Shown in pieces: positions 1 through 64,000 of a stretch of DNA of 64,000 nucleotides; the first letter of the stretch is position 1; each line of letters opens with the position of its first letter. The stretch covers positions 276,343-340,342 of the forward strand of contig KV918801.1 of NCBI GenBank assembly GCA_002049455.2. The letters run 5' to 3'. Both the position numbers and the translations under genes were made by a program. The notes under the pieces are model-generated. The model was not told the DNA's origin. It did no database searches and saw nothing but the letters and a program-made list of their open reading frames with translations. The stretch is from Porphyra umbilicalis (taxonomy: Eukaryota > Rhodophyta > Bangiophyceae > Bangiales > Bangiaceae).

Positions 1-386
1 CGCGTCGGCGGCGGCGGTGCCCCGTTGATCGTGGCGTCTGCCGCCGCCGCGGGGCTCGCCGGCCCCCCGCGGCGGTGGCCGCTTTCGCGCCGCTGCCGCC
101 CGCTCCGCCGCCACCCGCCAACAGATAATCTCCGATGTGCGGAGGGAGGCTGGTGTCAGACCCCGGAAGGTCGGCAAATGCGGGGTGGGGGGGGGCGGGG
201 GGCGCTCGAGGTGGTCGGCTGGTGATTATCTCGGGCGCGTGTGTGTGCCTCGTGACAGAGTGAGCGCCACCGGCGACTGTCGAGCCGCAGGTGCTGGCGC
301 TGGCTTCGGCTGCTGACGGGGGGGGATGTGGGGGATTTGAAATGCACAGAGTAGAGGTTTACGAAGAAGATTGACACCCAACGAAG
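1..386. other. no gene seen
   Basis: GC-rich sequence with short open frames on both strands and no recognisable protein. It lies beyond the 3' end of the minus-strand gene that stops at 387. Confidence 0.5.
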
Positions 387-1418
387 TCACAGAGAAGCGG
401 CCCATGCGCTCGATTTTGCGTCGAGGTCCTTGAAGAAACGACACATGTCCTTGTCTCCCCCGCGCATTTCCACAATAAACTGCTTCATAGATGCACGCAC
501 AGCGGGCACAATCAACTGCACTCTCGCGGCGCACGCCAACAGCTCTGCACACATGAGGTCACACGAAAACGTCTTGTTGGCCACCAAAGCTCCCGTGTAC
601 ATCTTATCGGGACCAACGAAGGCAGCAAATGCATCCTTCACCTTGCCCGAGTCACCTGCCGCGTCGGGCAAGCCCACGTATTGCACGGCGGCGCGCTTCA
701 GCCCCTTACCCTTGATCTTAAAAAACGGACTGGCCAATCCAAGAACCTCGGCATCCGCCCCCAACCTCGCTCCCCCAGGTCCCTCCTCCTTCTCGCGTCG
801 ACGCTGCTCCCCTCGAATCGTCGCCGAGTACTTCGGCAGCTTCTTGAACTGCTCCTGGAGGGCGGGGGCGACGCTAGCCCGACGCCCGCTCACGTCTACT
901 GCCGTCAACGCGCCCGGCGGCGGCACTGAGCGCTGGCCGCTGCTCTGACCCGCAGAATCGGCCGCAAAGGCCCCGAAGAAACGGGCCGCCGATCGCGATA
1001 CCCCATCATATTGTGGCGCTGCAGCAATACGGTGAGACGTGCGCACCGCGGGAGACGCCGCCGCTCCACCCAAACCAGTCAGTTCCACAATTTCGGCGTG
1101 CGCAATGTGCGTCTGAAAACATGTTCCATCTCATGACACGAGCGCCGCCAGTTGCCGCTTGTTCCCGTGAGCCGCCTTGTTTTTCTCCCACTGTGTTGGG
1201 CTCACATTGTTCACGTCCGGGGCCATGCGCACGTGCATGTCCTCCAAGTTGTGCTCCGCGCATCCGTATTTTGGCACGACGCCCCGACGCACGTTTTCCT
1301 TCAACGTGTCTGCTCCGTGCCCTTTCTTGTCGCATACCGGACACGCGGCAGAGCATTGGCGGCACGACCTGTCGTTGCAATCGCACAGGATTTCAGGTGC
1401 GTTGGCAATCGGGCATCG
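387..1418 (-). pseudogene. Unrecognised Cys-rich protein, frame broken by one TGA
   Basis: One minus-strand frame is open from 1418 to the stop at 387-389 except for a single TGA at 1131-1133. The upstream half encodes a compact cysteine/histidine cluster with spacing C-x-C-x4-C-x2-C-x3-C-x2-C-x4-H, containing the segments CDCND and CPVCDKKGHG, which looks like a zinc-binding knuckle. The downstream half (about 230 residues) starts with an Ala/Ser-rich stretch, has a basic segment (GEQRRREKEE) and ends in a helical region with several Cys (SCDLMCAELLACAA). The frame opens right after a TAA at 1419-1421 with no ATG, so an upstream exon is likely; a 100-residue open frame at 1436-1738 on the same strand is a candidate. 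The TGA may be a real nonsense change or an unresolved intron. I do not recognise the family; transposon origin is possible given the surroundings. Confidence 0.4.
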
Positions 1419-4400
1419 TTAAAAATCGTGGTCCGTCAGGCGGCAGACGCCGCACCGCCGGACTTGGACGACATCCGCCAGAAAAAGAAGGACAGAAGAT
1501 CAAACACATCCAAATAAAATTCATCCATACGCAGCGTACGAGCGGGAGCACAAGAGTCAGGCGGTGCGCGCGCTACACGATGCCACAACCAAGGCGTCAC
1601 TTTACTCGTCACCGCAAAGGCTCTTCCCAATGGGACTCGCCAGAAAGGAAAATGAACAACAATAGCATCAGGAATCATTCCTGTGGGTGAGGACGAGCCG
1701 TCTTTCGACAGCTTTCCGCCAGTGCCTGCAGGCTCCATGGCGAGGCACGCCGCACACTCACCCAGTGACGACGCGGTGGCAAAAATAGAGGCGGTGACGA
1801 GGCTCTGGGAGCATCAATAGGCTGTCAAGCGGTGTGGTCGCCCGGTGTCGTGGTTTGGGACAGGCCGTCGCAGTTGCTGTCAGCGGCGCTAAAAATCATA
1901 AGCTGTGTGGACCACAGCTCGTCTTTCCAAGCGCTGCTAGCAGATGGTGTGCGATGACGACGGCGTCGCCAAAATGCGAGCATTGCGCAACTTGGAACGA
2001 CAATGTCAATCGACTAAAACTGACGGTCACTCTTGATAGTTACATGAAAACATCGGAGTTGTTCGTGATGAGTAAAGTCCCTATCTTGACCTTGACTTTG
2101 ACCAGGTCGGCCGAAATTGAGAAAACAGCAGTACTTGTGCCAGAAAGGTGCAGCACTTGTCGTCCTGTTCCTTGGCTTCACACGAAGACTGCTCCGCTGT
2201 CATTCATGGATCGCGTGCTGTGATTGGCCCAGTTGATGCCAAATTCACTCAGATGACTGTGCAGTTGGTGTCAGAAGGCAGTTCTGGGTCAGTCTTGCCG
2301 GGTCGGTCGACCTTCCTGGGCGCAAATTCTCATACTAAGTCCAAGGAGACACCGTTTGTCTGGGAAGGACGCTTGCTCATGGAGTGCATCCGAAATTGAG
2401 AGAGTCATTGAACGTGACAGGCAAGCGGACCACTTCCGGGAGGTTGACGGGTGGCTGTCGAATCATTAGAGCAACCCCAATAACTTCGGCCCCATTCTCC
2501 ATTTTACCCGATCTGGGGTGACACGTGTGGCCCTCTCAGTGGGGAGACTATTCTGGAGTCCCCATATCCTGAGAGGCGGTACGTAATGGGCGGCATCGAC
2601 CGTCCAAACCATCAAGGCCGAAGGGATGTTCGGGTCTACTTTGCTGGACTACACTCTACCCAAAAGGGACCATTGGCTGTTCAGAGAAGGACCGAACTTC
2701 TAGGGACGACAAAGCTGTCCCGTGTCGACTGGAGATCTCCCACAGAACCCGGGCAAAGACCCTCGAAAATGGAATCAAGCACGCCACGTCGACACAAAGA
2801 ATTGAACGACAGGTCGCAATACGAGGCTAAACGTAACCGAATTGTGCGCAATACGTCGTAGCATAAGGTGAACGCAAAGACATGTGGCAGTGCCCCGTTT
2901 CGTCCAATAAAGCTATCTGTTGCGGATGCCTCTCGCAGGCAATGACGTGTACTGCAGGAGGCGTATCACCCACAATTTGGGTTGCGCCTGTGTTGTCAGC
3001 AGATGCTGAGAGCGGATGAAGGTGCTGAACAGGCCCGACAGGGACCCTCTCATGTGGTGTGGAACGCACGATGTTGCGGCCTCGAAGGTGTCCACCATGA
3101 AAAGCGGATCTGGTGAGCCTCTCTCGTAATGACTTTTTAATTTTCAGGCCGAAGGGGCGCTGTCTGATTGGCCTTCGCGGAAAATCAATCGTTCAACCAG
3201 ACAGACCTCCACGGGCTTCGGCGGAATTGGAGCATTTTAGAACTCTGAGGTCGTAGATTGGGCTCGATTTGGGCCAAGATCGATTCGACATCATTTAATC
3301 AATCACAGCGGATCGCGCGGATCATCACGAGAGGACGATCTGGTGATTCACCGGGACACTGGACGGACAGCGAGCGGGCGCTGTGCAGCAATGAGTGGCT
3401 CGGCGAAGTTGTCGGGCAGCCATCAATCGGCGTCACGTAGGTGGGCCGTCTGCGCATCGTGAAAAGACACGCGCGTGGGCGGGGCGTGAAGAAGCGGTTG
3501 GCAGCCAGCTGTCGGACGGTGGCCGAGCCCTATACGAGGCGTGGCGAGCTACACTGTTGCTCTGTGGGTGTGGCACGCCTCACAAAACTCAGATTTCAAG
3601 GCTTTTTGACAGTCCCCCGACGCGTAAATCCGTTTCTGGACCCCTCTTGCACGGGCCCTGCAGCCTACAGGCGGTGGCCCGCTGTCGGAGGTGTCAGTCG
3701 GCGAGGCGTGGGCCACGCTGCCCGCGTGCGGGGCGGGCGCCGGGCGCCACTCGTCGCACGGTGGGCGGGCCCGGGAGGCATCCAGTCTGTTGCCCGCCCC
3801 CCCAGGTACCGTTTCGGCCGACCTGGGGCACTCTTCGCGCGTCCGTGACCGCCGCCTGACCGATTTCTACCCAGCGCGGTCAGGCCCAGGGGACACGCAG
3901 GCTGTCGTTCCCCACTCTTAGCGACGAATATGGGGTCCTGGCGCAGCCCGTGGGCTGATCCGCTGTTCGACGCTTTTCCGCGGAGAGCAGGCCGACATGG
4001 GCGGCACGCGGGTTGTGGTCCGCAGCCGCACACAGCGATATAAGGGATCGATCGCAGTGTTCTCACGTGCGCGTGGGTGCCTGAGGCAGTGCGTGCGTGG
4101 CGTCCTCTGGCGGCCCTGGCGGCCTCCCTCTGGTGTTAGCGCTCGTGTGGCGCCCATTCCCCACCCCGGGCCTCCCCTCCCTCCGACTATGACGCGCGGG
4201 AAGAGTGCGAAAGACTCTTAAAGGCGACGCGCCCAACGCAACCGTAGCGCTCCTTTCCTCCCGCGCTCCCCTCCCTGTACCTGCGAGGGCCCCTGTGACC
4301 ATCTCAACGTGCATGCCCTCCCTCCTCCCCCCCCTCCACCTCCCATGCCGCGCGCGAGGCAGGGGGGACTTCCCCCCCCCCCGGCTTTGGTGATGGCAAC

Positions 4401-5330
4401 GATGAAGGGCTGCCGCATCAACGTAACGGCCGCAGTCCATCTATCGTCGTGATCGTGAACGTAGCGACCCCGGCGACCCCGACCAACAGCGGCACGCAAT
4501 TCGGCCCCGCGGAGCTTGAGACCTGGACAGAGGGCATCACGCCCCCCCTGACCCGGTGCGCCGACCTCTCTCTCCTGGCAGTGGACGCGGCCGGCCGCCT
4601 TTGAGCCCTCCTCGACGCCCACTCGGTTTCCTGCCCGTCCCGACACGCCCGCCACTGAGAAAATCGCCGGGCGCCCCGCCTGGCCCGCCAAGAGGTCGCC
4701 ATGACTTGCCGAGGGGTGGAACCTTCTTCCGTCCGATTTGTCCACCGCGCCATCCGCCGGGCCCGCCTGGACCAACCGGGCGCCACACGTCCCTGCCTTA
4801 GGCTGGTGGCTTCCGCCGCCCATGGACCTCGCCGCGCCGGCCGCCGGGCCTTTTTGGCCTGCCCAGGCGCTGCCCGTCGCCGCCAGGGGGTTTCAACAAT
4901 CACCGCCCCTGGAGCGTGCTTAGTCGTTCGCTGGGGCCCCTTTTTGGTGCTCCGTGTTTACCGTCTGATACGGGGTGGAACGAGGATGCCCCGCCGTCTT
5001 CATACGCTGCACGCCCTCCGGCCGCTTATTTGGCGCCTGGAGCGCAGTCATCTTGGGGGGGCGACCCCGGCGCGCTTCATCCAGCGCCGCGAGGCAACTA
5101 GTGGGTGCTGGCGCACACGTCGTCGCCGAACACCTTCGCGCGTTGGTCCTGGTTGCCCGCGCTGCCGCAGCATTTGTCGCTGTAGACGCCGCAGGACCTC
5201 GAAAGCCTTCCTCTGTTCGCTGTTCGGGGGCATCAAGACCCCCCCCTTTCGGCCTACCAACTCGTTCCTGTGGCCCGACAGACTCCAAGCGTGTTCCCGT
5301 TCTTCCTGCCGCAGCCCTACCTGCAGTAGC
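1419..5330. other. intergenic, no supported gene
   Basis: Short open frames on both strands. The stretch 3440-5300 is dense in Pro/Arg/Gly-coding triplets, so overlapping frames stay open by composition. The last part (about 4500-5330) may hold the 5' part of the partner ORF that begins near 5331, but no motif confirms it. Confidence 0.4.
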
Positions 5331-6466
5331 CGACGATCTTCCTAAGAACTTGGGATCAAGTTTGGGGTGGACGGATGACGACCGCGTCTCCCTCTGCGAG
5401 GCCTACCTGCCGGTTAACTACTGACGCTGTGCATGGAACGAGTCGGAGCGAGGACGATCTGTGGGCGGCGGTGCACAAGTTGTGGGACGACAAGATGCAC
5501 AAGAAGGGGCCCATGCGCGTGGAGCACAACGAACTTTCGCTCGAGAAGCAGTTCAAGCGGATCTGCACAGGTGTGAGTACGTTCACCTCGCACTACCTGG
5601 CTGTGCTGGTCGTGTACGACGCTATTCGCACTGACCGCGAAAAATACAAGCGTAAGGACTCGACGCACAAGCTCAAGGAAAGGCTGGCGCACTACAAGTG
5701 GCTGGCATGCTGGCGGGTGCTCTGGCAGGGTGACAATCTTGGAGGCGCCGCCAACCTGGCGATCTGGAGGACGGACGTCGATACCACATCGGAAGACGAG
5801 ACCGGCAGCGGAAGCGGCGGCGGCGTCAAAAAGAGCAATGGCGGTTTACAACGGCGCCCGGGTGTCTTCAAGGCCGCCAAAGCGGCACGCCTCGAGGACA
5901 TGCAGTCTGAGCAGTAGGTACAGGCGAGCACGGACGCGCTGGCCAAGCTGACCACGGCGCCACACGAGCGTACCGCTCTTCGCTTTTTCGAGTCGCTATA
6001 AATGCGAAACACGCCCGAGGCGGCACGCTACCACCAAGTTGTCTTCAACAAGATGCAGCAGTGCGCTGGTGTATCCGTGGGGTCGACTTGTGGTGTGGGG
6101 GGGGCTGCGGGTGTGAAAGAGTCCCTTGAAGGGCTAAATGGCGGCATGAGCGGCCTCGGTGTGCGCGACGCGCCGCTCACGGCGCCGTCAGATTCCCACC
6201 CTGCCGCCCACGCACCAGCTCAGCCAGCGCGTGGAGCCCCGGCGGTGCTCGGCATAGCTGCCGCTGCAGATATGTCTACGCTGGCAGCGCTGGCGGTGAC
6301 TGGCGCGGCGAAACGTCCAGAACACCGCGCATCTGTGGGTGACCGCACAGCACAGGCCTCCAATGAGCAGGCAGCGAAGGCTGTCCTCGTCTGCAAGCTC
6401 CGGAACACGCGCGAGCTGTACGACAGCAGCGAGGGCAGCAGCACCGACAGCGCTGAGACCGTGTGA
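5331..6466 (+). pseudogene. SANT/Myb-like partner ORF of a PIF/Harbinger-type element, broken
   Basis: The product resembles the second (DNA-binding) ORF of PIF/Harbinger transposons, the trihelix/SANT-like type also seen in plant 'no apical meristem-associated' proteins. The frame ending at 5424 carries the opening signature GWTDDDRVSLCEAYL. The domain continues in another frame from about 5405 with a conserved DDLWAAVHKLWDD segment and a helix-rich stretch with WLACWRVLW, so there is a one-base frame change inside the first helix. The continued frame then has a TAG at 5915-5917 and a TAA at 5999-6001, yet the residues on both sides still align with the intact copy at 31897-33900 (its SVAHTAALNSIAR region). 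Three lesions mean it is non-functional. It faces the broken transposase at 7644-9184 in a convergent arrangement, as expected if both belong to one element. Confidence 0.65.
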
Positions 6467-6956
6467 AGACTGTAAGGCGTATTGCGGGTGCGCATCCATG
6501 TTAGTTGATTGTCGCAGCAATGGTCATTTTTTCTCGACTCAGCAGGGTCTTCTTTTTCTTGCGCACATAGCAGTCCTCGTCTCCTTCACCAGTTCTCCGG
6601 CGCGTGCGGAAGGTGGTGTATCAGGTGTACCAGGGAACACACAGAACAGGCGCAGCCTGCGTCGGCAGCAAAGGGCACGGCGGCACAATCGTACCACCCG
6701 TCGGCATCGGACAATCCCACCCCGTATAACAACTCACTGTACGTCCACGCTACCCGCCACACTTCATCCACCAGCACTTATTCCCCCAAACTCCCACCCA
6801 AACGAAAAAAACAGCACCTTTCTCCTACAAGCGGAAAGACCACGGCAAGAGAGAAGGGGGCAGTGCTGGGCAGGCATGGGGAGTGGCCACAGGGGGAGCC
6901 AGCTCGCGGGGTGGCCGGAGCACGCCCACTGTGCGCGCGAAACGCGGAAGCGAACT

Positions 6957-7290
6957 GCCAGAGAGCGCGCACGAGTGGATCCGGGCTCCGCACCGCGAGG
7001 GAGCACGCGCGCGCGGCAGAAGTCAGCGGATCAGAAGAGAGTATGCGCGTGCGGCAGATAGCGGCGCGCCGCGAGGGAGCGCGCGCGCGCGGAATCGGGA
7101 GGTGCGCCGCAAGGGAGCACGCGCGCGGGCCAATGCGGCGGGCCAGGAGGGAGCACTCGCGTGTGGCACGGATGGCGGACACGGAGGGAGCATGCGAGCG
7201 CTGCAGACGGCGGCGAACAGGACCGGAGCACATGCGCACGGCAGACTACAAGACGCCGCGAGGGAGCGCGCGAGCACGGCGTTGCGCCGG
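6957..7290. repeat. 39-bp minisatellite, about eight degenerate units
   Basis: A GAGGGAGCACGCGCG-like core recurs at about 6996, 7034, 7073, 7112, 7150, 7184, 7222 and 7260, a spacing near 39 bp. The unit is 13 codons long, so it keeps a plus-strand frame (6509-7570) open, but units are poorly conserved as protein. It sits between the two convergent ORFs of the dead Harbinger-type element. Confidence 0.6.
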
Positions 7291-7643
7291 CGGTGGCAAG
7301 GCCGCCTCAAAGCGGCGGATTTCTCTCGGTATCCCGCCCAAAGCGATACGTGCGGCGGGTCTGCTGCTGGTAACCACGCGGCGGGTGACGAGCCGACGAC
7401 GGGGCGTCGGCACAGTGGACGCGGCGGCTTGGCGGCCGTGCGGGCGGCGAGGGCGACGGGGAGGCCCCACATGTCCCCGCCGAAGCCGAGCTCCAGCCGC
7501 GCGCTCACCAGATCACGCCGGTTCTGACTGTGGTGCTATCGAATTGGGCCCTCTCGTTCACGCGCAGTAGACAACAAAATAACGGAGAAAAAAAACCGGC
7601 CCAACGGGGAAAAAAACACCGTTGTATGTCACTTGCTGTCGAT

Positions 7644-9184
7644 CTACGAAAAGTACGAGGCCAATAAGTCACCGCAGTCGTGCCACACGTGTGCGGTCAG
7701 GTCAGCACGAAGCTTGTTGTGCTCAGCAACATTGCTAGTCTCGCCCCAGGCGTCAAAGAAGGCGGCCATGCCGCCCACTGGCGGCTGCTCGACAGGGTTG
7801 AAGAGGGGGGGGGCGTTGGCGTCGGCGTGTGCCCCGCCAAATGCAGCTCCCCCGGCCGCAGCACCCGCCCCGATGTCCGCCCCACCACCATTCGCACTGC
7901 CGCCGCCGCCAGCTAATCCACCATAAGGTCTGTTGCCCTCCTCACTCCCAGATGTCCCGTTATCACCGTCCACAGCACCAGCACTCCCCCCTCGTGAGGA
8001 CCCTCTGCGCGTCTGCGGCGGCTCGAAAAGCCCGTCGTAGCGGCTCTCAACACACATGTTTTGCAGTATACACATCGCCTTGAAGGTGAGGGCAAGCATC
8101 TTTACCGACGGATAGCGCCTATGTTGGAGCGCTATGTGGAAGCGTTGCGTTGCGTCAGGATACCAAACAGACGCTCCACATCCTTGCGAACCGCCTCCTG
8201 CAGGCGGTTAAAGACCTTTTGCTCCTCAGTGGAGGGCATGCGGTGCCGGGACATGCGGAAGGCATATCGCGGGTAAACGCCATCCACCAGGTAATCCGGC
8301 AGCGTGCGACTTGTCCCGTTCGGCGTGTAGGACCTGTTGCAAGGCGGCCACCGGCCTGCCGTCACGTCGAGAGAGAGGGAAGACTGGTACATCACGTTGA
8401 TGTCGTTGGGGCTCCCAGGTGCGCCAACGTCCAGTTGCCATACCCACAGGTCCTCGTCCCACAGAGCCTCCACAACGATGCCGCTCGAGCCCTTTCGGGT
8501 CTAGTAGCTCCTCGCCATACCTCTGGGACACTGGTGACACGCCCAGTGGCTGCAATCAAGCGAGCCCATGCACCCAGGGAAGACACGCTCCGCGTTCCGG
8601 TCCAGGATCGTCTTCAGCTCCACGTTGTTAGGCCGCTGCTCGTAGGTAGACTCCCATCTAGACACGATGCATGCAACTAAGCTCTTGACCGAGTAGAGGA
8701 TGGTTAAACGGAATTGTCGCACGAGCTCGTCGGAGCGGTCTTCTGCGTGCCCATACGCGAGCACACGAAAGGCAGCAACCAACTTTTGTAGCTGGTGTGC
8801 CTGCGGACAGCTTGTAGAGTTGAGATGCCGCCGGAAGAAGGTGGTGTCCTTAACCTCCAAGGAGCCGCACCGGAGCACAGCACGCGGAACGCAGAAACGC
8901 GTATTAAAGTCGTGCTCAATGTAGACAGGGTCTTTCCCATCGACCCCCATGCAGTCTCGTCAAATACTGGGCAGCCCGGCATGAAAGTCTCGCTGCTTTT
9001 TGGGCCTACGTCCGGGAAGAGAGCCATGGTGGCGTCCACGTCGGCTGATACGCCACGCACTCACACGCATCCGCAGCGCGATCATCGCTGCCACATGCGC
9101 CTGCACAGCGGCGAATATTTCCGCGCCACCGTCCTCAGACAGCAGCACGGTAATCGAGCACGGCTCGTCCTGGTTGGGCTCCAT
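7644..9184 (-). pseudogene. PIF/Harbinger-type DDE transposase, three lesions
   Basis: The frame is collinear with the intact transposase at 27736-29184. The catalytic triad is still visible: first Asp in GCMGSLDCSHW, second Asp in GSPNDINVMY, and Glu in RKDVERLFGIL. The first in-frame ATG is at 9184. Lesions: an in-frame TGA at 8960-8962 just before RDCMGVDG; an in-frame TAG at 8501-8503, where the intact copy has Leu in QYLDRKG; and a 5-bp tandem duplication (cgttg twice at 8143-8152) that shifts the frame after the catalytic Glu. Beyond it the correct frame resumes with the C-terminal helix (FKAMCILQNMC) and a Gly-rich tail ending at 7644. This would have encoded a nuclear cut-and-paste transposase acting with the SANT-like partner upstream. 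Confidence 0.9.
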
Positions 9185-10552
9185 GCCCCTGGGCAAACGC
9201 GCCAAACAACGTGGGGCGAAAGCACCAGGGCGACGCCGACGGTGGTGGCCACGCGCGAACGCCGGTGGCGGCAGGCGTCACGGTGAGTGGCCGCGAAGGG
9301 TGATGGTTGTCGCAGCCGTGTGGATCTAGAAGTACTGCGGTAGGAAAAAAAAGAGAGTGCAGGTGGGGGGAACAGGCAGGAGAGGAGATGGTGCACGGGT
9401 CGTGCTTCTCAAACTGAGGATGATGGCAGGAGCAACGGACGAGGTCAAGAGATCACGCAGGAAGAGGGCGACGGACGGGGGCGGGGACGCGGGTGGCGAT
9501 GCGGGTCGCTCGTCTCGAAGCTGTGGGCGTGACGTCGACGGGTCCAGTGCATGGCGCGCCGCGGCACGCCGGGAAGCCCGACCGACCACGCCCCCCCCGC
9601 ACAAGAGCCTTTATGCGCGACGATGGTCCACTGGTGCCCCCAGAAACGCTGCGTGGGGGACCCACCTGGGGCCTCGAGCCCGCCGATCCCCGGCACCCCT
9701 CTCCAAGCACGATATGGGCGGTGTCGGACCACCACCCACCCCAATAACGCAGCGTGAGAGTGGCCTGAGCGCCCCGATCCAGCGTGCAGACCGCCGCCCC
9801 CCACTCCGAGCACTCTACGGCTGTGGTGGACCGGCTGCGACCTGCAAAACGAAGCAAGGCGGCGGGCCAGTCCCACGTAGCGTGCCTAGTGATCCCCCAC
9901 TCCGCCCCCCCCGGACGCTCTGTGCATGGTCCTTGACCACCAGCCTGCTCGAACCAGCCGCTGACACCCATCTCAGGCGCCCCGATCTGGCCGGCCGACC
10001 ACCCTCCCACTCTCCTAGCGCTCTGTGACGGTGGCGGGCTGGCCAGCGCAGCCGATCACCCGCTCAGTCGCAACCCGCGTGGCGCACAAGGACCCTCTCG
10101 AATGATTTGATCACGGGACACCAAAACTCTGCTCTGTTGACCAGTCCCAGTGGACCATATTTGTTACTCGGCTCTCGCGTGCCGAGGTCCACGCCATTTC
10201 TATTGATTGCAGATCTTTGCTAGAAAGTTTCGAAAGTGGTCAGGAGCATGCCCGAACACGTTTTGCTCTAAACCGATACATATTGATTAGCGAAGCTTCC
10301 AGGAGAAATCCATTCGTGTTCTCAACACTCAGGCAGCCACGTTGCATGAAGATGGATGGCCCTAGTCGGTTTGATGGTCACCCTCTAGGCCACTTCACTG
10401 GATGATCCCATCTGCACGCTCAATCATGAATATCCACTTTTCAGCATTCGATGGCTCACGATCGCTCAGGTCCAGATGGATTACGCATGCCAGCCATTTC
10501 AGATTCCTCCAAAAGGGTTTACAGATGCCTTCGGGGAATCCCCACTGTACAG

Positions 10553-10721
10553 TATATTGCAGTTTTCCCTATTCTGGCCGATCCGGACAAGAACAACCTA
10601 CAGTCCGCACAACTTCTGATTGGTCGAGAGGTCGATTTCGGCCGGATGGGTGGCTGTCGTGCAACTGTTCAGCACAGTTGTTCTTGTCCGGATCGGTCAA
10701 AATTGGGGAGACTGCAATATA
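10553..10721. repeat. Foldback (MITE-like) repeat with about 45-bp arms
   Basis: Left arm 10553-10597 and right arm 10677-10721 are inverted copies (40 of 45 positions match by eye), sharing TATATTGCAG at the outside and CCGATCCGGACAAGAACAAC inside, with a 79-bp loop. This is the form of a small non-autonomous foldback element; no flanking duplication was identified. Confidence 0.7.
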
Positions 10722-10901
10722 TTCCACACCGAAGCCCAGAAATGGTCAGGAGCGCGCCTCTTCGCGGCAGTGTCAGCACTGCCTCTCCGCTCTCTCCCGT
10801 CGTCTCGCCATCTCGCCATCTCGCCCCTCCGTCGGGCCTTTCACACGGCCCGGGGACCATGCACACACATATTGCCGGATGTACGAGCGATTCTCAGCGT
10901 G

Positions 10902-10975
10902 TCGTTATCTCGGCGAGAAATAACGATAGGCTGTCGTCGCTCCTGAGAATGCCTCTCAGCCATCCGAGATAACGA
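10902..10975. repeat. Short inverted repeat (TCGTTATCTCGG)
   Basis: A 12-bp sequence at 10902-10913 is repeated perfectly in inverse at 10964-10975. A second partial copy (ATAACGATAGG) lies between them. Confidence 0.55.
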
Positions 10976-11925
10976 TAGGACATGCACGTCCCATGGGCAA
11001 GCGATGTGAGCCATCCAATATCCGCCCCATATTGGGCTGAAAAGTGGCACATCTCTTTTCATATTTCCATGAGTCCGCATGCGGTTGTTCCCCCTCTTTT
11101 CTGCCAGGAAACGCTGGTGCCGACTCTTTTTCTATGTATTTCCATTCTTTTCAAATGGGTCGTCCCTGTTTCTTGCCTTCTCGATTGCGGAATCCGCCTA
11201 TTCTGAAGATTGCTGAGCAAAGACCTCAACGTCGACCCACCTCCCTCCCCCCGCGACTGTCCTGAAGTACTCAACCAACCAGTCGGTATCCCCTGCCCTG
11301 CGATGATGACAATCGCGACGTCACGACTGTCTTCTAAAACCACCACTCCCACGCACCATTTAGCCGCGGCTCATACCCCTCGACCAGCTGTTCCCCTCGG
11401 CCCCCCCTGGCTAATATATTTCCGCATGCTTTGCCTGAGTACGCTCTGTTTTGTTGTTGTTCAGAGACAGCACTAGCAACGGAAAGTCGTCCCTGCCGAA
11501 GGCCAATAATTCTTTTTCACAGAGCAAGGTCGCACTCGTTCATTTCTTGCACTGCGACCCCCCCCTTTCTTCGTCGTTGGCCCTGGTATTTTCTGGGCCC
11601 TTTGCGCTTGGAATCTCGCCTGACGCAGAGAACGGCCGTCGACCGGACGAGACTGGCGTGTCAGCGTCGGTAGTGTTTCTGGGAAACAAGCTGTACTTGT
11701 TAGGGCCATGATCACCCCTATGATCCAGAGGGGCTACTATATAAATCGTGTACTTCATTCTCTTGTCTTCGTTATCAATGAGGACTGATTTCCGCCACTG
11801 CTGAGGAGTGGGCACGAGACGCTTCTTCGGGTGTCAATTCTGGAACGCGTCTACGTTGATGCCCCTGTCGCCAAGAACAGCGAGGACGCTGCTATGACCG
11901 GCCTTTTGAGTCACAAAGCGTAAAA

Positions 11926-13690
11926 ATGCTTCATGTCTTTTTTGCCCTCCGAAGGTCACAACAGCCTAAATTACCGCCACCTCCCCACTACACCCTACCA
12001 GTCTGCAGGCCAGCCTTCCGTGTGGACCTGCATAATCATCCCCTAGGCCCTCCACAGAGTGTGGACACGCTGTGGCTCGACGCCGGCGCCGACACTGTGC
12101 TCGAGGTGGCAATTTGGGCGGCGCGGACGGGCGAGTATAGGCGGCCTTTGGGGCGCCTGCCGCCCCCCCCTTCCGCGCCAGCCGTACCGCCGACGCTGTG
12201 GACGACCGGCGCGCCCGCCTTTTTGGCTGCCGACGGCCGCCCGTCGGAGCGGCGGCCGTCAGCGCCGTCGCCACCACCGCCGACGCGAAGCATCACCACC
12301 GCGCCGGGCAGCGGCGGCTGGTGGGATGCCGCCGGGGGTTCGCGGCACCCCGCGACGGCCGCGGAGGTGGCAGCGGGGGGCACCCCCCCGCCAGACGGTG
12401 GGGACCGGTGCGAGGACAACGGGCCGGGTGGCTCCGGCAGTTGCGCGTCGGACAGCGGCACAGGCGGTGGCTGCGCGTCGCGGCAGCGCTCGCCGCGCTT
12501 CGGCCGCAGCGCCGCCGCCCTCCGATGCCGCCATCGCGACGCGGCGGTCGCGCCCAAAGCCCCCGCCTCGGCCGGGCCCAGCCGCTGCTCGAGTAGCGAC
12601 GTAGCGTGGCGCGTGGCGACGGCCGCGTCGCTGTCGTCGGCGGAGCGCCCGCGCTGCGACGGCTGTGGCCCCCACTTGTTGGTTACCCTTTTGGTTGGGG
12701 GCAGCGATGATCCGATTCCTGCGAAGCAAACTCCATATATGCAATGTATAATCATTTGCAATTGTTCATAGCCCCCCATGTCAGCGCATGACGTAACCAC
12801 ATGAAAGAAACACACTCAAATGCTGGCACGACTGATAGCGTGGGAAAAGAGCGGATACGATCACCGAGGCTGCGTGTTAGAGAAGAGGTGACGAAGCCTG
12901 TCACTTTGATGATGATGGTACACAGAGAGTTCCACATGGACGACAGCGTCATGTTCGACAGCCTACGGCTCATGCCAGTATCGCGTGCACAAATGAAGCG
13001 GTGGACGGAAGTTTGAATAGTGGTTGCTGTCCTGCAGCCTGGTAGGCGCAGAAAAAATGAGCTTCACGCATAGGAGCTCGACGTACGTTCACTAGAATAA
13101 TGTGGCGGAAAAGTATTGCTAAACGATCCAGATGCCCTTGTGGGACCAATCTTGTGCGCTATCGACGAAAAGCTCATTGTGGCTTTTGAACTTTTTCGCC
13201 GGATATAAAACATATATTCGCCCTTTCATCGCTCACTGTTTGGGTGAATTCAAAGAAAAAAAATTGTGTGTGCATGGTTCTGGGGCCTTGCACACCACCC
13301 CTCCATCGTCGTCACCGCACCGCCATGCTCTCTCTTCGACGCGCGCGCCGCATCCGCTCCTTCTTTGGGCCCACGCTCCGCATCCGCCCTTTTTATTGCC
13401 CCCCCCCTCCACATTTCTTTGGGCCAGCGCGCCGCATCTGCCCCTTTCTTTGCCCCCCTCCCTCCCCCCATCTGCACGCCATGCAAGTCGCGCTGAACTC
13501 AAGTTTGTTTTTTCCTCCATGCGTTCCACGTCCTTCCCCGTTCCCCCTCCCGGCCCCTGCCGGGGGATTCACTCATCTCTGGTTCATTTCTTGAGGCATC
13601 TGTCGGCCACCGGTGTCGACCTCCCCCTGCGTGTGGCGCCGCGCCTGGTGCTGTGCTTGCTTGCTTTGTTGACCATTGTTTTATCCTGAG
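11926..13690. other. low-complexity block, no supported gene
   Basis: 12060-12660 is extremely GC-rich and open in several frames on both strands, giving Ala/Arg/Pro-rich translations with no domain. 13300-13480 carries short tandem Pro-coding runs around a GCCGCATC core. Neither looks like a conserved protein, and the longest minus frame starts with GTG rather than ATG. Confidence 0.4.
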
Positions 13691-14031
13691 AACCATACGA
13701 CAAAGATGAATCTAATAAATAGGGACCGACAATGGGGACGCTACAACTGGGGAAGAGAAAAGCACACGACGACAACTGGAAAAGAAAATAGGGACCCAAC
13801 GCCGTGGTGGTCAGAAGAGAAAAGGGACGAGACGACTTCTTGCCATTACAGCGACAAAGCTAGGAATCCTTTGACAGCATCGAAAAGACACACTTCCTCA
13901 ATGTACAACACTTATGTCGAATAATACATCACAATGCCAATTGCTCCTCATCACCCCAGCAACATAACACTCCACACGAGTCAGCTGCTTCACCCATTCT
14001 ACACATCATCGTCACCGCCGGCAGAATCCCC

Positions 14032-14172
14032 ATCCAACCGGGTTTTAGATGGGCCTTGGATGGTGTCTCATCACTCTTTGGATGTTGACGGATGGGCGTC
14101 ACCCGCTCATCCAAGCCCATCCATCAGAGTTTTCGATGGGATACCGCTGGGCTTTGGATGGGCTTTGGATGT
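14032..14172. repeat. Palindromic GGATGG repeat cluster, copy 1
   Basis: A cluster of CCCATCCA and TTTGGATGGG motifs in both orientations, able to form several hairpins. The same motif family recurs at 24633-24755. It lies immediately beyond the stop codon of the minus-strand gene at 14203. Confidence 0.55.
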
Positions 14173-14202
14173 GCGTTTTGAGATGATGGCGTAGTCCCGA
14201 GT

Positions 14203-16431
14203 TCAGAACACACCGTCATCCTCCTCCTCATCCTCGTTGTCCCCAGGCACACCTGCACTCTCGCCGCCCTCGTCAGAGCTATCGGGGCCAGAATCGGTGT
14301 CATCGTCGTCACTCGAGAACGTGCACGCTCCCACATCCTCGCTCTCCCCGCCGTCACTCTCCCCATCGTTGCCCCCCCCCCCGTCATCACCCGCTCCTTC
14401 ACGCCTCGCACCTTCCTCGTGCAGGCCAATCATCGCCGCCCCGCTGCCGTGGTCGGTGTCCGCGTCGACCACGATTGCGACACCGGTGCGCGGCGCGTGG
14501 GAGTTGCTGTCGTGGACGTTGTCGTCTTGATCTGGTCCGACGCGGTAGTCCTCGGTGCAGTTACGCATTGGTGCGTCCGGGACGTCTTCAAGTCCCGGGC
14601 GACGAGTCTTGTCGGCGCCACCGCTCGGCGCACCCCCACCAGCCATCTCCGCAGATGGCGCGCGCGCCCCAACCACGTCACCTGGCGACGCGGCGACAGT
14701 GCGATTGATGGAGGTGGGGGGGCGGGCCGATGTCGTTAGCGCGGATGAGCCCGGCGCGTTTTTCGCCAACGATGCGTCGCCAAGCTCAGTGAACATCCAC
14801 CCGCCCGCGCTCGTGCGCACCACCATATCCGGGTCGATAACGTCCGTAATCCGGTAGCCGGCGTGCACTTTACAGTCCTTGTGGTTCTTGGACAAATGCT
14901 TGATTGACGAGTCAAACTCGTCGACCCAGTGCATGTAGGAGCCGTTACCATTGCCGCCGCGGCGACGAGTACGGCGGCCGAGTGCAATCTCGAACTCGTT
15001 GCGGACGAAGCTCGCGATGAGCGCGTGGTGACCGACCACCATGTTGACGTGATAGCGGCTGCCCACGCTCTTGTCCTTGACGATGCGGCTACCGCCGCCA
15101 ATCTTGGTGAAAAGGTTCTTCGCCGCCGCCACGACCGCCTTCTCGCCCTTGTACGAGGTGAGGAAATAGTCCTTCTTGGACCACTTCTTGGCCTTGGAAA
15201 TGGGCATGGGGTTGTACTCGAACCCGAGCACTGTGAAAAATGGCTTCAGGACGAACTCCCTCAGCTGCGCCACCGTGTGCGGGATGGTTGACATGATGAC
15301 CGCCACCGGCCGTTTCTTGGTCGGCATGCCGCTCCGCACGGAGTAAGGGAAGTACACGCCGTTCATCATGTAGTTGTGGGCCGCTACTGCCGACACCGCA
15401 AACGCCTGGACGACGATGTCTTGAATCACGTCCAGTGCAGTGTCCGGGTCGATGAGAACCTCACGGGAATCGGTGGTCATGGCGACTCGCTTCTTGACCA
15501 CTGCACGCAGGGGGCGCCGTAGCGTGGCGGCCTGAGCTTCGCTGTCGGGCGCCAGCGCCATGGCCGTGGCCTTGGCGTCCTCGACCTTGACAACGGCCTT
15601 GACGTCCTTGGCACCGTCGCCCTTGGTGCTGCCCGTGCCACGACTGCCCGTGCTGCGACTCACCTCCTTGCCAGCGATGTCCGCGCCAGACCCGCCCTTC
15701 AATTCCAGGCGCACAGACGCCACTCTCAAGGCCGTGCGCCCATTACGCTGGCCCTGCACGTCGACACGCACCTCGAGGCGGTTGGTGTCGGCGCGCAGGT
15801 GATCAATCTGCGCGGTCGACTGCTTCAAGGCCGAGCACAAGGCCTTGTTGCCCTCCCGAACCGCCTTGGCCACCTCGCCGCGGACAAGAGTCCACGCGGC
15901 GACAACCTCGGGCGTCGTGGCCGCCGCGTTGCTGGCCCCGTGCGACACAACGTTGTCACAATCGCCATTGGCCTCCTGGGCCGCCTTCTTGGGCTTCTTC
16001 CGCGGTGGCGCACTGGTCTTCGCCGACAGAGCCTTGGCCGGGGTGCGCTTCTTGCCACCGCTGGCGCTGCCACCAGATACTCGACGACGAGCGGTTGGGG
16101 GCGAAGGGAATGGTGCAGCCAGGGATGTCGGCGGCGGTGTACGAGCAGCCGCCACCACCGCCACCGCCGCAGCCGCCGCCTCCGCCTCCTCCTGCAAATC
16201 AGACGCCGACGGCTCCGACGGTGATACAGAGACGCCAGCCGGAGCCAGCGAGGGCATGAGGAAAGCAGACGCAGCCTGCGTGGCACTCCGCGGAGCCCGC
16301 GGCGCGGGTGGTTCAGTGAGGGTCTCGGCCGCCCCATTCGGCGCGGACGGCGGCACGAAAGCATCAGCCGACGCGGCCGCCGCCCATTCCGGCTGCAGGT
16401 CCCGCAGAGACGGAGGAGACGGGGGCGTCAT
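14203..16431 (-). CDS. Unrecognised 742-residue protein: NLS, coiled coil, globular domain, acidic tail
   Basis: The ORF starts with ATG at 16431. Residues 1-120 are Ala/Pro-rich. A basic patch at 126-150 (KKRT...PRKKPKK) looks like a nuclear localisation signal. Residues about 173-228 form a likely coiled coil. A well-mixed, probably folded domain covers roughly 310-555, with aromatic and basic motifs such as NGVYFPYS, KKWSKKDYF and YMHWVDEFD. The tail from about 660 is rich in Asp, Glu and Ser. Composition suggests a nuclear nucleic-acid- or chromatin-associated protein, possibly transposon-encoded, but I recognise no family. The same frame continues upstream through a TAG at 16456-16458 into the 259-residue ORF at 16456-17235, so this may be the 3' part of one longer, interrupted gene. 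Confidence 0.65.
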   Translation of the reverse strand: MTPPSPPSLRDLQPEWAAAASADAFVPPSAPNGAAETLTEPPAPRAPRSATQAASAFLMPSLAPAGVSVSPSEPSASDLQEEAEAAAAAVAVVAAARTPPPTSLAAPFPSPPTARRRVSGGSASGGKKRTPAKALSAKTSAPPRKKPKKAAQEANGDCDNVVSHGASNAAATTPEVVAAWTLVRGEVAKAVREGNKALCSALKQSTAQIDHLRADTNRLEVRVDVQGQRNGRTALRVASVRLELKGGSGADIAGKEVSRSTGSRGTGSTKGDGAKDVKAVVKVEDAKATAMALAPDSEAQAATLRRPLRAVVKKRVAMTTDSREVLIDPDTALDVIQDIVVQAFAVSAVAAHNYMMNGVYFPYSVRSGMPTKKRPVAVIMSTIPHTVAQLREFVLKPFFTVLGFEYNPMPISKAKKWSKKDYFLTSYKGEKAVVAAAKNLFTKIGGGSRIVKDKSVGSRYHVNMVVGHHALIASFVRNEFEIALGRRTRRRGGNGNGSYMHWVDEFDSSIKHLSKNHKDCKVHAGYRITDVIDPDMVVRTSAGGWMFTELGDASLAKNAPGSSALTTSARPPTSINRTVAASPGDVVGARAPSAEMAGGGAPSGGADKTRRPGLEDVPDAPMRNCTEDYRVGPDQDDNVHDSNSHAPRTGVAIVVDADTDHGSGAAMIGLHEEGARREGAGDDGGGGNDGESDGGESEDVGACTFSSDDDDTDSGPDSSDEGGESAGVPGDNEDEEEDDGVF

Positions 16432-16455
16432 TGCCTTGAGGCGGGGCGGGGACGT

Positions 16456-17235
16456 CTACGGCACGGTCGGGATCTTGAACGGGGAGTTGTCAAACGGCGC
16501 CAACTGGTTGGGTCCGAAGGCAGCACGCCGCCGCACGCGGGTGACCCCGCAGTCGCCGGGTTGGCCCAGCCTTGAAACCAGGTTCCAGGCCGTCTGCGAC
16601 CCTTCGTGCACCTCCCCTGCTGCCAGCGGAGCAGGGGGACCGCGAGTCGACGGGTGCAAGCGACTGTCAATGCAGTCGGCGTCCGGCACTCCCGCGGCGG
16701 CGGCCGCGGCGCCGGGAGCTTGGACCGGCTCCGTCGACGGCGGAATGGGCGGCGGAAGGGCGGAGCCGATAGGGTCGACAACTTGCGACTCGGGTAGATG
16801 GTGATGCAGCTGCGGCTGCTGAACGACAGCGGCTTGGGCTTCGGCGGCGGCAGCGGCTCGGGCTTCGGCGGCGGCAGCGGCAAGCTGCTCACGCCGCGTT
16901 GCAGCAGACGGCAGCGCCTCCGCCACCGCCGCCGCGTGCTCGTCGTCGAGACGCTGCTGATTGGCCTCCCAGGCGGCTAGTGACTCAGCTCTCGTCGGCA
17001 ACACCGACATGCGCGCGGCGCCACGGCTACGCCGATGGCCCACCATGGCGAGCAGCCGCGTAGGCGGGGGGGTGCAACAGGGCGAGCGAGCGTGGGTGTC
17101 GATACAGAGAGGGGGACCAGGACCGAAAAGAGGGGGTAGGAAGCGGCGCCGCAGCATCGAGTCAGAAGCGGCTCTGGGTTGTGGTGGACAAGAAAAAGCA
17201 CAGCCCGCCGCGTCCGGCCCTCGCTTAAAAACCAT
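16456..17235 (-). CDS. Upstream ORF in frame with the 742-residue protein
   Basis: A 259-codon ORF with ATG at 17235; an internal ATG at 17046 is an equally plausible start. From there an Ala/Glu/Arg-rich segment (about residues 75-140) is predicted to be a long helix or coiled coil, followed by Gln/His and Pro-rich linkers and a C-terminus with NLVSRLGQPGD and PFKIPTVP. It ends in TAG only eight codons before the ATG of the next ORF and in the same frame, so either the two proteins are made separately or a nonsense codon (or readthrough codon) divides one protein of about 1,000 residues. Function unknown. Confidence 0.45.
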   Translation of the reverse strand: MVFKRGPDAAGCAFSCPPQPRAASDSMLRRRFLPPLFGPGPPLCIDTHARSPCCTPPPTRLLAMVGHRRSRGAARMSVLPTRAESLAAWEANQQRLDDEHAAAVAEALPSAATRREQLAAAAAEARAAAAAEAQAAVVQQPQLHHHLPESQVVDPIGSALPPPIPPSTEPVQAPGAAAAAAGVPDADCIDSRLHPSTRGPPAPLAAGEVHEGSQTAWNLVSRLGQPGDCGVTRVRRRAAFGPNQLAPFDNSPFKIPTVP

Positions 17236-19341
17236 AACGCGGGTTCAGGCCAGCGGCTGAGGCCTCTGAGAACGACCCTCCAATGGGCACTGTGGGCAGA
17301 CCGTCATAGATAGTGGGCCACGGGGCGGCTAGGAGGGCATTCAATGGGGGGCACCGCGCCCGCACCCCCGAGCCCAGAAAAACAGGGTGCCCCCAAGAGG
17401 ACCTCGTAGGGGGGGGGGGGCGGACAAGGCGGGAAAATCCGCAGGCGGTCCTGGCTCGGGCGTTACGGGCAGGCGGGGCCAGGAGCGCCAGTGCACGGGG
17501 GGGAAAAGCGCGCGCAAAAACACGACGCGGGAAGCAAGGCAATGCAAACGTCAATCGTGGGGGCGTCAGAAGGGGGTGGCCTGAGACGCCAAGGGCGCGG
17601 AAAAAAGTGCGCGCATTGACCCGAGGAGGAACGCGTCGGGGGCAGCCCGCGGTGGCGGGAGAAAAACGAAGGGCAACCGGCGGCACCGGATCAAAAAGAG
17701 GCTGTGGCAAGGTACCTGTGAGAGGGCCTTGGTAGAGCCGCCAGAAAGTCCGGCCGGAAACGGGTGCCGCCAACAACGCCGCTGGGGAGGAGGGGTAGGG
17801 CAGGCCCACAGCCCGTCCAGCAAGAGAAGGCCGGAAAAAGCTAAGGGAGTGTACAGGACGACTGCAAGCACCCTCCGGAACGGCTCAAGGCCACAGGGTT
17901 CGGCTTGTCTGTGGTGTTAACTTGCAGGGGGGGGCGGGTTGAAAACTGGGCACCAAGAGGCTGGCGGAAAGGGCCACTCGACAACCAGCAGGGAGGGGGG
18001 AACTCAGCGTCGTGACCTGGGCAAGGATCGCTGGCAGCCTCTCAAGTGATGGTGGTGCCGTCGCGAGGCGCTGTCTCTGCACGCTGGCAATAAGGCGCGC
18101 AAGTGAGCGGCGCGCCATCAATTGATCGAGGAGGTGCTCGCCAGAAGTCAATAATATATTGTATTTTGTCAAAGAAATACTATCTTTTTGCCAACTCAAG
18201 TCGCCACGACAGAGATTTGAGACTCGATTCGAGGCTTTCTGCCTGCGTCACTGGACTTGTGTGCAGCTTCCTGTCGAATGACACACTTTTTTGGACGAAA
18301 ACTTGCGGGCTGCAGTCAATCGATCGATCGAATGCAGCGCGCTCTGGCAGCCTTTGAGCATGAGGCGAGTTGACAGTCACAGCGCAGACGACCCCAGTCC
18401 TTCCCATCCGCTTTTCTGTGGATACAGACTGCCGTTGTCTCGCACCTGGCGTCCCATGTGGTGCCCCGGCCGTGTCGCGTCACGACATGTTGACGTCGAA
18501 CGACCGTCTCTGGCGCTCGTCTCATTGAGTATCCTGCGTCTCACGACACACATCGCTGCCATTGGTGATCCTTTGGTTCGGCGGGAGAAACAAGGGGCCC
18601 CTTTCCCCTATGTGCAGTGGCCAGCTTCAGAGCCGCGTGGTCTCCCCTCCTGGTTGGTACCATGGCCCACGCAAGAAGGACGCTTGCGTTCATCCAGTCG
18701 TGGCGGCTCATCCAGTATCGGTACGTCAAGGTTGATGACAGTGCATGGGGGACACCTCGCCGCCGCTTAAGTTGTGTGGTGGGGAAGGGGCCACTGGCGG
18801 TCAGCGTTTTGGCCGGCACCAGCCGCCTTCTCTTTTGGTGATTCTGTGCGAAATGCACGTCCGTATCCGGTTTTCAGTCTTCAGGACACTCGCGCGCTGG
18901 CTCGCCACAATCCGCTGAGGCAGTGGGCTTTGGGGCCTGATGCACATCGCTCACTCAGTAGCCTTACAATCACGTACCGTCATCCTATGCTTTGCGTCGC
19001 TCGGACCGGACGAGCAGACTCTCTCCGCCTTGTTTCCTTTGCCACAGCGCCGATTCTTCGCTCGACGTCGGCGTCCAGGGTCACACGTGACTCCCTTTGC
19101 CTGGCTCTGTGACGGTAAGCGCCGACTGGTGTGTTCCCTACCCCCCCTGGGCGGCGGGCTGCTCGGTGGACGGTGGGAGAGGGCAGCAGCGAGTGGAGTG
19201 GCCTGCTCTTCCACACATCTTGAAGCCCTGTACTAATGCCCGCAAGGTGTTTTCTTTTGTGCATCTCGGTTCACCCCGTGCTTTTTGTTTTCCTTTTTCT
19301 GTCTGTCAGTGCGATACGGCATCCCTTACACCCAAGGCGAC
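17236..19341. other. intergenic, no supported gene
   Basis: 17300-17800 is G-rich on the plus strand and open on both strands without domains. 17900-19340 has mixed composition with only short frames. It probably contains the 5' flanks of the divergent genes on either side. Confidence 0.45.
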
Positions 19342-22300
19342 ATGTCTGACGTTCCCCCCGCTCGCCCGCTTCGTGTGTGCGACTGCGATTCGAGGAAGAG
19401 TTCCTCGCGGGGCTCCGCCGCCATCAGTATGGCGTGCATGACGGTGTTGTTGGCCACCACACCCAACTGCCTCGGCGTCGGCCTCGAGAGGCCGCAACAA
19501 ACGGCCACAACTCGGACGGGGACGATGGACCTGGGGACGGCCACCGTGGTGCTGGGACTGCGGCATCTGCTCGCAGGCGCGGGGGCAGTCGGGGTGATGC
19601 GGCGGCGGACGGATACGTGGCCGACAGCGAGTCGGACTCGCCGTCTGGGCGGGCTACGCCGCCGTGCACGTCCCATTCGGAGACGACCAGCGACAGCGCG
19701 GTGCAGTCGCAGCTCCGAACGCTGTTGGAGCTTACGCGAATTCTCGTGCCCGAAAGTGATGGCGGTAGCGCCGCCGCTAATGCCGTTCCCGAGTACCTGT
19801 ACTCATCCGTGGGGCTCCACGTGCGGGCTTTGTACGAGGCCCTAGGCGACGCGCAGCGCGCTGAGCACCTCGTGCACCGGCGCAAACGCGCAAAGCCTGG
19901 CCAATTCAACACGGTGCGGTTGCGCGCGCTGCAGCGCGTTGTACTACAAGTGGGCGGGGCAGGCCTCTCTGAGAGGGACCAGGCGTTCTTATACGACTTT
20001 TTGGACGTCTGGGATGGCACCAAGGCTGGTATGGCGGAGGATGCTTGCCACCACAAGACCCTGCGGTACCACTTTCCGTCGGTAAAGGCCTTTCGTAACG
20101 CTCTGCGAGATGACCTAGATGACGCTGCGCTGAACGCCGGATGGAACAAGGTCCAGTTGGTAGAGGGTGGTGTCGCCTATGAGGCCTTCCGTGATGTCCT
20201 GCAAGTGATTCGGGGGCTCCTAAAGAGGAAGGGAGACAACATGCAGCTGTCGAGCGGGGTGTCGGGGCCGGCGCCACCAAGAGACAAGCGTGAGACACCA
20301 ATGGACGGCGACGCATTCAAGTTGTGCGATGTGCTCGTGATGAAAAACCGCGAGGAGCTCGCTTGTGTCCTCGGCCTGCACGTGTTTTCAGACAGCAGCC
20401 AGCTGTCGTGGTCTGGAGCTACGTTGTGGTTGTTTTCACTGCAGTTTCCGTTCGTATTGCTCAGCAGTATGCTGCGCGGTCACTTGCACCCTGGACACAC
20501 GTTTCTTACTCGACTCCTGTTCCGCGTTCCTTGCACTCTTCTTTCTGGTGTGATTGGATGTCTGTACTCAGCACACAAGCTGTACCCCGTGCGCGTGCGT
20601 CTCGTGAACGATTTTTCGCGCACCGTCGAATGGGTCACAGTCGCATATATCCCCGTCGTGCAGAAGCTCCCAGAGCCCGCGGCGGACGAGCGAGCGCGCA
20701 TTAGGCGGTGCGGCATCCTGCAGCGCGTGCTCTACACAGCCTTCACGAATGTCATCGGCCGCAGCCACATTGGCTTCCATGTGCGCGTCAAGGACCACAA
20801 AGCGCTGGCTTTCCCTCGTATTCTTTTGTACATCTGTGACCAGCCGTATGAGCGGGCGGTGCTCAATTTGAGAGGTGGCCAGTGTGCACACCCGTGCACG
20901 TCTTGCATGGCCAAGATTGATGTGATTGGGGCGCCGCAGGCGCTCAATGGCGCGGATCGTAGCGTTATCAACACTCTAACCAATCAGGTTGAGCTCTACG
21001 AGCACACGAGGCGTCAACGACAGCGCCGGAGGCGCTTGGCGCTTGGGGCGCTCGACTCAACCTCTGGCGGTGTGCCGGGGCTTGCTGCCATGGCCGGCCT
21101 CGGCACTGCCCCGCACATGCTCTACAACATGATTGGGTTCGATGTATTACACGTATGTTCCACGTCTGCCTCTTGAGCGCTGCTCCTACCGTTTTCCTGT
21201 ACTTTGGTCTGCAGCACCTTCTAACTGCCTTCTTCACTATCTCGCCTGCGTGTTTCATGAGTCGCTCAACGATGTCCGTCTCGCAGGTATTATATCTCGG
21301 CGTGACACGCATGCTTGTCCACCAGGCCCTACCATACGTATATTGTGAGTAGGTGTTTTTGCAGGTGTAAGTGTCTGAACTCCCATACCCGTAGGCAGCA
21401 AAGCGGCTGCCACCCACACCCAAATCAACAATTGAGTAGGTAGCCGTGGGTATCTATCAATTACGACCGACAGCGGAGTTAAAGCAGAAGAGCGCGCATT
21501 TCGAATGCATTATGTTGTTTCACCTCCGCTAAGTACCAGTTGATCTTTGGACTGGACTTGATACTGCAACGGTTCTGTTGGATGGATTCTCCGAACGTGG
21601 TGTGCTCGCGAAGGGCGCCGATAGAATTCTCGCGCGAGCCGTTGACACGCCGCAAACAGGATGATCACGTGACGGAACGGATCCGACATGCTCGGAAAAT
21701 AGCGCTGGCGCTGCTAAGGTCGGCAGCTGTTCCAAGTCAATCATTTCGAATTGATTGTACCGTGTTTTTAAGTATTTCGTATTGATACACGTGAAGTTAT
21801 ACGTCCAGCACTTGTGCTTGAATTCAACGATTTGTATATACCGTACCCGAAGCTGAAAACGATACTTATGACAGGGCCTGTTGTCCACAGACTCGTCCGA
21901 GTCTTTCCGTATTTGTGCAACGGGAAGAAGCCCCCGGCGGGATCGGGATCGGCCACGCGCCGCACCACTTTTTGGCGGCTGCTCAGTCTTAGCCGGCGGA
22001 GCAAGGCTTGCCGCACTCCTCCTGGGTACGTCACCACTTCCGCTGCGGCACTAGTCTCCACCCCTGCGTGTGTGTAGTTTATGCATTCGCGTTGCGCTGT
22101 TCACTGGTGCAGCAGCGAGGTCTGACGCTCTACTTCTCGTTCACTGGCGGCGCCTGACGTTTCCTGTTGATGTGTGCACGTTTTTCTGCTCTTGTTTGTC
22201 ATCCGCTTGGCCAGCTATATTGTGCGAGCGAGCGAAAGCAGGCGGTGTTCACCGGCAAGCAGCAAAGGGACGGTGTCGCCATTTTGGCGTTCATTGTCGC

Positions 22301-23655
22301 CGGTCTATTCGGCCCCCTCGGCGACGAGGATGCTTACGGGGCGTTTGCAGGGGAGCAAGACGCAGAGCACGCTCTGGCCGCGGCGTATGCGGACGCCGCC
22401 GGATACGATGCAGATTCCGACGACGAGGCTGCCAAAGTCTCCAAGAACTTTGTGTTCGACTGGGGGGCGTACCGCAGCGTGTGGGGGGACACACCCGTCC
22501 ACGTCGCGGTGACGTCCATGTTCGCCGAATATGCCGTTCTGTACGCCCGCATCGCCAGGCGGACGACCTCGGCCGTACCCCCCCCGATGACTAAAGCGGA
22601 GGGGCTCGAGATTGGGGAGCAGGCCAAGCGGTTTGTCAACACTTTTGTGACGCCGATTCTGGGGCACATCGCGTCCGTTAAGATCCACAAGCTCCTTTGT
22701 CACGTTGCTGAGACGGTGAAATGGCACGGTAACTTGCAGAACTGCAACACCGCCGCCAACGAGAGCGAGCACAAGGCCGACAAACCCCACTACGACCGCA
22801 CGAGCAAGGACGCGCGTACATTTACGCGCCAGCTAGTGCGACACGCACACGGCACGCGGGGCATCCTCGCCCGCCACGCCAAGGAGGACGAGGCCGCCAC
22901 CACCGCGTGGCAAGGCGAGCTGGCCCGGCGTGCGGAGGCGGCGACTGCTGGTTCTGCTACAGCAAGTCCAAGGACGCGAGGGCAAGAGCCAGTTCCGTAA
23001 GGAGGACGAGTAGTGGGGCGACGCTCACCACAACAACGACCGAGGTGGACCGCGCGCGGAAGCAGAAGAGGCGTATGTATATAACGTCGGCAAGGTGCTC
23101 GTTGCAGACTTGGCGAGGCGCCCAGACTTGGCTAACGTCGGAGCTCTGTTGAAGATGGCCGCACACCGCCAAGTGCGGGTCTCGACGCGCACACCAATAC
23201 AAGCAAGATTCGACTGCGGCACTCGGGTAGGCCAGCAGCTGCGCGCGGCGGAGGAGTACCTCGGAGCGCCCTGGTACGACACCGTGCTGTACAACCCCGG
23301 TGGTGATGACTCGAAGCTGTGCATTGGAGAGATCCGTGCCATCGTACGAGGGCCCAAGGGCGATGCCTTGGTGCTCGTAACGATGGAGGATGTGCCGGCC
23401 GAGCCATTGTGTCCATTTGTCGCCCGTGGCTGCATCCGCCTGAATTGGCACGTCGCGGAAAACGCGACAGAGGTGACGCTACGACTCGTGCCTGTACGGC
23501 ACGTTCGGCGCCTTGCTTTCGTGGTCCCAGACTTTGCGGACCTGGCCGCCCGCCAAGGGATTGATGCGGACGTCCCAAGTATGGATAGTCCGCTCCAGGA
23601 TCGCCTCGATATGCGTTTTTTTCTTAACGTTTTTTTTCCATGGGATGCGAAGTAA
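19342..23655 (+). pseudogene. Large DDE-type DNA transposase, Plavaka/CACTA-like, with introns and lesions
   Basis: The start near 19342 encodes a short Cys motif (RVCDCD), then the frame moves to the ORF at 19377-21176; the shift near 19395 suggests a small indel. The body contains HVFSDSSQLS, VAYIP, YICDQPYERAVL, a CTSCM Cys pair and MIGFDVLH, a pattern that recalls Plavaka/CACTA-like transposases (family by impression; transposase by pattern and context). A textbook donor (gtatgt) at 21153 and acceptor ending at 21286 give a 134-bp phase-0 intron and join DVLH to VLYLGVTRMLVHQ. A second phase-0 intron, 21338-22214, joins to LYCASERKQAVFTGKQ. The exon to about 22930 carries NTAANESEHKADKPHY and FTRQLVRHAHGTRG. 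The frame then changes, meets a TAG at 23011-23013, and resumes in the ORF ending at 23655. A hydrophobic insert encoded near 20425-20577 has no clean splice solution. These breaks indicate an inactive copy. Confidence 0.6.
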
Positions 23656-25283
23656 ACACCCGGTGTCATACAGTGCCGCTCGCGCCCCTCTCGTTGACAA
23701 GGCGCCTCCCACCACCCTCAGATGGCCGTCCGTGCGCCTCTCTCCAATGCGTGCCTTGCACCACCCTCATGCACCACCCTCATGCACCACCCTCATCCCC
23801 AGAACCACTGCGTTTCCCCCCCGCGCCGCCCGTGGTGCCGCCGCCGCCACCGCCACCGCACCACCCACCGCCCCGCCGCGGCGACTCCGCCCCTCCCCGT
23901 CAGCCGACATGCTGCGGTGGCAGCCGCTTGACGTGCGTCCGCCATCCGACCGCGTGGGTCACGTCGAGCACCTCGGCGGCGACCGGAGGGCGTCCCCTCC
24001 TCGCGACAGACAAGTGCCAAATGGAGACGACGGGCCCGACGGTCGGGTCAAAGCGCCGGTCCGACAAGTCGTGCGCCAATCGTCAAGCCAGTAGTGCACG
24101 CCCTAAAGACCGCATAGACGATGGCGCATGCGGGGGGGTGATGGGAATCAGATGGCCCCCAGGGTGGTGGAGGGGGCGAGTGGCTCTGCCTCCGTAGGTC
24201 CGATGGCCACCGCTCCCGTGGCGCTGCCACGACGGCCACACACCGCGGCAGAGACTGCTTCGATGACGGCCGTCGCTGCCGCGATGGCTGCCGCGACGCG
24301 CACCGATGCCGCGACGCGCACCGATGCTGCGACGGTCGCTCTCGAGGCGTCTACTTCCTCTACCGCGGTGTAACACGCCCGCCTCGGCAGGCCAGAGAGC
24401 GAGCAGCGTCCTGCGGGACCAGGTTGGGGTGTCCGTGTTGGTGCGAATTCGGGCCGTTTCCGGCCTGGCCCAGTGGCCACAGTAAGCCGCGGTCAACAGC
24501 AAGGACGACATTTACAAGCCATGTGCTGGCCGAATGAAACAACGAGACACCTCCGCGGTCGCGGAAGAGGAGGAAAAGAAACGGTTCTGCGGCTCATTTC
24601 GACTGCAAGGCCCAGCCCCGGGTGAGGCCCAAAAGCCCATCCAAAGTGAGTTTGGATGGGAAATGGGACGGCGCCCACAGCCCCTAACATCGCCCATCCA
24701 AAATGCGTTTGGATGGGGGATGGGCTTGGATGGGGATGGATGGGCTGTGCGGGGAGCCGTGACGATGTGACGGGAACGCCCGCCCCGCGCGCCGACCCGC
24801 ACCGCGGCACGCAACCGTAGGGCCGGCCGGAAGCGACCGCCCCGTCACCCCCATCGGCGCGGGCGCTTGGCCGGCGCGACCGCATGGTGGGGGGGGGCGG
24901 GGGACGTCCACGGGCATCGGTTTTTCTTTTTTTTCGGCGACGCGCCCCCCGCGCGCGTCGGTGCGGAGACACGCCGCGCCGCGTCGCGGCGGGGTGCATG
25001 GATGCCACCGCTGCCGGTGGGAGGGGGCGAGGGTGGCGACCCGGTGGTCATCCCCGCCGCGCGGCGGCGTGCGGATGACTGGTGGGCGGGGCGGGCGGGC
25101 GGGCAGGCGGGCGGGCGGGCGGCGCTTGGCCGCCGCCTCGAGGCGCGCGGCGGCGGCGGCATGCCGGCAACGGGGTGGTCGCGGCGGCGCCGGTAGTCAC
25201 TACCGGCGCCGCGGTGGCAGCGAGGACCCGCGTCGGGCGGGGCCGTGCCGGCAGTGCGGGTGCCACAATCGCGGTCGTCGGCA
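23656..25283. other. low-complexity intergenic block
   Basis: Begins with three tandem copies of a CACCACCCTCATG unit near 23759. 23820-24370 and 24780-25280 are GC-rich triplet-like DNA open on both strands. No protein domain is seen; an upstream exon of the Cys-repeat gene could lie in the second part. Confidence 0.45.
24633..24755. repeat. Palindromic GGATGG repeat cluster, copy 2
   Basis: Two perfect hairpins, each with the 10-bp stem CCCATCCAAA / TTTGGATGGG and a 5-bp loop, followed by further GGATGG copies. Related to the cluster at 14032-14172, so the unit is dispersed and probably a small mobile repeat. Confidence 0.65.
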
Positions 25284-26195
25284 ATGGCGGCGGCGGGGGC
25301 GGCGGCGGGGCGGCGGCGGGGAGGCGGCGGCGGTACAAGGAGCGTGGCCTCTGCTGCCCATCGGCGCGTCTCCCCTCCTCAGCACCCCCAACCGCGACCC
25401 GCACACCCCGCCCACGCACATCCACACGCACTCGTATATCCACCCACTGGCGGCCGCCACCGGTGCAAGTACCCCCCCTCCTCCTCCACCTTGGCTTTCA
25501 AGCAGCGCCTTGTGGCCGCCGCCGCCGTTGCCCTGACCGCGTCGGCCACTATCGCGTCGGCCACCAACCTTCCAAACACGGCCGTCCGCACCGGCGTCGG
25601 CGCCAAGTGCAACGCGCGTGGCAAGTGCGACGCGGGCCTCGTCTATGAGCACAATCGGTGCGTCAAGGAGAACGTGCCCGCCGGCGACAAGTGCGGCGGG
25701 CCCGTCAAGTGCTACCACGACGCGTCCTGCGTCAAGGGCACCTGCCTCAAGTATGTGTGCGCGGGGACGCGCTGCGGCAAACACACAAAGAACCAGTGCT
25801 ATGGCGACGCCTCGTGCGTCAAGAGGACGTGCCTCACCTATGTGGCCGCGGGGCCGTGCTATGGGGAACACACAAACAACGAGTGCCATGGCGACGCATC
25901 GTGCGTCATGGGGACGTGCCTCGCGTATGTGACCGCGGGGACCCGCTGCGGGGAGCACACGGAGAACCAGTGCTATGGCGACGCGTCGTGCGTCAAGGGG
26001 ACGTGCCTCAAGTTTGTTGCCGCTGGGAAGCGCTGCGGGGTGCACACGGACAACCAGTGCTACGGCAACGCCAGCTGCGTCGGCGGCAAGTGCGCCACGT
26101 TTGTCGGCGTTGGAAAAAAGTGCGGCGCCAACCGCAACACGCAGTGCTTTACGGGTCTGGTGTGCGAGCACGGCAGGTGCCGCCGCTCGCACTAG
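25284..26195 (+). CDS. Secreted protein of tandem 29-residue four-Cys repeats
   Basis: A hydrophobic segment (residues about 76-96, rich in Ala/Val/Leu) is followed by a Cys-rich region to the C-terminus. The repeat has the pattern CG-x2-T-x-N-x-C-x-GDASC-x4-C, ending LKYVAAG. Its SC-V anchor codons fall at 25728, 25815, 25902, 25989 and 26076, an exact 87-bp period, with a divergent half unit at each end. One unit has PCYG where others have RCG, leaving its first Cys shifted. The pattern predicts an extracellular disulfide-rich rod, perhaps a wall or defence protein; I do not recognise a named family. The first in-frame ATG (25284) lies well upstream of the hydrophobic segment and the intervening residues are low-complexity, so a spliced 5' exon supplying a normal signal peptide is quite possible. 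It ends in TAG. Confidence 0.75.
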   Translation: MAAAGAAAGRRRGGGGGTRSVASAAHRRVSPPQHPQPRPAHPAHAHPHALVYPPTGGRHRCKYPPSSSTLAFKQRLVAAAAVALTASATIASATNLPNTAVRTGVGAKCNARGKCDAGLVYEHNRCVKENVPAGDKCGGPVKCYHDASCVKGTCLKYVCAGTRCGKHTKNQCYGDASCVKRTCLTYVAAGPCYGEHTNNECHGDASCVMGTCLAYVTAGTRCGEHTENQCYGDASCVKGTCLKFVAAGKRCGVHTDNQCYGNASCVGGKCATFVGVGKKCGANRNTQCFTGLVCEHGRCRRSH

Positions 26196-27735
26196 AGGCG
26201 CCTCGGCCGGCGGCAGGGAGCAAGGGGAGCGTAGAGTCGGACCCGACGTGGGGAAGGCGGTGATCGACGCCGCATCCGCCGCAACTGCAGACGGGGGGTG
26301 ACCCCGCGCCGGTACGCAACGGTAACTGGTGCGTGGCGCCCTTTGTGCGTGAGCGACGAGCATTGTTTTGGGTGTTTTTGTGGTCTGGTGGCACTGCGTG
26401 TGGTCGGCAGGCGGGCGCGTGCGTACCTCGCTTTCGGACACTTAGAGCGGTACCAACAACGTTCCGCATCCACAAAATATGGGCCCACGTGTCCAACGTG
26501 GCCCCACGTGGCGCTCTATGTGGAAAAACGCAGCCTGAGTGATCACCGACAACGTCAGAGAGCCGGATCTGTCCACAAAGGCACCAGAAACGATTTAGAA
26601 GATTGGGATAAGTCCAACCGGATAACAGGCGGGGGGTACGGAAGCGTTCGCGAATGCCGGCGCGTTCTCCACATAGAAGGCCGATATGCGGATCCCGAGC
26701 GCACGTTCGCGACTGTGTCGAGAAGTTTGACATGAATCTGAGTGCTGTCATGGACGGAACGAAGCCAAACGAAGCCAAACGACGCTCAATGATGACCGCG
26801 ATCGTGGCCACGTGTGGCGTCGTTTGATCGCACGGCGTGATTTGATCCGGCGCGGGGGCCAGCGAGAGGTGACTGAATGACCGGTCACGCGCAGTATGAC
26901 CAAGCCCAGGTCATCTATCATTTCGCGTGGGGCACGAATCTCGAACAGGTCGCTTTGTGCTGCCATGTGGCGGCTTCCTCGACCCCTGCCGAGTGTCTTC
27001 AACGGCCTCTATCTCGGTGGGTCACATTGAAAGCGTACGTTGCCTGACACCGCGTCTCGCGACGCCAAAAGAGAGACGTGGACGCACAAAACAGGTCGCA
27101 TGCGCTGTGGGCCGCGCACCTTCGGAGTGGACCTGATATGACTGCGTCACGGCCCTCTGAGGACCGGTTGTGCTCAGCACACTGGGCTGTAACCACGCAC
27201 GGATTATTTGCGGAGCCACGCCGCGCCACGCGTCATGTGGGCGTGCGATGCCGGGCCCCGCACTGTTGGCGGACCAGCCATCGGGTGCCTGGGGCCGGTG
27301 GTGATGCCTGCACCCCCACCAGCATGCCTGATTTGGGGGGGGGGGGCGGCAGCCGCAGCGTCTGGCGACTGTTTTTTATATGCCGTGCGCCGGGCCCGTC
27401 CGCATGACACGCACCGCAGCCGCCCACCGCCCCCCGCCCCCGCCCGCCGCCGCGCATTGCCGCCCACCGACCGACGTCGTTCCCACCGTCGTGCGCCACC
27501 GTCGTGCGCCACTGTCGTGCGCTATTGTCGTCACGCTCATCTTCTTTGCGGTAGCTCGACGCGCACCGCCGCGCACCGCCGCCCACCGCCGCTCACCGCT
27601 GCCCACTGCCACCCACCGACCAACGTCGTGCCCACCGTCGTGCGCCATCGTCGTGCGCCACCGTCGTGCGCCACCGTCGTGACACCCATCTTTGTCGCAG
27701 TAGCATTTGCTCGGCCAACATGTGGCCGACAGGCC
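26196..27735. other. intergenic; transposon 5' flank at the right
   Basis: No gene is supported. 26300-27200 has mixed composition with short frames. From about 27240 the DNA becomes GC-rich and enters the repeat tract that precedes the intact transposase. Confidence 0.5.
27455..27706. repeat. Duplicated tract of CACCGTCGTGCGC motifs upstream of the transposase
   Basis: A segment starting CCCACCGACC at about 27463 recurs at about 27612, a 149-bp period. Each copy holds several CACCGTCGTGCGC-like 15-bp units. Position just upstream of the transposase ATG (27736) suggests subterminal repeats that could bind the transposase or its SANT-like partner; that role is inference. Confidence 0.6.
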
Positions 27736-29184
27736 ATGGACGAGGCAGGTGAGGACGAGCTGGAGCTTGCGGCAGTTCTGGGCGCACGAGCTTGCTTTGG
27801 AGCGCACCGTGCACGGCTAGCCGTATGTGCGGGTCATGTGCGCAAGCGTGCGGGGGGCTCTCGACGCGGGCGCCGACCTCATCGGCAGCGTGATTTTGAC
27901 CTGGGTGCGTTTGCCATTCTGCGTGACTATTTCGGTGTAGACGGGCGGCCGCCTGTGTACGGCGAGGACGAGTTTGAGGACCGTTTCCGGATGCCGCGTC
28001 CAGTTTTCAACCGCTTGTTCCGTGCCATCCACGACCAGCCGTTCTGGAGGCGTAGTGTCAACGCTACCGGCCGCCCGCAGGCTCATGCCATCCAGAAGGT
28101 GGCGGCTGCTTTGCGAGTGCTGGGGTACGGGGAGTCGTTCGATCGCGCGGATGAGTACTGCCGCCTCTCCCGCTCTACCATTGACGACGCCACTCACCAC
28201 CTCACGGAGTTCATCATCTACAAGTGGGAGTCGACGTACCTTCGTCGCCCGACGGACGTGGAGCTGGAGCACATTCTGACGCGAAATGCGGCCCGTGGTA
28301 TGCCGGGCTGTATGGGCTCCATCGACTGCACACATTGGCAGTGGCACAAGTGCCCAAAGGCCCTTGGCGGGCAGTACCTGGACCGCAAAGGTAGGCGCTT
28401 TGTCGTTATTGAGACGGTATGTGATGAGGACCTGTATATCTGGCATTTGTTTGTTGGCTGTCCTGGGGCGTACAACGACATGAACGTGCTGGCATCGTCT
28501 CCGCTGATGCTTGACGTGAACGCGGGTGCTTGGCCACCAAGGAAGTACAAGTACACACTGAACGGCCGCTCTCGTCGCTTGCTCTTTTACGCGGCCGATG
28601 CGGGCTACCCTCGGTATGCTTTGTTTGCTCTCCCGCACCCGAAGCCTGACGGTCCCAAACTGCTGGTGTACAATCGCCTCCAGGAGGAGGTGCGCAAGGA
28701 TGCAGAACGTCTTTACGCGGTATGGTGGTCACGGTGGTTCATCATGAAGTATCCGGCCAGATACATGTCGGTTTTACGCCTGATCAAGACGGCCAAGGCA
28801 ACTGCCATCCTGCACAACATGGCCGTCGAGCACAAGCGGCATGGCTTCATTGCTGCAGTGCGCGGGAGCGCTGCCGCGGCCGACGGCGGCTCACGTACTG
28901 GCGACGGGCAACCAGCGGCCTTCACGAAGGATGCGGGGCCGCAACAAGATTGTGTGTGGGACGAGGCGGTGGCCGCCGCGACAACCAATGAGCCCGAGGC
29001 TGCAGACGACGGTCGAGGTCCTATCGTGGGGTCAGCGAGGTACATGCACATGGCCGAGGCCGAGGCCAAGAACACCGACCGTCACTTGTCGTTGCTCAAG
29101 GACTTGTCGGAGCACGTTTGGGCAGACCGCGGTAGACTGCTAGCGCCCTATGTACGCTTGCCGCTGACTGGCGCACACGAGTGA
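27736..29184 (+). CDS. PIF/Harbinger-type DDE transposase, intact
   Basis: ATG at 27736 gives a 482-residue protein; upstream the frame stays open but is only repeat-derived. Residues 1-50 are acidic then basic (RRGRRPHRQRDF). A predicted helical DNA-binding part follows (RMPRPVFNRLFRAI; RPQAHAIQKVAAALRVLGYG; SRSTIDDATHHLTEFI). The DDE_Tnp_4-type catalytic core has Asp197 in GSIDCTHW, Asp248 in GAYNDMNVL and Glu324 in RKDAERLY. A helix after the core (KTAKATAILHNMAVEH) matches the family's usual end, followed by an Ala/Gly-rich tail ending at TGA. Length is normal for Harbinger transposases. It would excise and insert the element in the nucleus together with the SANT-like partner. No lesion is visible, so it could be active or recently so. 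Confidence 0.93.
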   Translation: MDEAGEDELELAAVLGARACFGAHRARLAVCAGHVRKRAGGSRRGRRPHRQRDFDLGAFAILRDYFGVDGRPPVYGEDEFEDRFRMPRPVFNRLFRAIHDQPFWRRSVNATGRPQAHAIQKVAAALRVLGYGESFDRADEYCRLSRSTIDDATHHLTEFIIYKWESTYLRRPTDVELEHILTRNAARGMPGCMGSIDCTHWQWHKCPKALGGQYLDRKGRRFVVIETVCDEDLYIWHLFVGCPGAYNDMNVLASSPLMLDVNAGAWPPRKYKYTLNGRSRRLLFYAADAGYPRYALFALPHPKPDGPKLLVYNRLQEEVRKDAERLYAVWWSRWFIMKYPARYMSVLRLIKTAKATAILHNMAVEHKRHGFIAAVRGSAAAADGGSRTGDGQPAAFTKDAGPQQDCVWDEAVAAATTNEPEAADDGRGPIVGSARYMHMAEAEAKNTDRHLSLLKDLSEHVWADRGRLLAPYVRLPLTGAHE

Positions 29185-29879
29185 GGTTGCTGGGGGCTGA
29201 GGTGTCTATGACCACGCCGAGCTGTGAAGCAAAGGTTTTTTTTCCCGCTAGTCGGTTTTTTTTTCCCTTGGACGTGCTTGTTGTCCCTCATCGTCCAGTT
29301 CTCTGAGTGGGGGGGGTAGACTGCGAACAATGTGTGCCTCTCAAGCCCCTGGCTCACCTCTCTCCAGGCCTACGAGACGTCGGCAGGTGCTGTTCATGCC
29401 TCCCAGAGGCAGCTAGCCATGGTCGCTGGAACTCGGCGCGCAGGCAGAGCGTGTTCTGAAAATGTGAAACAGCTGTGCGCCAAAGGACTCTGAGACTCTG
29501 TACAAATGTGTTATTATTATTTTATATATAAATGATGTGATGCGAGTGGTGCCGCCTACCGCGAGTGGCGCCGCCTCCCGCCGCCGCTCTCGAAGCTAGC
29601 AAGATGCAACAGACAGCGCATGGAAGGGCGGCGTAGGTCTTGAGACACTGCCGTGGTGAGGAGAGAGCCAGACCCACACCCCCCTACCCCTCTTCCCGCA
29701 CCCTCTGCCAACGACACCGCGACACTGCGACAGCACGGAACCCGCCGCCCCCAAAGCCCCCACCGACGACACATGCCGACGCCCCAAACGCTGCGACCGA
29801 CCACACTCGCCGCCGTCGCCGAAGCCGCCGCCAAAACTGGCCGCCGCCGCCCTCAACGCCCAAACCGACAACGCACGCC
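29185..29879. other. 3' flank of the transposase
   Basis: Contains an AT-rich stretch (about 29505-29540, ATTATTATTTTATATATAAATG) that could include the transposase gene's polyadenylation region, then GC-rich DNA leading into the satellite. No gene seen. Confidence 0.4.
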
Positions 29880-31100
29880 GCCGCCCCAAACGCGACCACC
29901 GTCAGGGCCAGCCGCCTCCCCCAGCGCCGCCGCCGACAGCACTCGACCCCGCCGCCAACGCCGTCACATGCAACGGCTGCCGCCGCCCTCAACGCCCAAA
30001 CCGACAACGCACGCCGCCACCCCCAACGAGACCACCGTCAGGGACAGCCGCCGCCCTCAGCCCTCGCCGCCGCCGCCACCGCCGCCACCTGCAACGGCCG
30101 CCGCCGCCAACACCGCCACCTGGAACGGCCGCCGCCCCCCCCAAGGCTTCCACCGAGACCCCACGCCGCTGCCCCTAACACCACCACCTACAAGGCCAGC
30201 CGCCGCCCCCAGCGCCGCCGCCGACATCACTCGCCGCCGCCGCCACCGCCGCCACATGTAACGGCCGCCGCCGCCCTCAACGCCGAAAGAGAAAACGCAC
30301 GCCGCCGCCCGCCACCGCGACCACCGTCAGGGCCAGCCGCCGCCCCCAGCGCCGCCGCCGACAGCACTCGCCGCCGCCGCCACCGCCGCAACATGCAACG
30401 GCCGCCGTCGCCAAAAACGCCCTCACTGACGACGCCCGCCGCCACCTCCAACGCAACAACCGATAAGGCCAGCCGCCGCACCGAGCGCCGCCGCCGACAG
30501 CCCTCGCCGCCGCCGCCAACGCCGCCACCTGCAACGGCCGCCGACTCGCCCAATGTCCCCACCAAGAACTTACGCTGCCGCCCCCAACGCCACCACCGAC
30601 AATGCCAGCCGCCGCATTCAGCGCCGCCGCCGACAGCACTTGACGCCGCCGCCAACGCCGCCACCTGCAACGGCCGCCGCCCCCCCCAGGGCCCCACCGA
30701 AAGCGCACGCCGCGTCCCCAAACGCGACCACCGTCAGGGCCAGCCGCAACCCCCAGCGCCGCCGCCGACAGCACGCGCCGCCGCCGTCAACGTCGCCATC
30801 TGCAACGGCCGCCGCCCCCCCCAAGGCCCCGACCGAGAACGCACGCCGCCGCCCCCAACGCCACCATTGACAAGGCCAGCCGCCGCACCCAGCGCCCCCG
30901 CCGGCAGCCCTCGCCGCCGCCGCCAACGCCACCACCTGCAACGGCCGCCGTCGCCGCCAACGCCCTCACTGACAACGCACGCCGCCGCCCCCAGTGCCGC
31001 CACCGACGACGGACGCCACCTCCTCCAACGCTACTACCAGGGCCCCCAGCGCCGCCACCGACGACGGATGCCACCTCCTCCAACGCTGCCACCAGAGACG
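29880..31100. repeat. 136-bp GC-rich satellite
   Basis: An AGCGCCGCCGCCGACAGC anchor recurs at about 29923, 30211, 30348, 30484, 30620, 30755 and 30891 (steps of 135-137 bp, the first a double step). Because 136 is not a multiple of three, successive units are read in different frames, so the 588-codon plus-strand frame across it is an artefact of low stop-codon content. It separates the convergent transposase and partner ORFs. Confidence 0.8.
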
Positions 31101-31896
31101 AACGCTGGCAATCTCAGCACCACAGAAGACGCACGGTGGCAAGCTCAGCACCCCCACCAAGCAGGCCTGCCACCGCCCCCCGAACCGCCACCTGCAACGC
31201 TTAGTGTCATTGGGGGGGGGCAGGCGGAGAGGCAGGGATCAAGTGTTGTCGTGGGGCGAAGTAAGTGGGAGGGGGACGGGCAGCGACGCCACGCGGGAGA
31301 GGGGCGACAAAACCATGCGGCGCTGGCGCCGGTACGAGAGGAGGTGTGCAAAATGCGGGGATCCACTGCTTCTACATCCGTACTCTTCAAATATCCCGCA
31401 GTCTGAAGTTTTCCGCTCTCCAACTGCTACAGAAGTGTTCCAAATGGGCGTCGAGGACGCCGCCGAGGCCGCTTTCGGACGCACACGCAGCATTTGGAGT
31501 GCGAATTATTTCGGCGAAGTGCTGTCAATTTGGCAGTAGGTTCGTCTATTGATTTCCCTGTATTGAGAATCTGTAAACCAGAGTGGGCAGTGGCGAGTCT
31601 GTCGAGGGGAACAAGTCACAGAGGAAAAAACGGATTGTCTCTGCTGTGCATACATGGTATGTGCAGTACCGCACAATAGTACCACACAACCGTGATATCG
31701 AAGAGCACGGCACCACGAACAGCTACAGAGTTCTTCATCAATATGAGCTACGCAGAGCTCAAACATCAAAGCAGATAGCATACAACCAAAAAAAATAGAA
31801 AGCAAGGAAGAGAATCACCAGTGTATGCTGGCATCAGAGGGTCGGCAAGGCACTCGTCGTGTCGTTAGTCGCGGCCGTGAAGGCGACGGCGGTCGT
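31101..31896. other. satellite end and 3' flank of the partner ORF
   Basis: 31100-31480 is the degenerate end of the satellite. 31480-31896 has more balanced composition. No gene is seen. Confidence 0.4.
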
Positions 31897-33900
31897 CTAC
31901 GCGTCATCCACGTCATCGTGCTCGTCACCGTCTTCTCCATCGCTGGATGAACCCCAGTCCATAGTGTTCAGAACGCGCTGGTCGATATTGAGGCCGTTGG
32001 CGTGCGCTCTCTCCATGAATAGCCGCTGCTTGGAAACAATGGAGGAGCGGCCTCGATTAGAGGCCGTACGAAGAGACGGCGGCAGCGGCGGCCGGGAACT
32101 GAAAACGCCGGCGCGGCCGCCATGGCTGCGCCCACAAGGCTCTCCTCCCGTCGAGACTTGCTCGTGCTCACCGCTCGCGCCAACGCTCTCGTCCGCGGGC
32201 AGCCTTGTGTTCCCGTGGCCCGAGTCGCTGCTGCTCCCTTGAAATGCAGCAGCTGCTAGGGCCACAGCAGCATCCGCGGCGTCCTCAATAGAGGTGGACG
32301 GCACAGGCAGCGTCGAAGGCGGTGGCGGCGGTGGCGACACGATGTGGTCCTCCTCTTCGGCCTCCTCTTCGGCCGTCTCCTTGTCGGTGTGCGCATGACC
32401 ATGAGGGGCGGGTGACGCATCCGACTCCGTCTCCGTGACGGAGCCCGCCTCCTCCTCGTATATCTCAGACGTGGACCGCGAGCCGCGGCGCTCGGCTCGC
32501 GCACGGCCACCTCGGGCGCCACGAGCGAGACCTCTGCGGCCGCGTGTGCCTCCTCGGCGACCGCGGCCGCTCCAATCACGACCACGTCCACCCCCGCCTC
32601 GACCACCTCTACCTCGGCGCCCACGGCCGATGGCGGAAGCTGCAGCGGATGCCGCATCAATCTCTCGTTGCATGGCCGCCTCGTCATTTGCGTCCGGGGT
32701 GTTGGCGTTGTTGGCCACGGGGTGGCCATCAGGTTCCTCGCGCAGGCGGCGACTAGCCTCACGTGCCCACCAAGCGCGACCCTCCTCCGTGTTGGCAGCC
32801 ATGGGCGAAGACCAAAAAGCAACGGTGCTGCGCTCAGCTGCCGATCGCGCAATGGAGTTGAGCGCCGCCGTGTGCGCGACGGACTCGCGCTGAAGGGCGG
32901 CCTCAATGCGAGAGAACTCCTTGGCGGCCTTGGTTCCAATAGGCCGCTCTTGAAACGCACCCTGACGTCGCTGCTTCTTACTGCGGTCATACGTAGAGCT
33001 CTGAGGCTCGTCAAAGGGGTCGTCCTCAACGGTGTCCTCCTCTGCATCATCGTGCGCAACACGTCGCGGCCGCCTGAGCGCCTCCATCGTGGCGGCGCCG
33101 CTGAAGCGGTCCAGCTGCTTGAGAATGTTCCAGAGGCGAAGAGGCTGGTTGTCGAGCTTTGCTGCTACTTCCGGCTTAAAGCCCTCGTAGGGGCTCAAGC
33201 CGTTGAGCTTGGCCAGGGTGGCGTTGAACAGGTCCGCCATTGTCGGGTTGCCAGTAAGCCTGTAGTTCACGATCGCCATGTAGGAATTCTTAAACCGGTC
33301 GACCATAGGGAAGACGTTGTAGCTCAGCTCCTTGTGGATGGCAGAGGTAGAGCGGGAGCGGCGTCGCTCCACCCGCGGCATGTCATTCGGTAGTCGCGCG
33401 CGGAAGCGGCTGCAGATGTCCTCCTTGAAAGTCTCGAGGCGCTGGTCGATGCCAACCTCCGCATTGAGGGTCGCCTCCACGTACGCTGCGCAGAGAAACT
33501 CGCGCTCATCTGGAGTCCATGACACAACCCGGACGCCACGAAGACTACCAGGGGCCAGAGCATTGGTAGGGCGTTGGGGCGACAGCGATGGGCTTGGCCG
33601 CAGGGGAAGGATCTCATCGTCGCCCACCAACGACCCATCATTGGTCGCGTCATCACGAGGGGCAGGAGAACGGGTGGTACTGGTGGCGCCGGCAATGTTT
33701 TGGCCGCCTTGGCCTCCTGCAGGAGGAGAGGGCGGGGGAGTAAGGGTAGAACCGGCCATGTCTTGGCCGCCTTGATCTGGAACACAGAGCACAGCGGCAG
33801 CGCAGTCACGAGCCACCGCTACTGGCGTCTCGGCGAGGGAGGTCGAGGCGGCGGCGGGCGGCGGGGGGGCAGCGGTCCCAACTGGAGCGGCTCCCACCAC
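31897..33900 (-). CDS. SANT/Myb-like partner protein of PIF/Harbinger-type element
   Basis: The open frame has 667 codons, opening with GTG at 33900; its first ATG is at 33759, so translation may start there or be spliced from the upstream CPWA ORF, which it overlaps by 82 bp in another frame. Residues 1-120 are Pro/Ala-rich. The conserved domain is 127-266: SWTPDEREFLCAAYVE, then GIDQRLETF, RLTGNPTMADLFNA, LSPYEGF and LWNILKQLDRF. This is the trihelix/SANT-like type found in Harbinger ORF2 and NAM-associated proteins. Further on come a Gly/Arg-rich RGG-like tract and an Asp/Glu/Ser-rich C-terminus ending DGEDGDEHDDVDDA. It would recruit the transposase (27736-29184) to element ends in the nucleus. 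No break is seen within the domain. Confidence 0.8.
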   Translation of the reverse strand: MVGAAPVGTAAPPPPAAASTSLAETPVAVARDCAAAVLCVPDQGGQDMAGSTLTPPPSPPAGGQGGQNIAGATSTTRSPAPRDDATNDGSLVGDDEILPLRPSPSLSPQRPTNALAPGSLRGVRVVSWTPDEREFLCAAYVEATLNAEVGIDQRLETFKEDICSRFRARLPNDMPRVERRRSRSTSAIHKELSYNVFPMVDRFKNSYMAIVNYRLTGNPTMADLFNATLAKLNGLSPYEGFKPEVAAKLDNQPLRLWNILKQLDRFSGAATMEALRRPRRVAHDDAEEDTVEDDPFDEPQSSTYDRSKKQRRQGAFQERPIGTKAAKEFSRIEAALQRESVAHTAALNSIARSAAERSTVAFWSSPMAANTEEGRAWWAREASRRLREEPDGHPVANNANTPDANDEAAMQREIDAASAAASAIGRGRRGRGGRGGGGRGRDWSGRGRRGGTRGRRGLARGARGGRARAERRGSRSTSEIYEEEAGSVTETESDASPAPHGHAHTDKETAEEEAEEEDHIVSPPPPPPSTLPVPSTSIEDAADAAVALAAAAFQGSSSDSGHGNTRLPADESVGASGEHEQVSTGGEPCGRSHGGRAGVFSSRPPLPPSLRTASNRGRSSIVSKQRLFMERAHANGLNIDQRVLNTMDWGSSSDGEDGDEHDDVDDA

Positions 33901-34685
33901 TCAGGCGGCTGAGGCTTGTTGACGTCCACCCACCGCAATCCACGCACGCCGTTGGCGTTTGGCCACGTTTGCACTTGTATCCAACGAGGAGCGTTCCTCG
34001 CCTCCGCCGCCGCGCGCTCCTCTGCGAGCCGCCGGTCGTGCTGCTCCCAGGCCACGCTCACCACGTTGCCGTCCTCGTCCGGCGGCAGCTCGATGACAGG
34101 AGGCGACGCCCAGGGGCACGGGCACCACGGTGGACACGTCGGGTGGTGAGGCCCGACGGTGATGGAAAGACGGCAAACAAAACACAGACGGCGCTGAGCC
34201 CGACGCTCTGCGGTGCGGCCTAAGAAGCCAGGTTGGCTTCCAATCCAGCGCCAGCCCCAGCCCGGATGCGGCGAGGGCCGGCGCGCCCACGGGCACGGGC
34301 ACCGGTCCGGGCAGATTGAGACGTTGGAGCTCACGGACTGCGCGCGCTTGCACAGGGTGCAGATGCTTCGTGGGCCCCGTTGGAGCTGGGCCTTTGTGAT
34401 TGCTCGAGCAGGCGGGCCATGTGCCGGGCGAGGGGTGTAGGCAGGGGTGGCCTTGTCTGCAGTTGTAGTCGGCCCCTCAGTAGCCCCGGAGTCAGCAGGC
34501 GTGGACGGTGTGGCCGCGGGCTTCACAGGAGCACCGGACGTAGCCTCGGAGTCAGCAGGCGTGGACGGTGTGGCCGTGGGCTCCACAGGAGCACCGGACG
34601 GCTTGGCCGTGGAGTTGCCGGCCATCGTGGGCGTGGGGGATGATGAGGGGGCGGATGGTGCGGCTAGGGGCGCCGAATCCGCCAT
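33819..34685 (-). CDS. Protein with two CPWA cysteine modules, upstream of the SANT-like ORF
   Basis: ATG at 34685, 288 residues. Residues 1-80 are Ala/Pro/Thr-rich with a 20-residue tandem repeat (GAPVEPTATPSTPADSEATS-like, 31-50 and 51-70). Two modules follow with identical spacing, C-x2-C-x12-C-P-x2-C-x-C-P-W-A: Cys 109, 112, 125, 129, 131 and Cys 168, 171, 184, 188, 190. Five closely spaced Cys suggest metal binding. The rest has a charged helix (about 214-232) and a Trp/Pro-rich end (PEWWEPL). A single module of the same spacing occurs at 61911-61988, again upstream of a SANT-like ORF. The 82-bp overlap with the next ORF suggests a splice or frame change joining the two into one protein. 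I do not recognise the module from named families. Confidence 0.6.
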   Translation of the reverse strand: MADSAPLAAPSAPSSSPTPTMAGNSTAKPSGAPVEPTATPSTPADSEATSGAPVKPAATPSTPADSGATEGPTTTADKATPAYTPRPAHGPPARAITKAQLQRGPRSICTLCKRAQSVSSNVSICPDRCPCPWARRPSPHPGWGWRWIGSQPGFLGRTAERRAQRRLCFVCRLSITVGPHHPTCPPWCPCPWASPPVIELPPDEDGNVVSVAWEQHDRRLAEERAAAEARNAPRWIQVQTWPNANGVRGLRWVDVNKPQPPEWWEPLQLGPLPPRRPPPPRPPSPRRQ

Positions 34686-34937
34686 CGTGGGATGCCGCAG
34701 CGTCGGTCGCTACTTGCGTGCCGAGCTTCGTCCGCCGTCCGCGTCGTGCCCAGGTCGCAAAACGAGTCGCCGGTACAGCGCCTGCAGCAGTGCGCTCTAC
34801 AAAACGGGTCCCAACCAGAGGTGCATGCGCTCAGAAAACGCTCGTGCTGCGTCGCGAAGGCGAAGGCGACCACGGCACTGCGGCAACAGAAACAAGTGAC
34901 GCTGCGCGGGGCCCTCCGTACACTGACACCCTTCGCC

Positions 34938-35080
34938 CCTCATTTTTGGCCGGTTGATGGCCCTCAAAGCACCCTGTGTGCGGAGGCATGCTGCTAGCGG
35001 TGCGTGGCCCTCATTTTTGGCCTGCTGATGGCCCTCAAAGCAGCCCTCGTGCGGAGGCGTGCTGCTAGCGGTGCGTGGCC
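34938..35080. repeat. 71-bp tandem duplication
   Basis: The sequence beginning CCTCATTTTTGGCC at 34938 recurs at 35009 with a few substitutions; both copies end near CTGCTAGCGGTGCGTGGCC. Confidence 0.7.
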
Positions 35081-35469
35081 CGCGGTTATTGGGCGATGCG
35101 AAACCGCAGCCCGAAAGGCTCGTCGCGGGCCCCACGCGCGGGGCACAGAGAAGCGGCCACGCGGGCTGCCCTCGACAGCATGGATTGCGCTGAGGGGGGA
35201 CTGGTTTGCTGCCTCTTTCGCGCCCGGCGCTCGTGTCTGTCACGCAGGCAGCACGCGGCCGTCACACGGTCAAAAAAAGGCTCACCTGCTGCGGCCTTGG
35301 CGCCCATATGCATATGGAAGGGAGAAATCGGCCGGTTCGGGTGGTCAGCCGTCTGATATGAGGCCTCAACATGGAGCGTATTAGGCCTCAACAGAGAGCG
35401 CATGCGCGATTCATGGCCTTGGCTACCTGCATGATTCATGGCCCTTGCTTCACCTTGCTACACTAGGTA

Positions 35470-35916
35470 CAGGTGAGACACGAGGCAGGGGCGGCTGCCC
35501 ACGTATCCCGACGCTAGAACCTCGCCGAGCGGACACCAGCAATGTAAACATTCATGCACGTGCACAGCCTTGAGTGGATCTCCGAGCCTCTTTGCCTGGC
35601 TCTTGGTGGTCCCTCCCGGTCACGCTGGGGGACCGTTTGGCTGACACTGGGTGCCCTGCGTCACCAAGGGCTCAACGCCGCTGTCCCGCCCACAACGTAT
35701 TTGGGGCCACTGGGTCTCAGATCGAGTCGGTCCACCAAAACTCGGATTCGGCCACCGCCTGTGGTCCGGTCGTGGAGGCACACCACCCCACTTGATCCGA
35801 CTATTTTTGGATTGCGACGCGTGTTGCAACCGCATCACACGCCAGCCGAGATTTGTGATATTTCTTCTGATCTACCGAAATTGTATCCTATCACCTGATT
35901 CGTTGATTGCAAACCG
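35470..35916 (+). repeat. 447-bp direct repeat, copy 1
   Basis: Matches 39491-39937 without indels; the only difference I see is one A/G change near 35720. It starts CAGGTGAGACACGAGG and ends GATTGCAAACCG. An open frame (35554-35898) is identical in both copies, but I find no domain in it. The unit contains TG near its left and CA near its right end, like an LTR, but flanking target duplications are absent. Confidence 0.85.
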
Positions 35917-37733
35917 TGGAAAACACGGCAGCGCGGTGGGGCGTTTGCGGGGTCCTGCTGATTTCGTCCTGCTGACTTGGTCGCGTCTTGGCTTCAACAG
36001 CATCGCCCCGTCGGCGTTGCGGCCGAAGAAGCGCAGCTGCTGTCCGTGGCTCCCACTGCCACGCCACCGCCCGTATCGCGGGGCGGCAGCCCCTCCGCGT
36101 GTTGCAGCGCTTTCCCCGCCGCCCGAATTGCGGGGCGGCAGCCCTCCGCGTGCTGCGGCGCTCCCCCCCCCCCCCCGTCGCCTGTGAGACAGCGCACACA
36201 GGTCCCCCCCCCGCCAGCGGCGCCCTCGCGCCGCGCCAAGAGCGTGTGTGGCAAGCGGGAGTGGCCGCATGCGGCGCGGCCTGCCGCCGCCGCCGCCGCC
36301 GCCGCCGCTGCTGCCGCCGCCACAGTCGCCGCCGACACCGCAGCCACAGCCGCCACCGCTCGTCGCGCTGCCGCGAGGCGTTAACTCTACTTTGCCGCCC
36401 ATGCCACTGCCTTGCGCCCCCCTCCCCCCCCGCACTAAGCCCCCCCCCGAACCACGCGCTCCTTCTCCGCGCATCACGCGCTCCCGCCGCCAGCCCGCCA
36501 GCGGCACAACCACGCCGCGCCAACAGCGCGGGCGGCAAGCGACAATGGCCGAGTGCTGCGCGGCCTGCAGCCACCGCCCACAGCGGCCGCCACTGCGGCG
36601 ACAGCCTTCGCCGTCACCGGCGCCGCTGCCGCCCCTGCCACCGCCGCCGCCACTCGTCGCGCTACCGCATTGCGGTGCCTCTGCTGTGCCGCCGTGCCAC
36701 CAGTTTGCGCCCCCCCCCCCCCGCACCACGCTCTGCTTCTCCGCTCACCGCGCGCTCCCGCTCTCGCCGCCCGCCCGCCATCGGGACCACCGCGCCGCGC
36801 AAAATGCTTGCACGGGCACGATGCAACCACCAACTGCTGCGGTGCGCCCGGCCGTTACCGTGATCGCCACAGCGGCCACCCGCATGGCTAACGCGACGTG
36901 CCGCGCGGCGGTGGCCTCGAACTGGCGCCCTGGGACTGGCGCACCTGGGCGGCGGCGAAAGCAATGGCGCTGGCGCCTACAACTGGCGACGCGTCGTTTT
37001 GCCGGTGGCCGGCCACCTGGGCGCGCGGGCGGCAGCCACAGCGGCGGTGCTACCCGCCGCGCGCGTCGCCCTCCGCCACCGCGACGGGCAACCCTGTGGC
37101 CGGTCGTCACCTGCGCACGGGAAGGGCACCCAGGTGGCCACCACGTCTACAGGGCGGCCGCAACACCGCATGAAAGAAGGAATACAACGTAAACTAGATT
37201 GTTTATGGCGCCGTACACCGCCGCTTTCCTCCTCAGTGCCCACTCAACAAAAACGCAATGCAAAAAACAAACGTACAAGAGGGTTCGCGCCTGGGTCTCC
37301 GTACGAGGCCCACAAAGGGCGGTCGCGTTCCCCCCATCTCCCAGCAAGACAATGGTCGCGTTCCCCCCACCTCCCATAAAGACAATAAGAACACGTACGC
37401 GTCAGCCCGAGCTGGTGCCTGCCCGCCACCGCGACAAAACCAAACAACATGCAAGTAGCGAGAGGAACGCCAACCGTGGGCCTCGGTACGAGGCCTGGCG
37501 AGCGCGGCCCCTCCTCCCCCGCTGTCCTCCTCTCGCCTGACACACCAGGGCGGTCCACACATACCATGCGCTGCCGCGGCTCGCCCCGTCGGCGGTCAAC
37601 CCTCCCCACGTACCCCCATGCGCGCGCAAAAGAACTAGACGCTCGACACAAAGAGACGTCTGTCGGCCAAGTGCTGGCCGCCACAGCCGGCCCGGCCAGG
37701 GCCCTGCTTCTCCATGCGGTAGTCGCCCTGGTC
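35917..37733. other. Pro/Arg/Ala low-complexity block
   Basis: Very GC-rich (about 36020-37150), open on both strands, with runs of CCGCCGCC-type triplets. Translations are low-complexity and carry no domain. 37200-37730 has mixed composition. No supported gene. Confidence 0.45.
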
Positions 37734-38933
37734 CTAGTGCCGAAGTTGGCTCGCGTCCTGCTGCCCGCGATCACGTGCGTCCTCGGCCGTGCTCGCGGCC
37801 GTGCCAAGCTTGAGATTGTCCCGTGCGAGGGAGATGCCAACGAGAATGACGTCACTGTCCACACTGTCGTTCGCCGCCGCCGCCTCCAGCTCCGTACGAC
37901 CGGCCGCAGAGGCCGCTCCATCACGTCCCGTGACGTGGGTGGCGGTCGTGCCGGCCTCGGAAGGCAACATGGCCGTCGCCGTGGACGCCACAGCTGCGCG
38001 GACGAGGGTTTTCTGGTACTCCTTGTCAAGGGCCGACATCGCCTTATGGCATGCAGCCGCCCAGCGAACAGCCGTGCGGTAAGTCTTACCAGCAGAAGCG
38101 AGGTGCTTGTCGACTGCGGCAGTCTTGGTGGCGAGAAGGCGCATGACGGTGTAGTGCGGCGCCGACAGGACGCGGAGGTTGTCCATCTGCGTCTCAAACG
38201 CCGCCGCGCTCGTGCCAATGTCCTCAACGGCCTTCGCGGCCGCCTCGAGCTCGTCGGGCCTTGATGGCTGATGATCGGCCATGCTGCCCTGCGTCACGCA
38301 GGGGCCGGCGTCCCTGCAGGCCTCGTTCTAGGCCGCGTCGCCCTCCACCTTGACCTTCTTACCGCCCACATTCTCACCTGTCGGCAGGCCGCCGACGGCC
38401 TTGCGCTTGCGGCCATGGTCGGCCTGGTTCGAGGCCGCTTCAACAGGCAAGTTGGGAATGAAAATTGCGGGACCCTCGTGCACGGACAGCGCCTTGGTCA
38501 CCACGAACCCAGGACCACGTGAAGCGCACAGGCCGGCGTCGGCCTTGTTGATTGCGTTGCCCCCTCCGTCACCGGCAATGCGTGCCGCCGTCAGGCCGAC
38601 GCCAGCCTCGTCCCCACCACCGTCAGCGGCCGCGTGCCCGGCCGCTTGAGCGAGAACGTTGACCGCATCCTGCGCATACCTTGCCCCTCCTTCGAGTGCG
38701 ACTTGCGCGGCGGCCACAGCCGCCGCCGCAACAACCGCATCGTCATCGGCAGCGGCGTCTCGGCCGCCGGCCGAATCGTCTCCGGCGCGAGTGGGCGCCG
38801 CCGGCACCGGGCCCCCAGTGGAGGCCCCGTCGCCGTGCTCACGAACAGCGCGCTCGACTTTGGCCACGCGCGTGGCCACAATAGGGGTGCGCATCTGGCG
38901 GGCCTCGGCACGATCGCCTAAGGGCGACGACAT
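37734..38933 (-). pseudogene. Helical Ala-rich protein interrupted by one in-frame TAG
   Basis: A single minus-strand frame runs from ATG at 38933 to the stop at 37734 except for TAG at 38328-38330. The first 201 residues are Ala/Gly/Asp-rich with a basic stretch near the end (GRKRKAVGG, GGKKVKVE) that resembles a nuclear localisation signal. The second part (ATG at 38282 if translated separately) is a helix-rich segment with heptad-like spacing (ELEAAAKAVEDIG, ALDKEYQKTLVRAAV). I do not recognise the family. It lies between the two copies of the 447-bp direct repeat, so it may be carried by the duplicated or mobile unit. The TAG could be a nonsense mutation or separate two short ORFs. Confidence 0.45.
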
Positions 38934-39230
38934 GGCAATGACGAAGCGCGACGGGGTGGGGTGGGGTGGGGCAGAATGTCGCAGCAGGCACAGCGTGGAA
39001 GTGGGGTCAGGCGCGTCTGGGGCAACGGTGGATGGCGGGCGTTCAGGTCCTCGTGGGCGCCGAGCGGGGTGCTAAAATGCCTTCGAATCACCCCACCAGA
39101 CCCCTCTCGCACCCCCCACCGCTGTGCGTGCCTGGCTGCTCCTATCGCCTTCTGGGGCCTCGCGTCGCGTGTCTGTTCCACATCGACTCACGCAGCGTGA
39201 AAACAAGTCTATGGGCCCCCAAAGGACCGT
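38934..39230. other. upstream flank, no gene seen
   Basis: GC-rich flank 5' of the minus-strand gene; only short frames. Confidence 0.4.
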
Positions 39231-39438
39231 ACTCTGCGGCCTTTCTTCTCCAGCCAGAAAATACCCGGCCCGCGCGGCCCCCCACGTCAGCGAAGCAGAC
39301 AGAGCGGGGTTTGTGTGGTCAGCTGTCTGGCTATACTCTGCGGCCATTCTTCTCCAGAAAGTATACAACCTGGCTGCGCGGCCACCGGCGTCGGCAGGCA
39401 AAAAGAGATGGGTTTGAGTGGTCAACTGTCTGGTATTG
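39231..39438. repeat. 104-bp tandem duplication
   Basis: ACTCTGCGGCC at 39231 recurs at 39335, and the downstream sequence (GGTTTG, GTGGTCA, CTGTCTGG) follows in both copies with substitutions. A related piece precedes copy 1 of the 447-bp repeat near 35320-35360, so the flanks of the two copies are also related. Confidence 0.6.
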
Positions 39439-39490
39439 AGCCCACTCCAACGAGCACATGCGTGGGTCATGGTCCTTGCTACGCTACGTG

Positions 39491-39937
39491 CAGGTGAGAC
39501 ACGAGGCAGGGGCGGCTGCCCACGTATCCCGACGCTAGAACCTCGCCGAGCGGACACCAGCAATGTAAACATTCATGCACGTGCACAGCCTTGAGTGGAT
39601 CTCCGAGCCTCTTTGCCTGGCTCTTGGTGGTCCCTCCCGGTCACGCTGGGGGACCGTTTGGCTGACACTGGGTGCCCTGCGTCACCAAGGGCTCAACGCC
39701 GCTGTCCCGCCCACAACGTATTTGGGGCCACTGGGTCTCAGGTCGAGTCGGTCCACCAAAACTCGGATTCGGCCACCGCCTGTGGTCCGGTCGTGGAGGC
39801 ACACCACCCCACTTGATCCGACTATTTTTGGATTGCGACGCGTGTTGCAACCGCATCACACGCCAGCCGAGATTTGTGATATTTCTTCTGATCTACCGAA
39901 ATTGTATCCTATCACCTGATTCGTTGATTGCAAACCG
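39491..39937 (+). repeat. 447-bp direct repeat, copy 2
   Basis: Collinear with 35470-35916 at a constant offset of 4021 bp. Similarity continues weakly on both sides (ACGTGCAGG against GGTACAGG on the left; CCGCGGCAAAAACGG against CCGTGGAAAACACGG on the right) before fading. Confidence 0.85.
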
Positions 39938-41084
39938 CGGCAAAAACGGCCGCGCGGCAGTGCTTTCGTGGCCTTCGATTGACTCGGCCGAGTCGCACTG
40001 GAGACAACGTTTCCCCGCGAGGTCCAATTGCGACCGTTCCCTCGGGTTGTCATGACAGCTGGTGGGGCGTGGTCCAACACCGGCAACGTGAGGGCCACCT
40101 CACTCGGCCCGAGAACGGGCCCGCCCAGGACCTTTCTGCTATTATCCCAGTGTGATGGTGGACAGCAAGGCCCCGCAGACCTGTACTTCCAGGGACAGAA
40201 ACGGGCATCCTGGACGAGTCACCGTCAACTGCGGTGCACGTGCCGTGCCCTCAGTGGACATTCGTGTGACGTTCTCTGGCTCGTCCATTTCGTCACGGCT
40301 GGCCCCACAACGTAGGTGTCGCCGTCGCCTTCGGAAACGAGTCGACCCGAAGAAAACGGAAATCTGATCAGATGACGGCGCTTCGACCACTCTGAGGCAC
40401 GTGGTGACCTGAAACGTGTCTGTCTCATGACGGATGATCGCCGGAATGACTGCATATTCACGCTAGAATGGACATGTGAACCTGATCCGTGTCATCCAGT
40501 TAAGGACGATTGAAGGACGATCGGCCGCTCAAATGACGACGACTGAAGGGGGACACGCAGCGCCCTTCTCACGGTGATGCGAGATGTCTGGTTCCGTGAG
40601 TTCGGAAGGTTGCAACCACCAACGTCGCCTTCGCATTCCGCAAACCAGTTTATACAGTAGCCCCCGTTTTTCATCAAATACATTGGGTCTGCCAGATCCT
40701 TTGTGGAACCCTTTCGTAAAGAGCTCGCCGCGGCTCGACACCCAATCACAGGCGTACACGACGACATACGTGGCGCTCTTAATTTATGTGGAACTGACGC
40801 GATGCGGACGTTGTTGGTACCGCTCTTACACAAAGAAATTTCGGACGACTCCGCCGCAGCAGCGGGACACGACGATGGCCAGCCCCGACGGCGGGGCTCC
40901 AACCGTTGAGGCACACATCCGCAGATCCGAGCATGACTACCTCTCTGCCTCGCGTCCATTCCCGACCGCCGTGGTGCAGGCGACGGCCCCGAGCTGGGGG
41001 CGTCACGGGGTCGCTGGCAACCGCCCGAGAAGCTACAGCCGCCGTTGAGCACCGAGCCAGGCCCGCCACAGCGGCAGCGAGCTT
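39938..41084. other. intergenic, no supported gene
   Basis: Mixed composition with short frames on both strands; nothing recognisable before the inverted-repeat remnant at 41085. Confidence 0.45.
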
Positions 41085-41217
41085 CCCTGAACGGGAACTC
41101 CTTTCGTTCAGGCCTTTGTGACAGCCCAGACGACTGGACGGGAACCTCCCGTTCAAGAACTCCTTGAACCGGACTTTCGTTCAGGCTCCCGTTCAAGTGA
41201 CCACTGTTCTGACGATC
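41085..41217 (-). mobile_element. Truncated end of the TGAACGGGA-repeat transposon family
   Basis: Contains several CTGAACGGGA / TCCCGTTCAAG motifs and ends CACTGTTCTGACGATC, matching the outer terminus of the elements at 43821-46941 in the orientation of the right-hand copy. Interior similarity fades left of 41085, so only the terminus remains. Confidence 0.6.
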
Positions 41218-41252
41218 AAATGTGAAATGCGTGAGAAGATTGCCTCTAACCC

Positions 41253-43526
41253 AGAGACGGGAGGTGATTTTTTTATGATTTAAATCATGCTGATTTTAAT
41301 GATTTAAATCATTTACCCGGAGGGTCTCATGATTTAAATCACATGGGCATTCCTCTGCTTACACTGATGAGACCTCACACTGCCGGTGTGCACCGACGAG
41401 CAAGAGTCATGGCCCAAAGCCATATGGCGCCACATTGTGGCGCCACGAACTCGGCGCCACCAACTCAGAGCGCGTCCTGGACCGGGGGTCACGGTCATCG
41501 TTACACTCTCACCGACCACCGACACAGCCACAACTCCCTTCACAACACCACCGCCGCCTATGCTATGGACTCCCCCCCCCCCCCCCCCCCCTCCTATCCT
41601 TGGGAGCAGCCACCATGCGACGACTGGCGCACTCGTAGGCAGCGAGATCCCCGGGGGAAGTGCTCCTTCAGCGGGACCCGCGACAGAGGACAGTCCCTGC
41701 CTCCCTCGTCCCTGCAAGCATGGTTGCCGGCCGGCAGAGTGTGCTGCGTACTGTTATCGACAAGAGCGCACGTCAAATGACCTGTCGAGCATGCATGGTA
41801 CGCATGTCGCATCAGGCCGGTCGCTACAAGGCCCACCTGCTGTTGTGCACCAAATTCAAGACCAATAATGCTGATGGTGCGGGAAACCCGGCACGGGCGT
41901 CAACACGCCGTCGGCGATGAGGAGGGGTCGCACCATCGCCGTGGTGGTGAGCGCGACAAAGCGGGCGCCCGCCACGGCTCCACCCGCCGCCGCCGCCGCC
42001 GCAGCGGCGGCCGCCGGCGCACCCCCGACCATGTGTACCCCGGACCGCCCGCCGCATTCGGCGGAAAGTGGCGCGTCAACGGCGGCATTGGCGGCTTTAA
42101 CGCGGCGGGGGGTGACGTGCAGGGCGGCTGCCACCGCCACCGGCGGGGCTAGCAGCGGCGGAGACGGCGACAGCGGCGGCGGCGGCGGTGGCGGCGGCGG
42201 CGGCGGCAGTCGTGACGTCGCGCTGTCGGTGGGCAGCGGCAGGGGCGGGGTGACGAGCGCGGACAGCGGTCAGGGCGGCGAGGCGGTGAATGGTGGCGGG
42301 CACCGCCGGCGTCGCGCTGCCCGCCACGGCGGCGGCGAGTGCGGAGAGAAACGCGTCCGTAGTGCCGCCGTCGGCGGGGGCATCCTTGGCAACGCCCGCG
42401 CGCTACCCGGTTAGCGTCGCGCCGAGGGCGTCCGCCACCGACGTCACGGGCGGCCACGACAGCTCCGCAGCGGCGGCGGCGGTGGCGGCGGTCACGTCCG
42501 CCACGGCCCCCCCCCGCGACAAGTCGACGGCCGCCCAGTCGGTGACGCCCGCCGCACGCGACACTAAGTCAAACAATAGCGTTAATGGTCCCTATCAGGG
42601 CTTATCACGTGGTACATGTATTTATTTTCACGCTTATGGTGCGTGTCCCAAAAATGAGACATGCGCGTTTTCTGAAGGACTGACACATCACTGCACGGGG
42701 GCAGGCGGCGTGGGGTACGAGAAAATTCTCGGCTGGCCTCCATGGAAAGAGCCTCTCCCGACGCGTGCTTGGCTGACAACTCCTTATTGTGCGTCTCACA
42801 AAAACTGGACCTCGGTGCATCAGCTTCCGTTGCAAAATCACTGTTTCATTGGCTCAGGGGGCGGTTCATGATGCTGAAGCGGATGTTGCGGATCCAGTTT
42901 TTGTGAGAAGCACAATAATACCCGCCTGTGGGCCCTGTTCTGTGGACCTCTCAGATAGCCGCGATCTTGGAGCCTGTCTTTTTCAGGTTCTTGGGGTTAA
43001 AGGTTTGCAACGCCAAAGCTCATGTGCTAACTGGAGCTTCGATGAGGGGTGTCCCAAATCGTGTTTTTCTCACAGGGGGCTACATGGGGGTCTTTTTCAC
43101 GTTTTTATCGGTCAGGTGGTGCCCTTTTCTTGGTGCACAAATTGTCAGCACATGCCTGCTCTAGTATCTGTGCATTTGATTGGGCCGCGTGATCGTCACC
43201 TGTCGAAGTTGCAATGAATGACACTCTCCCCCATGACACGTCAGGATGTGCCGCCTCTGCTAACACTGTCAGGGGCTGTTCTGGAAGCACAGTGGGACCG
43301 AGTGGGTCACATTACATTATCGGACCGTTGCAGAAGGCCAGTGGGCCGAGAACAAAAGAAAAAACCGCGATGTCTCATTTTTGGGACACGCACCATAACG
43401 AGCCTAAATGATTTAAATCATGCCCGATGATTTAAATCAATAAAAATCGCCGCATACGATTAAAAATCAAGGGTTGATTTAAATCACCTTTACCCGGGGC
43501 CAGAAATGATTTAAATCACACCGCTG
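41253..43526. mobile_element. 2.3-kb element with 9-bp flanking duplication and TTTAAATCA ends
   Basis: CTCTAACCC occurs at 41244-41252 and 43527-43535, immediately outside ends marked by clusters of the 12-bp palindrome TGATTTAAATCA (three near the left end, five near the right). A 9-bp target duplication is typical of Mutator-like elements (8-11 bp), but a transposase was not found, and the ends are only weakly inverted (GGTGATTT against GTGTGATTT). The interior is GC-rich at 41930-42540 and carries the TA-flanked element at 42637-43395. The Mutator-like label is tentative. Confidence 0.5.
42637..43395. mobile_element. 759-bp TA-flanked element with 26-bp perfect inverted repeats
   Basis: Left terminus 42637-42662 and right terminus 43370-43395 are perfect inverted copies over 26 bp, starting TGGTGCGTGTCCCAAAAATG. 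Both are bordered by TA (42635-42636 and 43396-43397). TA duplication with short inverted repeats is the Tc1/mariner (or related IS630-type) form. Only short frames lie inside and no DDE/D signature is seen, so it is non-autonomous. It is nested inside the 41253-43526 element. Confidence 0.75.
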
Positions 43527-43820
43527 CTCTAACCCCGGGTGCTGTGAGGCGGCGGGGTGGCGGTCTAATAGCCGACGGGCAGCTGAATCTAGAGCAATGG
43601 CGTGGCTAGAGCAATGTCCCGGTGCCAAGCGTCAAGGAAATCAATGCGGAGATGCGATCACACATGCAAAAGGCGACATCAAACGCGCGTGGAATGTCGA
43701 CTGCGATGAGGTCGATCCGCTTCGGTGGGCCCGTCTGTGGGAGGTGACGAGGACACTCGAGGGCGTCCTAGGAGGACGCGCGCGGTCGCGTGTGCCGCAT
43801 CTGCAGCACGGCCGTCCCCG

Positions 43821-45380
43821 ATCGTCAGAACAGTGGACACTTGAACGGGAGCCTGAACGGGAGTCCCGTTCAAGAAGCCCTTGAACGGGAGGTTTCCCGT
43901 CCAGGCGTCTGTGCTGTAACAAAGGCCTGAACGGGAGGAGTTCCCGTTCAGGAAAGCTGTGCCAGGCCCTGAACCATCTCGTTGATGATCCCGAGGTTAT
44001 GCAAGACTGTCGCGCTAATCCAAGCCAATGATATTCCTGTAATAGATTGCGAAGACGTAAACTGTCCAGGTCGGGGTCCTGCACGGGCCTGGATGCCTCT
44101 TGGCCACACACGCGCGGTGCACAAAAAGTGGACGCCAAGGCGTGTTCTCGGACCTGAGGTGCACGCGCGAGACCGCGGCCGCCGCTCCAGAACTTACCCT
44201 GAGTTGCTCTGTAAAGTCGATCGATGACCAAATATTTGTAAACTTTGTGAGACGACGAATGATGTCAAGCATGTATGGGAATGGCCGGCCAATCAAACTG
44301 AGCTATACCACACGTAGCCCTCGTGGTAGGTCGGATGTCTCCATGGAGAAAACGGACTTATCTTGTCGATTGGAGACGACTCAGAGTGACGGGCTAAAGC
44401 CTGTGATGACCTGACCCTCCACTACCGCGCCGCCGGCGAGCAAGACCGCTGCAGTCGTCATCCGAGATCGGTGCGCCCGTGCCGATCTCTCCCGGCTCTT
44501 GCTGTCGTGTACCAACGTCCCCCTCCCCAACTGGGCATCCCCCTACCATGCTGGGTCTTTGAGCAAGTCTTCCAACAGGTATGCTGTGCGCTGTTTGTGG
44601 TTGGTTCCTCTCCTGTTTATCGTTCGTCTGTCTGTCATTGCGTGTGTTTCATCGAGGTCATTGCACCGGATGTTGCGCAAGCGTACAGGGAGCCCTCGTT
44701 CACTGCCATCTGTGGTAGCTCGCATCTGACTCGTGCCTACATGTGCTACCGCCCATGCATGTTTTTCCCCTGCGTATCGTGTATGTCTTTCTCCCACTTC
44801 CTGATTGGATTTCTCTCTCCCCCCTCCTCCCTACGTCCGTCCCCCGCTTCCTGCCCCCTATCTCGTACGTCCCCTGTTTTGTTCCGTCGTATCGTTGCTC
44901 TTCTTTCTTAGTCTTCCCCTCTCTCGATATCTCGAGCTCTCGTTTGATGTGGGTTTGGATGGTACGGCATCTGTCGCGGTCTTTGTGCCTTGTTCTCGGT
45001 ACTACCTGCCGACTGGCTCCCGCACTTGTGTTGCTGCCGCCGTTAGTACATGGTCAGCTGTGATGGGTGCACTGTTTAGTTGTCCTTATGGCCGTAGTCC
45101 CAGCCGTAGTCCCTACAAACATAAAACAGAGCAGCATCAACGAGTGGTGTGCATGGGCCGCCAGGTACCTGTCATCGTCAAGAGATTAGCGCAATAATAA
45201 TCGACCCTGGTTAACAGGAGCATTAAGTGTGTGTCTCGCGATCTGCTAACGTCTGACCTGGAGATCAGGTCCGTGCACCTGAACAACGTTTGTAACAGGA
45301 GTTCCCTTGTTCAGGCGCCGTGCCGTAACAGGGGCCTGAACGGGATTTCCTCCCGTTCAGGATGACCATAGTTCTGACGA
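43821..45380 (+). mobile_element. Transposon copy A of a 3.1-kb palindrome
   Basis: The termini are inverted: ATCGTCAGAACAGTGGACAC at the left and, reading inward from 45380, TCGTCAGAACTATGGTCATC. Both termini carry several CCTGAACGGGA / TCCCGTTCAGG motifs, a candidate set of subterminal binding sites. Inside are frames such as 44471-44911 and 44100-44414, and candidate splice donors (CAACAG|gtatgc near 44580), so an intron-containing gene may be present, but no transposase motif is recognised. The copy abuts copy B at 45380/45381 with no base between them. Confidence 0.7.
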
Positions 45381-46941
45381 TCGTCAGAACTATGGTCATC
45401 CTGAACGGGAGGAAATCCCGTTCAGGCCCCTGTTACGGCACGGAGCCTGAACAAGGGAACTCCTGTTACAAACGTTGTTCAGGTGCACGGACCTGATCTC
45501 GAGGTCGGACATTACCAGATCGCGAGACACACCCTTAATACTCCTGTTTACCAGGGTCGATTATTACTGCGCTAATCTGTAGAAGATGACAGGTTACTGG
45601 CGGCCCATGCACACTGCTCGTTGATGCTGCTCTGCTTTATTTCTGGAGGGACTACGGATGGGACTACGGCCATGAGGACAACCAAACGGTGCACCCATCA
45701 TAGCTGACCATGTACCAACGGCGGCAGCAACACAAGTGCGGGAGCCAGTCGGCAGGTAGTACCGAGAACAAGGCACAAAGACCGCGACAGATGCCGTACC
45801 ATCCAAACCCACATCAAACGAGAGCTCGAGATATCGAGAGAGGGGAAGACTAAGAAAGAAGAGCAACGATACGACGGAACAAAACAGGGGACGTACGAGA
45901 TAGGGGGCAGGAAGCGGGGGACGGACGTAGGGAGGAGGGGGGAGAGAGAAATCCAATCAGGAAGTGGGAGAAAGACATACACGATACGCAGGGGAAAAAC
46001 ATGCATGGACGGTAGCACATGTAGGCACGAGTCAGATGCGAGCTACCACAGATGGCAGTGAACGAGGGCTCCCTGTACGGTAGTGCAACATCCGGTGCAA
46101 TGACCTCGATGGAAGACACGCAATGACAGACAAACGAACGATAGACAGGAGAGGATCCAACCACAAACAGCGCACAACATACCTGTTGGAAGACTGGCTC
46201 AAAGACCCAGCATGGTAGGGGGATGCCCAGTTGGGGAGGGGGACGTTGGTGCACGACAGCAAGAGCCGGGAGAGATCGACAAGGGCGCTCCGATCACGGA
46301 TGACGACTGCCGTGGTCTTGCCCGCCGGCGGCGCGGTGGTGGAGGGTCAGGTCATCGGAGGCTTTAGCCTGTCACTCTTGAGTTGTCTCGAAACGACCAG
46401 ATAAGTCCGTTTTTTCCATGGAGACGTCCGACCTACCACGAGGGCTACGTGTGGCATAGCTCACTTTTATTGGCCGGCCATTCTCTGATAAGCTTGACAT
46501 CATTCGTCGTCTCACGAAGTACATAAATCTTCGGTTATCGATCGACTTTACAGAGCAACTCGGGGTAAGTTCTGGAGCGGCGGCCGCGGTCTCGTGCGTG
46601 CACCTCAGGTCCGAGAACACGCCTTGGCGCCGACTTTTTGTGCAGCCCATCGTCGATGGCAAGAGGCATCCAGGCCCGTGCAGGACCCCGACCTGGACAG
46701 TTTACGTCTTCGCAATCCATTGCAGGGATATCATTGGCTTGGATTAGTGCGACAGTCTTGTATGACCTCGCGATCAGCCACGAGACGGTTCAGGGCCTGG
46801 CACAGCTGCCCTGAACGGGAACTCCTCCCGTTCAGGCCTTTGTTACAGCACAGACGCCTGGACGGGAAACCTCCCGTTCAAGGGCTTCTTGAACGGGACT
46901 CCCGTTCAGGCTCCCGTTCAAGTGTCCACTGTTCTGACGAT
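45381..46941 (-). mobile_element. Transposon copy B, inverted, of the 3.1-kb palindrome
   Basis: Reverse-complement counterpart of copy A over its full length, with substitutions throughout (for example, the proteins read from 44100-44414 and from 46372-46662 differ at many positions), so the copies have diverged independently. A consensus splice donor (gtaagt) follows GAGCAACTCGGG near 46565 in the plus orientation. The outer end reads TGTTCTGACGAT at 46930-46941. Confidence 0.7.
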
Positions 46942-47304
46942 GCCATGGAGTGTGGGCCGTCCTCCGCAGACGCGCGCCTGCCAGGCGGCCCGCCCGCCGG
47001 CTGCGGCAGTAGCTTGGCCCCGGCGGGGCGGGCCTGCCTCCTCAGCTCGGGCAGCTCGGCGTGTACATGTAGCCGCTGCCGAGATCGGTGAGGGCCCCTG
47101 GTCGTCGACTGCAGAGCGTCGCTTCCTGACGACTAAGCCCCCCACCCACTGCCCCGCGGATCGATCCACGGCGTGGGACGCGGCCGCCCAGGCGGCAAGT
47201 TGCTCACCCTGCTCGTTCCCGTGACGCTGCAGGCCACTCTCTCCTTCCCCTGCTTCCCGTCTTGGAAGGCGCACCTCCACGGCGGCGCTCCCATTCGCGC
47301 GGCC
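46942..47304. other. 5' flank of the Hint gene
   Basis: GC-rich sequence between the palindrome and the ATG at 47305. The Hint frame is open back to 47173 but without conserved residues. No promoter element is evident. Confidence 0.4.
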
Positions 47305-48546
47305 ATGGCGACACTCGGCGGTACCCGCCTGCAGCGCGGCGTTGTGGCAGTCATTGTCGCAGCCGTGGCCGTCGTGGCGATCGTACTAGGGTCGACGACG
47401 CCCGTTGGCGGTACGTCTCTCAGCATTGTCTTCCACGACGGCACGCCCGGCCCCATCGCCCGCGGTTTGAATGGTAGGCTGAGCCCCATTGGTCAGCCAG
47501 CGCCTTTCTTACCCGGCACGAGCACCTTGTTGCCGATTTGTGGCACATTCCTCGGCACCTCTTGTTGTGTGTCGGTGTGCAGGAGCAACGAGGACGGCAC
47601 CGAGATGGAGATCGCCTCGTGGGGGGCGCCTGCCTCTGGTGACCAGCTGAACATCCCCGTGGAATCGAGCGACTGTCCGCTGGCGTTTGGTCGGGCGTCC
47701 GTGGACTTTGGAGGCAAGTCAGTGGTCGGCAACTCGCACTTCCAACGGTATGTGTCTGTGTATGCGAGGTCGGCGGCCTCACTACCCGCCTGCGCTGCAA
47801 GCGGCGTTACTTGGGTGGTTGGCGCTGACTCGTCGGGGCAGCTCCTGATCGCAGCCACGCCGGGGGCGGGATCAGCGCCGCCGCCGTCATCGGACGAGTC
47901 ATCACCGAGCGCCGAGCTTCCCACCGACGGGACGATCACTGTCGAAGGTCCCAATGACGGTGAGTCTGAAGAGGGTACCACCTTGGGTACCCCCGTTGGC
48001 AACGGAGAGTGTTTCCCCGCCGCCGCACCCGTACGGCTGTCCGACGGGCGCACCGTGGCCGTGGCGGACGTGGCGCGGGGCGATCTGGCAGCTGTCACCC
48101 ACACGGTCGCCAGCGACGTGTACGCGTGGTCTCACCGCTCCCCGGGGGGTGACCACCCCTACGTGGCGCTGTCAACTACAGGGGGGGGGGTGCTCGAGGC
48201 CTCATCGGGGCATCTTGTGTACGTCGCCAGCGACGGCCACGGCGGCGACAAGCACGGGTCTCGGTTGGTGCCTGCGGGGGACATCACCCCCGGTATGCAC
48301 CTCGTCACTGCCGACGGCACCGCTGATCGTGTCGTGGCCGTGGCGGGGGTGGTGCGGGCGGGCAAGTACGCGCCCCATACGCTGCATGGGGACCTGGTGG
48401 TGGCCGGCTTCCGCGTGTCGTCCTACACCACCGCCATGCACCCGGTGGTGGCACACGCGCTGCTCGCACCTGCGCGAGCGGCGTACGCGGTCGGGTGGGA
48501 CTTGCTTGGGGGGTGGCTGGACGAGGGCGCTCCGTGGGTGGCCTGA
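47305..48546 (+). CDS. Secreted protein with C-terminal Hint (hedgehog-type autoprocessing) domain
   Basis: The ATG at 47305 (context GCGGCCATGGCG) gives 413 residues. Residues 12-30 are strongly hydrophobic, a signal peptide or membrane anchor. The following ectodomain (about 31-180) has six Cys, including TSCCVSVC. A Ser/Pro/Glu-rich linker leads to Cys236 in GECF, the expected catalytic Cys of a Hint domain. The domain then shows LSDGRTVAVADVARGDL, a block-B-like SSGHLVYV with His303, DGTADRVVAV, GKYAPHTLHGDLVV and MHPVVAHALLAP, the last close to the end of hedgehog Hog domains. Differences from hedgehog: Ser instead of Thr in the TxxH motif, and Ser where hedgehog has the second Cys (SSY). 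Hint domains cleave themselves from the N-terminal part by N-S acyl shift; here the ectodomain would be released or tethered at the cell surface. There are no introns, and the stop is TGA. Confidence 0.88.
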   Translation: MATLGGTRLQRGVVAVIVAAVAVVAIVLGSTTPVGGTSLSIVFHDGTPGPIARGLNGRLSPIGQPAPFLPGTSTLLPICGTFLGTSCCVSVCRSNEDGTEMEIASWGAPASGDQLNIPVESSDCPLAFGRASVDFGGKSVVGNSHFQRYVSVYARSAASLPACAASGVTWVVGADSSGQLLIAATPGAGSAPPPSSDESSPSAELPTDGTITVEGPNDGESEEGTTLGTPVGNGECFPAAAPVRLSDGRTVAVADVARGDLAAVTHTVASDVYAWSHRSPGGDHPYVALSTTGGGVLEASSGHLVYVASDGHGGDKHGSRLVPAGDITPGMHLVTADGTADRVVAVAGVVRAGKYAPHTLHGDLVVAGFRVSSYTTAMHPVVAHALLAPARAAYAVGWDLLGGWLDEGAPWVA

Positions 48547-51040
48547 ACGGCGAGAACGGAGGGTGTCGGCCCTACAGGAATAGAACCGCGACAAAACCGC
48601 GGTCCGTGGCCCCGGAGAAGGACCTTGAGCCCAAGTCGAAACCGCGATAAAACCGCGATCTGCCGGACTTTGATTGGCCCACAATCGCCCTCAGCTGGAC
48701 CCTGCGAAGATGAGGAGTAGGTCCGTCGACCATGCATACCGGGGGTGCGTCGAATGATGTGACATTTGGATTTTCAAAAATACGAATAGCTATGATTGTG
48801 ACGCGCCCATACCTCAAGCGGCACATGGAAAAAACAAGCAGCGCCTCTTCTATTTGTTTCTCCGATGGCAGTGACACAGCGATGCACACCCCGCTCTGAT
48901 GATTTTCTTCTTTTTTTCCGATGCATTATCCCTTGAAATCCCTCCGAATGCGTGCAATCGTGACGCGGGTGGGGGGGGGCATGGTGCTAGTGCGTCCGGA
49001 CCAAGCGGGCCAGATCGGCGGGCGGCACAGCAAGCACTGAAGGCGTGGTAGGAAGCACGCAAGGGGCGGCAAAACCTCGACGAGGCTACGGTCTGCTCTT
49101 GGCGCGGCAAACGAAACAGTCGAAGGACGATAAGTGATGTTGAAATTCCCTAGACTTTAGTCTAGGGTACTTATCAACATGCGCATGGGGTCACACACAT
49201 AACTTTTTTTTTTCTCCAGTGCACGCGCGGGAGTACTTGCGGTTGGCCCCGTGTGCACACCTTTTCGGGCGGTACGCAGTGTATCGATCACTGCTGCGGG
49301 TCCTTTGGGCATGGTTCGGTGCGCAACATGCGTCCAGCACTTTCTGTAGCTTTTCTCGTTTGTAGCATGTCAGCCGCGGTCATACGGACGCCGTACGTCG
49401 CTATTCGTAGGATGTCCTGGTCAGTTGCCTCAGAATGAGGGTGGTGCGTTCAGACCCCCGGAAACGTCGATCTGGTCAGACGCGTGGACTGTATTTTGTG
49501 GTTAAGTCCGGCGATGGCGCTCCACGGGACAACCAAGGCACACTCTGTTCGAATTTTCAAGCAGACGCTCGCGACCCGTCGTCCTGGAGGAGAGGGCTCC
49601 CGGACGGCCGGCGGGAGCTGCCGACGGCCGCACCACCGCTGTCGTCGGGGTCATCACCGCGGCGGCCGCACACGCCCGACACACCCCCCGCACGCGCGTC
49701 GGTGCGCGACCGCCCGCGACCAACACAGCCGGCGCGCGGTCGGCCGTCGCGCCGACGAGGCGACCAGCCCCACCCACCCCCCCGCGCGCGCGTGTGGGTG
49801 TCCCCGCCGGCGGCCGCAGACGGCGGCCCCGCCCGTTGTGGTGCCCCCCCACTCCTCGCCCCCGCCACTGTCTGACGGGGGACGAGCTCCGCCGCCGTTG
49901 GGAGCGAGGAAGGGCGCCGGCAGCGCCACCGCCGCCTCCCCTGCCGCGGCTGCCGCCGCTGTCGCGCCCGCCATCGCCGCGACTGCGACGGGTGGTGGCT
50001 GCGACGGCGGCGACGGCGGCGGCGGGCTGTGGTCCATGGCCCCACCGTCGCCGCTGCCGCCGCTAGCAGGCGTGCGCACCGCCGCCGACGCGCCGGCGGG
50101 AGGCGGCGGCGCGGAGCTTGACGGCGGCCTGCTTGCTGCAGCGGCGGCGGCGCCCAACTGCTGCGGCCGTGGCGACCGGGACGGGTGCGACGGCAGGCCG
50201 GCGGCGGTGTGCACGTCTGGAGGTGCGAGGGTATTCGTCTGCTTGTGGCTGGGGGGGGGAGGCGCGGCGGTGACGGCGGCGGCGTGGATGGCGGCGGCGG
50301 CGGTGCTTGTTGGCGGTGGCTTGTTTGCCGAGGATGCGCGGCCGCGCGAGGGGGGTGGTTCGCGTGGGCTGGTCGTCGGCGGCTGCTTCGCACGTTGTAA
50401 ACAAGTCCAGGGTATTTCCGCGAACGCGTTTTCAGTCTGGTTTCGCAAGTAGCATCACGACTGTGGTAGACTTGGCGAAGTGACGGTCACTTCGCGCTCT
50501 GCAGCTTGCTGTGCCACGGCCTCCTCGTTGCCTGGGTGGCCCACCGGCAGCGCCTGGAGGCTCGGCGTGTCAGGCTGCAACCGCTCACGCGTCCCGGCAA
50601 CGCTCGAGGGGGGTCAGTATCCGTCACCCAACAGGCACGCTCCTCGTCACCCGCGTCACCCGCGCCCCGCTGGCTACGACCGCCCGCTCGGTCGCACGCC
50701 GACTGCGCGCCGTGAGCACCACTGGCAAGCCTGTTGCCCCATTGAGCAACCACCGGTGCCGGGGCATCTCTGCGGCCGCCACGCTCCCTCCTCGGCTGTG
50801 TCTACACGCCGGCTCTCTCGTCTCGTGCTCCTCTTCCCCTCTGTTGTGGCCACTCCCGCTCCCGCCTTCCCGCATCTGCATTCGTTTGCCTATCTTGCCC
50901 AATCTCAGTTCCGACAGCACTCCTCCGACTCGGCCGCCTCCATCGTCTCTGTCCCCTCCCGATTGTCCATCACCACCTTGCCCTGCACTCTAGTCCTTGT
51001 CTGCCAGACCCCGCCCCTTCCTGCTGCTCGCCGTCGCAGC
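48547..51040. other. intergenic; low-complexity block at 49600-50400
   Basis: 48580-48660 holds repeated AACCGCGAYAAAACCGCG units. 49600-50400 is GC-rich, open on both strands (Ala/Pro/Arg-rich translations) and without domains. 50480-51040 is the 5' flank of the next gene; its frame is open but not gene-like. Confidence 0.45.
49137..49180. repeat. Perfect hairpin with outer stem
   Basis: CCCTAGACT-TT-AGTCTAGGG (49148-49167) is a 9-bp perfect stem with a 2-base loop, inside an outer ATGTTGA / TCAACAT pair. It could be a cruciform, a small foldback repeat or an RNA 3'-end structure. Confidence 0.5.
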
Positions 51041-52299
51041 ATGACGGAAACCACAGCGGCGGCGTCGGCCCTGCGTGCCGTCCTGGACCCGCCCCCTCCC
51101 CCCAGCGACGCGCACCTCGCGGGCGCCGTTGCGTCCCTGACCGCCCTTCGGTCGCTCCTCGAATCCCGCCGCACCGTGTCGTCGCGGGTCGCCCAACTCA
51201 GCGCCGCGGTGGAGGCGGCGGGTCGCGACACGGCGCGGCGGGTCGAGGGCGTGGACGGGCGGGTGGTGGAGGTCAAACTTGCAAGTGTATTGGCCATGGA
51301 GGAGCGGGACCAGGTCGCCCACGAGCTCGCCGCCTTGGAGCGGCAGCTGGCGGCCACGGAGGAAGGGTCTGCTAGCAAGGGCAGGCGGCGGCGGTGGGGT
51401 GCATCGGCGCCGTATGGGGTACGCTTCGAGGGGCAGGGGGGGGGGGGTGGGGGGGCTCTGTGGGCTTGGTTGCGTTGCTGCCTTATGGGAGAGGGTGGCT
51501 GTGTGTGCCGCACTACCGCCGTGTTTCTGGCTGCGACCACCAGCTGACCGAGTTGGCACGTTATTGGAACCTTGCTCTGGGTGTCCTTTGTGTGCTGGTT
51601 TTGATCGTACTGTTCCGCTCGGTCGCGAGGACCGTGTGCAGCAGAAGACGGGCGCGGCTGGAGCGGACGAAGGCGCGCGTGATGGGTCAGGCGAAGACGA
51701 GGACATGGTACGGGCGAGCATGGTGGTCGTCCTGGGCGCATCTTTGGGAGAGCGGATGAGGCAGGTCGCGGCCTTTTTCTTTGACTTGTTTCACCGTCGA
51801 TGCTGTGTGCACAATTGGCTTTGAGGCAACCACCCGCATGCACTATTGCGCCACATGTACGCATCATGGGAGCCCCTTGCTACGCTTACCATTGTGTTGA
51901 AACATACTGACACGGCCGGCCGCCCTTGTATCCATACTCTTCATGTTGCTCGGCGCTGTTATGCACACAGGGCGCACAGCTGGATCATCAAGCCGAATCT
52001 ACCATGCGGTTATTGGCCGACATTGAGAGTATGCACCTTGCCTCTCCCTTGGCCTTGCTCGCCCCAGCGTTTGTGCCTTTGGGACGTAGGAGTTCGCACA
52101 ACTCTGGTTGTTTGAGTTCAGTACCACTCACGCGCACCCCTCGCCGCTTTTCTTAGCGTCTTCCTCACCATCACCATTCTCTGCTGCCCGAGCAGAGGAG
52201 CTGCTGGCTGCCACCGAGGACGTGACCTCCATCTCTGCTTCGCGGACCGCATGGCGGCGGCGGCAAGCGTCCGAATCAACGAGCTCGCAGCGGGCTTAG
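51041..52299 (+). CDS. Coiled-coil protein, four-exon gene model
   Basis: ATG at 51041 opens an exon encoding a helix-rich segment with heptad pattern (LESRRTVSSRVAQLSAAVEA; ALERQLAATEE). I propose exons 51041-51418, 51642-51707, 51971-52028 and 52196-52299, all with GT donors and AG acceptors (donors gtacgc, gtacgg, gtatgc) and matching phases, giving 201 residues ending QRA. The joins restore a continuous coiled coil: exon 3 (AESTMRLLADIE) to exon 4 (KELLAATEDVTS). An alternative exon beginning at about 51546 would add a hydrophobic segment (LGVLCVLVLIVLF). The gene converges on eIF2-gamma. I do not recognise the protein; exon 1 is better supported than the rest. Confidence 0.55.
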
Positions 52300-52752
52300 T
52301 GCGTTGGGGCGGCCGCCAGGCTGTGGTGAGGAACCGGACCGCGCGACGCGTGTGCGACTCGTCCCTGTGATGGGCCATTGAACGCGTGACGCGTCGACGG
52401 GCAGCGTCGCCGCGGAGTGTGCGGTTCTTTTGGTGTGCACGGTCTGCCGCACTGCATGTTGTTGCGCGCTATTCGTGGCGGTGCTGGTACGCATGCCTGT
52501 CACTCTGGAAGGAGGGTTGGCGGCTGCGACGCATGCGACCCGAAACTATGAGCCTCGTCTGAACAATGGTGGGTTGCAAGATTGCTGTGCACCAGCGCCT
52601 GCGCAAAAGAAACACGGACGACTCGCGTTTCCCATCCGTCTGAGCCCTGTCGGTGTGTGCTGCCGACAGCCGCCTTCCCATACGCCTCCCCCCACTTCGA
52701 ACCCCCCCCCCTCCCGATTACCCTACCCCTCGCAAACCGAATGCGCGCAAAC
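52300..52752. other. intergenic between convergent genes
   Basis: 3' flanks of the coiled-coil gene and of eIF2-gamma; only short frames. Confidence 0.5.
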
Positions 52753-54147
52753 CTACTCCTCGAGCGCCTGCACATCGAGCGCCTTGCCTGCCCGAATTTG
52801 CCCCCACCCAATGAGCCGCCAATGCTTCTCCACCCGCCTCGACAGCGCAATCTTCTCACCCACCTCGGTGCACACTGGAACGGTGAGGGAGAGCTTGGTG
52901 AGGTCGCCCTTGACAGCTACGACGCGACCGCCCGTGCTCGTGCTGCCAATGTTGACCATCAGCACCTCGCCTCGGACGAGCTTGCTGACCTTGGCCTGCT
53001 TTGAGTCCCCCTCCGTCTTCATCCCCAGCAGCCGCCGGAGCAAAAAGTAGTTGACCTCCAGCTCCGCGTACACGTCGGGGAGCTTACCAACGGCGCCAAG
53101 AACCTGCCCGACGAGCCGGTCCGCGCGAGTCAGCGTAGGGTCAATCTTGGTGCCGACGCCAATGAGGCCCCCCGGCACAGCGTACATCAGCTCATTCTGT
53201 TCTGCGTGCATACTGCGGATGATGGAAACGATAGGTCTGCAGGCGACCGCCCCCGAATCCTCCTTGTACACAATGCCGGGGCGCACCTCGATGCGGTCGC
53301 CCACCCGCAGCACGCCCTGCATGATGGATCCCCCAGCGACGCCGCCCTTGAGTGCCGCCACCTCCTCGCCTGGCTTGTTGACGTCAAAGGAGCGGATGAC
53401 AATCATGCGGGGGGAGCTGATAAAGTCGCGCCGCGGCACCGGCACCTTGGTAATCAGATACTCAACGACAACATCAATGTTGTACTTGAGCTGCGCGCTG
53501 ATGGGCACCACCGGCGCCGTCTCGGCGACAGTGTTCTTCACAAACGCCTGGATCTCGCCCCACTGCGCCTCCGCGGCGCCCTCCTTCACCAGGTCAATCT
53601 TGTTTTGAAGGATAATGAGGTTCCGCAGCTTCATGATCTCCACCGCCGCAAGGTGCTCGGACGTCTGCGGCTGAGGGCACGCCTCGTTGCCCGCAATCAG
53701 CAGCAACGCCGCGTCCATCACCGCTGCGCCGTTGAGCATGGTGGCCATGAGAATGTCGTGGCCGGGGCAGTCCACAAAACTCACGTGCCGCATCAGCTTC
53801 ATGCGGGCAGAGCAACCCGGCGCCTCGCATGGCGGCGCGTCCTCCTTGGACGACCCAAACGCGCGGTAGCACGACGGCCGCGGGCACCCCGGGTCGGTGC
53901 ACTTGTACAGTTTGGCGTTGGCATAGCCGAGCTTGATGGTAATGTTCCGCTCCAGCTCGGGCTTGAATCGCACGGTCTGCACGCCCGAGATGGCCTTGAC
54001 GACTGTGGACTTGCCGTGGGCGACGTGGCCAATGGTACCAATGTTGATCGTCGCCTGCCGGGAGATGACCGCAGGGCTCAGCGGCGTCAGGATGGTGACG
54101 TCCAGTGCAGACAGGTCCTGCTTCGCTAGGCCCCTGGTTTCCGCCAT
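52753..54147 (-). CDS. EIF2S3: Translation initiation factor eIF2 subunit gamma
   Basis: 464 residues from the ATG at 54147 (the frame is open 72 codons further up but without conserved sequence); family length is about 460-475. The GTPase motifs are intact: G1 GHVAHGKST (40-48), switch region with [14 protein letters not shown] (65-78), G3 DCPGH (126-130), G4 NKID (182-185) and G5 SAQ (217-219). The eIF2-gamma-specific zinc-ribbon-like insert is present (Cys 83, 88, 93, 107, 112), as are domain II ([18 protein letters not shown]) and domain III ([36 protein letters not shown]). In the cytosol it binds GTP and initiator Met-tRNA within the eIF2 ternary complex and delivers it to the 40S subunit. 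It is intronless here and ends in TAG, which shows that TAG is a normal stop in this genome. Confidence 0.97.
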
Positions 54148-55661
54148 GGTTGCAACAGGTGGGGCGTGCAGAAAAAGACTGGTGCAGGAGGAAAAGAGAA
54201 GCGGCTGAGAAAGAGGGTGGCGGAAGAAGAGCTCACACAGACGTTCGTCAGCTACAACTGCCGCGTCCGTCGTAGCGCGAGAGGTGCGGAATGGCAAGTG
54301 TCGACGGAGCGTGACGTGCGCACGGGGACGGGCAGCGACACCGGCGGGTGCGCCGCCGTGCACCGTGGAGCATCGACTTGAGAGTCTTCGATGAAATTAT
54401 ACAAGAAATTTCAGTGGGCTGTCAGTATTTACGAATCCATCTCATGAAGTCACCAGAGTCCTGGTTGTGATCAGGCCTCACTTAGAGTATTTTAGAGAGG
54501 TATTTACTTGAGTAAAAAGTTTGGGTATGTGCTCGTACATACTCTCGTTGTTTTCTGTTTTGTGTTCGTTCAATATACACACTGTCATTCCCTAAAAGTG
54601 TATCTCACAATTTAAGACGGATAGAAAAATTATTGCTGAGGACTGAGGGCGGAGCCACCAACGTGCCGTTTGGGACACTCGAATGGTTAAATGAAAGTGC
54701 CACGTGAGCGCATCTGATTGGGTCCGCGACGGCGTTCGACGGACGAGCAAAGATCCGCAATGGAGTTAGGCAGAACGGGGGCTACTAACAGCGAAAGAGG
54801 AACACATTGGACGGATCATCGGTGAACATGCGAACAGGGTCGGTGAAAGACTGCCGGTCGCAATCCATTCGCTCTTGATTCCATAGTACGCCACATGTCG
54901 GAAAGAAGGCCGCCGGCTGCGATTCCGCCGCGATCGACGCGCAGACCGGCACCGATCGTGTGATTGAAGGGGACACGTTCGTAGTTGACATGGCCAATAT
55001 GGCCCGAAAACCCGGTCGTCGGCGCGATCGTCGTGCCACGACTGTGTCCACCACGTGCCAAGTCTGGCGTCCAAGAGGCTCTGGCGCAGTCTGGCACAAT
55101 CTGGCGCCTGACGGGGGTCCCTCCTGCGGCCCGAGGGCTCCAACGTTGAGGTGCGCGTGTGCTGGTGGTCCATGCCCGCGACGGGATGCCCGAGCGGGGG
55201 TGTTGCACCGCTGTGATTGAGGCCCAGTTCCACGCGAGAGAGGCCCCACGGCGACCCCCACAGGCACCAAAACGAGCCGTGGCAGTGCCTCGATGGTAGT
55301 CAAATGTCACCGGCAGACGGTATTGTTTTACTTCCCCTGGGAGGCACGCGTCAGCCGTCCAGGAACCGTGCACGCGGATGGTGCAGCGATTGACTGTTTT
55401 CTATTTGTGGTCAACGTGCACGTGGCGCCTGTCGGGGTGCTAGTCAGCTGAGGTTGAAGTCGGCATGACGCACGCACGTGCTGTCGGCGCCGGTCGGTGT
55501 AGGGGTGCTCCATCCGTTGTGGTCTGGCACCGATATGTCCAGGAGAGCTCCACTACCCACCCGCCTTTGTCGCCGCGCGCGTCTCCCCCCCCCCCCCACC
55601 TCCACCCCCTCCTCCGACGTCCACGCACACGCGGCGCCGCGTACGCGCCGGCGCACGGCGT
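54148..55661. other. 5' flank of eIF2-gamma and intergenic DNA
   Basis: 54148-54370 is the likely 5' leader and proximal promoter of eIF2-gamma on the minus strand. 54380-54640 is the most AT-rich stretch in this part of the window. 54760-55660 has short frames only; an upstream exon of the Ala-rich gene may lie near its right end. Confidence 0.45.
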
Positions 55662-58235
55662 GTGGCCATAGATTCCTCTTCGGGCGCGGGCGACACCGGC
55701 CGGGCGCGTGTCACGCCGCTGGCGGCCAGCACAGTACGAGGCATCGCGCGCGCGTGTGCAGAGGCCACGCGGCTGCGCGCCGAAGCCGCAGCGGCGTCCA
55801 CGGCGGCGCGCGACGCGGCCGTGGCACTGAAGGCTGCGCGCGAGCGGGAGAAGGACCGCGCGTGGGCCATCGAGACCGGCCGGGAGGCCGGTGCAAAAGA
55901 GGTACTGCGGCGTCAGCGCCTACAAGCCGCCGCGTCGCCCGGCGGCTCAACGGCGGCGGCGCCGGCCCCGGCGATGCAGCTGCAGGTGGGAGCGGTGGCG
56001 GCCGCCCTCAAGACAGGGCAGAAGAAACAGGCGGCGGCTGCCGTCAAGGTGGAGGCGGCGGCCGCCGTGGTGGAGCAGCAGCCTGCGGGCGCGCTGGCGG
56101 CAGCCCTCAAGAACAAGGCGGCGGCCGCCGTCAAGGTGAAGGCGGAGAGGCAGCCGGTCGCGGGCGCGATGGAGGCCGCCGTCAAGGCGGAGGCGGCGGC
56201 CGCCGCGGAGGAGCAGCAGCTCGCGTGCGCCGCAGCGGCCGCCGTAAAGGCGGAGGTGGCGGCCGCCGCGGAGAGGCATCCGCGCGTGGGCGCGGCGGCG
56301 GCCGCCGTCAAGTACCAGGCGGCGGCGGCCGCCGTCAAGGCGAATGCGGAGAGGCAGCCGGTCGCGGGCGCGATGGAGGCCGCCGTCAAGGTGGAGGCGG
56401 CGGCCGCCGTTAAGGCGGAGGCGGCGGCCACCGCGGAGAGGCAGCTTGTCGCGGGCGCGATGGCGGCCGCCGTCAAGGCGGAGGTGGCGGCCGCCGCGGA
56501 GAGGCATCTGCGCGTGGGCGCGGCGGCGGCCGCCGTCAAGTACCAGGCGGCGGCGGTCGCCGTCAAGGCGAATGCGGAGAGGCAGCCGGTCGCGGGCGCG
56601 ATGAAGGCCGCCGTCAAGGTGGAGGCGGCGGCCGCCGTTAAGGCGGAGGCGGCGGCCACCGCGGAGAGGCAGCTTGTCGCGGGCGCGATGGCGGCCGCCG
56701 TCAAGGCGGAGGTGGCGGCCGCCGCGGAGGGGCATCTGCGCGTGGGCGCGGCGGCGGCCGCCGTCAAGTACCAGACGGCGGCGGCCGCCGTCAAGCACAT
56801 GGCGGAGGCCACCTTCAAGGACGAGGTGGCGGCCGCCACGGTGCGGCGGCAGCTGGCAGGAGCTGTGGCGGCCGCCGCGGAGAAGCAGCCCCTCGCGGAC
56901 GCTGCGGCAGCCGCCGTCAAGGCGGTGGCAGCTGCCATCGCCAAGGCAGAGGTGGCGTCCGCGGCGAAGGAGCAGTCGCTAGTGGGAGCGGTGACGGACG
57001 CCGTCAAGGCCGAGGCGGCGGCCGCCGCGGAGGAGCAGCCGCTCGCGGGCGCGGGGGCGGCCGCCGTCGAGGCTGTGGCGGCGGCCGCCATCGAGGCCGA
57101 GACGGGGGAGGTGCAGCCGCTGGCGGGCGCGGTGGCCGCCGCCGTGAAGGTCAAGGCGAAGGCCGTCATCAAGGTCAACGCGGCGGCCATCGTCAAGGCC
57201 GAGACGGCGGCGGCTGCTGCGGACGAGCTGCCGCTCGCGGGCGCGGCAGCGGCCGCTGTTAAGGCCGTTTCCACGGCAGCCGCGGAGGATCAGGCGCTGG
57301 CGGGCGCAGTGGCGGCCGCCTTCAGGGTAAAGGGGGCGGCGGCCGCCGTGGAGGAGCATCCGCTCGCGGGTGCGTTGGCGGCCGCCGTCAAGTCAGAGGC
57401 GGCGTCCTCCGTCAAGACAGAAGCAGCGGCCGCCGTCAAGGCCGTCGCGCAAAGCGGCGCGACGGCCTCGTGCACGTCGTACGAGTCCAAAACGATCTCT
57501 CCTTATTATGCGCCGACGCCCACGATATCGTCGTCGACATCTTGGCTTGTCCCATCCTCGGTGTCAGAATGGTTGCCGTCGGACGACAGTCCGTCGACGT
57601 CTACCGACGCGGAGTTAAAGACGTCGGCCGCCGTCGCGTCGGAGAGCCAGACGTCGGCCACCGTCGCGTCGGTACCCTGGCCAGTGGGTGGCATTGGGCT
57701 CATGCCAGTGACCGACGCTGTGGAGGACATTAATGCCATCGATTGGCGGTCGTCGTGCCAGCGCGTGCTGGCTGGAGCGCGTGCGGGACGCGCCCCTGCA
57801 CCACTGGCGACGGTGGGCACCGGCCTACTGCCTGCTGTTCCCGCTGCCGTGCCGCTGCGGAGTGCCTTCGGGGCTGGGGCGGCGGCAGCTCCTCTCCGCG
57901 GCGCGCCTGGAGCCAGGGCCAAGTCTGCGTTTTCTGTGCAGGTGATGGAGGGCATGAATGTGGCTGTCAAGCCCAAGTCACTGACGTGCTCTTTACGTGA
58001 GCAAGTCGCATGCCACCTCGTCAGCTTTGGTGTGGAGTTGGACGGTCACGCAGCAAGCACTGCACGTGTGCCGCATGCGCCGCATGCCGCTGGTGGGCAA
58101 AGGGATGGTGGCGTGGGGTACGAGTGGTACATGCACGGTCACGGTGGCGGTGACGAGACTGATATTAGGCGCCGTCGTCGGGTACGGGAGCTTGCGGCGT
58201 CCGCCGGGAGGCTCCGAAAGCGCCAGCGTCTGTAG
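55662..58235 (+). CDS. Ala/Lys-rich amphipathic repeat protein
   Basis: The open frame has 857 codons, opening with GTG at 55662, so a spliced 5' exon is likely. Residues about 30-90 form a charged helix. Residues about 110-600 consist of repeats of the form AAAVKAEAAAAAE-(R/E)-QPLAGA, about 25-30 residues each. Three higher-order copies have anchors at 56286, 56514 and 56742, exactly 228 bp (76 codons) apart, and the frame is kept throughout. Such Ala-rich helices with regularly spaced Lys/Glu resemble LEA- or antifreeze-type composition, but that is only a resemblance. The C-terminal 250 residues are different: Ser/Thr-rich, then a compact segment (VMEGMNVAVKPKS, LREQVACHLVSFGVELDGH), His/Gly-rich, ending in a basic helix (DIRRRRRVRELAASAGRLRK). 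I do not recognise the family. Confidence 0.55.
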   Translation: MAIDSSSGAGDTGRARVTPLAASTVRGIARACAEATRLRAEAAAASTAARDAAVALKAAREREKDRAWAIETGREAGAKEVLRRQRLQAAASPGGSTAAAPAPAMQLQVGAVAAALKTGQKKQAAAAVKVEAAAAVVEQQPAGALAAALKNKAAAAVKVKAERQPVAGAMEAAVKAEAAAAAEEQQLACAAAAAVKAEVAAAAERHPRVGAAAAAVKYQAAAAAVKANAERQPVAGAMEAAVKVEAAAAVKAEAAATAERQLVAGAMAAAVKAEVAAAAERHLRVGAAAAAVKYQAAAVAVKANAERQPVAGAMKAAVKVEAAAAVKAEAAATAERQLVAGAMAAAVKAEVAAAAEGHLRVGAAAAAVKYQTAAAAVKHMAEATFKDEVAAATVRRQLAGAVAAAAEKQPLADAAAAAVKAVAAAIAKAEVASAAKEQSLVGAVTDAVKAEAAAAAEEQPLAGAGAAAVEAVAAAAIEAETGEVQPLAGAVAAAVKVKAKAVIKVNAAAIVKAETAAAAADELPLAGAAAAAVKAVSTAAAEDQALAGAVAAAFRVKGAAAAVEEHPLAGALAAAVKSEAASSVKTEAAAAVKAVAQSGATASCTSYESKTISPYYAPTPTISSSTSWLVPSSVSEWLPSDDSPSTSTDAELKTSAAVASESQTSATVASVPWPVGGIGLMPVTDAVEDINAIDWRSSCQRVLAGARAGRAPAPLATVGTGLLPAVPAAVPLRSAFGAGAAAAPLRGAPGARAKSAFSVQVMEGMNVAVKPKSLTCSLREQVACHLVSFGVELDGHAASTARVPHAPHAAGGQRDGGVGYEWYMHGHGGGDETDIRRRRRVRELAASAGRLRKRQRL

Positions 58236-58789
58236 TGCGCCTTGTCCATAGCCTCTGTAGTGCGCTTTGTCTGTGTACCTGGGTGTAGGTGAGAGCGTAC
58301 GCATATTGAGATAGAGCGAGAGACAGTATCAGATGTTCGGAACCTCGGCAGGACATTTGGATCCCTTCCAAATTCGACCGACCCGTCCTCCTGCGGCTTT
58401 TGCGAGGGTGAACTGTAATTCTTTGTATTTCAGCCGATCTCCCAAAACTCCCGCACTGCAACTGTCCCCAAAGTTTTCCCAATCGGCCTCTACGTGGTCG
58501 TAGAGGCTGATTTGACACTCTTTTACCACAGTTGTCATGCGGACATTTTGGGAGAACGGCTGTAGGGCACCCAGCGTGCAGTGGCCCACAATACCATCCC
58601 CTCGTTGGTGCGCCCCTGTGTCGCCGAAGTAGCTGGCCATGTAGGGAAAGAAAAAGCCGCCGCGGAGTCGGGGTCCCCGTCGGACAGGAACAGACGGGGG
58701 TCTCTCCCACCACTGACCGAGTTGCAGCCCACCCTCGGCCCCGCGCTGCTCGCTTGCTAGAGAAGGAGAGGAAAGCACCCCAGTTTGAC
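58236..58789. other. intergenic, no gene seen
   Basis: Mixed composition; short frames on both strands only. Confidence 0.45.
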
Positions 58790-60544
58790 ATGAGCCAGGA
58801 CAAGTTGCAGAGTGTGTTTCCCGCGGTCGCGGCATGCGGCCGCGTAGCGACGTCGTCGGCGCGCACAGTCAGCCGCAAGCAGCCCGTTAAGCTTAGAAAA
58901 GAGCGGGCGGAAGACGGCACTACGGCCTTGGTGCAACCAGCCGCAGGCAAAGAGCCGGCGGCCGCCCGGGGGGCGGCAGCGGGCGCAGCTATTGGCGGAG
59001 CGGCGTGGCGCGCGGCCGCGTGCACGGCGGCACAGCGAGCGACCGCGTGGCGCCTTCGGCGGCGCGCACCATCAGCGGTGAGCCGCCTGCCAACCCCAAA
59101 AATGGGCGGGCGGGACGCTCTGGCGAGGGCCGTGGCCGCCACCGTCGTGCGGGTGGCCGCAGCCGTGGTGTCTGCCGCCGCTGTCGGGGCGGCGGCGGGC
59201 ACAGCTACTGGCGGAGCGGCCTGGCGCACGGCCGCATGCACGGCGGCACAGCGAGCGGCCGCGTGGCGCCTTCGGCGGCGCGCACCGTCAGCGGTGAGCC
59301 GCCCGCCGACCCCAAAATTTGGCGGGCGGGACGCGCCGGCGGGGGCCGTGGCCGCCCCCGTTGTGGGGGCGGCCGTAGCTGTGGTGTCTGCCGCCGCTCT
59401 CGGGGCGGCGGCGGGCACAGCTATTGGCGAAGCGGCGTGGCACGCGGCCGCGTGCACGGCGGCACAGCGAGCGGCCGCGTGGCGCCTTCGGCGGCGCGCA
59501 CCGTCAGCGGTGAGCCGCTCGCCGACCCCAAAAATGGGCGGGTGGGACGCGCCGGTGGGGGCCGTGGCCACCACCGTCGTGCGGGCGGCCGCAGCCGTGG
59601 TGTCTGCCGCCGCTCTCGGGGCGGCGGCGGGCACAGCTATTGGCGAAGCGGCGTGGCACGCGGCCGCGTGCACGGCGGCACAGCGAGCGGCCGCGTGGCG
59701 CCTTCGGCGGCGCGCACCGTCAGCGGTGAGCCGCTCGCCGACCCCAAAAATGGGCGGGCGGGACGCTCTGGCGAGGGCCGTGGCCGCCACCGTCGTGCGG
59801 GTGGCCGCAGCCGTGGTGTCTGCCGCCGCTGTCGGGGCGGCGGCGGGCACAGCTACTGGCGGTGCGGCGTGGCGCGCGGCCGCATGCACGGAGGCACAGC
59901 GAGCGACCGCGTGGCGCCTTCGGCGGCGCGCACCGTCAGCGGTGAGCCGCCCGCCAACCCCAAACCTGGGCGGGCGGGACGCGCTGGCGAGGGCCGTCGC
60001 CGCCACCGTCGTGCGGGCGGCCGCAGCCGTGGTGTCTGCCACCGCTCTCGGGGCGGCGGCGGGCACAGCTATTGGCGGGACGGCGTGGCGCACGGCCGCG
60101 TGCACGGCGGCACAGCGAGCGGCCGCGTGGCGCCTTCGGCGGCGCGCACCCTCAGCTGTTGGGCGCCTGCCAACTTCAAAAATGGGCGGGCCGGACGCGC
60201 TGGCGAGGGCCGTGGCCGCCACCGTCGTGCGGGTGGCTGCGGCCGCTTTTGGGGCGGGTGGATCCACTGCTACGTGGGCGGTGGAGCGGCCCGCGGCCGG
60301 CCGCGTTTCGTCTTCCGTGGGGCGCACCGTGAGCCGTGCGCCGCCCGCCCAGAATGCTGGCGACGACTCGCGCGGGGGGTGCGGAATTGGCCGCTTTGTA
60401 GGAGGCCACAAGATCGGCGGCCAGGGGGCCACAAGTGCCGCGCGCGGCTGCTTGGCGGCGTCCATGGGGCACGGCGTGAGAGACGCGCCGCCTCCCCAGC
60501 TGGCAATGAGAAGCGCAGGGGGCACGGCCGCGGACGCGGCGTAG
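58790..60544 (+). CDS. Possible repeat protein encoded across the 216-bp array
   Basis: From the ATG at 58790 (MSQDKLQSVFPAV) a 584-codon frame covers the array. Each 72-residue unit has a hydrophobic Ala/Val-rich helix (ALARAVAATVVR.AAAVVSAAA) and a basic part with WRLRRRAPSAVSR. A second plus-strand frame (59005-60588) and a minus-strand frame (58165-60810) are also open across the array, so the coding strand cannot be decided by openness alone. This frame is favoured slightly by its ATG and non-repetitive N-terminus. No family recognised. Confidence 0.3.
   Translation: MSQDKLQSVFPAVAACGRVATSSARTVSRKQPVKLRKERAEDGTTALVQPAAGKEPAAARGAAAGAAIGGAAWRAAACTAAQRATAWRLRRRAPSAVSRLPTPKMGGRDALARAVAATVVRVAAAVVSAAAVGAAAGTATGGAAWRTAACTAAQRAAAWRLRRRAPSAVSRPPTPKFGGRDAPAGAVAAPVVGAAVAVVSAAALGAAAGTAIGEAAWHAAACTAAQRAAAWRLRRRAPSAVSRSPTPKMGGWDAPVGAVATTVVRAAAAVVSAAALGAAAGTAIGEAAWHAAACTAAQRAAAWRLRRRAPSAVSRSPTPKMGGRDALARAVAATVVRVAAAVVSAAAVGAAAGTATGGAAWRAAACTEAQRATAWRLRRRAPSAVSRPPTPNLGGRDALARAVAATVVRAAAAVVSATALGAAAGTAIGGTAWRTAACTAAQRAAAWRLRRRAPSAVGRLPTSKMGGPDALARAVAATVVRVAAAAFGAGGSTATWAVERPAAGRVSSSVGRTVSRAPPAQNAGDDSRGGCGIGRFVGGHKIGGQGATSAARGCLAASMGHGVRDAPPPQLAMRSAGGTAADAA
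58965..60250. repeat. Six-copy 216-bp tandem array
   Basis: The anchor TCAGCGGTGAGCCG, preceded by GCGCGCACC, falls at 59071, 59287, 59503, 59719, 59935 and 60151, each step exactly 216 bp (72 codons). No unit gains or loses a base, unlike the 136-bp satellite at 29880-31100. Retention of an exact multiple of three points to a coding constraint or very recent amplification. Confidence 0.85.
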
Positions 60545-61727
60545 GCGGCCTCACAGGTGGCGGCAGTGCGCCCCGGCACCGTCCTTGAGCGCACATCCCG
60601 GCCCGCGGCCGCGTCGCCGCGGCCGCGGCTGCGGCGCACACCGTCAGCACCGCGCCGCCCGCCAAGCTGGCAACGAAGAGCGCATGGGGCGCGGTGGCCA
60701 TGCGTGATCAGTCGGTCATCAGCGACCGTATTACTGCTGCGGCTCGTCGGGCCGACTGTCAGCCGCGAGCCGCGTGCGATGTGAAGCACACAAGTCGGCG
60801 GAGGTTTCACCGCGCACGCGGCTACGGATTCCCCTGCGTTCGGCTTGAGCCATGCGAGCGGTGCACCCCTGCGCTAGACGGCGGGCATCGGTGCCTTCGT
60901 GCGTGCGTGGCCTCGTGATGCCGACCGTGAGCCAACGGGCGATGCGTCTCAACAGTGTCCGTCGAAACACTGACGGAAGAGGTCGCATTGGTGAGCGCGC
61001 TTGAGAGTATAATTGATCGTGAGACAGCCGCGGCTCACCCAATCAGATTTTGCGTCGCCCAACAGAGTGACTCAGTCGTGCATTGCTTGACGGAGATCTG
61101 ACAATCATCTCGTGACAACCCGTGGGCCCGGACCCCTGATCACCTGTTCTATTCGTGATGACGATGGGGTGATTGAGCATCACGAGATATCTGGCCAGAT
61201 CCGGGCATGCGGCCAGCACGCTGAAACGACACGCGATTGGATGGAACGGGATTTTGGCATCCACAGACTAGGACCACGCTGACGTGCCCGTCGTGTGACG
61301 ACCGTGGTCCGCAGTGTATGCGACACCATTACGTCTGGTGTGACCCCTTGGGCCACCAACCTACATCACCACGGGACCGCCAAGGTGGGCCCGCCCGCTG
61401 GCGTGGGCCACAAGTCGAGAACGCCCAGGTGCGCCCCTCCGCGCGGTCGTGCACTGGGGGTCGGAGGCAGCAGAAACAGTGGCGGCCGCAGCGTAGCAGC
61501 CGCCTACCTGGTCCCCGCGCGTGGGTTCCAAGCGTCACCCATCCCCACGGCGGCCTGCGACGTCACGCCTGCGCGTGTCACGGCTGCGACCGTCTAAGCG
61601 GCGCTGGAGTGAGCTTTATTCGGTGACGAGCCTGTCTTTGTGAAGGATATGCGAACGGACGTGGGCGACCGCATCGTTCTCATTTCCATCGACCGACGGA
61701 CTCCCCCGCCACCACGTGCCCGTGCGC
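60545..61727. other. intergenic, no supported gene
   Basis: 60545-60840 is GC-rich; 60840-61620 has mixed composition and short frames. Nothing recognisable. Confidence 0.45.
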
Positions 61728-63170
61728 ATGTTGCCGCCACGGACCTCGCACGCGAGCCCGCGCACTGTTCCCCCCGCTCCACCCCGACATGGAGTGCCCC
61801 CCCCCCCCCCGCCGCCGCCGCCGCCTCTGCCGAGGCGTCCGCACTGGTGTTATGGGCCTCCGCTGCCCTATATCAGCAGGACGCAGCGCCGGCGCGGGCT
61901 GCGTCAGCTGTCTACCATGTGCCGACGGGCGCAGGACATCGGCCCGCAGCACCCCTTGTGCCCTCCCGAGTGTGTGTGTCCGTGGGCAGCGGGGAGGACT
62001 TGGCGGGCGCCGCGGCCGCGGGCACGACAGAGCCGCGAGCACGCGACTCACACGCCAGCCGGAGCGTCATCGCGGCCGCCGTCGCGGCGTCAGCAGCCGC
62101 TGCGGCCGCCCGCGCGGCCGCCGCAGCCGCTGTGGTCGCCGCCCGCTGCTCAACCTCACGCGGGCCACCGAGACTACCACAACGTGCCGCCACCCCAGCG
62201 GGAGCCTCAGCACCGGTGGGGTTCGCCGCGCGCGGCGCACGGCCCCCACTTTGCCCCTCCTCTGCGGTGGGGAGGCTCCAACCCGCCGTGTTATCTTCCT
62301 CGCCGTTCCCCTCCTCGCTGGCAGTCTGTCCACGCGGGACACGACCACCCTCGTGTGTCTCCTCCTCGCTGGGGTCCTCTTCAACCTGCCCACACTCCCC
62401 CCCGTGTATCTCCTCCTGGCTGGGGTCCTCCCCGACCGGCGTACGGCGCCCCCCGCCGGTCCCCTCCTCGCTGGAACCCGCGGTACGAGACACAAGCGCG
62501 ACAGGACGACAATTGTCGGCCGCCCGAGTGGCGGCCGCGGGAGCAGCGGCAGCACCCGCTGACGCCTCCGTCATCGCGGCCGCAGACGCCGCCGTGGATG
62601 CAGCCGCTGTACATGCGCGAGCGAACGCCGACGCCTCCAAGGACGCAAGCGGCGTCGGCGCGGCCGGGGACACCGCCGCCGACGGTGCAGGCGGCGGACG
62701 CGTCGCGGCCGCCGACCGCACCACCACGGCCGCCAACGCCACCGCCGCCCTCAGAGGCTGCCACGACGACGCCAGCAACACCATTGGCGCCGGTGCCCGG
62801 TACAAGGCGGCAGTCGTCTCCGACGCCGGCGACACATACGGCCGCTACACGGCCGCCGACGCCGTCGCCGCTTTCACCGCAGGCGGCCGCCACAAGGCGG
62901 CCGACTCCTTCACTAACGCCGTCCCAGTCACCGACGCCGACGGCGACGACCAGGACGGCGGTGGACGGGACCGATTCGTCCGAGTGGGACCTCTGGCCGC
63001 GCACGGGTTTTCCTTCGGCGCTGCTGCCAAGGCCGCCTCCAGTGGACCCGTCAGTATGGGCCGCGGAGGTGTCGGCCGAGTGGAGGAGACAGTTCCATCG
63101 GGACCCCCCGCCGGCCAGCGACGACAACGTCGGCCCGAAGCGGACGCCTACGTCGTCGCCCCGGGAGTGA
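61728..63170 (+). CDS. Pro-rich protein with one CPWA cysteine module
   Basis: From the ATG at 61728 the frame encodes 480 residues. Another frame (61640-63478) is open over the same DNA, but only this one contains the CPWA module seen in the protein at 33819-34685: Cys65-x12-Cys78-P-x2-Cys82-x-Cys84-PWA, with GPQHPLCPPE matching GPHHPTCPPW there. The first Cys of the module is Ser here (LSTMC against ICTLC). Downstream, residues about 175-260 hold five PPRW-type repeats (RSPPRW, RVSPPRWG, RVSPPGWG), and the remainder is Pro/Thr-rich. The frame ends 143 bp before the SANT-like frame opens, so a splice or frame change probably links the two. It is likely transposon-encoded, as at the other locus. 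Confidence 0.5.
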   Translation: MLPPRTSHASPRTVPPAPPRHGVPPPPPPPPPPLPRRPHWCYGPPLPYISRTQRRRGLRQLSTMCRRAQDIGPQHPLCPPECVCPWAAGRTWRAPRPRARQSREHATHTPAGASSRPPSRRQQPLRPPARPPQPLWSPPAAQPHAGHRDYHNVPPPQREPQHRWGSPRAAHGPHFAPPLRWGGSNPPCYLPRRSPPRWQSVHAGHDHPRVSPPRWGPLQPAHTPPRVSPPGWGPPRPAYGAPRRSPPRWNPRYETQARQDDNCRPPEWRPREQRQHPLTPPSSRPQTPPWMQPLYMRERTPTPPRTQAASARPGTPPPTVQAADASRPPTAPPRPPTPPPPSEAATTTPATPLAPVPGTRRQSSPTPATHTAATRPPTPSPLSPQAAATRRPTPSLTPSQSPTPTATTRTAVDGTDSSEWDLWPRTGFPSALLPRPPPVDPSVWAAEVSAEWRRQFHRDPPPASDDNVGPKRTPTSSPRE

Positions 63171-63312
63171 CACCCCCCACGGCGGCCGCTGCGGCCGCGG
63201 CGCCTGCGGCCGCAGTCCCAGAAGATGCGGCCGCGGCGGCCGCTGCCAACCCCAATGTGCGGGAGGTGACGATGGCGGCGGCTGATGCGGATGCAAGTCG
63301 GCGGGCCAGTGA

Positions 63313-64000
63313 GGCCCTGGAGCTGGTGGGCCCCGTCCCAAAGAAGGGAAGCACAAGCAGCATCGCGTGGAGCCCGGAAAGGGGTGGGCGCAGGCGACCA
63401 ACGATCCTGTGCTGGGGACATGCCAAGGCATGCAGGCGTTTTTTGACAAGATGGTCGTCAACAATCGGGTATGTATGATCAAGGCGGAGCTACCGGACCT
63501 GGACAAGCGCCTCGAACGGACGGACAAGCGCGTGGAAAGGATGCTTCGCTATGACATCACCAACGCTGTGCACAACCTCAACGGGTGTCTTATCAGCGTG
63601 CACCAGCGCGAGCTCACGGGGTCTCCGAGCGAGGCCGACCTCGATATGGCGGCCGTCGCGGTGTACAACTCCAAGGACCCGTACGCCGGCATCCGGCGCG
63701 AGGAGACAGCAACTCAGTGCATGTTCTACCTCGTGTGGACGTACGTTCGCCACTTCCCCAAGTTCAGCCCAGAGTCATCCATCCAGGCGCTGAAGAATAT
63801 GGGGTACAAGGTGTGCGGCGACCCAAGCCTGACAGCGACGGACGACGACGACGCCAACGGCAACCGCAAGCGGTCGGCTACTGGCGCTCAAATGTCGGAG
63901 CTTCCCGCTGGTACCAGGGCCGCCAAGGCTGCCGTGCGGCGCGAGGCGCGCGAAGCAGCAGAGCAAGCGCGTGTCTCGGAGGCGCACATCAGCGCCCTCT
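63313..64000 (+). CDS. SANT/Myb-like partner ORF of a third PIF/Harbinger-type element, partial
   Basis: The frame opens after a TGA at 63310 and runs off the window end. It encodes GWAQATNDPVLGTCQGMQ then FFDKM, matching the W...DP..GT.Q....F pattern of the NAM-associated/SANT-like domain. A second block, RELTGSPSEADLDMA ... DPYAGI ... LVWTYVRHFPKF, aligns with RLTGNPTMADLFNA ... SPYEGF ... LWNILKQLDRF of the partner at 31897-33900. The end of the visible part is an Ala/Arg/Glu helix (RAAKAAVRREAREAAEQAR). There is no ATG before the domain, so its 5' part must come from upstream, most likely from the CPWA ORF. The corresponding transposase should lie beyond 64000, on the opposite strand if the arrangement of the other two loci holds. 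Confidence 0.7.

Follow-up and report, generated by a model that had tools for sequence, protein, structure and literature searches.

The cysteine-rich module ending in CPWA that occurs in this stretch of Porphyra umbilicalis DNA is probably the core of an accessory protein encoded by a large PIF/Harbinger transposon lineage of this alga. The module is carried by a mobile element, keeps a regular place beside a SANT-like open reading frame (ORF), diverges together with its partners and is maintained by selection on the protein. The DNA analysed, here called the window, makes up the final 64 kb of contig C41, and the genome scanned for comparison comprised 83.8 Mb in 665 contigs. Contig C665 of this genome encodes a Rubisco large subunit within a region of 34% GC; the best PDB matches of that protein are 8bdb, 25hn and 1bwv, and as 1bwv is an enzyme of a red alga, the host is probably an alga whose plastid is red-derived.

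The CPWA Module

Three modules with a shared cysteine spacing had been proposed by a sequence-only reading of the window. The pattern [CS]-x2-C-x12-C-P-x2-C-x-C-P-W-A, run on the six-frame translation of the window, recovered all three at the places given for them, with no other full match in the 64 kb in any of the six frames (Table 1). The cysteine spacing held, but the unit as first described was too short, since conservation extends ahead of the first Cys into an arginine-rich stretch, [IL]-[ST]-K/R-x3-R-R-G-L-R. The conserved unit thus has about 45 residues, starts about 13 residues ahead of the first Cys, and consists of the arginine-rich stretch and five cysteines. In 15 of 15 modules, hand-chosen from the loci read, R14, R17, C20, C23, C36, C40, C42, P43 and W44 are invariant. 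The spacing and invariance of the five cysteines suggest that the module may bind zinc. A fold model built with three sequences had a mean pLDDT of 61, which is not a confident prediction.

A PIF/Harbinger Element at Locus 1

Modules A and B (locus 1) lie in a PIF/Harbinger element with a DDE transposase, terminal inverted repeats and a 3-bp TWA target site duplication. The inverted repeats are 27 bp long (26444-26470 and 40826-40801, 96%), and homology to other copies stops at the same ends in L067, L068 and L071. TWA is the Harbinger form of the 3-bp target duplication; matched duplications were found in all three copies with both ends read (TTA/TTA in the window, TAA/TAA in the C3 copy and TTA/TTA in the C127 copy). 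The transposase is encoded on the + strand, and the − strand carries the module ORF followed by the SANT-like ORF, to which the transposase is convergent.

The same-strand SANT-like ORF reported just downstream of the module was found at locus 1. Its SANT label was given by eye and from context, and PF14303 (NAM-associated) was matched in three of four such ORFs, always below the gathering score (window ORF; L039, E = 0.0028; L040, E = 5.6e-4; none in L041). The proposed Harbinger context was borne out by transposase domains, inverted ends and TWA duplications at locus 1 and in other copies. A genome-wide PF04827 search returned 624 first-look candidates, and all of the best 150, which were scored, passed the cut-off, indicating that Harbinger elements are very abundant in this genome.

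Several further features were observed in and around the element. A 409-bp direct repeat (35453-35861 and 39474-39882, 99% identical) lies inside it and is present in other copies too, and a minisatellite of ~136-bp units occupies 29742-31007, between the transposase and the SANT gene. The stretch 37081-38880 (−) is kept at 71-91% in comparison with L017, with no clear frame signal, and the ORF at 38331-39071, for which there is no Pfam match, has a basic tail resembling a nuclear signal (GRKRKAVGG..GGKKVKVEGD); together they might represent upstream exons or a further, fourth coding part. Words such as GGCCAAGACATGGCC, read as (D/G)GQ(D/N)MAG in the SANT frame, recur at 33770-33670 (−) and at the corresponding position of L009-L027; they could serve as start sites, form a peptide repeat or be a DNA-binding word. 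Adjoining the left end of the element is an array of 87-nt units (25718-26125), perhaps a Cys-rich coding repeat. Elsewhere the window contains a Hint-domain ORF at 47137-48543 (+; PF01079, E = 1.8e-22) and an eIF2 gamma-like gene at 52756-54396 (−; PF09173, E = 8.1e-33).

Table 1. Features of the two CPWA loci, in window coordinates.
Feature	Position	Strand	Evidence
PIF/Harbinger element, 14,381 bp, ends GAGCGGTACCAACAACG	26445..40825		Inverted repeats and target site duplication
Target site duplication TTA, left copy	26442..26444		Ends read
Target site duplication TTA, right copy	40826..40828		Ends read
Harbinger transposase open frame	27193..29181	+	PF04827 E=1.9e-49, PF13359 E=1.8e-9
SANT-like protein open frame, first Met ~33758	31900..33900	-	PF14303 E=1.8e-4, below gathering score
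Third ORF, 288 aa + stop, two CPWA modules	33819..34685	-	Six-frame match; dN/dS 0.13-0.34
Conserved C-terminal region of third ORF, ..WWEPxxLGPLPPRR	33873..34069	-	Alignment of five loci; single-sequence structure model
CPWA module A	34284..34361	-	Six-frame pattern match
CPWA module B	34107..34184	-	Six-frame pattern match
Locus 2 CPWA module, decayed, first Cys = Ser	61911..61988	+	Six-frame pattern match
Locus 2 single-module, proline-rich open frame	61644..63167	+	Pattern match; comparison with relatives
Locus 2 SANT-like sequence, 19-nt indel vs L041, cut by contig end	63257..64000	+	Sequence comparison

Genome-Wide Copies and Their Neighbours

A 29-base DNA pattern for C[PA]xxCxCPWA gave 126 exact hits genome-wide, 58 of them forward and 68 reverse, with at most two from any one element; its reversed control gave 0 in either direction, which excludes a chance origin of the module. 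Using tblastn with the best 150 candidates scored, the 85-aa two-module piece yielded 118 rows and the locus-2 module 147. Two architectures were found: group 1, including locus 1, has two modules per protein, and group 2, including locus 2, has a single module ahead of an extended proline-rich region. The two loci of the window thus belong to different subfamilies.

The regular link to SANT-like ORFs held across the genome, and the search for further copies next to them returned many. In at least 102 of the 130 module places listed, coordinates put a SANT-like match downstream on the same strand, at a distance of 812-2803 nt (median 1484.5 nt). Among the matches listed, none of the 130 has one within 4.5 kb that lies upstream on the module's strand or on the opposite strand. 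Of the 28 places with no SANT listed, window locus 2 and L041 do carry SANT-like sequence on reading, and L028 was read and no SANT was found. Conversely, among the matches listed, 109 of 211 SANT places have no CPWA module upstream.

In group 1, a same-strand SANT adjoins the module in 20 of 21 loci (the exception being L028) and a convergent transposase is present in 13 of 21. Of the eight loci in which no transposase was found, six end before its expected place, and in the other two (L013 and L015) the similarity to the window element breaks off before that point. The parts of the element diverge together: module and SANT distances are correlated with r = 0.85 (14 loci; r reached in 0 of 2000 permutations), and module and transposase distances with r = 0.87 (eight loci; 1 of 2000). 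For SANT against transposase, with four loci only, 282 of 2000 permutations reached the observed value.

Locus 2 is, judging from its sequence, a decayed group-2 copy at the contig end. Its SANT-like sequence has 27% identity to the locus-1 SANT (E = 1.5e-12) and 77% to L041; it stands downstream of the module on the same strand, as had been claimed, but is decayed. The Ser in place of the first Cys was likewise confirmed, but it is not shared by L030, a 97% relative, which has Cys. Comparison of locus 2 with L041 gave a small excess of third-position changes inside the module (6 of 11 in one scanned segment), a linker bias in changing phases and, in the SANT part, a clear SANT-frame bias. With so small an excess and a linker phase that shifts, the test says little on the locus-2 module.

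Other SANT groups have different upstream sequences. In L042 and L045, for which no CPWA is listed, the upstream ORF starts MTRKPD.ERDTERRRDQRRRHQERLAVLARCTCSCHxxGCPP, and in L043, also with none listed, it opens with MTRVKGANDTRRRRAQRQRNGRAATPPSPPCTCAGPC and has the basic-Cys stretch CTCAGPC. As these three loci carry a different basic-Cys stretch, the CPWA form is not a requirement of all Harbinger elements in this genome. The module of L044 is diverged and ends in CPCPWT.

Selection on the Third ORF

Purifying selection acts on the module frame: between the first module and the tail, a span of 177-181 codons, dN/dS was 0.13-0.34 for the 10 pairs of five loci (the window copy, L019, L020, L024 and L027). 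Third-position bias of the module frame extends to the stop, or to ~15 codons short of it in the window copy, in the two pairs compared (window/L017 and L020/L023). The claim of selection on the protein was thereby upheld. Past the module stop, ~500 nt of L020/L023 are without frame bias at an identity of 0.39-0.63, and in window/L017, where identity is 0.42-0.73, changes lean weakly towards the SANT frame. Once the SANT domain begins, changes in both pairs fall at third positions of the SANT frame, the switch being read from phase.

The product has an Ala/Pro/Thr-rich N-terminus, followed by the modules and a tail that is predicted to form a helix and two strands (pLDDT ~80 in a single-sequence model with an overall mean of 51.5). 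In group 1, the tail ends in a stop two residues after ..WWEPxxLGPLPPRR in L017, L020 and L023 and 12 residues after it in the window copy; the variants LGPLPLPRRH (L024) and LGRLPLPRDK (L027) are each followed by the stop. The tail of L024, LPPRW...G...YWVN.N...WWEP, resembles by eye the WW-domain consensus. This assignment was rejected, as neither Pfam nor the PDB profile gave a WW match and the Trp spacing is larger than in that consensus.

Separate Protein or Exon of the SANT Gene

The reading frames of the window's subfamily point to a module protein that is most likely made on its own, as a third product of the element, and not as an extension of the SANT protein. The module frame stops ~60 nt before the first Met of the SANT frame, which is a different frame, and an own SANT-frame Met was found in five of the six group-1 copies giving a result. 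The conserved tail up to the stop together with this Met favours two proteins, perhaps from one message.

The sequence-only reading had suggested that the module may be an extension of the transposon's DNA-binding subunit. On this view it would be an N-terminal exon of the SANT protein in all subfamilies, with an intron removing the stop. As a general rule this is possible, although we consider it unlikely. It agrees with the absence or remoteness of the SANT-frame Met in some copies: there is none in 394 open codons of L039 nor in 144 codons of L025 (group 1), and in L040 and L038 the nearest one upstream lies at a distance of 149 and 284 codons, respectively. In L038-L040 the module frame extends to the SANT domain and, with no near SANT-frame Met, an exon join is likelier in that group. 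In L058/L060, five of six differing codons just upstream of the first SANT-frame Met are, by eye, silent in the SANT frame, across the stop of the other frame; this constraint ahead of the Met favours a splice or an upstream start, and C/T-rich tracts ending in CAG were seen by eye ahead of the SANT domain in the same pair. The weak SANT-frame lean of window/L017 soon past the module stop points the same way. Against an exon in every subfamily are the tail conserved up to the stop in diverged subfamilies of the window's group, the own Met of group 1, the ~500 nt of L020/L023 with no frame bias, and the failure of an inspection by eye to show a conserved donor/acceptor pair. With frame and Met patterns that differ between groups, the SANT extension is the less likely reading at locus 1 and plausible elsewhere (L038-L040 and L058/L060), and the choice between separate protein and exon may itself differ between subfamilies. 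A single 1258-aa open frame does join module and SANT in L037 (C442), whose close relatives have separate frames; comparison with L038 and L039 shows a frame change in proline-rich repeats, so the joined frame is probably private to that copy.

That the two ORFs are genes with separate promoters and not parts of one transcript has a rather low probability. Group 1, where 290-660 nt separate the conserved parts, would have room for it, but the stop-to-Met distance of ~20-100 nt in other groups appears too short for a usual promoter.

Transposons capture host genes, and the module could in principle be such a captured fragment with no role in the element. We regard this as improbable given the same place and orientation in at least 102 places, the selection and the co-divergence; moreover, no free-standing host copy was recognised among the places read, which cover a minority of the 28 with no SANT listed. 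An origin as a by-product of GC-rich low-complexity DNA, which the low-complexity flanks and the unstable frame signals in parts of the proline-rich linker might suggest, is refuted for the module itself by the 126 pattern hits against none in the control and by the dN/dS values.

Relation to Known Families and Systems

The description of the module as new was consistent with the searches made, as scans of Pfam, NCBIfam, the PDB and viral and prokaryote contigs turned up no described family. The third ORF of the window matched no Pfam family, and the 15 modules gave only weak Pfam matches, to Dickkopf_N (one member, E = 0.061) and WEF-hand (one member, E = 0.27). NCBIfam returned nothing for two ORFs of the window, the best hit of a PDB profile search with the module had E = 1.6, and no relative of the module was confirmed in the viral and prokaryote contigs.

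According to the parts available of two reports (PMC9179366, PMC9710019), two ORFs are the norm for PIF/Harbinger elements, both proteins are needed for transposition of Harbinger, and its Myb-like protein interacts with the transposase and binds subterminal motifs. The algal element has in common with the two-ORF elements described there a Plant_tran / DDE_Tnp_4 transposase, inverted repeats, a 3-bp duplication and a second protein that is putatively SANT-like; it differs from them in its length of 14.4 kb and in a third coding part bearing the basic-Cys CPWA module. Harbinger-like elements can carry a different partner protein, as in ISL2EU, the second ORF of which is a YqaJ exonuclease (PMC9179366, available part). 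Unlike ISL2EU, the algal element keeps its SANT-like partner, and no Pfam family matches its extra protein. No description of a third ORF in Harbinger was recognised in the literature searched, Repbase and subscription papers lying outside its scope.

Proposed Role of the Module Protein

Our preferred reading, a transposon-encoded accessory protein with the CPWA module as its core, would have the element encode a DDE transposase on one strand and two further parts on the opposite strand, first the module protein and then the SANT-like one. For the window's subfamily this implies a separate product of 288 residues, in which the Ala/Pro/Thr-rich N-terminus leads into a pair of basic-Cys modules and the chain closes with a C-terminal helix-hairpin tail. 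Elsewhere, in subfamilies with a single module, that module and a long proline-rich linker would probably be spliced onto the SANT exon. The five cysteines could fold each module around zinc, the arginine-rich stretch could contact DNA or RNA, and the module protein might help the SANT-like protein and the transposase to assemble at the element ends or to enter the nucleus.

More tentatively, these elements could form a Harbinger lineage with an obligatory third component. It would be a new class of small zinc module, arginine-rich and ending in CPxxCxCPWA, that acts as a DNA-end or assembly factor beside the SANT protein, its basic-Cys part being remodelled between subfamilies and shifting between a protein of its own and the SANT exon.

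Autonomous Harbinger is described, in the available parts of the two reports, as a two-protein system (PMC9179366, PMC9710019), and a third component under selection would change the study of its assembly and nuclear entry. The lineage also offers a small, defined cysteine module, unmatched in any library searched, that is available to express and test.
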